Virus record (IMG/VR): IMGVR_UViG_3300038307_000092
Coordinates: 1 to 42,918 of that record
Direction: 5' to 3' (one strand)
DNA from: a virus
Length of the DNA stretch: 42,918 nt
Both the position numbers and the translations under genes were made by a program. Numbering within the stretch: the stretch's first letter is position 1; each line of letters begins with the position of its first letter. Below are positions 1 to 42,918 of this stretch, in pieces. The notes below the pieces were generated by a model. The model did not search any database and was not told the origin of the DNA. It worked only from the letters and a program-made list of their open reading frames with translations.

Positions 1-3000
1 GGTGATGTTCTAATTCCTACGTCACCCTTCTTCGTAGATCGGTCGTAAGTACCGAGTGCTACGACCTGCTTATGTCTGAGGTCTGTCTCGATGTCTACAC
101 TATATATCTTATCAGAATAAATCCAAGCTTCTTGATCAGCAAACTCAGCTGCATTAGGGTCTACTTCTATTCCTAACTGTGTTAATAGACTCTGCGTAGC
201 TTGTATATATCCGCTAGACTCAAACTCTTGATCGACTGTTAGGGTAACTGCATCCCAATGACCTGTATCTTTCAACCACTGGATAAAGGCTTGCTCTGGG
301 TTCTGAGCTACAATAGCTTCGATCTCCTCGTCTCCCTTAAACCCGGCTTCGAAAGCATACTCTCTAGCTTTGAAGTAGAACTCATTATCATTAATGAACG
401 ACTCGATATCATCGAAAGCAGACATCTGCTTATAAAGCCCGGTAGCCTCCTCGATGATTGGAGCTAGGTCTACCTTACCTGATCCTTCTGCAAACGTCAC
501 ATTGAACACATCGGCATCTAGGAACGGAAGGAACATACTAGGAGTCGAAGCTCTTCGATCTCCTAAGATCATTAAGGCTCCTAATATCGTAGCTACTCCC
601 CGTGCCTTATGGCCAGCCTCTCCTGAGCCTGTTCTTGCTAAGCGGATCTTAGCGTCTAACTTAGACTTAAGGTTGAAGAGGGGTGTAGACAAGCCTTGCT
701 TATCTCCCGCCTCTAGGCTATACGAGTATTCCACTAAAGGAGAAATAAGAGCTTCCACCCAAGGCTTCTTCATTCCGGGGATAGGTGCAATAGAGCCGCT
801 CTGATAAGCGTCGAGATCTACTACATCTAAAGCAAACTTACTCAGAGAAATCCCCTTATCTGAAATCATCCGTGGGGTCTCAGATTCTAATGCTTGTGCG
901 AGGATTGTAAAAGCTCGGCTAATCTTAGCCGCCTTCTCTATATTATGCCGTGTAGTGAATCCGATAGCTGATCGAATAGAGTCCTGTACGGAATCAGCTC
1001 TAATAGGCCTTCCGTCATCGCCCTTCTTCCAACCAAAGGTTTTGCCTAAGAGCTTTGCCTGCTGCATCTCATACAGTGGTTCTATATTGTCTATGATACC
1101 AAATAACTGGAAGGCAGACTCAGCTGTCAGAGCAACCTTAAACTTCTGACCTATTAGTTTATACATTCTAGGGGCTCTGGTTAAGAAGCCGAATCCTATC
1201 TCAGCTAGGCCATGTCGCCCCCTGAAAGAGATCTCCTCCTTCTTTCCTCTAGTCGTGCTCTCAGACACAGCATGCTCTAAAGCGAATTTCACGACGCTAG
1301 GTTCTAAAGACCCATCGTTTATCGCTCTAGCTATAGAGAATTCTAAGGTTACAGTCGTACCTTTCTCACCCCTAGCCTTAAGTTTGGCTATCTCTATGAT
1401 AGAGTTACGATCCTCTCTATCAATAACCTCTTCCCACATACGGGGGTCTTTATAAGCCTTTTTCTTTTTTCCTTTCAGGTTCGCATACGGCTTAGTTCCG
1501 TCCGGTCTCTGGTACGTTTTCAGCACAGGAGCAATATAGTCTTGGTATAAGAAGATAGGCATGAACCTCTTGGAGTCATGGGCTTGGATAATACCAGACT
1601 CAATGGCCAGATCCTTCATGATATTCCGCCAAGAGATTTGGTTATCTCCAATCACTTCCTTCCATAAAGCTACATCTGCTTGGTCTGTTAAAATAGGGAC
1701 ACCCTCAACAGGCATCAAGGGGAACCTAAGCTCATCAGAAATCAACGTATCCTGTAGTAACCGACCACGGGGGTTATCCTCACTCTGAAGGTCTCCTGTA
1801 AGAACATCTTTCCATGTATCCTCTAAAGCAATTCTACTCTGGACCGCTAAGGGGTTGGCTTCATTAGCCAGTACTAAACTATTGTGTTCTTTCTCTTTCA
1901 TATTTCTAGAGACTTCGGATAACATATGAAGAGCAGATAGCCACTGTTCCCTTCTATGTATAATCTGATCATCACTCATATCCTTCGCCGCATAGAAGAT
2001 CATCTCTTCTCTGATCTTCTCGATCTCTTTAATAATATGTAAATATGGATAGACGTTCCCCGGATCCTTATATACATAAGGTTGTAAGCCTCTCTTAGCT
2101 GCCCAAGTATCTATATCTCTCGCTAAGTCACCTGCCAAGAAACCATCCTCATCGGCGGCTATCCCCTTGAGAGATAAGTAATCAATAGTAGTGGTTGGTG
2201 CTTGGCCCACGTCCTCTCTTTTCCAAGGTACGGCCCAACCCATTGCGTCTCTATTCTTATAGGCTGCTGGTCCCGTGAGGTCCTCCATAGAATGCTTAGT
2301 ACCTAGTAATTCCTGAGCCTTGTTTTGCAGCACCCTTCGCTGCAAGGCTAAGACACCCCTATCTCCGAACGGTAGTTCGTGGTATAAAGGTCTCGTGCTT
2401 AGAATCCCCTTCGGTGGGCTAGAGTCAACGTAACCCCCCTCATCTCCTTCAGTTCTTCTATACGGTCTCTTAGCATAGCCCGATCTTAGGGCAGCTTCGT
2501 CTGAACGAATAGTTCCCATCTTACCCTTAAGTATCAATTCTTCCGTAGACATCTCAGACTCGAGTTGCATCTCCATCGGGAGTTCTGTACTCATTCGATC
2601 TGAGTGATCTATCCACCTACTCATCAAGTCTTGATAGAATCCCGTATCTGTATCCTCTACAGTATATTCAGGGAATATACTTGCTGGTGGTTTTTCATAA
2701 GAAGCCCACCACAACATCTGCTGCATATCTAATAAGTGATCTATTTGAGCTTCGGCCTCACTCTCTGATAAGTTGTGGAAAGGGTTATCCACTAAGTCAT
2801 AGAGCCCGAGGGCCTTATCTGCGTCCTCTACGTTTAAGAATTCTCGGAAGGCAGCTTGAGTATTCTTTGGTGTCCATTCTGTCCCAGCGGCTGTAGCTTC
2901 TTCCTTCTGGTTATTTATATAATCTTCAAATGTTCTGAATGGGAAATCAATAATCTTACCACTCTCTTTATCTCGGATTTTAACTGTAGTACTAGCTACT

Positions 3001-6000
3001 CTATCCGCGAACACGCCTGTTAGTGTTGACAGAGAAACAAGAGCTTGATACTCTCTATGCGACATCGTACTCCACCCAATAGGGAAGTATAGGTTTCGAT
3101 TTAAGAGTCCTCCAACTTGGTGTTCAATATCGATCCCGCTGAGTCCTAACGCTTCCACCAATAACTTAGCTCTTTCTAAATTAATTCGATGCGCAGAAGC
3201 ACCTAACATATTCAATGCCTTGAAAGCCCCTATCTCATTCTGAGGAACTTGGAAACCCATAAGCTGTTCCATGTAGAGTAGATCCTCATTCGTCAGTGTC
3301 TGCCCTTTTTTAGTCCTGAGGAAATCCTCTACCGCTTGGATCTTATCGGCATATCTAGCTTTTGTCTTTCCTAGTGTCTCCTCGTTCAATACCCCGTAGT
3401 CTAAACGCGTAATCTTATTTAACCCCTCATCAAAAAGCTTCTTTGCGTCCTTCGCTCTAATAATAGAAGAGGCTTGGGTAGCTCCCATAGGCTTCGCTTC
3501 GGTACTTGTAGTGAAGTTAGCCTCTCCCACACTGCCGTTCTTTCCCTTCATATGAACTACAGCATTACCTTCAACTCTAGAATCAAGGGATCGTGCTTTC
3601 ACGGCTGAGTCCCACTCTTCTGCTAAGTCTGATACTAAATCAAAGTGCCCTTCTCTGGCTCTATCGAGACCCAGGAATCGTGTTACAGCTAGCTTTACTT
3701 GGGGGGTTATTCCGGTGACTTCTTCGAGGACGTTCTGTCCTTCTGATAAAGCCGTACTTAGATCCTTCGTGGTTAAGGAGAAGAGTGCCTCGCCTAGGGC
3801 CAAGACTTCAGCTCCGTCTCTCTGATAGAAATCATACCCTATTGCTGCACCCAATGCTGTGACTGCTTTAGTACCTTCACCGCCGGGCTTCAAGAATTCT
3901 TTCTTAAAGTTATTCAAGGCACCAGAGTATACAAGTCTCATGACTGGTGGTTTGAATATAGCCCTTATCTTACCCGTGAGTTCAGAAGAAGCTCCTTTTA
4001 ATTCTTCTACTGAATTAAAAGTAGATAGTTCCAGAATCGTCTCACCTAGTTTACCCATAGCTTTTATGGTATCGTGGTCTTGGTTCTCTTGTATCATCTT
4101 AGAGAGACGTAACCCTGTACCTAGATAGAAGTCTTCCGCTTCCTTAGTAGTGAACTTACTATGTTTTAGAATGGTCTCGAAGAGACCATCCTTTTCAATA
4201 GCTCTTGCTATCTCCTTAGTACCGTGTTCTTTCTTTAATACTTCTACTAGAGCATCTATAGCTCCGGGATCAGAAGCCAGAGATAAGGCCTTCATCTCAT
4301 AGATACCCGATCCTGTTCTATCTGATTGGTTCTCGTATGAGAATAACTCATGTAGACTCATGTTAGGATTTTTGGACCGCCATTCACTAAACCTCGCGGC
4401 TTCTGTTGCAATAACCCCTGCGGTTAACCCCTCATATATAGGAGACATCTGCTCAAAGGCTAATACCTCTCCGATCATATGATACGGCACTAAGATATCA
4501 TCACCATGAGAGAAAGCTGGTAAAAAGTTGTTTAACTCCCCCCTAAATCTCATTGGGTTGTCCCTGCTCGCAAGAATCTGGTCATATATCGTAGAGAAAG
4601 CTAGGTTAGGCATCCTATACAGATAATCATTCAACCAACTCTTCAGCGTCTCTTTGGATGGGATCGTTTGATCTAAAGCTCCTCCCACCGTTTGGGGAAT
4701 TACTCTAGTACCTAAGGAGAAGCCTGTGGGATTAGGGGTCCCTCTCTCGTTAACGGTCTGAATGAACTCCGCCAAAGCTTCTTTCTGCTGTGTTGTAAAG
4801 GAGTCATGACCTAATATGTGATTAGCTCTGCTCCAAAACCTATGTTGATTAATGATACCGGCAAGATGATACAACGCTATAGGAGCCATTCGATTACTCT
4901 CACCGAAGACGGCTTCTACAACCCTTAACGATTCCCCTGCCTTCATGACTGCTTCGTTGTTGAAGGATGCTTCTGTCGATTCTCCGGCATGCGTAAGACC
5001 CCACTGCCTAGCTAAGGGGGTATTTGTAAGCATGTCTACGAGTCCTGATCCCACCTCCGTAGCAGCAGCCCAATCTATATCCCCGTTACCAAAGCCCTCG
5101 ACAGTCCACCTAGTATCTTCAGTATCAGGTGTTAAGTCTCCTATCTTTCGCACAATAAGCGAGGCAATCTCATCAATAGTTACTTCATCGTGAAAATCTT
5201 CCCCTAATTGATCCATGATTTCCGCGAAGACTTGTTCTTTTACGTGCCCCCTCTCGGATCTTGTCTTAATTCTTAGGCGGGCGGCGATAGCTGTTATTAC
5301 CTCGTTTCTATAAAGACTGCCATTATGTTTCTCGGTTTCCCCGAATAATATAGGCTTTCCTGTTACTTCATCATATGCTTTAATATACCCTTGCTTTCTC
5401 CACATATCTCCATAAATAGGTCTAAAGGAGTCTTCCATATTCTCTATGAATCGGATCGCCACAAAATAGTTCATCACATCACTTGGGTTATCCCCTTGCC
5501 CTATGATCTCCCTCTCATAAGCTTCCGCTAGCTTTCGTCTAGCGTCCGATGTCCAGTTAGCCATACGACCCACAGCACGAGCGTGCTCAAGTTTCGCGAT
5601 CTCTATTACTTTATGAATACCATACTTACTTTCAGCCAGCCGCCCAGCATTCGCTGCGGATGATTTCATAGGTCCTGTGGTCTCTCCTTCCAACATAGCT
5701 GCTTGGAATACCTTGTGAATACCGAGTCCCACGTCCTTAAACATCTCAGGCATTACACCATATATTCTATCCGCGTCTACATAGGCCTTATCTCCTACCA
5801 TCTCAAAGGCTTCGCTATGGGCGTTTCGTAGGATACTCTTAAGACCTTCTGTATACGCCGCCCACCCTAAACTACTTTGGTATAAGGCTTCTGGGGAATC
5901 TTCTGCGATTTGAAGCATCGCTGGTTCTTTGAAAATACGACCAGTTGATATAGCAACGGGACGGCCTTCACTTTGTCGGAGGATGCTTGGGTCGGCTTTT

Positions 6001-9000
6001 TGGAATAAGACTTTTTTCTTTTTCTCTAGTGATGTGAAATTCACGTTTAATTCTGCGAGCCTAGAGTCGGGTGCCTCCGTAAGGGCCTTTTTTAAGGCGG
6101 TATAGTTGGCCCACTCTTTTTTAGGTATTGTAGTACCTGATCTTTGAATTACCTCCATCCGCCTAAAATAGATTAACCAATAAGCAGGAGAATGTTTTAA
6201 AGTCTCAGGATAAGAATGCAGGGCCGCCTCCCAATCTTCTTCAGTCATTGTTTTATCTTTATCTAAAAATTTATCTTGTCCGAATACCGTGGTCTTAAGG
6301 TGGTGTATCATTTCATCTACATGGAGCCGCCCCTCTTCGCCAGTCTTTATACCAAAAGCCTGTGTCGCTTCCTTCCAAGTTAAAGGCCTTCCCGTTTTCT
6401 CTTTTATATCTCTCAAGGCTTTCTTATCGGAGTGTGCTTCGTTTAATAGGTCTATTATCAGCAATAGATATTGTCTTTTCGCGTGATATAAATAAACTTC
6501 CTTTTTTATTTTTGCTGCTTCTTGTCGAGAATAATCCCACTGCATGTAGCCCCGCCTTCTTCCGTCTTGTGCAGCGGGCTCATCAAGCTCTACTTTATAA
6601 CGGAGTAGCGGAAGATTTATAGTCCCACCCTTTGCTACAGCAGAGTCAAAATGATCTGAGTATTTCTTCAGTAAACTTTTACCAGCCTCGGTTTGTGAAA
6701 AATTATCTAAAAGTGCTTCGGCCCAAATTTTTCGTTGTAGTACTCTTTTTGAACGATGCCTTGAATTCCATATAAAGTGATACCCTTCATGAGCTGCTAT
6801 TACAGAAAAAGCTTTTATTTTCATTTTTGAATTAAGGACCATGTGAATTCCGGGAACTGTATCCCCTTCGCCCCCAAACCGAAATGGAGCAAAGTATGCT
6901 TCGGTATTTTTTCGCTCTCGAATAGGATATAAACCTTCTTCTGTTATATCCGCTACTAAATGCAACAATAGTTTATCATTATCTATTAACTGTTGCAATA
7001 CCTCTCTACCACCAACTACTGTTGCCAGAGCCTCAAATATAGCTTTTGATCTTTTCTTATAGGTCCCCAGTCTAAGCTTATGTATAGCCTCTGAAATCAT
7101 ATATTTAAGTACAGAGGGTGTTAAGACTTCTGGGGATTTTTCTAAACCTTCTGTTATAGGGCCTGGATCAAGTTCTGTTTTTGCAGGGATCTCCTCCAGT
7201 GATTCTAGAAGATACAGCTCATTCAAATCTTTTTCTTTTTGGAAGTAAGTATCCATATCCATCATTCTTAATTGCTCATTTACATCGATCCCCTCAAGCC
7301 AACTTGGAATCCAATCTTCTCCCAAGTCACCCCTCTCGCCTGCCGTTTGTTCTCTGACTCTATGGTACCACTCTGCTCTCAATACGTCTTGTTCATTGCT
7401 GTATAACCCTGACACCCAATGCTCTTCTATATATCCCTCTAATTGTTCTATAAGAACCCGGCGAATATGTGGGTCCGTGAAGGCATCCAAGGGCACCCGT
7501 TCCTGAGATGTCTCTAACTCATCTAGTTGTAATAGTACATTAAGGCCTACACTTATGGCACCCTCCTCTTGTAGTAAAGCCTCAGAAGCAGTATTAAAGT
7601 CATCTTGGGTTCCCTTCTTAAAGACAACGTCTTCCCGTGTAAGACCCGTAGTTTCCAGTAACTCTGCAACAGCCACGGCCTCTGCTGGAGTTAATCCAAA
7701 TGCTTTTTCTATCGTGCTAGTTGTGTTCGCTCTAGTTATTGAACCTACAGTATCGGAAGAGATGGCCTGTCTTGACACCAAAGCATCAAACACCCTCTTA
7801 ACCTCGGGTGTTATGTCTACCCCCTCTAAGGACGTTCCTAAGATCCCGTTGTAAATCTTAGCGATGATGTTTCCCAAGGTTCTGAAGACGCTCTTAAGCC
7901 TCTCTCCAGCATTCTCAGGTGCTTCACCTGTTCGTATGTATCTTTCAAATCCACGAGCAAACCTCTCCTCTGCCTCCTGAGTCCAGTTGCTGTCATCTGC
8001 TCCTGCCCATGTCTCTAAAGCTGTGAGATCCTCTGGTGTGATTTCGTTAGCTTGATATAAGACCTTTTGTCTTAAGACGTGGGCGATCTCGTGGATAGCG
8101 GTGGATACATCAGCACCCTCGAACGCCGTGATCAAGGAAATACCGGCCTCCTGTATTTGGACCATGCCCTTAATTCTGTGTCCAGCCTCATTCCAGACTC
8201 CTTCTGAGCCGAAGGGTTTACCGGGGGTGGAGTTTGCCAACACCTCAGCAGCTGTGAAAGCTACCCAAGGTGCTTGATCGTTCGATCTTGTTAAAGGATC
8301 CTGCGAGGTTCTCTTTCTATTGTTTTGAGCCATCCTGAACAAGGACCCCGGTGTTTTATTCTTAATGTTTTCTAGTGCAGATTTCTCAGACTTATTCATT
8401 ATAGCAATAGCTTGGTCAGCTGTGATCTCTTGGTGTCTAAACCTAGACAAGGCTTCTCCAGTCAACTCTGTTAAACCAGTAGTGTAAACAGTAGATTGTA
8501 CGGAATGCGGGGATACCCACGCCCCAGCTCGGTCTTTTCCTATAGGCTCAAACATTTCTCCGTAGAGGAATACGACCTCTTCCCCAGCTTCCTTAGCTGC
8601 CTCTCTTCTCTGTGCCAATACAGCATCGAACTGACTCCGTCGCTCCGCGATCAACTTCTTCTCAGCCTTCCTGAAGTTAATTACTCTATCCCATGATGCG
8701 AGTCTGTCATGTCTTCTATTAGAGACGCGTTCCCACCGAACATCTAAGGCTGTATATAGTGTATTAAGAACATCCATTTGCTCTGATAGCTGGTCTCTAA
8801 GAGCGAAGTAACCCTCGTGTCTCGTAAGTGCAGCCAGTCTAGCCGCCTCTGCTGTCTCTGCTCCTTGTGTCATCACGTCTATCACGGCCTTACGAGTCAG
8901 GGTTTTAGCCGCGATCATCTTATTTAACGAAGCCACAACCGCAGTATCGCCTCTCTTCTGTGCGAGGTTCCTTAGTCGTGTCAACCTAGATGTAATTAAA

Positions 9001-11552
9001 TTAAGATTCTCAGTAGATAGGTTTGCTTTCCTAACCCGAGCAGCTGCTGCCCCTTTTTTTGTAAGAGGAAATAAAGATAGAATCCTATCAGCAGCTTTAA
9101 CAAAAGCATTACTTGTTCTTCTATAGCTTCTGAACTCCGATTCAATAGTAGCGGCATCGGGATGCTCTGTTATCTGTTTCGTGAGATCACGGATGGTAGC
9201 CTCTAGGTCCATAAGCTTAGAAGATTCTTGTCTTGTTATAACGGTCCCTAGATTCTCTAGTTGAAGTAGGATAGAATCGAACTTTTGTTTTATTACTCTG
9301 ATATCAGATCTTATCTTCGTAATCCGATCCTTCTCATCCTGAGCGTTGTCGCGAGCCTCTTCTGCGGCTGTTATCTTATCAACCGATCCTTCAGCTTCTG
9401 CCTCGGTTAGACCTTCCTCCGCACTTTCTAACGCTTCAGTTGCGTTTGTTTCCTCTTGTTGCCACGCTTTATCCACGTTATTCAGATCGCTCAATCCCCT
9501 ATTTGTTCTCACGGCGGTTGTATTCGCCCTACCTCCGCTCCTAGTTGGTGAGGATACAGGCGATACCGGAGAGCCATCGGGTACAGGAACCTGACTTGCC
9601 TCGGTTGTAACACCATCGGCTTGTGTAGTAATCTCTTGTTCTTCAGCTACTATCCGGTCTTTCTCTTCTTGATCAATCTCCAGAGCCACCATAAACTTCT
9701 CATCGAAGTCCATAGCATCAGGGTCTTTCCCGTCATCTCTGATACGTTCTCGAACAGCCGCGTCTAATTCCTCGTCAACAGATACTTCGTATTGGTGAAT
9801 GTCTCCTGAATCTAAGCCATCAATTACCTCTTGGGCTGATATGTTATGCTTCCTGCCATACTTCTGTATATCCATTATCTGTGATATTTGTGATCTAACT
9901 TCTGCTAGAATGGAAGGACTGTCTACGGCGGCGTTAATTTCCGGTAATCTCGTTAGATTATCATAAGCTGCTAATAAGATCTCAGAGGGAGAGTAACCCC
10001 TCTCTCTATCTGGAAGAGCATCTAATGCTTTTTCTAAAAGGTCTAGCCCTTCTTCTCCATGTAGCCCAAGCCTCTTCATCATAATAGATAAACTAAGACC
10101 GACATCTGAAGAACCCTCTGAGTCTAAACTAAACTCACCTACGTCCCCAAGGGAAGCACCTTCCTCTAAGTGAGGTTGGATCTTTCTACCAATTCTATCA
10201 ATTAATTCAGCCCGGTCTAACCACATCCCACCTACCTCAGGATCCATTAATGTTTTGGTGGTTTGGAACACCTCTAATACCTCTCTACTAAACTTCCCAT
10301 ATTTAGAGGCTTTCGACTTTGCACCTAAGGTGAAGGGTAGAGATAACGTCCCTGCTACTGTTTTACCACCGAGATGAAAAGCACCACCCATAACAGGATT
10401 AATAGCAGGACTGAGAAGAGCTTCGAACACCGTCTCGATACCTATTCTACCCCAGTCTACATCCTTCTGGTGTCTTAATGCTACCCTTCTCTTTTGGTTT
10501 CTAAACTCCGCTAAGAATCCCGTGATCGTACCTTCCATTGCATTACCTAGGGTATAGACCCCAACTCTCTGTAAACGAGAGAACCTTTGATATCTATCCC
10601 GGCCAATTTTAGCACGTAGGATAGCCGGTCCAATATTCTCTGGCAGTGCATATTGCAGTTTTACGAACTTTTGTGCTATATTAACAGAACGTCTAGCGGC
10701 TTTAGTAGCCCCGAAAACCCTACTAGCGATAGAGGCATAAACAGAGAAGCCGCCTGTAGGCACCAAGAGAAGTAAGGACAACGCCGTACTAGGTACTAAA
10801 TCTGGATCGTTTATAATACCGTTAATAACTAGATTCTTTGTCCAATCATAACCGATTTCTAAACTACTAGCGTTATCGTAGAAGTGTTTCATTGACTTCC
10901 CTACTTCTACTTTTCTACCAGCATCAGATAACCTATAGAAGAACTCTACAGGATTCTCTGAATTTTTCACTATATCATATAAAGCATCCCTCGAGCCAAA
11001 CATCTCGAGGTATGTCCGAACCCGCTCAGGGTCCCTCTCGATAAGAATATCCAAAGCCTCCTTCGGATCCCAATCCGCAGGGCCTTCGCTTAAAATCATA
11101 TCTGTGATGTCAGACACACCCGGTACTCCTACCCCGCCCCATTGATCCCACCAGTTCCATCCCGACAAGGATGCAGAGTAGTCTAGTGCGTCTTGCTGCT
11201 CATTAGAAAAATCTAACATAGTACCCATATATAGGTTCTCATTCCTGATATGATTAATACGTTCTGCGAAGTACCGCATTGTAGAGGTATTCTGAGCCAT
11301 ATATCCTGTCTGATAATCCTCAGCCATAGAGTCCCAAGAAGCTACGTTGTGGTCTAAGAACCCTTTATAGGCTTTACCATCAGAGGTCTGAATAGAGCGT
11401 GTCTCGAGAGCGGCACGATTCCATAAGCCTTTGGTCGGTAATGCCATATATCTGTCTAGTTGGTTTTGTCTCTTTTCTGCTAAGCTTCGTTGGAGTTCTC
11501 TATCGGTACTGTATATAGGTAGCGGATTATTCATCCATGAACTAGTTGTCAT
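1..11552 (-). CDS. Giant internal virion/ejection protein with two zincin motifs (3' end missing)
   Basis: This reading frame starts at the ATG at 11552, behind AAGGA with an 8-base spacer, 14 bases after the stop of the 1587-residue gene. I checked it triplet by triplet to base 3 and found no stop, giving at least 3850 codons; the C-terminus lies outside the window. Position in the internal core operon suggests a role like T7 gp16, which is ejected into the cell, but it is about three times longer. Visible parts: hydrophobic, glycine-rich stretches near residues 245-275 and 380-410 that could insert in a membrane; an acidic linker and long charged coiled coil at about 690-995; HEIAH at 1154-1158 followed by an EERFARGF motif near 1195-1202, as in metallopeptidases of phage polyvalent proteins; and HEGYH at 1588-1592. 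The remaining C-terminal part is mainly helical and unrecognised. I saw no lytic transglycosylase or RNA polymerase motifs. Delivery of a protease with the genome is inference. Confidence 0.9.
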   Translation of the reverse strand, partial: MTTSSWMNNPLPIYSTDRELQRSLAEKRQNQLDRYMALPTKGLWNRAALETRSIQTSDGKAYKGFLDHNVASWDSMAEDYQTGYMAQNTSTMRYFAERINHIRNENLYMGTMLDFSNEQQDALDYSASLSGWNWWDQWGGVGVPGVSDITDMILSEGPADWDPKEALDILIERDPERVRTYLEMFGSRDALYDIVKNSENPVEFFYRLSDAGRKVEVGKSMKHFYDNASSLEIGYDWTKNLVINGIINDPDLVPSTALSLLLLVPTGGFSVYASIASRVFGATKAARRSVNIAQKFVKLQYALPENIGPAILRAKIGRDRYQRFSRLQRVGVYTLGNAMEGTITGFLAEFRNQKRRVALRHQKDVDWGRIGIETVFEALLSPAINPVMGGAFHLGGKTVAGTLSLPFTLGAKSKASKYGKFSREVLEVFQTTKTLMDPEVGGMWLDRAELIDRIGRKIQPHLEEGASLGDVGEFSLDSEGSSDVGLSLSIMMKRLGLHGEEGLDLLEKALDALPDRERGYSPSEILLAAYDNLTRLPEINAAVDSPSILAEVRSQISQIMDIQKYGRKHNISAQEVIDGLDSGDIHQYEVSVDEELDAAVRERIRDDGKDPDAMDFDEKFMVALEIDQEEKDRIVAEEQEITTQADGVTTEASQVPVPDGSPVSPVSSPTRSGGRANTTAVRTNRGLSDLNNVDKAWQQEETNATEALESAEEGLTEAEAEGSVDKITAAEEARDNAQDEKDRITKIRSDIRVIKQKFDSILLQLENLGTVITRQESSKLMDLEATIRDLTKQITEHPDAATIESEFRSYRRTSNAFVKAADRILSLFPLTKKGAAAARVRKANLSTENLNLITSRLTRLRNLAQKRGDTAVVASLNKMIAAKTLTRKAVIDVMTQGAETAEAARLAALTRHEGYFALRDQLSEQMDVLNTLYTALDVRWERVSNRRHDRLASWDRVINFRKAEKKLIAERRSQFDAVLAQRREAAKEAGEEVVFLYGEMFEPIGKDRAGAWVSPHSVQSTVYTTGLTELTGEALSRFRHQEITADQAIAIMNKSEKSALENIKNKTPGSLFRMAQNNRKRTSQDPLTRSNDQAPWVAFTAAEVLANSTPGKPFGSEGVWNEAGHRIKGMVQIQEAGISLITAFEGADVSTAIHEIAHVLRQKVLYQANEITPEDLTALETWAGADDSNWTQEAEERFARGFERYIRTGEAPENAGERLKSVFRTLGNIIAKIYNGILGTSLEGVDITPEVKRVFDALVSRQAISSDTVGSITRANTTSTIEKAFGLTPAEAVAVAELLETTGLTREDVVFKKGTQDDFNTASEALLQEEGAISVGLNVLLQLDELETSQERVPLDAFTDPHIRRVLIEQLEGYIEEHWVSGLYSNEQDVLRAEWYHRVREQTAGERGDLGEDWIPSWLEGIDVNEQLRMMDMDTYFQKEKDLNELYLLESLEEIPAKTELDPGPITEGLEKSPEVLTPSVLKYMISEAIHKLRLGTYKKRSKAIFEALATVVGGREVLQQLIDNDKLLLHLVADITEEGLYPIRERKNTEAYFAPFRFGGEGDTVPGIHMVLNSKMKIKAFSVIAAHEGYHFIWNSRHRSKRVLQRKIWAEALLDNFSQTEAGKSLLKKYSDHFDSAVAKGGTINLPLLRYKVELDEPAAQDGRRRGYMQWDYSRQEAAKIKKEVYLYHAKRQYLLLIIDLLNEAHSDKKALRDIKEKTGRPLTWKEATQAFGIKTGEEGRLHVDEMIHHLKTTVFGQDKFLDKDKTMTEEDWEAALHSYPETLKHSPAYWLIYFRRMEVIQRSGTTIPKKEWANYTALKKALTEAPDSRLAELNVNFTSLEKKKKVLFQKADPSILRQSEGRPVAISTGRIFKEPAMLQIAEDSPEALYQSSLGWAAYTEGLKSILRNAHSEAFEMVGDKAYVDADRIYGVMPEMFKDVGLGIHKVFQAAMLEGETTGPMKSSAANAGRLAESKYGIHKVIEIAKLEHARAVGRMANWTSDARRKLAEAYEREIIGQGDNPSDVMNYFVAIRFIENMEDSFRPIYGDMWRKQGYIKAYDEVTGKPILFGETEKHNGSLYRNEVITAIAARLRIKTRSERGHVKEQVFAEIMDQLGEDFHDEVTIDEIASLIVRKIGDLTPDTEDTRWTVEGFGNGDIDWAAATEVGSGLVDMLTNTPLARQWGLTHAGESTEASFNNEAVMKAGESLRVVEAVFGESNRMAPIALYHLAGIINQHRFWSRANHILGHDSFTTQQKEALAEFIQTVNERGTPNPTGFSLGTRVIPQTVGGALDQTIPSKETLKSWLNDYLYRMPNLAFSTIYDQILASRDNPMRFRGELNNFLPAFSHGDDILVPYHMIGEVLAFEQMSPIYEGLTAGVIATEAARFSEWRSKNPNMSLHELFSYENQSDRTGSGIYEMKALSLASDPGAIDALVEVLKKEHGTKEIARAIEKDGLFETILKHSKFTTKEAEDFYLGTGLRLSKMIQENQDHDTIKAMGKLGETILELSTFNSVEELKGASSELTGKIRAIFKPPVMRLVYSGALNNFKKEFLKPGGEGTKAVTALGAAIGYDFYQRDGAEVLALGEALFSLTTKDLSTALSEGQNVLEEVTGITPQVKLAVTRFLGLDRAREGHFDLVSDLAEEWDSAVKARSLDSRVEGNAVVHMKGKNGSVGEANFTTSTEAKPMGATQASSIIRAKDAKKLFDEGLNKITRLDYGVLNEETLGKTKARYADKIQAVEDFLRTKKGQTLTNEDLLYMEQLMGFQVPQNEIGAFKALNMLGASAHRINLERAKLLVEALGLSGIDIEHQVGGLLNRNLYFPIGWSTMSHREYQALVSLSTLTGVFADRVASTTVKIRDKESGKIIDFPFRTFEDYINNQKEEATAAGTEWTPKNTQAAFREFLNVEDADKALGLYDLVDNPFHNLSESEAEAQIDHLLDMQQMLWWASYEKPPASIFPEYTVEDTDTGFYQDLMSRWIDHSDRMSTELPMEMQLESEMSTEELILKGKMGTIRSDEAALRSGYAKRPYRRTEGDEGGYVDSSPPKGILSTRPLYHELPFGDRGVLALQRRVLQNKAQELLGTKHSMEDLTGPAAYKNRDAMGWAVPWKREDVGQAPTTTIDYLSLKGIAADEDGFLAGDLARDIDTWAAKRGLQPYVYKDPGNVYPYLHIIKEIEKIREEMIFYAAKDMSDDQIIHRREQWLSALHMLSEVSRNMKEKEHNSLVLANEANPLAVQSRIALEDTWKDVLTGDLQSEDNPRGRLLQDTLISDELRFPLMPVEGVPILTDQADVALWKEVIGDNQISWRNIMKDLAIESGIIQAHDSKRFMPIFLYQDYIAPVLKTYQRPDGTKPYANLKGKKKKAYKDPRMWEEVIDREDRNSIIEIAKLKARGEKGTTVTLEFSIARAINDGSLEPSVVKFALEHAVSESTTRGKKEEISFRGRHGLAEIGFGFLTRAPRMYKLIGQKFKVALTAESAFQLFGIIDNIEPLYEMQQAKLLGKTFGWKKGDDGRPIRADSVQDSIRSAIGFTTRHNIEKAAKISRAFTILAQALESETPRMISDKGISLSKFALDVVDLDAYQSGSIAPIPGMKKPWVEALISPLVEYSYSLEAGDKQGLSTPLFNLKSKLDAKIRLARTGSGEAGHKARGVATILGALMILGDRRASTPSMFLPFLDADVFNVTFAEGSGKVDLAPIIEEATGLYKQMSAFDDIESFINDNEFYFKAREYAFEAGFKGDEEIEAIVAQNPEQAFIQWLKDTGHWDAVTLTVDQEFESSGYIQATQSLLTQLGIEVDPNAAEFADQEAWIYSDKIYSVDIETDLRHKQVVALGTYDRSTKKGDVGIRTS
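6690..6930 (-). other. Second HExxH site (HEGYH) within the giant protein
   Basis: HEGYH is encoded at 6777-6791 (residues 1588-1592), inside a hydrophobic helix-like segment (FSVIAAHEGYHFIW). A short beta-like run (VPGIHMVLNS) precedes it, which is the usual strand-then-helix order of zincins. The family is not recognised, and a third zinc ligand cannot be assigned by eye. The local sequence is clearly more AT-rich than most of the gene. Confidence 0.45.
7683..8225 (-). other. Zincin-like metallopeptidase domain 1 (HEIAH) within the giant protein
   Basis: The HEIAH codons lie at 8079-8093 (residues 1154-1158). They are preceded by a GADVSTAI stretch and followed by EERFARGF near residue 1195, which could give the third zinc ligand. 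A conserved-looking tail follows, reading roughly RLKSVF, IYNGILG and ITPEVKRVFDAL. This layout is what I know from the metallopeptidase domain of phage and plasmid polyvalent proteins. The domain borders are estimates. Catalysis is inferred from the motif alone. Confidence 0.7.
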
Positions 11553-11566
11553 TTAGGTGTTCCTTA

Positions 11567-14500
11567 TCAATTGTTTTCATTTATTGATTCAAAATAGTCA
11601 GCGTCGGTTATCTCATTCCCTCTCTCGTCTCGTCTGATTTCTCTGGGGAAATCAAGCCTCGGAGGCCTTGGACTTCTTTGAGGAGGAAAGTTAATACTAG
11701 GCTTTTTTAAAGATCCGTCTACAATCGCGCCTTGATTCGCCTTGGTTCCGTAGGGGGTAAGATGACCTGTATACAGCCCTGCGTCTTGTAAAGCCCCTAC
11801 TCCTAGATCCCTAGCTCTCAGAGGAACCGCAAAACCCTCGGGAGCTATCCATTTCACAACAGAGCCGTCTGATTGCTGGATATTTAGACGGGCTCTCATT
11901 GGTAGTCTAGGGTCATCTGGACTACCAACAACATCAAACCACATATGATTAGCATAAATTGGCATAGTCAAACCGTTGTGCAGGGGAATCTCCACCCGAC
12001 CAAAAGCCGCTAATGTTAGACTACCCTCCACATTACTTGACTCAAGTTCACCTACTCTGACTAGATGATACAATACTTCCGCTACCATATCCATAGCAGT
12101 AGGGTCATATATACCATTGTTACTGCGTTCAGAAGCTACCCTAGCCCGTATCTCTGTATCTGTAAGCCAGATCGTTCTTCCTTCCAAGGGCTCTATTATC
12201 TTAAATTCAAAATGATCAAGCTTATTGCCCTCTTCGTCTACGCTTCGCCTGTCGCTGTATTTATAGGCCGGAGTAATCGCCTGACTACCGAAATATTCTG
12301 TAGGTTCCGCTATATCAGTTAACGATGTCATATAGTTCTGGTAGTTTTTAGTAGCCCTAAAATCAGATACGTTGTTTAAAGCCGCTTCATAATCTCTAAC
12401 TACTTTCTGAACTAAAAGGCCCACGCCTCTTTGCTCCCCATAGGTCTGTCTTGTATAATTTTTTTGGTTCCGGATTTTCCTATGAAAATCATTGAAGTGT
12501 TCCCATATAGGCTTCGTCACCGTTGTCTCTATTCCATCTACCTCCCGCGTTATACTAAATTCCTCAACGGACAGCTCGTTTTCCACTATGTGTGCCATTA
12601 GTCGCTCTCGCTGCTGGGCGGGGGTTTCTCCCGCCCGTAGTCCTAGTTCAGGTGAAGATGAGATATACTGCTCGAGTATCTCTTTCGCTCTCTGATCGAA
12701 GGTCTCCCTTTTTTCGTTAAAGCCCTCAGGCGCATACTCAGGAGGCCGACCGTCTGCTACTGCTTTTAAAACCATATACTTATATAAGGCCGAGTCATTG
12801 TTACTTATTGTGGAAGTCCCAGACCAAGCTGCTTCCTTGATAAACTTATCTCTCTCCTGGATCGTATCGAGTATTCTATGCATCCCTGTCTTTCTACGCT
12901 CCACCCGAGCCTCCTGCTCGAGTATTGTTAGGCCGGTATCCTCCCCGTCATCTGGGGTATCATCGGTATAAATTAGGCCCGGTGTATCGTTTAAGTGCGA
13001 TAGGAAATTCGGTGTGAAAACACGCCCTAATAATGTCTTGAGATTTTTTATATTCCTTACGTTATAGTCAGTAGGTCCTCCTGCACTAATGAGTAATCCA
13101 GTAGGGTCGGTCCTATCCACTAAACGGGTCCACCACTGAAACCACGCCCCCGGACCCTTTTCATACTGTCTTAGGGGGTCCTCTACGTGATTTACTACAT
13201 CGTGTAACGAGGAGTCTAAAAGACTATTGTCCCTAACCACAGCCGTCAACGCTATGTGGGTTGCGCTATCCCCTCGATGCATACCAATGGCGCGTTCGTT
13301 CGATACTGGTCCAGTCTTTTTTACCATCCTCGCTATATTCTCATCAATCCACTGATAGCCTCCCCCTGTTACAATAGTGTGCTCGGTCATATTGGGACCA
13401 TCTAGATTTATAATAGTCTCCATTATCGCCGGTAGCGATTCTATAGGAATACCCTTCCCCATTCGTGTTACTACGGCTGTGAATATACGCTCCGTGTTAA
13501 AGCCAGGAATGCTCTTGCTCAGGGCTAATGAAGACAGCCGCCGGAACAGCACGTTTTCATAGGCTTGTAGAGTACCGTTCTCCGCCGCCGCAGCAAACAA
13601 AGCATTATCAGCATCGCCACCGACCGCAGCTAAAGCTACCCTTCGTGCTCCATCTATGGTTTCAAGAGAATTTAAATCCCATCCATTGTTCCTGAGCCAC
13701 TCACGGACCTTAGGAGCAGTCACCAAGGTTTTTCCAAAAATAAATTCGTCGGCGATCTCGCCCCACCCGATAGTCTCATCGGTTAGGGTCATAAGATTCG
13801 TCATCTCTCCCCTCAATGCACTTGGGATTTCCGTAGAGTTTCCCGAATTCCGTGCCTGTGATTCCTGTAGTGCGGTTATAGCGTTAAGGGTAACCTTTTC
13901 AATTTGTTCTTGTATGTTTTTTACCTCGTTTGCGATGTCCGTGCCCGGCTCACCAGTAAGCTTCGCCCATAAATTACCGTTTAGGAGTTGTGGGGCTTTA
14001 ACTCTCAGGACAGCTAGGAACCCCCGCATCGTACTCAAACTATCCCCGTTCTCCAAACCGAATACTTCCCAAGCTTCTTGATTAGCCTTAGTACTAGCGG
14101 GTGTGCCCACTATTTGATCTAATACTAATAGGAATTGAGCGACGTTTGCAAGTTGCTGTAAATGATCTGGGTTGGTGGGATCAATGTCCTGTGAGAAAAT
14201 ATTTAAGTCTTTTATAGCATTTGTGGCCCATTGTTTTATCCTAGGCCCTACGGATTCATCTTTGTTCTCCGTAGGAAAAGCTTCATTAGTCTCATATATG
14301 GCTAGTAATAAAGGAGCTAAATCCCAAGGAGGCAGCGATTCCAATACAAGAGCCCCGGCTTGTGCGGGTATACCTGTAGTGTTTATCCAAGGCAGTTCAA
14401 CCTCTTCGGGGGTCCCTAATCCTGAAGCTTCATGCAAATTTTTCCTATTTGTATTATACCGGGCCGTGATATATTCCCGTGCTAATTTCTGGGCTGCGAT

Positions 14501-16330
14501 TGCTACTGGATCCCCGAGTTCTATAGCTCTAGTTGACTGGTTATTGCTCCCTAAAGCAATCTCAACTACACTGACTGAGGTAGTATGAACCATTCCTGTG
14601 GTGAGTGTTGCTATGACTTGAGCCCCAATTAACGTACCAGTCTCCGTCGTTGGGTGGAGTTTGTGAGACCTTGCTGTGTCGGCCTGTGCTTTTGTGAAGG
14701 TCTTTAAGAATACTTCTATCTGTGGATCTGTATAGACTCTCTGCTCAGGGGGATTCTCATACTCATCCAGCATGGCCTGCTGGATAGTAAATAGATCTTG
14801 ATAAGATACCTCTCCCATCTTATCAGGATCCACCCCCGGTATCGACACCTCCGAACTCTTAATACCTATTCCCACTAAATCAACAACAATACGCCCATGT
14901 ACATACGCGGGATCTTGTGCCTGTTCCAAAAAGTCCCGTTCTCTTATGTTATCTTTCCGAACCTGTTCTTTGAATTCTTCAAGGACATCCCTGAATTTCA
15001 TTCGTTTGGTTTCGTCGTTTCCGAGCTCATTGACAAAGTCTTCTACTGGTCTGGTTAGATCAAAACCATGAAGCGATAAATATCCTTTTAAATCTAAATC
15101 CGAAGGATCTCCTCCCTCTTCTAAGGCGACTGAGATGTTCCTGCCTCCCATTACCTCGGTTGCTAGAGACACGGTCTCATAAAGACTTTTTAGCTCCTCC
15201 TCCTTTATGCCAGGTTGGAGATAGTATTTTTGACCGAATCTACCCGCTAAATCAACAAGGGTGTTTAATGCTCCGTCTTCGACTTGTGTTTGCAATATTT
15301 TAGATTTTAATTCATGTATATTTCCCGCCCGAGGCGAAGTGTGATGTCCCAAATTGGTGAGGAAAATCCTTGCATTTTCGTGAGTAAGCTCGTGAGTCCC
15401 ATCATCCCCGTCAACTTGCCCAAGAGCTGTCGCAGATACCGCTGACATCATTGAAACGGGTCCACTAACTTGGGACTTATTTCTATCTCGCCACGAATCC
15501 GTTAAATCACCCGTTAAACCCGGTTGAATATTTTCGAACACATCCTTAGCCTGTGGGTCTAAGCCCACCATTAGGTCTTCCCAAGGTAAGACAACACCGT
15601 CAAACTGTCCCTTGGTTACGGCTTCAGCAATGGATTCTTTAATAACCTCAACTACCAAAGCATTGGGATTCTGTTTTACCTCGGATAGGATTTCATCTTT
15701 TAATTCCGTTATAAAATCATCCGTGTGTAAGGTACCTAGAAGACCGGGACCAAACGTCAAGCCTAGTGACAAGTCTACCATGCCTTCTAATTCCTCATGA
15801 GATCTTACATCAATCACCTGAACACCTTCAAAACTCCTCTCGAGTTTATTCCACTCAGTAGTTTGCTTTGTAGACATCTCACCAGCGAACATCACCTTGT
15901 TGACTGCTTCTGCTTTTTTAATGGTCTTGTTCACGTTACTAGGTTTCGAACCTGTGTAGAACTCCTCTAAAGAAACTGCTTCATTACCGGGAGAGATTCT
16001 ACCACCTTTTGGGTAAACAACTTCAGTACCTTCTGTTAGAAAGAAATCAGGGTCCTTATAAGGAATACCCGCTAATTCTTCGCTACTAACACCGAACTCA
16101 TTTTGATATCCCGTAAGGTCTTCTTCAAACTTAGTTTTTCTTTTCTCTGATTCCTCTAGATTCGTAACAGGTTCTTTATCAGCATTGTGGTAGTTCTTAG
16201 CAGCATCTTGTATAATACCCCTAAGCCCTACGTACCGTCGCTCTCGATCTCCCTCCAACCCCATAGTCTGGGCTCTCTCACGGAAGGTCCTCTGAAATGT
16301 TTCTAATCCTTTTAGATTTTCTTCAAACAT
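11567..16330 (-). CDS. Large internal virion protein, T7 gp15-like by position (1587 aa)
   Basis: A soluble-looking, acidic, mostly helical protein of 1587 residues, about twice the length of T7 gp15 (747 aa). It lies between the lysozyme-bearing protein and the giant protein, which is where the gp15-type ejection protein sits in T7-like phages. Its ATG overlaps the stop of the upstream gene by 8 bases, and AGGGAG lies about 9 bases before it. There is no signal peptide or clear membrane segment. The C-terminal 60 residues are proline- and arginine-rich. A HELTH string occurs near residues 313-317 but lacks a zincin-like context. No specific enzymatic domain is recognised; the role as a core or ejection protein is inferred from position and size. 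Confidence 0.75.
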   Translation of the reverse strand: MFEENLKGLETFQRTFRERAQTMGLEGDRERRYVGLRGIIQDAAKNYHNADKEPVTNLEESEKRKTKFEEDLTGYQNEFGVSSEELAGIPYKDPDFFLTEGTEVVYPKGGRISPGNEAVSLEEFYTGSKPSNVNKTIKKAEAVNKVMFAGEMSTKQTTEWNKLERSFEGVQVIDVRSHEELEGMVDLSLGLTFGPGLLGTLHTDDFITELKDEILSEVKQNPNALVVEVIKESIAEAVTKGQFDGVVLPWEDLMVGLDPQAKDVFENIQPGLTGDLTDSWRDRNKSQVSGPVSMMSAVSATALGQVDGDDGTHELTHENARIFLTNLGHHTSPRAGNIHELKSKILQTQVEDGALNTLVDLAGRFGQKYYLQPGIKEEELKSLYETVSLATEVMGGRNISVALEEGGDPSDLDLKGYLSLHGFDLTRPVEDFVNELGNDETKRMKFRDVLEEFKEQVRKDNIRERDFLEQAQDPAYVHGRIVVDLVGIGIKSSEVSIPGVDPDKMGEVSYQDLFTIQQAMLDEYENPPEQRVYTDPQIEVFLKTFTKAQADTARSHKLHPTTETGTLIGAQVIATLTTGMVHTTSVSVVEIALGSNNQSTRAIELGDPVAIAAQKLAREYITARYNTNRKNLHEASGLGTPEEVELPWINTTGIPAQAGALVLESLPPWDLAPLLLAIYETNEAFPTENKDESVGPRIKQWATNAIKDLNIFSQDIDPTNPDHLQQLANVAQFLLVLDQIVGTPASTKANQEAWEVFGLENGDSLSTMRGFLAVLRVKAPQLLNGNLWAKLTGEPGTDIANEVKNIQEQIEKVTLNAITALQESQARNSGNSTEIPSALRGEMTNLMTLTDETIGWGEIADEFIFGKTLVTAPKVREWLRNNGWDLNSLETIDGARRVALAAVGGDADNALFAAAAENGTLQAYENVLFRRLSSLALSKSIPGFNTERIFTAVVTRMGKGIPIESLPAIMETIINLDGPNMTEHTIVTGGGYQWIDENIARMVKKTGPVSNERAIGMHRGDSATHIALTAVVRDNSLLDSSLHDVVNHVEDPLRQYEKGPGAWFQWWTRLVDRTDPTGLLISAGGPTDYNVRNIKNLKTLLGRVFTPNFLSHLNDTPGLIYTDDTPDDGEDTGLTILEQEARVERRKTGMHRILDTIQERDKFIKEAAWSGTSTISNNDSALYKYMVLKAVADGRPPEYAPEGFNEKRETFDQRAKEILEQYISSSPELGLRAGETPAQQRERLMAHIVENELSVEEFSITREVDGIETTVTKPIWEHFNDFHRKIRNQKNYTRQTYGEQRGVGLLVQKVVRDYEAALNNVSDFRATKNYQNYMTSLTDIAEPTEYFGSQAITPAYKYSDRRSVDEEGNKLDHFEFKIIEPLEGRTIWLTDTEIRARVASERSNNGIYDPTAMDMVAEVLYHLVRVGELESSNVEGSLTLAAFGRVEIPLHNGLTMPIYANHMWFDVVGSPDDPRLPMRARLNIQQSDGSVVKWIAPEGFAVPLRARDLGVGALQDAGLYTGHLTPYGTKANQGAIVDGSLKKPSINFPPQRSPRPPRLDFPREIRRDERGNEITDADYFESINENN

Positions 16331-17756
16331 CTTTAGGTTCTCCCTTTTTCTTTTTCGGCTCGGTATATATCCACTTTCCGTCCTTGTTCTTCGACCAATT
16401 CTTATGATTAGTTCTGTAGGTTTCTTCGTCTAAGATAGCTTGACGAGTAGCGTCCATTCTATCCTTAACGCTAGATGCTTTATACGTGCTGTGCAATCGA
16501 TATTCCTCAGAGTCAATGAACTCCTTCGCTGCTTCTTTAAAATCCCCTGCCCTTAGACTTGCCCTAGCTTTTGTACTATAGCCCCAACCCCCACGGTACG
16601 TGGAGTCCACTAAGAATTTCTGTAGGTTAGGAGACAAACGATCAAAGATAGGTGTTTTACTATCTCCGTCTGTTTTTGAACGTGCTCTGGTTATATACGC
16701 TGGTAAGTCCTGTTTAAACAAGGCCTTGGCTTGGGCTTGGGTAAGGGACACAAGTCCCTTCTGTAAAGCAGTGTAGTCCACCTTAGGCAATGCAGACGCT
16801 ACAGCAGCTCTGCTCCTCTTACTTCCATCTAGAAAGTGCCCTATTCCAACAGTCCTATGAGCCTCCTTCTCTAGTACGAACTTAGGAGTGGTGATCAGGC
16901 CTTCGTTTTTAATTAATAATGTAGATGAGTTCGTGATCAAGGTCTCTGCTGGGGTCGCTCCCATAGCGATGTAGGGTAGCATACCCATTACCCCTGCCTG
17001 TGGAGGTATGAGACTACCTCGCAATTTTTTTTGGAACTCTTGATCCTTATTATCTTTTATAACTTTATTTAATAAGCCTTTTGAATCTGAGCCCGACCTA
17101 GTAGGCGGGGGCTTTGAAATCACAGGAGTCGGTGATGCGGGTGTTGGAGTCGGTGCTGCGGTTGTTGGAGTCTGTGCTGCGGTTGTTGGAGTCTGTGCTG
17201 GGGTTGTTGGAGTCTGTGCTGGGGTGGTGGTGTAGATGGACTTTAATGGGGCGGTTTGTTCCCTATCATTACTATCCCCTCCCGATGTTACCGAATAGGG
17301 GTCTCCAAGTGTTCGCTTGCTTCTTACGTCTCCCACAGCCCCAGCGGTACGGCCTCTTTGTATGTCTATTTTGTTTTGTTCTCTCGCCTCATTAGCATCA
17401 AATTGCTTATCAAAATTCTTTTGCTCTCTTATTTCACGTAACCACCACATTTTATCGTCTTCGTGTTCCCTGATTAGGGCCCTAGCCGTCGCCTCTTTCT
17501 CTAATCTTCTCGCCCTGCGGAAACTAAGAACAGAGCCAAGGGTGTCTGAGATATGTCCGTGAATACTGGACGCTGAGTTTGCAATATTCCTATAGGAATT
17601 AATAGCATCGCTAGAAACAGCTAGGTCCCATTGCGATACTTCGCGTCCCTCTCCTAGAGGTACGCTTGATGTCTCTGGTAATTCTGGTGAAGGAGCATCA
17701 ACGTGTAAGTTAGGCATCTCGTTTTCGATTTTAGTTTTAGCCCTATTCTCATCCAT
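16323..17756 (-). CDS. Virion-associated lysozyme (GH24-like) internal core protein
   Basis: A 477-residue protein. Residues 1-175 are charged and helical. Residues 177-219 are a Thr/Pro/Ala linker built from AQTPTT repeats. Residues 272-445 resemble phage T4 lysozyme (GH24): KNEGL with Glu285, then TVGIGH at 302-307, then helices matching the C-terminal lobe, including FLVDSTYRGGWGY at 381-393. The enzyme should cut the glycan strands of peptidoglycan, probably locally during genome entry because it sits among ejected core proteins; a lysis role is also possible, as no separate endolysin is obvious here. The catalytic spacing is unusual (E-x10-E-x5-T rather than E-x8-D-x5-T). The start overlaps the upstream stop by 8 bases. 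The last residues are lysine-rich. Confidence 0.85.
   Translation of the reverse strand: MDENRAKTKIENEMPNLHVDAPSPELPETSSVPLGEGREVSQWDLAVSSDAINSYRNIANSASSIHGHISDTLGSVLSFRRARRLEKEATARALIREHEDDKMWWLREIREQKNFDKQFDANEAREQNKIDIQRGRTAGAVGDVRSKRTLGDPYSVTSGGDSNDREQTAPLKSIYTTTPAQTPTTPAQTPTTAAQTPTTAAPTPTPASPTPVISKPPPTRSGSDSKGLLNKVIKDNKDQEFQKKLRGSLIPPQAGVMGMLPYIAMGATPAETLITNSSTLLIKNEGLITTPKFVLEKEAHRTVGIGHFLDGSKRSRAAVASALPKVDYTALQKGLVSLTQAQAKALFKQDLPAYITRARSKTDGDSKTPIFDRLSPNLQKFLVDSTYRGGWGYSTKARASLRAGDFKEAAKEFIDSEEYRLHSTYKASSVKDRMDATRQAILDEETYRTNHKNWSKNKDGKWIYTEPKKKKGEPKDV
17115..17240 (-). repeat. 21-base tandem repeat encoding the AQTPTT linker
   Basis: A unit close to gttgttggagtctgtgctg (plus strand) recurs in phase within the lysozyme-bearing gene, with drifting outer copies. 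It encodes the Thr/Pro/Ala linker before the lysozyme domain and may vary in copy number through slippage. Confidence 0.8.
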
Positions 17757-18762
17757 TTCCTAATCTCCTATCTACGTTTTGCTTTATCTGCTTTACTTGC
17801 CTTGCGCGGAAACGTACTAAGTCCCTTTCATCTACAAATCCTTGATGATTCATGCGAGCTGTTGTAACGTCATTAATCATTCTTCTTGTTTCCTTCAAAG
17901 GATCCTTCGACTTACTTGCAGCATCTATAATAATATTAATCTTATGCTCATCTAGGATGACGGGGTTAATCAAATCTTCAGCCAATAACTGTGCTATCTC
18001 TTCTTCCCCTCTCGCTACATTATCCCGAGCTCTAGCGTTAGCTAAAGACATTTTCGTCTTTACTAATGGCTTCAGGTACTTATGATATATCAGCTGTTCC
18101 TCGGCTTCCATTGGGTTTTCTTCGTCCCCTAGTGTGTGTGATGGTGTGATATTACCGTTCTCAGCGAACCCAATCCTACCATTCCCATCTACATCTATAG
18201 CATCGTGTCCTCTTTGATACAGGCGTAACCAGTCGTTTGTATGAACCTCAGACGGAACCTGTTGGTCTAACTTGCTATAATCCTCACCTTCTAATCTAGT
18301 ATTCAACTCTAGGCGATGCAGAATAATACCTCGCTCGATATCCTTTGCGTCATTAGCACTCTTGAGATTCATGAAGTGAGTTTCTAACTCATCATACATC
18401 TCCATAGGCCAAGATCTAAACTTCTCCCGGAAGATCATCTCCTGATCTTCGGGTGTCTTTCCTCTGAAGGAGCTTAACACTTCCGATTTCATGAACCCGG
18501 TAGCATCTTCATTAGAGCCGGGATATAGCTTCTTAAAGGTATCCCAATACTCTTGGTTTGTACCCCCAACAAAATCCCATGTATTGGCTACCTCTGAGTT
18601 CCACCTATTCCACCGATCTTGGGTATCTTCTTTCGCGGATTCTGCTAAGAATGTTCTATTATCTGTGATCTGCTGTTGCCCTATGACTTCAGACATATTG
18701 GGCATATCTGTCGTAGGAACTCCTGCCATAGATCGCAATGCTTGTAGATTAGATTTACTCAT
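17749..18762 (-). CDS. Internal virion protein with an EF-hand loop (337 aa)
   Basis: Not recognised as a whole. It is a soluble, helical, acidic protein lying between the gp14-like and lysozyme-bearing core proteins, so it is probably also a virion or ejection component. Residues 190-201 read DVDGNGRIGFAE, a perfect EF-hand calcium loop with Asp at positions 1 and 3, Asn at 5, Gly at 6, Ile at 8 and Glu at 12. The segment before it (residues 174-189) could be the entering helix. Only one such loop is visible. The ATG at 18762 follows the upstream TAG after a single base and is preceded by GGAAGGCGGA. Calcium binding is inferred from the motif. Confidence 0.8.
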   Translation of the reverse strand: MSKSNLQALRSMAGVPTTDMPNMSEVIGQQQITDNRTFLAESAKEDTQDRWNRWNSEVANTWDFVGGTNQEYWDTFKKLYPGSNEDATGFMKSEVLSSFRGKTPEDQEMIFREKFRSWPMEMYDELETHFMNLKSANDAKDIERGIILHRLELNTRLEGEDYSKLDQQVPSEVHTNDWLRLYQRGHDAIDVDGNGRIGFAENGNITPSHTLGDEENPMEAEEQLIYHKYLKPLVKTKMSLANARARDNVARGEEEIAQLLAEDLINPVILDEHKINIIIDAASKSKDPLKETRRMINDVTTARMNHQGFVDERDLVRFRARQVKQIKQNVDRRLGNG

Positions 18763-18763
18763 G

Positions 18764-19552
18764 CTAATTCCGCCTTCCGCCCGCCCTGTTCAAGGACGAA
18801 GCCCAGCTGGGTGTCCCGCTCGGAGAACCGCCACTAGGCGAACCACCACTAGGCGAACCCCCAAATAAATGGGACCACTGGCTCTCGCCGGTAGGGTTAT
18901 CTCCCATACTATCAGAAAACGCTAGGTGTGTTTGTACCCCGGCAGACACGCCAGCAAAGGCTCCTTGTACTAACCCTGTGGTTAAGGCACCGCTCATTAT
19001 AGAACTATCGCTTTGTTGATACAACTGTCCGGGCATAAATGCTACATTGTTTGAGTAACCGTGGTCCCTTTTCGCTAGTATTGCCTTATGTTTTCGGTCA
19101 GCGGATAGCATAGCATTACCTTGTGAGATCCTTTTATTTATCAAACCCTTGGAACCTTGCTCCAAGGCGGTTCTCATGATTTGCTGAGCTGTTCCGCCAC
19201 GGGAAGAGATTCCTTTAGATGTCAGGGATGCTTTAATCCCAGATAACATCTTACCATGCTGTCTAGAAAACTGACCCACAGCATTATCGAAGTTGTACCC
19301 TAACCAGAACTCTTCTTCACCCCGAGCTTTGTTGGCTGCTTTCTCTAGGTTCTTGTTAGCCATCCACTTTGCGGCATTCTGATCCGCAATCTGCCTGTTT
19401 TGGATCTGATTCTGTAACTTTTTTTGGAACTCTTGCTCCTCGAACTGAAGCCTTTGGATAGCGTTTTGAGTTACCTGCTCTTGGCCTCCCATAATAGAGC
19501 CAAATATAGTACTTCCTGCTGCCATTGCCCCCATTGCTATTGCTACGCCCAT
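18764..19552 (-). CDS. Internal virion protein, T7 gp14-like (262 aa)
   Basis: The N-terminus is a small-residue hydrophobic helix (AIAMGAMAAGSTIFGSIMGG), followed by a Gln-rich helical region (about residues 25-65) and a conserved-looking block around residues 105-150. This layout is typical of the gp14 family of short-tailed phages, which forms the outer-membrane part of the ejection channel. T7 gp14 is 196 aa; the extra length is partly a C-terminal GGSPS repeat (about residues 230-245). The start at 19552 is chosen because AGGAGG lies 5 bases upstream; the out-of-frame ATG at 19556 is too close to it. It is the first gene of the internal core block, after the large terminase. Confidence 0.75.
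   Translation of the reverse strand: MGVAIAMGAMAAGSTIFGSIMGGQEQVTQNAIQRLQFEEQEFQKKLQNQIQNRQIADQNAAKWMANKNLEKAANKARGEEEFWLGYNFDNAVGQFSRQHGKMLSGIKASLTSKGISSRGGTAQQIMRTALEQGSKGLINKRISQGNAMLSADRKHKAILAKRDHGYSNNVAFMPGQLYQQSDSSIMSGALTTGLVQGAFAGVSAGVQTHLAFSDSMGDNPTGESQWSHLFGGSPSGGSPSGGSPSGTPSWASSLNRAGGRRN
18806..18863 (-). repeat. 15-base tandem repeat encoding GGSPS
   Basis: About three near-identical copies of a 15-base unit (plus strand aaccgccactaggcg) encode successive GGSPS pentapeptides near the C-terminus of the gp14-like protein. This is probably a flexible linker prone to copy-number change. Confidence 0.8.
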
Positions 19553-19563
19553 ACATGCCTCCT

Positions 19564-19597
19564 AACGGCTTTCAGGCCGTTCTGGTACCTCAGTACC
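19564..19597. other. Tandem hairpins between large terminase and core genes
   Basis: Two perfect short inverted repeats lie in the 65-base gap. AACGGC (19564-19569) pairs with GCCGTT (19576-19581), and GGTAC (19584-19588) pairs with GTACC (19593-19597). Neither is followed by a T-run on the minus strand, so a classical terminator is unlikely. An RNA-processing or mRNA-stabilising role before the core operon is possible. Confidence 0.4.
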
Positions 19598-19617
19598 TCT
19601 TTAAATCCAAAGTCCTC

Positions 19618-21294
19618 TCAGCGGATCCTACGCCCTCTGACAGACCATTTATTATTAACCGGAACCACAGGCTTACCTGTGACTGCTCCAGAGATATGCT
19701 CGCCCCATAGCTTCATTCTTCGGTTATCATCAGTCCATGACTTAGCTACTTTTCTTCGCTCATGTTCATTATTCCGTTGTATGATTAGATCGACATCAGT
19801 AGACAACATATCCTCCCAGTGGGATACGGTAGCTGCGAGGACATCAACCCTATCGTCCTTAGGCAGTGCTCCTTTCTTATCGAAGATACGGGTCATCTGC
19901 TTTTGATTATCTTCCTGACATATAGCCCTCCGGTCCATCACGAGACGGTGGGAAGACATCACAGGCTCTAAAGCCTCGATAATTCTACGTTCTTTCTGGG
20001 CCTTGACTCTATACTCATCAACACCCACACGCCCACAGATTTCCATGACTACAGGTATGAGGAGCTGACAATACATAGCATCACCAAAATTAGACTCAAC
20101 GCATATCTGTTTCACAGAATACTCGTGAGCCAACCTAGCGATCTTCTTCAGTACACCCTTCTCATATCCTCCGGGATATCCTATAAGCTCATGCACAAAG
20201 ATGTAACCATTAGCAAAGGATGCGATACAGACAGCAGTTTCGTCCTCACCTCGACCACTAGGATCAACATACATAACTCTCTGTGTATAGTCTGTATAAT
20301 TATCTGATATCCACATTGGTTCATATACTAAGTCCCCCGACAAACCGAACGCAGGAATACCCTTCATGGGCTTGGAGTTCGCCCATACGATCTTCTCAGG
20401 ACATGTATCTGGGTGAACATCGATAACGATCAAATCAGATAATCTAAGTGGATACTTCTCGAAGTCGGCTAAGGACGTATCGAGTTTGTAATGCAGAGCA
20501 AACAACTTAGGTCCGATCTTAGCCATTCGTTCCAAGAGAACCTCGTCTGGGAATCTCTCTGGTTGTGTAGCTTGACCGGGATCTAAAGATAAACCTAAGA
20601 TCCACTCGTCTACATCTTCAATTTCTGCAAAGACATTCTTATCAGGCATGACCGCAGGAAACTTCGTGACTTTATACCCCGACTTTAGGTGATTATATAT
20701 TGAGTCTTTAATTTGTGGAGTACCTAAGAAGATAACTCTACCACCTACGTTACGAATTTGCTCAAACTCTGCAACCTTACCCAATAGTTTTTCTCTAGCA
20801 TTTGCAGTTTCACAATTACCTTCAATCTCAACATCATCTGCGATAACATAATCAGCATGTGAACCTGTGATCTGTGCTGAGATACCACGAGCAAAGCAAG
20901 ACTTATCTTGTCCAATTTTAGTTCGAGCCTCAACATTAAATGCAAAAGCATTGTCCGTAGTATGGTCGCCCGGCTTCAGGTGTTCACAATAAGGTACAAG
21001 ATCTAATATCTTTCTTGTCATTGAGATGAACTCTGTTGCCTTGTTACCCGTGGCTGAGACAACCATGATTGTAGCATTGGGATCCTTAAGAAGGAACCAT
21101 GAAGCTAGGCAAGCTGTGATTACACTCTTGCCAAACCCTCGCCCTGCTTGGAGTTGCATATCATTATCAAAGTTCTGTAATCGTTCGGCCATAGCATACT
21201 GTGCAGCCGTAGGTTCTCCCAGTCCTAGGTACTTGAAGCAAGCCCATAGATGGTTCCTGAAGTCCTCTAGCATTTCCTCTGGTATCTGGGTCAT
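19618..21294 (-). CDS. terL: Terminase large subunit (T7 gp19-like)
   Basis: The DNA-packaging motor ATPase and nuclease, 558 aa (T7 gp19 is 586). Residues 50-57 (AGRGFGKS) form the Walker A loop, 150-156 (VIADDVE) fit Walker B with the catalytic acid, and FLGTPQ at 189-194 is the coupling motif. The C-terminal nuclease half shows the expected acidic residues: Asp344 in MYVDPSGRG, Glu400 in ICVES, and Asp481/Asp484 in DDRVDVLAA. It acts at the portal, cutting concatemers and pumping DNA into the prohead. The ATG directly follows the TAA of the upstream lysine-rich gene. Its place between the small terminase and small basic genes on one side and the core proteins on the other suits late expression. 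Confidence 0.96.
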   Translation of the reverse strand: MTQIPEEMLEDFRNHLWACFKYLGLGEPTAAQYAMAERLQNFDNDMQLQAGRGFGKSVITACLASWFLLKDPNATIMVVSATGNKATEFISMTRKILDLVPYCEHLKPGDHTTDNAFAFNVEARTKIGQDKSCFARGISAQITGSHADYVIADDVEIEGNCETANAREKLLGKVAEFEQIRNVGGRVIFLGTPQIKDSIYNHLKSGYKVTKFPAVMPDKNVFAEIEDVDEWILGLSLDPGQATQPERFPDEVLLERMAKIGPKLFALHYKLDTSLADFEKYPLRLSDLIVIDVHPDTCPEKIVWANSKPMKGIPAFGLSGDLVYEPMWISDNYTDYTQRVMYVDPSGRGEDETAVCIASFANGYIFVHELIGYPGGYEKGVLKKIARLAHEYSVKQICVESNFGDAMYCQLLIPVVMEICGRVGVDEYRVKAQKERRIIEALEPVMSSHRLVMDRRAICQEDNQKQMTRIFDKKGALPKDDRVDVLAATVSHWEDMLSTDVDLIIQRNNEHERRKVAKSWTDDNRRMKLWGEHISGAVTGKPVVPVNNKWSVRGRRIR

Positions 21295-21696
21295 TTATGG
21301 TTTCTTCTTATTCCTCATAGCCTCTCTTGGGTGCGTAGTTGCCTTCCGATATGCATCTGTATAAGGACTATGATGAGTGCCAGGCCATGGTGGGACCGCC
21401 TTGGGGTTTTCTTTTCTCCACTTCATCTCCGCTTCATGGAATAACTGGGCCTCCTTGCTCTCATACCCGCTGGCGAGTCGTGCTGGCTTCTTAGGTGCTG
21501 CCTTCGCCTTAGGTGCTGCCTTCTTCTTTGGGGCTGCTGCCTTCTTCTTTGGGGCTGCTGCCTTCTTCTTTGGGGCTGCTGCCTTCTTTCTAATCAACCT
21601 ATCTGGTGGATTACCACGAACTACTTGCTTCTTCTTTTTATCTTTGGGAGTAAGTACAGCGTACGAACTTTTCTTCTTAGGTTTCTTCTTAGCCAT
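21295..21696 (-). CDS. Lysine/alanine-rich small protein with histone-like tail (133 aa)
   Basis: Very basic. Residues about 30-70 are KKAAAP repeats resembling the tails of histone H1-like proteins. The C-terminal half is less biased and reads HEAEMKWRKENPKAVPPWPG, which is more like a folded or peptide-binding segment. It starts at ATG 21696 behind AAAGGAG and abuts the large terminase start. It may bind DNA or the nucleic acid in the virion, but no family is recognised. The middle gene of a run of tiny basic proteins lies just upstream. Confidence 0.7.
   Translation of the reverse strand: MAKKKPKKKSSYAVLTPKDKKKKQVVRGNPPDRLIRKKAAAPKKKAAAPKKKAAAPKKKAAPKAKAAPKKPARLASGYESKEAQLFHEAEMKWRKENPKAVPPWPGTHHSPYTDAYRKATTHPREAMRNKKKP
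21505..21590 (-). repeat. 21-base tandem repeat encoding KKKAAAP
   Basis: Three nearly identical copies of a 21-base unit (plus strand ttcttctttggggctgctgcc), plus diverged flanking copies, encode the Lys/Ala/Pro tail of the 133-aa protein. Confidence 0.85.
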
Positions 21697-21710
21697 GGTT
21701 AGATCTCCTT

Positions 21711-21962
21711 TTATTTACGAGCTCGGTTCTTCTTAGCGTTTTCTAATTTTGTAGTCCCGTCCTTATTGTGAGAGACATCCTTGCCACCCTTGCCCATGAT
21801 ACCAGCAGCCCGTCGCTTCTTAGCTAATCCAGCTCGGTACTTCTTTCGAGCCGGGGTTTTGTGATACTCTGTATCATACTCAGCTTTCTTAGCTTTAGAC
21901 TTAGGATTATCTCGGTAGTTCTGAGCCGACTTCTTAACCTTTTTCATAGGCTTGCGTGCCAT
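21711..21962 (-). CDS. Small basic protein, possibly HNH-derived (83 aa)
   Basis: Strongly basic throughout. The C-terminal part (GKGGKDVSHNKDGTTKLE, then KNRARK) has the Asp/His/Asn/Lys spacing of the last part of HNH-type domains, but the zinc cysteines and first His of an active nuclease are not visible. Similar short basic proteins are common near terminase genes in phages. DNA binding is a plausible inference and nuclease activity is not supported. Its ATG shares one base with the stop of the 31-aa gene (TAATG), which suggests translational coupling. Confidence 0.7.
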   Translation of the reverse strand: MARKPMKKVKKSAQNYRDNPKSKAKKAEYDTEYHKTPARKKYRAGLAKKRRAAGIMGKGGKDVSHNKDGTTKLENAKKNRARK

Positions 21963-22057
21963 TATTTCTTCTTCTTTCCAGTCTTCTTGGCGTACTTCTT
22001 GGCTGCTGCCTTTCCTTTTTTAGTGTAAGGGAACTTTTTCTTTCCTACTGTTGGCAT
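21962..22057 (-). CDS. Tiny lysine-rich protein (31 aa)
   Basis: A 31-residue reading frame, MPTVGKKKFPYTKKGKAAAK continuing with KKYAKKTGKKKK. A strong AGGAGG lies about 10 bases before the ATG, and the ATG follows the upstream stop by one base, which argues that it is real. The KKFPYT..G.AAAKKYAK pattern is one I associate with tiny conserved proteins of short-tailed phages. Function unknown; it may bind nucleic acid or help packaging, given its place between the small and large terminase genes. Confidence 0.7.
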   Translation of the reverse strand: MPTVGKKKFPYTKKGKAAAKKYAKKTGKKKK

Positions 22058-22058
22058 A

Positions 22059-22268
22059 TCAACCTTGCCTCCTAAATGGTATAGCATCAGTCATCTTCTC
22101 AAGATGATCCAAAGCCTCGTTTGGTAGACTATCTAAGTCATCACGATTATCGTTAATATATCCTCTAATTATTTGATAGAGGCCCGGTGTACATTTGTTG
22201 GGATCATCTAGATCTAACAATAAGGTATCTGCGAGCCTCTCATTTAGCTGGTTTATTCGATTATTCAT
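22059..22268 (-). CDS. Probable terminase small subunit / DNA maturase A (69 aa)
   Basis: A small acidic, helical protein whose ATG overlaps the tail-fibre stop (ATGA). Length and composition fit the gp18 family of T7-like phages (T7 gp18 is 89 aa), and the central stretch CTPGLYQIIRGYINDN resembles the helical segment I know from that family. The role would be recognising concatemeric DNA and regulating the large terminase. The assignment rests on position next to the packaging genes and on this weak resemblance; another small morphogenesis protein cannot be excluded. Confidence 0.55.
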   Translation of the reverse strand: MNNRINQLNERLADTLLLDLDDPNKCTPGLYQIIRGYINDNRDDLDSLPNEALDHLEKMTDAIPFRRQG

Positions 22269-24748
22269 GATACATTTCTACCATAAATCTTGATGGTTCC
22301 CCCAGCCTTATGGCAAATAAATCTACGGCCTTGACTACCAGTATTATTTGTTAGTAATTGTATATAAGCGAGACCTATGCCACATACAGGAGTTGTGTTA
22401 GAACACATCGCCCCTCCGTAATCAGTATAAAACTGCAAAGCCTGAAATAGGTAGCCTCGGGCGAGAGGCGTACTCGGTGTTGACGGCCCTTTAATATAAT
22501 TATTGCCTTGATATATCTGCGTTGGCTGTGTAGCGGATGCATGGTTCCGTATTTTAAGCTCGCCCTCCCATGTATATCCATCTATGGGCATTGTTGGGGG
22601 CAGAAATCTTGTATTGTTATTATAAGTCTGCATTATCTTCGCAGAGTGTAAAGGTATGCCTGAATCTGGCCATGCGGCAGATTGATAATGAGCATCACCA
22701 CCACTCGGTTGTTGCCAGTATATATCATTCGACCCGTTCTTTGCAGACTGACCTACGTTTATCTCAAGCCCATTGGAATCGAACAATACCAACACAGGTA
22801 CCATCCCCCCCGTCCCAGACCAAGTTTCATATCTCACCGGGCCTGTATGTGTATGAAACATCGTTAGACCTTCAAACTTAATCTTAAGCTCATCATAAGT
22901 ATCTAATGTGAAGATCGACGATCCCATCGGAGTACCAACCGATGCATAATTAGAAAAAGAATCCGCTGTGGGTGTTATGGTCTCCACTAAAGTCCACGCA
23001 GTCGTTGTTGAAGAACCAGAAGATACTGCATTATCCACATAATTCTTTGTAGCAGCATCCTGATTGAATGCTGGGTCTGCTAGATTCTCAATAGGATAAC
23101 CACCCATACCTAATCTACCATTATTAATATAGATTCCAGACTCCTGACAAATAACACGCGGATCCTCAGTGTAATAATCAGAACTCCTTTGGATTACCAC
23201 TCCAGAAGAAGTAAAGAATACTCCACCCGTATGCGTGCCGCTCGCCCATAGTGCCTTATTGTTAGTTCCGGTATTCAGAACCTGTACAGCATTTACTAAA
23301 GCATTACCTGCCGACGCGAAGCCGTCTCCACCAGCGGTGATACTCCCCTCTGCCTCAAGGGCACCGGAAGCTGTTATACCTACAGCTGATAAGTTACCTC
23401 CGGCCACAAGATTTCCGTCAAAATTGACATTACCAAGCCAGTCCACCTTAAATCTAATAGCTTGAGCCGCGACATCGGTAATTTCAAAAGCTTTCTTGCC
23501 TGTGAGACTACTACCTGTACCAAACAAGGAGACTAGGCCAGATTCGCCAGCATTGCCTATTTCCTGTACCCCCAACCAAGCCCCCCCGCTATTAGTGTCT
23601 TGTCCTCCACCTGCTGTAGAACGGAGCCCAAAAGCTATGCCCACATTAGGTGGATTGTATCCCGATCCATCACCTAAGTCCATACGATAGCTGTGATCAG
23701 CAGTCTTGCCCTTAGGGTAGGAGGATATGTAGCCATTCTCGTCCATTGTCCAGTAGATAGTAGAACTCTCATCCTGAATAGAAACTAAGTTCCCAAGCTG
23801 ACCCGAGATATTCTTCAGTCTCAGGGTATCGAGGACTGTATTCTCAGCTTCTAACGGCTGCTCAAGATATCTCCGTTGAATGCCGATATTCCTTACTACT
23901 AATTTATCTCCTACTGTTAGCCCATTCCCGACACCAAACGATAGAGTATATACTCCACCCGCTTCAACGACAGTGAACGAACTAGAGGGGTCCTTGACTA
24001 CCCCATTCACGGATACCCAATAATATTTCTCGCTCGTGCCATCTGGATCAGGCGAGTTCAGTATAAAGTCTTCCTGATCAGCCGAAGATGTAAAGTTCCA
24101 GACCTGCGGAATAAATGTATAAGAATCTCCGGGAGGGAGGAAGGTCTCACTAATGAGACCACTAGAGTCCAGTGGAACTACGCCGCCCGGCATACCAATA
24201 GAAGGGCTGAGCCTATGGAAACTTAGGATCATCTCTTGATTCTCTTGACTAATATAGAGATTCTGATCTGTGATCGTATTCAGATTGAGGCTCGTAATTC
24301 TACCCGAGGGTTGGAACGTCGAAGCCCTGTTTAATGTCTTGGTCTTCCTCATAATAATAATCGTATCAGTAGCCGTCACAATAGGTAAGGCCAAGTTCGA
24401 GGCTCGACCGCTTTGAGCCGTAGTCCACGTATAGTCACTAGCTGTTGACGAGAATGTGATGATCTTATTACTGAGGGAATACATTGTACTTCCGCTATCT
24501 GCTGCATTAGGTAAAACCCAAGCCGACCACGCCTCCGAAGCTGTAATGCTTGGTGATACTGCGGTAGAAGATACCTTACGTACCACCATGATATCATCCT
24601 GATCGTTGGTAATATTCCCATAGCCGCCTTCTGTTACGGAAGCTGTAAATATGCCTGTGTTAGAAAGATCGTAGGAGTTACTGCTATCGAGGTCCGCTCC
24701 TGTGATCTCAACCAAAAGCGTTGGTTGTGAGTAGTTGTCAATAGCCAT
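22265..24748 (-). CDS. Tail fibre / receptor-binding protein (827 aa)
   Basis: A beta-rich, low-cysteine protein directly downstream of tail tube B, the usual fibre position. The N-terminal about 180 residues should attach to the tail. A VPLDSSGLISETFLPPG segment (about 195-211) is typical of phage fibre shafts, as is the later NLADPAFNQDAATKNYVDNA motif (near 560-580) that often precedes the distal tip. The last 230 residues, beginning near WTLVETITP, are likely the receptor-binding tip. No endosialidase-type chaperone or depolymerase catalytic motif was recognised. The start at 24748 has AGGAGG 5 bases upstream. Confidence 0.85.
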   Translation of the reverse strand: MAIDNYSQPTLLVEITGADLDSSNSYDLSNTGIFTASVTEGGYGNITNDQDDIMVVRKVSSTAVSPSITASEAWSAWVLPNAADSGSTMYSLSNKIITFSSTASDYTWTTAQSGRASNLALPIVTATDTIIIMRKTKTLNRASTFQPSGRITSLNLNTITDQNLYISQENQEMILSFHRLSPSIGMPGGVVPLDSSGLISETFLPPGDSYTFIPQVWNFTSSADQEDFILNSPDPDGTSEKYYWVSVNGVVKDPSSSFTVVEAGGVYTLSFGVGNGLTVGDKLVVRNIGIQRRYLEQPLEAENTVLDTLRLKNISGQLGNLVSIQDESSTIYWTMDENGYISSYPKGKTADHSYRMDLGDGSGYNPPNVGIAFGLRSTAGGGQDTNSGGAWLGVQEIGNAGESGLVSLFGTGSSLTGKKAFEITDVAAQAIRFKVDWLGNVNFDGNLVAGGNLSAVGITASGALEAEGSITAGGDGFASAGNALVNAVQVLNTGTNNKALWASGTHTGGVFFTSSGVVIQRSSDYYTEDPRVICQESGIYINNGRLGMGGYPIENLADPAFNQDAATKNYVDNAVSSGSSTTTAWTLVETITPTADSFSNYASVGTPMGSSIFTLDTYDELKIKFEGLTMFHTHTGPVRYETWSGTGGMVPVLVLFDSNGLEINVGQSAKNGSNDIYWQQPSGGDAHYQSAAWPDSGIPLHSAKIMQTYNNNTRFLPPTMPIDGYTWEGELKIRNHASATQPTQIYQGNNYIKGPSTPSTPLARGYLFQALQFYTDYGGAMCSNTTPVCGIGLAYIQLLTNNTGSQGRRFICHKAGGTIKIYGRNVS

Positions 24749-24757
24749 GTGATCCTC

Positions 24758-27700
24758 CTATGAATTATGGAATCTGGTTATGTTTTTAAATTTTCCATTG
24801 AACTGCAAACTTGCGATGTTCAGTGGGTGTGGGTTATCCGATCTTAGGATAATTTTTACATCCTGATTAAAACCTAATATAGGGAACCTGACTTGATGCT
24901 CCGATATCTCCCCCGTTACTGTGGTATTACCAATCCAATCATCCTCCCATCGATCATCAGAGATCTCGTGATCAAATTTATAGACCTGTTTCGATCTATT
25001 ACTTACATTAACTTCTACGTCTAATTGCTTAGAGTTATAAGTTTGTATCAAGCCATAGCGAAGATTGAGAGTACCCGGCACAATATTGTTGGCATCGTCT
25101 CTCAAGTATACAGGTGACAGGGTAATAGAAGACGGGAAATCTGCTCCCACATACGCAAGCTTTCCGTGTATGGGTAGTAGATTGGAGTTGGTTGTGTATT
25201 GATTCTCGCCTATAAATGTTAAGGCAAATATATCACCCTCATTTGTAACCAGTGTATCAAAATAAGGAGGACCTAGCAAGGAACCTGTTGCGGTTATAGT
25301 TGTGAGTCCAGTAACTTCGGAGTAACTTAAGTCAACATCGCTCTCGGGATTACTTAAGAATCTCCAGTGATCTAACCGAGGTATGTTGATTTCATCTGGG
25401 TCCAAGAAGATCCTACTTAAGAATACCTTAGACGTAGTTGTGTCCTCGTTATCTACAGCACTGTTTATTACATAGAGATATTTATCCCAGCCCGCCAAGA
25501 ACAAAACTCCATGTCCAGCTACAGAAGCTACATTATCTATCTGACCTATTGAGAATTTAAAGAAAGCATTCTGAATAACCTGCTCTCCAGCAACCTGATT
25601 TCGATAACATATGATACTCTCTTTGTCATCTTCATTCACAGCCATCACCATACTGGCATAGCTAGATGAGGTAATAGAGGAAAAGTTATCGGGTAAATAC
25701 CCCGGAACATGTTGAGATACCTCCGCTGCTTTCTCTACTAAGGTCTTCTGGTGTCCGAAATATACGAACAATTTCTGTCTGCTGAAGAAGAATAAGACCC
25801 TGTTTAAGTCTACAGGATCTATAGAAGAAAGCATAGGATAATTAGCCGTAGGGATAAACTCTGCTGTAAGAGGAGAGATAATATTCTGTGAACCAATCAG
25901 CTCGTATTGTCTATTACCGCTCGTGCCTACAAACAAGGTGTCCCCATAAGGAATCAAGTGAGTCACTGGCGTATAATTATTAGATGATATAATCAAGTCT
26001 AAAGGATCGGAATCTCTAACAATATCTGGGTCGGAGATAAAGAAGTTATCCCAATCCCCCGCTCTACTAGCTACGATAGTATCTGTATTAGCGAGGAACA
26101 ACCTATCTCTGTGGAAAGCCAAGGCAGTTATCTTAGATTCTCTTGGGTCTCCTGTGGTGGGATCAAAGAACAAGCCAATACCTCGGTTTGTTTCTTCGTC
26201 TCCGCTCTGTCTCTCGTCCCAGCCCACGAGGCGGCCTGTATACCCGCCTGTAGCCGTAGGGTGTATCATAACAGGCATTCTTCTCTTGTCTATAACGGTC
26301 CTCTTACCGGGTGTCCTGACCTTCTTCAGGAACGGAGGTTTGTCCTTAGCTATGACACGATACCAGCCCGGTGTGTTGTCTAAGTAAGCCTCTGATAGAT
26401 GGTATATCTTGCCTCTACCGGGGTAATCAGGATCCCCGTCATCCGGATATAATTCTGATAATGGGTTATCAATACCCAAATCCCAAGGCCCGCCGTCTAG
26501 GGTATATACTCCATTAAAAGCTATGAGATCTGAAGCATCCGGAGGAAACCTTAAATCACTGAGCTTGGTAACACTCTGCCCCAAGTGTGGTGTAAGAGTA
26601 TTAGGATATTTGTATTCCTCTACGGGTAAAAATCGTGATGCGTGTACGTTTAGATTCTCTAGGTCGCTCTCTTCTACAACAACCCTCTTCCATCTAACCA
26701 AGTCTTCGGAAGGTCTTAAAGTAGAACCTGTTGGTAATTCTTCCGTAGCTAGGATTTCATTAGTCGGTCCCGGGAGTTCCTCAGCTGGTAAATAACTCTT
26801 GACTTCCCATATACCATGTCTCAGAGGGGATGTATTATTATGTAGGAGAGCTGAATCCTTGACCCCGCCCCAGAATCCCACCGTTCCGATGCTTTCATCC
26901 CATAGTGGATCAAAGGTATCGAAGATAGATTCTTCTGCTTCGTCAACTCCATTGGTGAAGGATGTGGGTACAGATCCTTTGACGGATTCGTCCAAGGAAA
27001 AATTATACGCTACATTATCAATCGCTTCGGTCTTTGTATTAATCCAGACTGAGGTATTCCCTGCTTTACCTGCATTTCTTTGTGCGAGGATGATACGACC
27101 GGGTGCTTCAGATGTATCAGTTCTATCGTACTGGTTAACATAAAGGTCTATGGTAGCATAATGATCAGATGTGGTTATAACATGATCTACTCCACTAGCA
27201 CCTGCGTCAATAGCCACACCAGCTGCATTTGTACTTGATACCGTAGCTTGGAGCCCTAACGCACCCTCTTCCTTGTGGACGTATAGAGTTCCAGCTGTTC
27301 TGTTAACACCTAGTATATAAGCTGACCAACCCGCTGTACTAGTACACTTAGCACCTATCCGAAAACCTTCGTCAAAGGTGCCGTTAAAGACTATCTTCTT
27401 CGAGGAGACGGCAATAGCTAACTCTTGGGCTGTTGAATAACCCCCACCTAATTGATCTGTCGTATAGGTTTCATGAGCTGAATTAGAGTTACCACCATCG
27501 GCACTACTATTGTATGTACGCGGGCATACAGCAATACAATTAGGTCTTGCTGGTATTACTGATCCAGTGAAACTAATAGCATCACCTGTGTTTAGAATCC
27601 CACTTGGCCCAAGCCCAAACTTTCCCCTACAAAACACATAACATCTCTCTAAAACCAAACCATCCTCTTCATAACCACCTATCAACAATTGTTGGCATCT

Positions 27701-28552
27701 TTCTGGTTGCCCTACATCTACACCCCTGAGACCCGCCAAGGAAGACTCAAACTCAAAGACCATGGACGCACCGCCATGGGGTGTTCTTACCTCATCCCAT
27801 AGCTCCCCACGGAACTCTGGGTACGGCCACCCATCTTCAACGTCTGCTTCGCCCGTATACACAGGGTCCTCTAAATCTATAACCTGCTCGCCCCAAGTGT
27901 AATCCACCGATTGTACCCAAACTTGGGCTGAATGTTTAGGATCTACTGCGATACTAGTTAGGTAGGAGATATCCATACCGCTAATATCTTTATTAGTACT
28001 CCGAGTACCGTCTAGGTTCTTTAAGAACTCATCCCCATCTTCCTGTAGACTAGTAAACCCAGCCGTGACATCTTTATTTAATATTAATAGAGCCACACCT
28101 ATATTAATTGCCTTCAGTCTCTCCCGAGCCTTTGATGTGTCCCCAACATATGTTACGTATTCATAAAAACCTTCCGGTAATAGACCAAAATCAATCACCT
28201 TCTCGGTAACAGCCCCTGTCAAGGAAATCTCCCAGACTTTCATAAAATCTGTAGAGGATCCATTAGAATTAATCGTGGTTAATATACTACGGTCATTATC
28301 TACTTGCATCCAGTGGAAGAAGAGATCGTCTGGGTCAAGACTACCTGTGAATGTATCCACATTAGCTACATACTCTGCTCCATTCCGTTTATCACACGAT
28401 GATTGAGGAGTACAGAAGAAATTTATCATCTCATCCACCTCAGAAGGCATTCTCTTACTGGGCATCTGACGGCCAACACCCCCACTTAGGGAGTAAATAG
28501 GTATCTTAGCCGGAAAGTAAGATTGACTTCTTGAGGCTCGCTGTTTTGCCAT
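24758..28552 (-). CDS. Tail tube protein B (T7 gp12-like) with inserted beta domain (1264 aa)
   Basis: The nozzle protein of the short tail. The N-terminus (SLSGGVGRQMPSKRMPSEVD, then a Cys-rich INFFCTPQSSCDKRNG) and the middle/C-terminal region (near 800-1000, RDRLFLANTDTIVASRAGDW) match the gp12 family. It is much longer than T7 gp12 (794 aa): residues about 340-550 form an extra Thr/Ser/Gly-rich beta segment that shares a motif with the 412-aa virion protein upstream. The ATG at 28552 shares one base with the stop of tail tube A (TGATG); the TTG one codon earlier is not preferred. Confidence 0.88.
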   Translation of the reverse strand: MAKQRASRSQSYFPAKIPIYSLSGGVGRQMPSKRMPSEVDEMINFFCTPQSSCDKRNGAEYVANVDTFTGSLDPDDLFFHWMQVDNDRSILTTINSNGSSTDFMKVWEISLTGAVTEKVIDFGLLPEGFYEYVTYVGDTSKARERLKAINIGVALLILNKDVTAGFTSLQEDGDEFLKNLDGTRSTNKDISGMDISYLTSIAVDPKHSAQVWVQSVDYTWGEQVIDLEDPVYTGEADVEDGWPYPEFRGELWDEVRTPHGGASMVFEFESSLAGLRGVDVGQPERCQQLLIGGYEEDGLVLERCYVFCRGKFGLGPSGILNTGDAISFTGSVIPARPNCIAVCPRTYNSSADGGNSNSAHETYTTDQLGGGYSTAQELAIAVSSKKIVFNGTFDEGFRIGAKCTSTAGWSAYILGVNRTAGTLYVHKEEGALGLQATVSSTNAAGVAIDAGASGVDHVITTSDHYATIDLYVNQYDRTDTSEAPGRIILAQRNAGKAGNTSVWINTKTEAIDNVAYNFSLDESVKGSVPTSFTNGVDEAEESIFDTFDPLWDESIGTVGFWGGVKDSALLHNNTSPLRHGIWEVKSYLPAEELPGPTNEILATEELPTGSTLRPSEDLVRWKRVVVEESDLENLNVHASRFLPVEEYKYPNTLTPHLGQSVTKLSDLRFPPDASDLIAFNGVYTLDGGPWDLGIDNPLSELYPDDGDPDYPGRGKIYHLSEAYLDNTPGWYRVIAKDKPPFLKKVRTPGKRTVIDKRRMPVMIHPTATGGYTGRLVGWDERQSGDEETNRGIGLFFDPTTGDPRESKITALAFHRDRLFLANTDTIVASRAGDWDNFFISDPDIVRDSDPLDLIISSNNYTPVTHLIPYGDTLFVGTSGNRQYELIGSQNIISPLTAEFIPTANYPMLSSIDPVDLNRVLFFFSRQKLFVYFGHQKTLVEKAAEVSQHVPGYLPDNFSSITSSSYASMVMAVNEDDKESIICYRNQVAGEQVIQNAFFKFSIGQIDNVASVAGHGVLFLAGWDKYLYVINSAVDNEDTTTSKVFLSRIFLDPDEINIPRLDHWRFLSNPESDVDLSYSEVTGLTTITATGSLLGPPYFDTLVTNEGDIFALTFIGENQYTTNSNLLPIHGKLAYVGADFPSSITLSPVYLRDDANNIVPGTLNLRYGLIQTYNSKQLDVEVNVSNRSKQVYKFDHEISDDRWEDDWIGNTTVTGEISEHQVRFPILGFNQDVKIILRSDNPHPLNIASLQFNGKFKNITRFHNS

Positions 28553-29217
28553 CAACTTGTTCTCCAGAAACGGAATCTATTTGGGTCACCTGAGTTAGAG
28601 CCTCTACTATGGATAGCTCTTAGTCTACTAGTACCTGATCCAAATATAGTCCTTCTTTTATCATCCACATCAGCTGCTTTACCTCGAGCTGTAAAGATAA
28701 CTTCCATTTCCCCCAAGTATCTATCCGCTTCGACATCGCCCTGTGTGATGATCTGATACTGTCTAGCAGCACTGGCTGCAATAGCCCGCTGTACCGGAGT
28801 ATCTATATCCTTCCACGCAATTTTAATAACTAACTCAACCCAATAGTCTTTGTTAGATGACCATATATCGGTTTGGTCTGTCACGTTCCACATAAAATGA
28901 TTACTTGTTTCAGTATCGTCTACAGAACGGGCTACTCCAATAATCCTGAAGCCGTCTGTATTATTATGATCAGATAATAACTCAGCTGAGATAACATCCT
29001 GACCTAGGGTTATCTGACCATCAGTATCTAATGTAAACTTCTTACTGAATTTATTATTTGCTAAGCCTCTGAACTGATAATCAATAAGAGCACGGTCTAA
29101 GACACCCTGACATACGCCTGTGTCTACGCCGCCTAAATCATTCAGGTCGGATACCATGGATTCTCCTGCCATTAATAACATATGATTAATAGCATCAAGC
29201 TTTGCAATTACACCCAT
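28552..29217 (-). CDS. Tail tube protein A (T7 gp11-like, 221 aa)
   Basis: The adaptor or gatekeeper ring between portal and tail nozzle. Length is close to T7 gp11 (196 aa). The N-terminus has the family pattern, LDAINHMLLMAGESMVSDL followed by a segment starting GVDTGVCQGVLDRALIDYQ. The segment IAASAARQYQIITQGD (about 150-165) also fits. It follows the capsid gene across a hairpin terminator and is coupled to tail tube B by a 1-base overlap. RBS GGAGGGTACC lies directly before the ATG. Confidence 0.9.
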   Translation of the reverse strand: MGVIAKLDAINHMLLMAGESMVSDLNDLGGVDTGVCQGVLDRALIDYQFRGLANNKFSKKFTLDTDGQITLGQDVISAELLSDHNNTDGFRIIGVARSVDDTETSNHFMWNVTDQTDIWSSNKDYWVELVIKIAWKDIDTPVQRAIAASAARQYQIITQGDVEADRYLGEMEVIFTARGKAADVDDKRRTIFGSGTSRLRAIHSRGSNSGDPNRFRFWRTS

Positions 29218-29253
29218 GGTACCCTCCTGAATAAAAAATTAAGAACTAAAAGA

Positions 29254-29282
29254 CTCCCTTGGGCCCATAAGACCCAAGGGAG
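29254..29282 (-). terminator. Intrinsic-type terminator downstream of the major capsid gene
   Basis: A perfect 10-bp stem (CTCCCTTGGG at 29254-29263 with CCCAAGGGAG at 29273-29282) and a 9-base loop. On the minus strand it is followed by TCTTTTAGTTCTTAATTTTTTAT. Its place just after the capsid gene matches the position of Tphi in T7, and it would lower transcription of tail genes relative to capsid. Confidence 0.88.
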
Positions 29283-29310
29283 CTAAGAGATCAATTAAGA
29301 TCTAATGCGA

Positions 29311-30525
29311 TCACTCGGCAATACTACCTAAAGCGGTAGTAAGCGTTGCACGAGCTTGTGCATCGAGAGCGACACCTGAGATGACAGCGGCACACTCCGG
29401 TCGGAGGACACCAGTACCTGCCATCATACTAGCCACAGTGAAGTCTGTATTTCTACGGACATCAGCCACAGAATCAACCTTGAGTCCTTGTAGGCTGAGA
29501 GCAGCAACTGCCTCAGGAACCCACATAACACCCTTGATCTTTGCTGTAGCAAAATCCAAACCATACTTGGTCTCTCCGAGACCAGTACCTGTTTGATCAG
29601 TCTGCATAACGTGGTTACTCTTTATGATGGTGCAACCCATATACTCTAAAGTATCGTGGATTTTACCGAAGCTGTTTGCGAGACCAGAACCAAGTCCGGT
29701 ACCGTAACCACCATCAGCGTTACCAGCGAAGTAGAGTTGTCTACCTCCGTCAAGATCACCGCTGTCTCTAGCGACACCGAGTGAACGGATGTCCATGAAA
29801 CCCTGAGGAGTAACAGCTAAGTACATTTTCCCATAGGGGATGTTATTCTCTTGGAGAGCAACAATATACTTTTCAATAGCCTCTAAAACCGAGAGAGCAG
29901 CTGTGGACCGAAGTGCGTCGAGTGCAGTCGTATCTCCGAAACTATCTAACTTTTTATCGACCGCTGTGTTATCCTGATACAGGACAGAATCCAGATCCAT
30001 CGATGGTCTGGGGTCGTTCGCAAACGCACTTGTAGCAGCCGCACGTACGAGGTACGAGAAGATCTGCTTGTCTCGTGTGTTAGCTAACGTCATAGCTGCC
30101 TGCCTAGCTAACTCGCTACGGTACTCCCACTGAGTTACCATAAGATCTACGTTATCCAGTTCGAAGTGAGCGGCCATGGGTCGCTTATCGAGTTGGACTT
30201 GGAACGTAGTAGCCGTCGCACTTTCGCCGCCGATGAGTTCCTCACCAGCACCCCATGAGGGCTTAAGGCTTACGGTACCTGTGATGGGAAATTCCATCGT
30301 AGTACCTGACGGGATTGTACGGTGAGTAACCATGCTTTCAAACGTGTTATACTCATCATACGCATTAATTACTTCACCAGCCCATACAGGAAGCCAAAGC
30401 TTACCGGGTGGGTTAGTGTTCGAAGTCATTGCCGCACCAGTAAGGCCGTCACGGTAGACTAATCCGTCTCCCGTACCTGCTCCTGATTGGACAAAACTAT
30501 CACCAGTTGGTCCTTCTAAAGCCAT
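29311..30525 (-). CDS. Major capsid protein (T7 gp10-like, 404 aa)
   Basis: The shell subunit of the head. It follows scaffold and precedes the tail tube genes as in T7. The N-terminal 80 residues include LPVWAGEVINAYDEYNTFES, and the HK97-type fold is suggested by the PITGTVSLKPSW E-loop-like segment (about 78-90) and the later VTPQGFMDI and NHVMQTD segments of the gp10 family. Length is above T7 gp10A (about 345 aa). RBS AAGGAG lies 8 bases before the ATG. The long 191-base leader and the terminator behind the gene suggest that it is a separately boosted transcript. Confidence 0.93.
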   Translation of the reverse strand: MALEGPTGDSFVQSGAGTGDGLVYRDGLTGAAMTSNTNPPGKLWLPVWAGEVINAYDEYNTFESMVTHRTIPSGTTMEFPITGTVSLKPSWGAGEELIGGESATATTFQVQLDKRPMAAHFELDNVDLMVTQWEYRSELARQAAMTLANTRDKQIFSYLVRAAATSAFANDPRPSMDLDSVLYQDNTAVDKKLDSFGDTTALDALRSTAALSVLEAIEKYIVALQENNIPYGKMYLAVTPQGFMDIRSLGVARDSGDLDGGRQLYFAGNADGGYGTGLGSGLANSFGKIHDTLEYMGCTIIKSNHVMQTDQTGTGLGETKYGLDFATAKIKGVMWVPEAVAALSLQGLKVDSVADVRRNTDFTVASMMAGTGVLRPECAAVISGVALDAQARATLTTALGSIAE

Positions 30526-30716
30526 TTCATTTCTCCTTAAGAAATAATTCTATTAAATAAAACAATGCGGAATGGTCTTAGTGCATCGGATATTTCCAGT
30601 TAAGGAGTCCATAGAACTGAGTGGGTCTGTCTTCATGTCTGATATTACCTTGTCCTTAATCCAAAGGAGAGGCGTGATCACTTTATCTGATCCCCCTAGA
30701 GGTCCGCTACTACCTC
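30526..30716 (-). other. Leader region upstream of the major capsid gene
   Basis: The longest gap in the window (191 bases). It holds an AT-rich final 40 bases, a possible 42-codon reading frame, and at its distal end a short CTTAC-TTCG-GTAAG hairpin overlapping the scaffold stop. A capsid promoter might be expected here, but I could not identify a clear -35/-10 pair or phage-polymerase promoter by eye. Confidence 0.4.
30553..30681 (-). CDS. Possible 42-residue protein upstream of the capsid gene
   Basis: Starts at GTG 30681, 10 bases after AGGGGG, and ends at TAA 30553, reading (M)ITPLLWIKDKVISDMKTD and ending CTKTIPHCFI; an in-frame ATG lies at 30636. It fills most of the gap between scaffold and capsid. 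No family is recognised and it could be a chance frame. Confidence 0.25.
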   Translation of the reverse strand: MITPLLWIKDKVISDMKTDPLSSMDSLTGNIRCTKTIPHCFI

Positions 30717-31607
30717 TTACTTCGGTAAGCTATTCCAGTCCGTTAAGGACATCCTAGCTTCAACCATCTGTCGGAACCGTGGTTCCAACCCAAATCTCTG
30801 ATCATTTCGTTCACTTGCAAATTCTCTCTTGTTTGAATAGCCTCTTGTGCCAGACTCGCTGGCGGGTAAGTTCCTTAAATTATTATTAGGAGAAGGCTCT
30901 GCATTCTTATCCTGAGAGATATTCGATTCATAAAGAGATGATAATCCTCTTAGGGTCACCTCATATGATGGACTCGAAAGACCAGTATTGATCTGCTGTT
31001 GTTGTGCTTGGTCTAGATTCTTACTAGCCCAATCAAAGATTTTATTAAGTTTCTCTTGTCCGCCTACCACAGCGGAGGCTTTAATGAACCCCTCACGAAG
31101 GCGAGACTTCTGCCCGGCAACAAAGTCATCTACCATTTGTTCGGTGAATCCCGTCCTCCTCATTATATCTTGCTTAGTGTTATCACTAAAGTTCCCGCTC
31201 TGTGCGAGCTCCGTCCCCCACTGATCATAGGATGTTTGGTCCACACCTTGGAAGGTGGGATCCACGGGCTCATCCGTAGCTTCCTCAGCCTCGGTGACCG
31301 GGATTCTAAGTTCAGGTGTAGAAATAGATTGCTCTGGCTCAGCGACAGCTTCTACCACAGGCTCTACAGCTGCTGTGGATAGGCCTTCATCAGAAAATTG
31401 CTGACGAAGTTCGGCCATCTCTTGCTGACCCTTAGTGTAATTAGATTGTGATTCCTTTAAACTAGAGAAATACGACTCTATGTTTGAGAAATTCTCTGGG
31501 ATTCCTTCCCCTGAACTTTCCACGTATGTTTTGAATGCGTGTAGTTCCATATCCTCTTGGGTTGGTACGGCTGCTTGGGGTTGTTCGTTTACTTGTTCTT
31601 CGGACAT
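30717..31607 (-). CDS. Capsid scaffolding protein (T7 gp9-like, 296 aa)
   Basis: An acidic, Glu/Gln-rich, largely helical protein immediately before the capsid gene, as scaffold proteins are. Residues about 85-130 are rich in Glu, Val and Pro. A helical C-terminal region follows (VDDFVAGQKSRLREGF, then KLNKIFDWASKNL), and the last 25 residues are basic (RFRQMVEARMS), the usual capsid-binding tail. Length is close to T7 gp9 (307 aa). It should direct prohead assembly and leave before DNA fills the head. AAAGGAG stands before the ATG. Confidence 0.85.
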   Translation of the reverse strand: MSEEQVNEQPQAAVPTQEDMELHAFKTYVESSGEGIPENFSNIESYFSSLKESQSNYTKGQQEMAELRQQFSDEGLSTAAVEPVVEAVAEPEQSISTPELRIPVTEAEEATDEPVDPTFQGVDQTSYDQWGTELAQSGNFSDNTKQDIMRRTGFTEQMVDDFVAGQKSRLREGFIKASAVVGGQEKLNKIFDWASKNLDQAQQQQINTGLSSPSYEVTLRGLSSLYESNISQDKNAEPSPNNNLRNLPASESGTRGYSNKREFASERNDQRFGLEPRFRQMVEARMSLTDWNSLPK

Positions 31608-31641
31608 AGGTTCTCCTTTAGATAATTCCCATCACGAGAGT

Positions 31642-31845
31642 CTAAATATAATTAATCACTAGGTTAAAAATACCTGTGAATATAACGCTTGCTACTAAAA
31701 CTGTAGCATAAACTTTAGCATCTAATACAGCTAGCTTTTTTTCAATATGAGCTAATCTTTTATCGATGTCTAAAAGCCTTGAGTTTGTTCGTTCAAGTTC
31801 TACTAATACTAATTTCTTATACTGGTCCCATCCATTGTCGCTCAT
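31642..31845 (-). CDS. Small coiled-coil membrane protein, holin candidate (67 aa)
   Basis: Residues 10-42 form an amphipathic helix or coiled coil, and residues 46-66 (VYATVLVASVIFTGIFNLVIN) are a single transmembrane helix at the C-terminus. The coiled coil followed by a membrane helix recalls XhlA-type small phage proteins, and the length equals that of the T7 holin gp17.5, although the topology need not match. The ATG overlaps the upstream stop (ATGA). A lysis role is inferred; no partner endolysin or spanin lies next to it. Confidence 0.45.
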   Translation of the reverse strand: MSDNGWDQYKKLVLVELERTNSRLLDIDKRLAHIEKKLAVLDAKVYATVLVASVIFTGIFNLVINYI

Positions 31846-32708
31846 TTCTTTCTCAACCCCACAAACTCAGCATCTGCATCTACACCGTAGGAATCGATCC
31901 CGTAGTTTGTATAAGGGATAATCTTCCCGCAAGGTACATTTTTAATATCAACACCCTCTCTAGATGTTTGAGTAGGGGAAGTATAGAATTTAAAACTAGT
32001 TTGTGGGGGTAAATAAGAGTAAAGGAAGTTGGGTCTATTCGTAACATGTGAATCATCCAGGGAGCTTATTTTAAGCCTTTCTGTTCCGGATGTCCCTCCA
32101 TCAAACTCTTCTTTTGTGGTGAATAGTAACAACAACTCACCGCTTCTATTGTCAACGGCATCTTGTACTAAGGCTTTAAAATCATCGTTATTTATTGTAA
32201 AATCCCCAACTGAAGAAGATACGGTGGTTTCGCTTAAAGGCGTAGGAGCTATAGTGCCTCCTGAGGATGTCCATAAAGTGGTCCCATCTTTTGTAGCCCA
32301 CGTTGCGCTGTCTGTAGTACCTGAGTCAGTTAAGCGGCGTACTTGTACAACCTGTGTTGTAGATATCTGATGACCAGCTGATGCCTCAGTAAGGGAAATA
32401 CTAGCTGATGTAATTTTAGAACCAGTAGGGATGTGGGAGAGATCAAATATAAAAATGACTCTCAAATTAATAGAACCTGTATGTCCTAATTGGTGGGTGG
32501 TTCCTGTAGAATTCATATCCAAGTCTGGCCTTATGGTTACATCCTTAGGGCATTCAACCTGCCCTACACCACCACAGGGGTCTGGGTCTTCGCCGCCTAC
32601 ATCTCCATCCACTTCTGGTAACCCTACATAGAACGCGTCATATGGTTCCGTAGATGCAGCAGCAGCTGGAGTTAGAACCTCAGCTCTCTTATACATCGCG
32701 TAACTCAT
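31842..32708 (-). CDS. Virion decoration-like protein with inserted beta-sandwich domain (288 aa)
   Basis: Residues 1-38 (with EPYDAFYVG) and 250-288 (with KNVPCGKIIPY) match the two halves of the 83-aa protein encoded just upstream (PYDAVYVG; KSVPAGTVLEI). Between them, residues about 55-240 look like a DNRLRE/carbohydrate-binding-type beta sandwich: INLRVIFIFDLSHIPTGSKI, ISLTEA, then TINNDDFKALVQDAVDN and ELLLLFTT. This suggests a surface protein on the head or tail with a projecting binding domain. Its ATG overlaps the stop of the 83-aa gene. Carbohydrate binding is inferred. Confidence 0.7.
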   Translation of the reverse strand: MSYAMYKRAEVLTPAAAASTEPYDAFYVGLPEVDGDVGGEDPDPCGGVGQVECPKDVTIRPDLDMNSTGTTHQLGHTGSINLRVIFIFDLSHIPTGSKITSASISLTEASAGHQISTTQVVQVRRLTDSGTTDSATWATKDGTTLWTSSGGTIAPTPLSETTVSSSVGDFTINNDDFKALVQDAVDNRSGELLLLFTTKEEFDGGTSGTERLKISSLDDSHVTNRPNFLYSYLPPQTSFKFYTSPTQTSREGVDIKNVPCGKIIPYTNYGIDSYGVDADAEFVGLRKK

Positions 32709-32956
32709 GAGTACCTTCTTCCAGACTCCAACACTATTACGTCAGCGCATGTCGAGGCGGTTAGAAGATGGGTAATACCAATCTCTAGCACAGTCCCTGC
32801 GGGTACGCTTTTAAAGGTTATACTGGATCCTGTGCCTCGCATATTAACTACAAGATCTCCTGACGTACCTACATACACGGCATCATAGGGTGCCCCAGCA
32901 ATCTCAGAAGCACTTTCTGTAATTTCAACAGCAGTATCATATTTATCGTAAGCCAT
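32705..32956 (-). CDS. Small virion decoration-type protein (83 aa)
   Basis: A compact all-beta protein: PYDAVYVGTSGDLVVNM, ITFKSVPAGTVLEIGITHLL, then ADVIVLE. This YVGT-GD...VPAGT.L.I.VT pattern is widespread in small phage proteins encoded between portal and capsid or near tail genes, thought to be surface or decoration proteins. GGAGG lies a few bases before the ATG. It appears to be the simple version of the next, domain-inserted protein. Confidence 0.65.
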   Translation of the reverse strand: MAYDKYDTAVEITESASEIAGAPYDAVYVGTSGDLVVNMRGTGSSITFKSVPAGTVLEIGITHLLTASTCADVIVLESGRRYS

Positions 32957-32966
32957 GGTGTCCTCC

Positions 32967-34205
32967 TTAGGAGCTAAGTTTAAAAGTACACGTACCTGTA
33001 GTACCTACAGTGGTGTTATTGCTATTCAAAACAAAACGCACATAAGGCATTGAGTTGATCGAATTAAATGTAGCTGTCTTTAGGCCGGTAGAACCTATAT
33101 CTGCATTGGCGAGGAGCACCTCTGGATTAGTCCAAGAAGAGCCGTCGAAAGAGTACTGTGCAGCTAGGTCTGCTGTTACTGCGTCCGATCCTCCTGTAAA
33201 TGAGGATGATAACTTACTGAAGATAGTTAAAGCATTTATATTATACCCTAAGAGCGTATTACCAGCTAAGCCACCAGATGCCATAGTCAGTGTTAAGGTA
33301 CCGCCGGAGGTTGATGGGGTTATGGAACCACCATGATTATAACTATGGGAAATAGCATTGGCTAAGGACTTCGCTGTGTAATCTATACTACCATTTCTAT
33401 TAAACTCACCTTGGGCTGTATTAACATCTTCATCAACACCTCCCGTGAAAGCTGTGGGTGTTGTACCAGAAATATTCGTATCCCACGTACCTCCAATAGT
33501 GACACTAGTATTAGTATCGGTACCTATTGATTTCTGCTGGATAATAACTCTACCGTTTGAGGTTGTGGTATCGGTAGCTGATACTTGATTAGCAAAGACC
33601 CTAAACATATCATGTCCTGTTCCGTAGGTCTCGATGGCGGCCTTAAGGTTATCCGCTGCATCTTCTGCCTTAGCGGCAGCATCAGCAGCAAGTAAATCAT
33701 AGGCAGCAAACTGAGTTTTACTAGAAACCACGATACCATTCTCAGTCCCAGCGGCGGCAGCTTCGTAAGTCACAGTAGTAGTAAACCCATCAAGATCATA
33801 AGAGATAAGAGTGATCTCACCTAATCCTTCATCTGTAAAATCAAAAGTCAATGACCCCGGAGAACCCGAGATAATACCGACATAGTATCTACGGATGCCT
33901 AAGTAATCTATTAGCTCTACATAAGGGTCGGGACTGCGGGCGATGTCGTAACTAGGCCCAACAATTAACTCCGTTGTGGAAGATGCAGCAGCCACGCCAT
34001 TAGTAAATGCTGTCTTTACATCGACACCTACTAGAATCTCTTTATTCTTGATATTAAAACTATTAGTTGGGATTGCTGCTGTTACAAGGGCATCTGTAGC
34101 TGTACCTAGTACAGAACTTTCACCGCTGGTATACACAGTACTGCCCGAAACAGTTGCCTTAGAGTCCTTAATATTTAAGGACTGTGAGTCTGTGGTAATT
34201 GCCAT
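32967..34205 (-). CDS. Beta-rich virion structural protein with FTGG repeats (412 aa)
   Basis: Rich in Thr, Ser, Ala and Gly with almost no cysteine, as expected of a structural surface protein. Residues 1-145 are one beta-rich part. Residues 165-195 form an Ala-rich helix. Residues 218-258 (NGRVIIQQ to TAFTGGVDED) and about 300-341 (GGTLTLTM to SSSFTGGSD) are two copies of a motif that also occurs in the insertion of tail tube B. The last about 70 residues read like a discoidin-type end (SFDGSSWTNPEVLL, PYVRFVLNS). Its ATG shares one base with the portal stop (TAATG). Function is unknown beyond a likely virion role. Confidence 0.75.
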   Translation of the reverse strand: MAITTDSQSLNIKDSKATVSGSTVYTSGESSVLGTATDALVTAAIPTNSFNIKNKEILVGVDVKTAFTNGVAAASSTTELIVGPSYDIARSPDPYVELIDYLGIRRYYVGIISGSPGSLTFDFTDEGLGEITLISYDLDGFTTTVTYEAAAAGTENGIVVSSKTQFAAYDLLAADAAAKAEDAADNLKAAIETYGTGHDMFRVFANQVSATDTTTSNGRVIIQQKSIGTDTNTSVTIGGTWDTNISGTTPTAFTGGVDEDVNTAQGEFNRNGSIDYTAKSLANAISHSYNHGGSITPSTSGGTLTLTMASGGLAGNTLLGYNINALTIFSKLSSSFTGGSDAVTADLAAQYSFDGSSWTNPEVLLANADIGSTGLKTATFNSINSMPYVRFVLNSNNTTVGTTGTCTFKLSS

Positions 34206-35797
34206 TATTGAGCTCCTTGCATTTGCTGCATCACTTGTTGTATACCAGCCCCGCCGGTTTCTTGGATATCCTGAGCCGCTGCTTGTTGAGCAGTACTAGC
34301 TACAGCTTGATTAATCATTTGATCTTTCTGCTCCGCCGCCTTCATTTGAGACTGCTGCTGAGCCATAGCCATCTGTTCCTGTTGGACCTGTTGTTCACTC
34401 TTGATCCATAACTCAGAATTAAACCCTAAGGATGTAATCAAAGCCTTACCATATTGATCCCAACGGAACATGGAAGCTGCGTTCTCTGGTAAATTACGTA
34501 CCATCTCCCCCATCTGCATTAGCTTTTGGAGATCGGAATCTCGACTTAATGCCTGTAGACCCGTCACGATCTCAACATTCAGCAGTCCGTCATCGCTTCC
34601 AAACATTTCCTGTAGCCGAGGATCAACATCGCCCTCGCTGATCATGAGGAATAAAGCACGAGACACTAATGGTTTCATTAAATCTCGTGCTATGGCGGAG
34701 AAAGCCCCGCCTAGGACATGCTCCAGTTCTTGTCCGATCATCCGAACAGCTGTAGCTGTTACTCTCTCACCCTGAGGTATACTCGCTGAATCCAACAGAA
34801 ACGCACGTCCTATCTCTTGGCGTAGGATACTAACACCGGCCTGGGTGTGGCTGATCTGAGGGTTCATGGTTGTTGCTGGAGATACTACATGCACCTCATT
34901 GGGTCTTGCGGATATCCAGCCGCCCGTAGGTGTACCGTTAATATCATCAACCTCCGCCATACCTGTGGGATCAACAGCCATCCAGAAAATAGAGGAAGCT
35001 GTAATACCATTAACTAAGCCCTCAGTGAATCCCTCTAGGGTTTTAATATCACCAATGATATCCTCACAGTGACTTCGACCATAATTCTCTCCCGGGATTC
35101 CCGCCCACCTCAGTACAATAAAGTTAGGTATCTTGTAAGACCCGGAATTTGTTACATTACCTTCTATGTCTTGAGTCTGGGAGGACCATGTGCCCTTCTT
35201 ATCCTTATGGAGACGGGTCCATAGAGGTCTATAGCCTCGTCTGTTATCCATATCATTTAAAGAGGTATATAGTACTTCGTTACCCTCAGATGAGATGGAT
35301 TCATATTCTTTATAAATAACCTCCTCAGGCTGTCCATTAATATCCCGCCGAACAACGAACCTATCTAGTCGAATAATCCGTAGGTTCATATCATCTTCTA
35401 AAATTACCATCACATCTCCCACCACAATCAGGTGCTGTAAGATCTGATAAATAGAATCTCGTAGGTTACCTGAGGATAGTTTATTATAAACCTGAAAGCT
35501 AAGGTTACTCAGGAAGCTAGAGATTTCCACCTCTGGTTCGGTACCTGATTCTAATTCAAAACGAAAGAAGGGGGTATCATTTAGGGGCAACAGTGCAGAC
35601 AACATCCGACTAGCCATAGCCGTGACACCGCGAGCGGGGACAGAGCTATAGGGCTGCGGGAGTTGTGACTGCTCGGTCCACCCTTGAGGCGGTAAGGTGC
35701 TTGGGATCGTGACACTTGCGCAGTACCGAGCCCTCTCTAGTTTACTTGTTCTAAGACTATCGAGTATCCTAAACCGATCTGAGTTATGGGTTTGCAT
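34205..35797 (-). CDS. Portal protein (head-tail connector, T7 gp8-like, 530 aa)
   Basis: The dodecameric ring at the packaging vertex. Length is very close to T7 gp8 (536 aa). Family-typical parts are the N-terminal RARYCASVTIPSTLPPQGW (about 19-37), GVTAMASRMLSALLPLNDTPFFR (about 58-80), and ERVTATAVRMIGQELEHVLGGAFSAI (about 342-367), which forms the long stem helix. The C-terminal 70 residues are Gln/Ala-rich with repeated QQ runs, as in other podovirus portals. It lies 3 bases after the upstream coiled-coil gene and heads the structural block. Confidence 0.95.
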   Translation of the reverse strand: MQTHNSDRFRILDSLRTSKLERARYCASVTIPSTLPPQGWTEQSQLPQPYSSVPARGVTAMASRMLSALLPLNDTPFFRFELESGTEPEVEISSFLSNLSFQVYNKLSSGNLRDSIYQILQHLIVVGDVMVILEDDMNLRIIRLDRFVVRRDINGQPEEVIYKEYESISSEGNEVLYTSLNDMDNRRGYRPLWTRLHKDKKGTWSSQTQDIEGNVTNSGSYKIPNFIVLRWAGIPGENYGRSHCEDIIGDIKTLEGFTEGLVNGITASSIFWMAVDPTGMAEVDDINGTPTGGWISARPNEVHVVSPATTMNPQISHTQAGVSILRQEIGRAFLLDSASIPQGERVTATAVRMIGQELEHVLGGAFSAIARDLMKPLVSRALFLMISEGDVDPRLQEMFGSDDGLLNVEIVTGLQALSRDSDLQKLMQMGEMVRNLPENAASMFRWDQYGKALITSLGFNSELWIKSEQQVQQEQMAMAQQQSQMKAAEQKDQMINQAVASTAQQAAAQDIQETGGAGIQQVMQQMQGAQ

Positions 35798-35800
35798 GGC

Positions 35801-36163
35801 TTAGAGGGGTCTTCTTGAGGTTGTAGGAGCACCCCTAGATGCTTCGGTCTTAGTGCCAGAGGCTAATGATGTCCACATATTAACAACTTTATTGTCAGTG
35901 TCAGCCTGAGCTAAGGAGGATTCACCCTCTGTACTTCCGATGGCATCTGTCTCCTGCTGCTCGAGTGTCGCTACTCTCTCAGCTTCCGTCCTCTTATCCT
36001 GCTCTCTCTTTTGGGTTTCAATAGCCGTTCGTCTACGATCAGCTTCCTCTTGGTACTTTCGTGCCTTCTCTTGACGTTCCTTGGCTAAGTTGTCTTCAAA
36101 AGCAAGGAGCTCCTGCCGCTCAGCCGCCGAGGGTCCGCTTGGAATACTTGGTCCACCACCCAT
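35801..36163 (-). CDS. Coiled-coil protein upstream of portal (120 aa)
   Basis: Not recognised. Residues 15-70 are a strongly charged Glu/Arg/Lys/Gln helix likely to form a coiled coil; the N-terminus is GGGPSIPSGPS and the C-terminus is Ser/Thr/Arg-rich. The AGGAGGTGA just before the ATG is one of the strongest ribosome binding sites here and doubles as the end of the upstream gene. Short coiled-coil proteins directly before portal are common in podoviruses; a head-assembly or virion role is possible. Confidence 0.75.
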   Translation of the reverse strand: MGGGPSIPSGPSAAERQELLAFEDNLAKERQEKARKYQEEADRRRTAIETQKREQDKRTEAERVATLEQQETDAIGSTEGESSLAQADTDNKVVNMWTSLASGTKTEASRGAPTTSRRPL

Positions 36164-36166
36164 AAG

Positions 36167-36358
36167 TCACCTCCTTTTGTTTTGTAGTTTAATCACAGAT
36201 TCAATAGCCTGAATAACTTCAATCCGTCCTTTTTGTTTAGCAGCAAGTCTTGTAAAAGCCTCACTGTTTAGAAAATCTGTATACTCTTCACCGGGGAATT
36301 TATTCCTCAGGTATTTTGGAAGATCTTCGTCCAGCCTTGGTAGCTGTTTCCAGTCCAT
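36167..36358 (-). CDS. Small protein of unknown function (63 aa)
   Basis: The ATG at 36358 is preferred because GAGGAG lies 8 bases upstream; the in-frame TTG at 36373 overlaps that site and is unlikely. The protein reads MDWKQLPRLDEDLPKYLRNK and ends in a basic helix. No family is recognised. Its first 59 bases overlap the end of the preceding small gene in another frame, and its last codons (AGG AGG TGA) serve as the ribosome binding site of the 120-aa gene. Confidence 0.65.
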   Translation of the reverse strand: MDWKQLPRLDEDLPKYLRNKFPGEEYTDFLNSEAFTRLAAKQKGRIEVIQAIESVIKLQNKRR

Positions 36359-36485
36359 CGAGTTTCTCCTCAAGAGTGTCTATCTGAGTCATCATAGCTC
36401 GTATAACCAACAGCATTTCAGCGGGGGTTACTGAGGCATTCATCTTAATCTTACGTTCAATGTTATTTAAATTATGCATTGGCAT
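36300..36485 (-). CDS. Small helical protein overlapping the reductase end (61 aa)
   Basis: Three in-frame ATGs lie at 36491, 36485 and 36479. The middle one has GGAG about 7 bases upstream and is chosen. The protein has a helical centre (TPAEMLLVIRAMMTQIDTLE) that could form a short coiled coil. It overlaps the last bases of the reductase gene and the start of the next small gene. Function unknown. Confidence 0.55.
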   Translation of the reverse strand: MPMHNLNNIERKIKMNASVTPAEMLLVIRAMMTQIDTLEEKLDGLETATKAGRRSSKIPEE

Positions 36486-38397
36486 TGGCATTCTCCGTTA
36501 AATCTACGACCTCACACGCACCCCCGTGGCATGCGAGCTCTTGTGAACCAGTAGTATGATCCTCTGTCTCATACTGAGTTAGTTTATCCCAAGGCAAATC
36601 GAAAGGCATTTCTAAGACGAGAGTGTCATACTCGTACTCAGTTAAAGCTTCGAAAGGAGCTTGGTCATATATATTATCATCATAGGGTAGAAAGGAAACG
36701 CCTGAGATATAATCCCAATTCTTCCAGACCCAATCCCCAATCGCCATGAAGTCTTTATCAGTATATGATACAGTGATGCTTGGTTTATGATCACACCAAT
36801 GCTTTTGATACTCAAGCCAGAGATCTAGGTGATCTGCGGGGTTAAGCTCTGCTTGGGTGATACAATCCATAGGAGACTTGATAGGGAAAGAAAAGATTAC
36901 AGTCTTATCTGTATTCGCTAAGCAAGGCTCGTTAGGGATACCGTTGTCTATCATAAACTGACAGATTGGATCGGTAATATCAATCCGTACACGACGTACG
37001 TAGAATTGTGAATACCTAGGGTGTAAGCCAGAAGCTGTACCAGCCACAAGACTCGTAGTTCCTGAGGGCTTACAGCACGTCAAGGCTTTCGACGGAGGTA
37101 TCCCGAGCTTCTCTGACCACCGAAGGTTGGTCGCTTCGGCTTCTTCTTTGAGCTTCTTAAGAGTCCAGCGAAGCTTGGGCATACCAAGTTGACCAGACAT
37201 GAGCTTATTATCATAGATACCTGTATAGGATACCCCAAGTAATCTCTCTTCTTCACAGTTCTCCTTCCACTTCTCATCTAGATAGGGGAAATTACAGGCT
37301 GCGGACTGGACCGTGCCTAGTATAGTAGCGATTCTAACCTTTTCTAACAAGGTTTCCAGTGTGTCCTCAGACCGTATCACAACTTCCGTTAAGTTACAGA
37401 ACTGTTTATCTCGGAGGATAATCTCAGAGCAAGGATTTGTCCCGAAGGAGATACCCTCAATCTCTCGACCAGATTTCTCAGCCAGATTCTTGAGAGCTTC
37501 GCGGTTACATATACCACGCTCTCCAGATTTAGAATTATATAATGAGGTCCACTCATCGAGGAACTCAGACATGGTTGGCTTGGTCTCATAGACAGCCGAG
37601 TTGTTAGCTAGACGGCGATGCCCTGCGGCTTCCCACCAAGGGCCAGCCTTACAGTTAGCCATCTCTCGGTCACCTAAGTCGCTGAGGGAGATCAAGGCTG
37701 ATCGTCTCACAGAGCCTACGATGACAATCTCACCAATCATACAGGCCAGATCGTGGATCTCAATGCTCTTGAGCTTCCGGCCACGGGCTGTCATGAACTT
37801 ATTTACAGTGAACCGAAACAGTTTCTCTAGCGGATCAGGCCCAGAGGCCCTGCCTCCGAAGGTCTTTAGTCGTTCGCCAGCAGGCCTAATCAAATGTGTC
37901 TCCCATGTGGGGTGACGGCCAGCAAACAAGGCAGTTAGTAGGCTATGGTAGGCATTAGCCCAGCCATATCGAGAATCCTCGACTACAATAATATTATCTA
38001 CACAGCGTACAATCTCCTCAGGAACCTCAGGTAGTAGGTTTACCTCTTTAGCCTCACAGGAGAAGCCTACGCCGGTCCCGCAACACAAGATCTGAAGAAG
38101 ATTAGGTAAAGATCTGATCTCGTTGATCGCAATATACGAACAGTTGTATAAACAAGTGTCATCTACATCAGAAGCGGGACCAGCAGTCATCAAAGCACGC
38201 ATGCTTGGGAAGACCTCGCGTTGTTGGGTCGCCAAGCGAGCCTGTTTCCACTCGTGATTGTCCAGAGATATACCAAAACGAGCACTCATGTAGTCATAGT
38301 ACCTATCTACACATTCGAACCATCGTTCGCGTCTCTGTTTTGTTTCATCCCACCTACAATACTTCGATTTCACAATGAATTTTTGAAAGTTATCCAT
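36472..38397 (-). CDS. nrdJ: Class II (adenosylcobalamin-dependent) ribonucleotide reductase (641 aa)
   Basis: Reduces ribonucleoside triphosphates to deoxy forms to feed phage DNA synthesis. The active-site motif NPCSE is at 321-325 (radical cysteine Cys323, Glu325). NCSY with Cys86 and CNLTE with Cys334 fit the substrate-reducing pair, CCGTGVGFS is at 105-113, and CHGGAC at 623-628 is the C-terminal redox pair. A single-chain enzyme of this size with no partner R2 gene is typical of monomeric B12-dependent enzymes. I start it at ATG 38397, 10 bases after the exonuclease stop, rather than at the upstream TTG. All key residues are present, so it is probably active in a host with cobalamin. 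Confidence 0.92.
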   Translation of the reverse strand: MDNFQKFIVKSKYCRWDETKQRRERWFECVDRYYDYMSARFGISLDNHEWKQARLATQQREVFPSMRALMTAGPASDVDDTCLYNCSYIAINEIRSLPNLLQILCCGTGVGFSCEAKEVNLLPEVPEEIVRCVDNIIVVEDSRYGWANAYHSLLTALFAGRHPTWETHLIRPAGERLKTFGGRASGPDPLEKLFRFTVNKFMTARGRKLKSIEIHDLACMIGEIVIVGSVRRSALISLSDLGDREMANCKAGPWWEAAGHRRLANNSAVYETKPTMSEFLDEWTSLYNSKSGERGICNREALKNLAEKSGREIEGISFGTNPCSEIILRDKQFCNLTEVVIRSEDTLETLLEKVRIATILGTVQSAACNFPYLDEKWKENCEEERLLGVSYTGIYDNKLMSGQLGMPKLRWTLKKLKEEAEATNLRWSEKLGIPPSKALTCCKPSGTTSLVAGTASGLHPRYSQFYVRRVRIDITDPICQFMIDNGIPNEPCLANTDKTVIFSFPIKSPMDCITQAELNPADHLDLWLEYQKHWCDHKPSITVSYTDKDFMAIGDWVWKNWDYISGVSFLPYDDNIYDQAPFEALTEYEYDTLVLEMPFDLPWDKLTQYETEDHTTGSQELACHGGACEVVDLTENANANA

Positions 38398-38407
38398 AAT
38401 TTGTTCT

Positions 38408-39163
38408 TTATACTCCAACTTTAGGGACCCAAAGGTCAATTTCGTTTGTTATGCTATCATAATCCCCGTTTCGTAGGATCCTAACGCACCTAGCCATGGC
38501 AAGAGCCAAGTCTAAGTCCTCAAGATCGCACGTATGCTTAGGAATATACTTTTCATCTGAATACATGTCTATAATATTTTGAATTATGTCCTCACCTTCC
38601 CACTTTTTAAGGAAAGATCGAGCTCTTTTGTGCCCTATCCGCCAGAGACCGGGGATTGTATCAGTACTATCTCCTGCCATCCACTGGACCAAGAAGAATT
38701 CATCTGCTTCCTCTTCAGTGACATGTACAGGAGCATCTTCCTTGTCCGGATTGAAGTGCCATCCCGGTACACACCTCAAGTCCTTGTCAATTGTCACGGA
38801 AACCGCCTCGTAGCCTGAGGCTCGCATCCCAAGGATGTCATCAGCCTCCAGTTTGTCTATAAATTCACAGTTATAGATATCAAACATATAGTCTCGTACT
38901 TCTGAGAGATATTCGGGGGTAGGTTGTCCTTCCCGACTCATCTTATAGCGAGGCCAGACTTCTCTTCGGTAGTTATCTTTGCGACTACAGCTGAGGCACA
39001 TCGTAAACTCTTCTGTCTCAGCTGGCAACCAGTTCTCTAGGTATTCCTCAATCATCTGGGGAATAAACGCAGGGTCATCGGACTCAGCTCTAAAAGCTAC
39101 ACGGTAAGCCACAATGTCAGCGTCAATCGCTGCCTTCGTCGGGCACGGGGGGATCTTCTCCAT
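38408..39163 (-). CDS. 5'-3' exonuclease, FEN/PIN type (T7 gp6-like, 251 aa)
   Basis: Acidic metal-binding residues appear in the expected order: AIDADIV (Asp15/Asp17), KLEADDILGM (about 107-116), TIDKDLRCVPG (about 127-137) and MAGDSTDTIPG (about 161-171), followed by the helix-hairpin-helix segment GLWRIGHKRARSFL. It should remove RNA primers, process flaps and help break down host DNA. The ATG at 39163 is preferred because AGGAG lies 7 bases upstream; the TTG two codons earlier overlaps that site. It overlaps the kinase gene by 41 bases. Confidence 0.87.
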   Translation of the reverse strand: MEKIPPCPTKAAIDADIVAYRVAFRAESDDPAFIPQMIEEYLENWLPAETEEFTMCLSCSRKDNYRREVWPRYKMSREGQPTPEYLSEVRDYMFDIYNCEFIDKLEADDILGMRASGYEAVSVTIDKDLRCVPGWHFNPDKEDAPVHVTEEEADEFFLVQWMAGDSTDTIPGLWRIGHKRARSFLKKWEGEDIIQNIIDMYSDEKYIPKHTCDLEDLDLALAMARCVRILRNGDYDSITNEIDLWVPKVGV

Positions 39164-39863
39164 CCTCAAACTCCTTCATTAAGATATCAATCAGCTCACT
39201 GAGCATGTCTTCTAATTCTTCAGTATCATAAGTAACATCATCGTCATCTAGGTTAGTAGTTAACCCAGCTGCCGATACCCCACACCAAATCGGAGCCATA
39301 GCCCTAGTCTTTACCCTTAGGGTTTCAGAATCCCCGTCATTGAGGAGATGATAATCAAACCACGCACCTTGCTCTTGGTCTCCCTCCTCGATGTCGTTAG
39401 CCATAGCCTCAGATTCGTGTTGTCTCCAATCAGCGTCAGCTTCTGGGAGATCTCTAACCCCCGGAGACATGAAGATTAAGGTTGCGTTGTACTTTATTCC
39501 CATACCTACTTCGTTATGGTATCGACAATCATCTACAATAACACACCTTTCCCAAAAGGGATTACCTTTCTCCAACTCTGCCTTCTCTTCTTCTATAATC
39601 AGGCTTAAGTCCTTTTCAAAAGCCTCAACCCAATGCGAAGGATTTTCCGTTCGTCTCATAGAACCTAGTTCCTGACAGAAGGATCGGTAATCCTCGGGAG
39701 TTTTGTCTTTAGTGTACCCTCGTTCCTTTGCTTCCCTCTTGAGAGGATCAGCGAAGGATAATAACTTAGGAACCAATCCTAAGTCGAATGATTCTTTAGC
39801 AATTAGATTAGCCAGCGTACTCTTTCCCACCCTCGCTTGCCCTGAAATAATTATCAACTCCAT
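39123..39863 (-). CDS. Deoxynucleoside monophosphate kinase-like P-loop protein (246 aa)
   Basis: Begins MELIIISGQARVGKSTLANL, with the P-loop GQARVGKST at residues 8-16. A lid- and substrate-side region follows (SFADPLKREAKERGY, DYRSFCQELGSMRR), then a Walker B-like stretch VIVDDCRYHNEV. This pattern fits phage dNMP kinases (as in T4 gp1), which phosphorylate dNMPs released from host DNA. The C-terminal 45 residues are acidic and Asp/Glu-rich. RBS AAGGAG is 7 bases upstream. Its place between exonuclease and reductase genes agrees with nucleotide recycling. Confidence 0.82.
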   Translation of the reverse strand: MELIIISGQARVGKSTLANLIAKESFDLGLVPKLLSFADPLKREAKERGYTKDKTPEDYRSFCQELGSMRRTENPSHWVEAFEKDLSLIIEEEKAELEKGNPFWERCVIVDDCRYHNEVGMGIKYNATLIFMSPGVRDLPEADADWRQHESEAMANDIEEGDQEQGAWFDYHLLNDGDSETLRVKTRAMAPIWCGVSAAGLTTNLDDDDVTYDTEELEDMLSELIDILMKEFEDGEDPPVPDEGSD

Positions 39864-40347
39864 GTTCTATCTCCTTATAGAGTTTGTGTGGTTCTACGTA
39901 TACCCCGACTTGAAACCCAACTATCCTTAGTATATAACAGACCATCAACCCACAAGACATAAGCTTGAAAGAGGAAGGTATATACCTAAGCAGTGTCCAC
40001 CAGAGGACGTACTCTAAGGTATTGCCTATCTTAAAAGCATCGGACTTGATAAAATTAACGATCTGTTTTCTATCAACAACCGCACGGCCTAGGTTGACCC
40101 TAAGTTCTTTAGAAGTTGGGTGTTTTTGTGTGTATGCTTTACTGAATACTTTGTAAGGTATAAAAGAAAATCTTCGTTTTGAATTAGACGTAATTACAAA
40201 CTCATTTCCATCTCCATAACGAATCAGTATGGCTGTGTGTGTTATCTCTTCTCTCGAAAATAAATAGAAGAAACCTAGGAACAACGAATAGATGTTTCCT
40301 AACCTCCTATCTACCCTATAGAAGAGCACTATAATCTCTGGGTTCAT
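39808..40347 (-). CDS. Permuted papain-like (NlpC/P60-type) protein (179 aa)
   Basis: Residues 33-45 (EEITHTAILIRYG) give a histidine (His37) at the start of a beta strand, and 131-140 (SCGLMVCYIL) give a cysteine (Cys132) at the start of a helix. His first and Cys later is the order of circularly permuted NlpC/P60-like cysteine peptidases (YaeF/YiiX type). Residues 5-30 are hydrophobic and might lie at a membrane. It could act as a peptidoglycan amidase/peptidase or as an acyltransferase-like enzyme; the fold call is by eye. Its start overlaps the upstream stop (ATGA) and its end overlaps the kinase gene by 56 bases. Confidence 0.5.
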   Translation of the reverse strand: MNPEIIVLFYRVDRRLGNIYSLFLGFFYLFSREEITHTAILIRYGDGNEFVITSNSKRRFSFIPYKVFSKAYTQKHPTSKELRVNLGRAVVDRKQIVNFIKSDAFKIGNTLEYVLWWTLLRYIPSSFKLMSCGLMVCYILRIVGFQVGVYVEPHKLYKEIEHGVDNYFRASEGGKEYAG

Positions 40348-40667
40348 TGATACATGATCGTCATATGTAACATTGTAGCGAGTGCGTGTTCAATCTTAGC
40401 ACCCTCTGATCTCTCCCACCCGGTTAACATGTAAATGATATCACACGTAGTGATGTCAGTCAAGTCTCGAGACATAACAATCCGAAGACCTTCTGTGCTC
40501 GATAGCTGATCGTCGGTTAAATCTAGTTGCTTATCTTCTTTACAAGGATTAATAATTTTATAAATACCTTGCGAGTTAAGGGCAGCCTCAGCTCTATAGA
40601 ATTCCTTACGATTAAAATCATGGCAGCCTCTCATAGGGCCTGCGATATATAAATTCAATTGTTCCAT
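40344..40667 (-). CDS. DUF4406 / nucleoside 2-deoxyribosyltransferase-like protein (107 aa)
   Basis: The opening NLYIAGPMRG followed by NRKEFYRAEAAL, then a NPC near residue 41, MSRDLTDITTCDIIYMLTGWE (about 84-100) and GAKIEHALA, is the DUF4406 signature. This family has the Rossmann-like fold of nucleoside 2-deoxyribosyltransferases and is common in phages; its reaction is unproven, and a nucleotide-salvage or nucleotide-sensing role is inferred. The ATG directly follows the polymerase stop. Confidence 0.8.
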   Translation of the reverse strand: MEQLNLYIAGPMRGCHDFNRKEFYRAEAALNSQGIYKIINPCKEDKQLDLTDDQLSSTEGLRIVMSRDLTDITTCDIIYMLTGWERSEGAKIEHALATMLHMTIMYQ

Positions 40668-42359
40668 TCAATGGCACTCCGACCAATTCTTACCTACTCT
40701 AAATTCTCCGTCCATCTTAATACAACAATTAAGAATCTTACCTGCTTGGTTAATAGCCTGACATCCTAGTGTACCTACGATATCAGAGATGACGGGATCA
40801 CATTCCAACTGCCACTCATCATGAACAGTTGCCATAAAATTCACTTGGCCTTTAAAGGGCTTCAAACTCCGCGACAATAATACCTGAGCTACCTTCATAA
40901 GTATAGCTCCATCGCCTTGTAGTTGTACGTTCAAAGATTTATGAGCAGCTCGACAAGGAACCTCTCGGTGATCTAGCAACGTAATGGTTCCTTTCTTCTG
41001 CACTTGCCATTCAACATTAGCTAAGAGCTGCTTAAGGGCTGGCATTGAATCCAAGTATTGTTTCTTGATCTCCTTACCAACCTTCGGTCCCTTCTTAACA
41101 ATCTGCCCTATCTTCAAATCACCAGCACCGTAGATCAAAGCGTAGAAGAAAGTCTTTGCGGATTCTCTGTCTGGTAGACCAGCTGCCTTCTGATTCACGG
41201 TATGAATATCATCATTCAGTACCTGCTGAGCGAAAGCTCCCTTGTCCCATCTAGCCATACGACTAGCTAATAGCCGAGCTTCTAGACCAGAGGCATCGAT
41301 ACCTACCTGTACCCAGTCCTTACTAGGTACAAACAAAGACCGTGCTCTACTGTCCCCAGATACCTGTTGTAGATTGGGTTGAGAAGCAGTCATGCGACCA
41401 GTTACAGTGCCTTGGGTATTCACTCCTCCGTGGATGCGACCGTCTCTAGATACATTAGCTCTGAGAATCCAATCTTCCACCTGACTCAGTAGTTTTGTGG
41501 TAGCAAAGTATTTCACTAATTCCTTTGCCTCAGGGTAAGGTAGCTTCTTAAGGACAGCCTCATCTACTTTAGGGTTACCCTTCTCTGTCTTAGGTGGTTT
41601 CCAGTTATACTTGGTAGCCAATCGCTCTGCTATCTGCTTCCGAGAACCGGGGTTAAACACAGTGACCTTATCCTTTAACCTCTTACCTGTCTTATCAGAG
41701 TACCTTTCCTCAGTAATTGGTAGGAATATCTGACCAAGATCGTCCTCGATACCTACCTTTTCCATGAGAAGATCGGCTTCGAGGGACTCAGCGGCCTTGA
41801 GATTAAACCCAAAGCCATTAACGATTTGATCCGAAACAATCCGTGCGACTTTATGCTCCAACTTTACCGACTTCGAATATTGTTTTGCATAGGCCTGCTC
41901 TGCATGGAATATCTTAGTTGTTATAGCTACGTCCTGCTTACAGTAACGAACCATCTCTTCTGTCAGCTGAGAGAAATCGTGGAATTCCTCCTTAGGGAAA
42001 TCGAAATACTCTCCCCAAGCCTTTAGACTATTAGATCCCATCGGGTGGTTCTGTCTGTCTGGATACATCAACCGAGAAACAATCAATGTATCAAAGAATT
42101 TAACATCAATCCGACCATAGTATCTCTCAAGCATTGGGATATCATACATGATGATATTATGTCCGATCAATAAGTCAGCAGTCTTCAGGAAAGCAACGCC
42201 TTCCATCATCTCTCCTCGTAGGAATTCCCAAGTTTCGCCTGTGTCTACGTCTTCCACACACATGCAGAAGATATCATCGCCCTCTGGGATAGGACAACCT
42301 TTCTTATTAATGACAACTTCGCTCAGGCCGTTGGCCTCGATGTCGAAAGCAAGTCTCAT
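40668..42359 (-). CDS. Family A DNA polymerase with 3'-5' exonuclease (T7-type, 563 aa)
   Basis: The replicative polymerase. The proofreading domain shows FDIEANGL (Asp6, Glu8), GHNIIMYDIPML (66-77) and YCKQDVA (139-145). The polymerase domain shows GRMTASQPNLQQV (321-333), motif A with Asp355 (GIDASGLEARLL), motif B R398-K402-Y406-Y410 (RESAKTFFYALIYGAG) and motif C VHDEWQLE (His513, Asp514). All catalytic residues are present. It is about 140 residues shorter than T7 gp5, so a T7-type thioredoxin-binding insertion is probably missing or small. AGGA stands 8 bases before the ATG. Confidence 0.96.
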   Translation of the reverse strand: MRLAFDIEANGLSEVVINKKGCPIPEGDDIFCMCVEDVDTGETWEFLRGEMMEGVAFLKTADLLIGHNIIMYDIPMLERYYGRIDVKFFDTLIVSRLMYPDRQNHPMGSNSLKAWGEYFDFPKEEFHDFSQLTEEMVRYCKQDVAITTKIFHAEQAYAKQYSKSVKLEHKVARIVSDQIVNGFGFNLKAAESLEADLLMEKVGIEDDLGQIFLPITEERYSDKTGKRLKDKVTVFNPGSRKQIAERLATKYNWKPPKTEKGNPKVDEAVLKKLPYPEAKELVKYFATTKLLSQVEDWILRANVSRDGRIHGGVNTQGTVTGRMTASQPNLQQVSGDSRARSLFVPSKDWVQVGIDASGLEARLLASRMARWDKGAFAQQVLNDDIHTVNQKAAGLPDRESAKTFFYALIYGAGDLKIGQIVKKGPKVGKEIKKQYLDSMPALKQLLANVEWQVQKKGTITLLDHREVPCRAAHKSLNVQLQGDGAILMKVAQVLLSRSLKPFKGQVNFMATVHDEWQLECDPVISDIVGTLGCQAINQAGKILNCCIKMDGEFRVGKNWSECH

Positions 42360-42362
42360 TGT

Positions 42363-42918
42363 TTAAATCCTTATATTATTTACTGCTTTTTCTGTAGATC
42401 CCGTAAGACCTAGGAATTTATTAATTGTTTTGATAGCTATCTCAGGAGTATCTAACATATCCTCAAAGAATATTCTAAAAGCCCTGACACGAGAGTCTCT
42501 CCACCACCTCGCTATCGAAGCACTACCAAAGTTAACTATATTCTTGAACTGATGGAGATCTAAGTGCCTATACAGTTCGAGAGACCTCGCACGTTGGCTT
42601 AGGGGGTCCAGGCGGCCTGCTTTTATTTCTTTATCCATAACTTCTACATCAAGTATAGCAAGCTGCATAAAGCTTAGGGCCTGAGCGTCTCTGTCCCGTC
42701 GATCACAAAGTATAACTCTAGAAGTAAGTCCTTCTGGGATTAACATAGGACCTATAGGTCCTAGTACTTTTACGCCCTTGCCTCGATTTACCTCAGTAAA
42801 ATAGCTTAGCTGTTTCTCAAAAGGTATATCGTAATAGCCTTGGGGATTGTGCTTGGAGATCCTTTCTTGAAGATCCTCTGGCACGTCTTGGCTGTGGAGA
42901 TAGCTATTCCCTTGGAAG
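42363..42918 (-). CDS. Sulfotransferase-like protein, C-terminal part (5' end outside window)
   Basis: The frame is open to the right edge, so the start lies beyond the window; the GTG at 42884 is only an internal codon candidate. About 185 residues are seen. SRVILCDRRDRDAQALSFM resembles the RDPrD...S core of PAPS-dependent sulfotransferases, and the end (FEDMLDTPEIAIKTINKFLGL) resembles their YEDLL..P......FLGL tail. The PAPS-binding P-loop would lie in the missing N-terminal part. If right, it could sulfate a cell-surface or small-molecule acceptor, or use the fold for something else. The stop lies 3 bases before the polymerase start. Confidence 0.5.
   Translation of the reverse strand, partial: FQGNSYLHSQDVPEDLQERISKHNPQGYYDIPFEKQLSYFTEVNRGKGVKVLGPIGPMLIPEGLTSRVILCDRRDRDAQALSFMQLAILDVEVMDKEIKAGRLDPLSQRARSLELYRHLDLHQFKNIVNFGSASIARWWRDSRVRAFRIFFEDMLDTPEIAIKTINKFLGLTGSTEKAVNNIRI

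Follow-up and report, generated by a model that had tools for sequence, protein, structure and literature searches.

Results

A giant gene at the edge of a T7-like contig

At the left end of the window (the whole stretch of DNA analysed, an entire IMG/VR record of 42,918 bases) lies a giant gene, g1, whose stop codon falls beyond the end of the contig:

3..11552 (-), g1, giant gene, 3850 codons, ATG start, 3' end cut by the contig end
11561..11565 (-), AAGGA, ribosome-binding-like site before the g1 ATG, read from the sequence; the same AAGGA precedes the giant gene of G017, a sister phage introduced below

A preliminary description had reported that this minus frame stays open from 11552 to base 3, and it does, over 3850 codons with 0 stops and 0 N, as against 111-362 stops in each of the five alternative frames across these positions. 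When codon usage was scored with a model trained on eleven other genes of the window, the g1 frame was positive in 11 of 11 blocks of 350 codons (+0.12 to +0.32 bits/codon), and the other two minus-strand frames scored -0.60 to -0.95 bits/codon. The stop of the preceding gene, g2, is 14 bp from the g1 ATG.

Outside g1 and the genes that adjoin it, the recognisable genes are structural:

19618..21294 (-), g6, terminase large subunit, T7 type (phrog_38, E=1e-92)
22265..24748 (-), g8, tail fibre-like protein (phrog_2710, E=1e-6)
24758..28555 (-), g9, tail tubular B-like protein (phrog_457, E=1e-72)
28552..29217 (-), g10, tail tubular A-like protein (phrog_446, E=3e-18)
29311..30525 (-), g11, major capsid protein (phrog_267, E=1.5e-33)
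30717..31607 (-), g12, scaffold/head assembly protein (phrog_1052, E=1e-16)
34205..35797 (-), g15, portal, or head-tail adaptor (phrog_449, E=2e-103)

The T7-type terminase, portal, capsid and tail tube A and B are all present by PHROG match and T7-type RNA polymerases are found in the sisters, which supports the original assignment to T7-like phages. Since the sister G001 carries such an RNA polymerase (phrog_414, E=2e-162) together with a primase-helicase and a gp2.5-like SSB, the window must be without the early part of a genome of ~65 kb; homologues of the polymerase occur in other sisters, and the corresponding region is missing from the window. The window phage is T7-like (Autographiviridae-type), with a genome of roughly 65 kb. 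A side observation concerns g20 (39808-40347 (-), 179 aa, no PHROG match), which holds THTAILIRYGDG and by eye resembles papain-like proteins of the NlpC/P60 or YiiX type.

Sister phages carry the complete gene

Scanning IMG/VR with a terminase alignment yielded contigs of one clade with terminases 50-78% identical, several of them 57-68 kb long, and a scan with the HExxH domain described below added G017, whose terminase is 85% identical to that of the window. End repeats of 141 bp in G001 and 123 bp in G012 suggest that these two genomes, near 64-66 kb, are complete. Seven sister phages (terminases 58-85% identical) each have one giant ORF at the position of g1, and N is absent inside all seven:

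G001, 4728 aa
G003, 4764 aa
G007, 5139 aa
G009, 3542 aa
G010, 4267 aa
G012, 3580 aa
G017, 5489 aa (619 kDa)

The giant of G017 is the closest relative, a complete gene collinear with the window ORF, and aligns with g1 at 30.6% identity over aa 33-1341 and at 42.5% over aa 1793-3845 (2097 columns). Those of G001 and G003 match g1 at about aa 1-411 and 1915-3657 with 24-30% identity, and those of G009, G010 and G012 are far more distant, being paired with g1 by position, size and flanking genes, with a marginal sequence match or none. Beyond the aligned end G017 continues for 1873 residues and G003 for about 1490, so the complete g1 product probably comprises, by extrapolation from these homologues, about 5.3-5.7 thousand residues, some 600 kDa. 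The preliminary description had put g1 at three or more times the length of T7 gp16; the part in the window falls just short of this (3850/1318, or 2.9 times), and it is the complete G017 relative that exceeds it, at 4.2 times.

Since the window is a contig from a metagenome and g1 is truncated at its end, an assembly or sequencing error that fuses several genes into one frame has to be considered. That reading is largely refuted by independent contigs from other samples, which present the same single, N-free frame with collinear homology, and we regard it as hardly credible. The question originally raised, whether homologues would instead prove to be several separate genes, was followed up in the same relatives, and each shows one gene (seven single ORFs of 3542-5489 aa). 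That g1 is a single, real and uninterrupted giant gene is confirmed.

Other searches reached little beyond the clade. A first giant-based scan of IMG/VR gave no match, one with an alignment of the giants returned only the two sisters already known, and tblastn of g1 in phage records matched the HExxH domain alone. The C-terminal third of the G017 giant had no match in phage records, and a host search for relatives of the clade terminase found none in 84,980 bacterial and archaeal genomes. In this analysis the giant-gene clade is known from metagenomes only.

Domains along the giant

Comparison with the sister proteins divides g1 as follows:

10320..11552 (-), aa 1-411, conserved N-terminal region, 28-30% identity to G001 and G003
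7773..8171 (-), aa 1128-1260, putative zincin-like metallopeptidase domain, HEIAH at 8079-8093
6153..7652 (-), aa 1301-1800, non-conserved segment, second HExxH (HEGYH) at 6777-6791
3..6152 (-), aa 1801-3850, conserved core, collinear with G017, G003 and G001

The N-terminal region also has a profile match in G007 (96.7% probability), and the conserved core is 42.5% identical to G017 over the 2097 columns and 24-26% identical to G001 and G003. As a whole, g1 had no match in Pfam or PHROG, and a simple hydropathy scan gave no convincing transmembrane segments.

The HEIAH domain has homologues in giants of 1763-3287 aa from other phages, among which HExxH is invariant and a downstream Glu is conserved; where the flank is complete, each of these giants follows an ORF of roughly 420-870 aa. 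It is homologous to a region found in phrog_9880 proteins, and its AF2 model (pLDDT 68) matches phage proteins in BFVD with E down to 3e-7, some of them named ART-PolyVal-like or large polyvalent protein associated; the same model had no significant match among solved structures in the PDB. Motif and homology thus point to a zincin fold and a peptidase activity for aa 1128-1260.

An identity profile against G017 singles out aa 1301-1800 as the sole poorly alignable stretch of g1. Here, at the place of the window's second HExxH, the G017 giant has an ART-PolyVal domain (Pfam, above the curated cut-off), and the alignment shows what appears to be a swap of payload domains between the two proteins. 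A further HExxH lies in the C-terminal third, beyond the window's end, and is common to G017 (residue 4025), G001, G003 and G007. HEGYH (aa 1588) was tried as a copy of this C-terminal domain of the sisters; the two are similar by eye, and hhalign did not confirm the relationship. Beyond the HEIAH domain, no other domain could be assigned in g1 itself.

With an HExxH domain that has homologues and a second such motif in the window, and with the further conserved HExxH at residue 4025 of G017 matched in G001, G003 and G007, g1 might be a polyprotein whose own HExxH domains cut the chain during assembly into a number of proteins, in the virion or outside it, so that no 600-kDa protein would exist in the particle. 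There is precedent on both sides (PMC5512222): DdrB of phage P1, which bears such a domain, is processed before packaging, whereas the N4 virion RNA polymerase (vRNAP) also has a domain of this kind and enters the particle uncut. A cleavage site is not recognisable in the sequence, and we consider processing of this kind unlikely.

A cassette of increasing gene size

Ahead of g1 lie four genes:

11567..16330 (-), g2, 1587 aa, second-largest cassette protein, no sequence homologue detected
16323..17756 (-), g3, 477 aa, C-terminal T4-lysozyme-like domain at about 16398-16916
17749..18762 (-), g4, conserved cassette protein of 337 aa with 14 homologous ORFs at other loci
18764..19552 (-), g5, 262 aa, small cassette protein, gp14-like candidate

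The five genes occupy 3-19552 (19.55 kb) and encode 6513 residues, in agreement with the roughly 19.5 kb and more than 6500 residues first given for them. Their order after the terminase is constant in the sisters, with proteins of about 211-262 aa, 335-375 aa (the step at which G007 deviates), an optional 130-477 aa and 1165-1587 aa (ORFs of 1165-1440 aa at the g2 position of the sisters) leading to the giant, which in the window, the sister genomes and G017 ends this small-to-large series as its largest gene.

The C-terminal domain of g3 is related to T4 lysozyme (phmmer E=0.0019) and has a TVGIGH motif; its match to Pfam Phage_lysozyme (E=0.024) is below the cut-off. At another locus (L024:11830-19272) a 2481-aa protein has at its C-terminus a lysozyme-like domain that shares 47% identity with g3 aa 281-453. 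By sequence comparison, the cell-wall hydrolase appears to move between cassette proteins. The g5 protein has a Gly/Ala-rich hydrophobic start and a long helical hairpin (19 homologues aligned; AF2 pLDDT 69.5), and its model resembles T7 gp14 (8e4g_a, 9jz0) at an E of about 1.9, a value that is not significant and stands among many coiled-coil matches.

The preliminary description had placed g1 where gp16 lies in T7, after gp14/gp15-like genes. This holds in so far as a small-to-large cassette ends in g1, its largest gene. It is not borne out by homology, as hhalign found no match between the profiles of g5, g4, g3 and g2 and the internal virion proteins (gp13-16) of T7 and marine T7-like phages, nor by the position itself, as the cassette follows the terminase gene and T7 gp14-16 precede the fibre and terminase genes. 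'Internal core' is therefore a label drawn from synteny, from the order of sizes and from a single weak fold match, and 'gp14/gp15-like' one drawn from order, size and the non-significant resemblance of g5 to gp14. Between portal and terminase no other candidates for internal virion proteins were seen in the window by PHROG, and it is because the window offers no others that the cassette may be taken, by position, as the internal virion set. The terminase gene stands ahead of the internal-virion-type cassette in the window (18764-21294) and in the sister genomes, the reverse of the T7 order.

g1 lies downstream of the terminase and not within the virion block of the classical T7 arrangement; this, together with the lack of sequence homology to known internal virion proteins, might instead point to a late intracellular effector or a lysis-stage protein that is not in the virion. 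To us this seems quite improbable: the adjoining small-to-large cassette is kept in all sisters, internal virion genes are not visible elsewhere, and giants that lie behind candidate internal virion genes of other phages contain this HExxH domain too.

Apparent exchange between relatives

The sisters G009 (loci L097-L100) and G012 (loci L105-L108) have replication proteins that are mostly 96-99% identical and terminases 93% identical, and giants that share 30% identity over 74% of their length. Because divergence is strong across much of the virion block and not confined to the giant, recombinational exchange of the block as a whole is the simplest reading of these sequences, ahead of rapid change of the giant alone. 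The portal gene of G009 (53710-55294) is present as two overlapping ORFs, a frameshift or an assembly error.

Great length and fast evolution are also properties of fibres, and g1 could on these grounds be a giant tail-associated or surface adhesin. The window has a separate fibre-like gene, g8, after the tail tube genes, and fibre, beta-helix and receptor-binding families gave no match to g1 or its homologues, so that an adhesin strikes us as very improbable indeed.

Discussion

The explanation that we favour, and hold as a whole to be reasonably probable, is that g1 makes up the 5' two thirds of a single giant late gene belonging to a T7-like podovirus, and that it encodes a giant ejected polyvalent protein with a gp16-like role and exchangeable payload domains. 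It is supported by the seven single-frame giants, the coding signal, the constant cassette and the shared HExxH domain, and is weakened by the lack of profile matches to T7 gp13-16 or N4 vRNAP, the position of the cassette after the terminase, the lack of a PDB match for the HExxH domain and the lack of Pfam domains in g1.

In T7 (PMC8954989) and N4 (PMC12633501), the small cassette proteins are ejected first and form a channel, and the giant follows into the cytoplasm. It is by analogy with these systems that we infer, for the g1 cassette, packaging in the virion, ejection and the building of a channel, and also the enzyme activities and their targets. The g1 product would be an internal virion protein filling the role of T7 gp16 or N4 vRNAP: it would sit over the portal inside the head and, once the smaller proteins had left, pass down the tail in unfolded form. 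In the envelope, a trans-envelope channel would be built from the g5, g4 and g2 proteins and the cell wall would be breached by the lysozyme-like domain of g3, and g1, a polyvalent protein, would arrive in the cytoplasm together with the DNA. Its conserved N-terminal region and long conserved core would carry peptidase and other enzyme domains that are swapped between lineages, and the metallopeptidases might either release individual domains by cleaving the chain or have proteins of the host as their targets. That the cassette proteins deliver several enzymes, as first suggested, is plausible; the enzyme-like parts are a well-supported peptidase-like domain and a bare HExxH in g1, and the lysozyme-like domain, which belongs to g3 and not g1.

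Three kinds of known system bear on this proposal, and on this reading g1 is of a kind already known from N4 vRNAP and the polyvalent proteins; its size and T7-like setting are new. The first is T7 gp16, with which g1 shares its place, as the largest gene, at the end of a small-medium-large cassette in a genome of T7 type, and the presence within the cassette of a peptidoglycan-cutting domain. g1 differs in that complete g1 relatives are about four times longer, in that the N-terminal transglycosylase domain was not found in g1, a lysozyme-like domain being present in g3, and in the location of the clade cassette relative to the terminase. Five regions of the giant compared with T7 gp16 and N4 vRNAP by hhalign gave no match. 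The second is N4 vRNAP (Schitoviridae gp50, 3500 aa), an ejected giant analogous to gp16 that likewise contains an HExxH domain (PMC12633501; motif at residue 2228) and also comes last in its cassette (16.5 kDa, 66 kDa, vRNAP). However, its RNA polymerase domain was not found in g1 or its homologues (Pfam, PHROG), and the sister genomes have a separate T7-type RNA polymerase. Finally, the phage polyvalent proteins (MPTase, ART-PolyVal) are likely packaged in capsids and have been proposed to self-process or to act on host targets (PMC5512222, J Bacteriol 2017); likenesses are the HExxH hub domain, the multidomain chain, the ART domain of G017 and domain swapping, whereas most of the g1 chain (the core, aa 1801-3850) is without a match to the domains described.

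The proteins ejected by such phages pass through a channel of 25-35 A (PMC12633501), and a chain of ~600 kDa in a channel a few nm wide would test the limit of unfolding and refolding in ejection. The G017 giant, at 5489 aa, is larger than N4 vRNAP and also than the tape measure protein of P23-45 (5002 aa; PMC10770324). We found no literature on giant internal virion proteins in T7-like phages, and the clade joins the T7 ejectosome to the concept of polyvalent proteins, a connection not found in the literature located. It also provides an alignable set of giants in which the parts serving transit and payload might be located. It is possible, though we would not count on it, that this clade has remade its largest ejection protein into a carrier of 3.5-5.5 thousand residues, with conserved ends and core for packaging and transit and a payload segment in which relatives exchange a peptidase, an ADP-ribosyltransferase or some other activity. 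If this were true, these phages would bring injected enzymes to bear on the host ahead of making an RNA polymerase of their own.

Outside the terminase clade, two smaller giants that follow internal-virion-type genes have the HExxH domain in common with g1 (34-35% identity), namely that of Rhodobacteraceae phage LS06-2018-MD07 (WBK39883, about 3.1k aa) and vir555 DBA35080 (1974 aa, phrog_9880), but the resemblance is limited to about 130-170 residues. On a further contig, in which a relative of the clade terminase was not detected, a 2947-aa giant (L118:847-9687) combines two ART-PolyVal stretches (above the curated cut-off) with the same HExxH domain.
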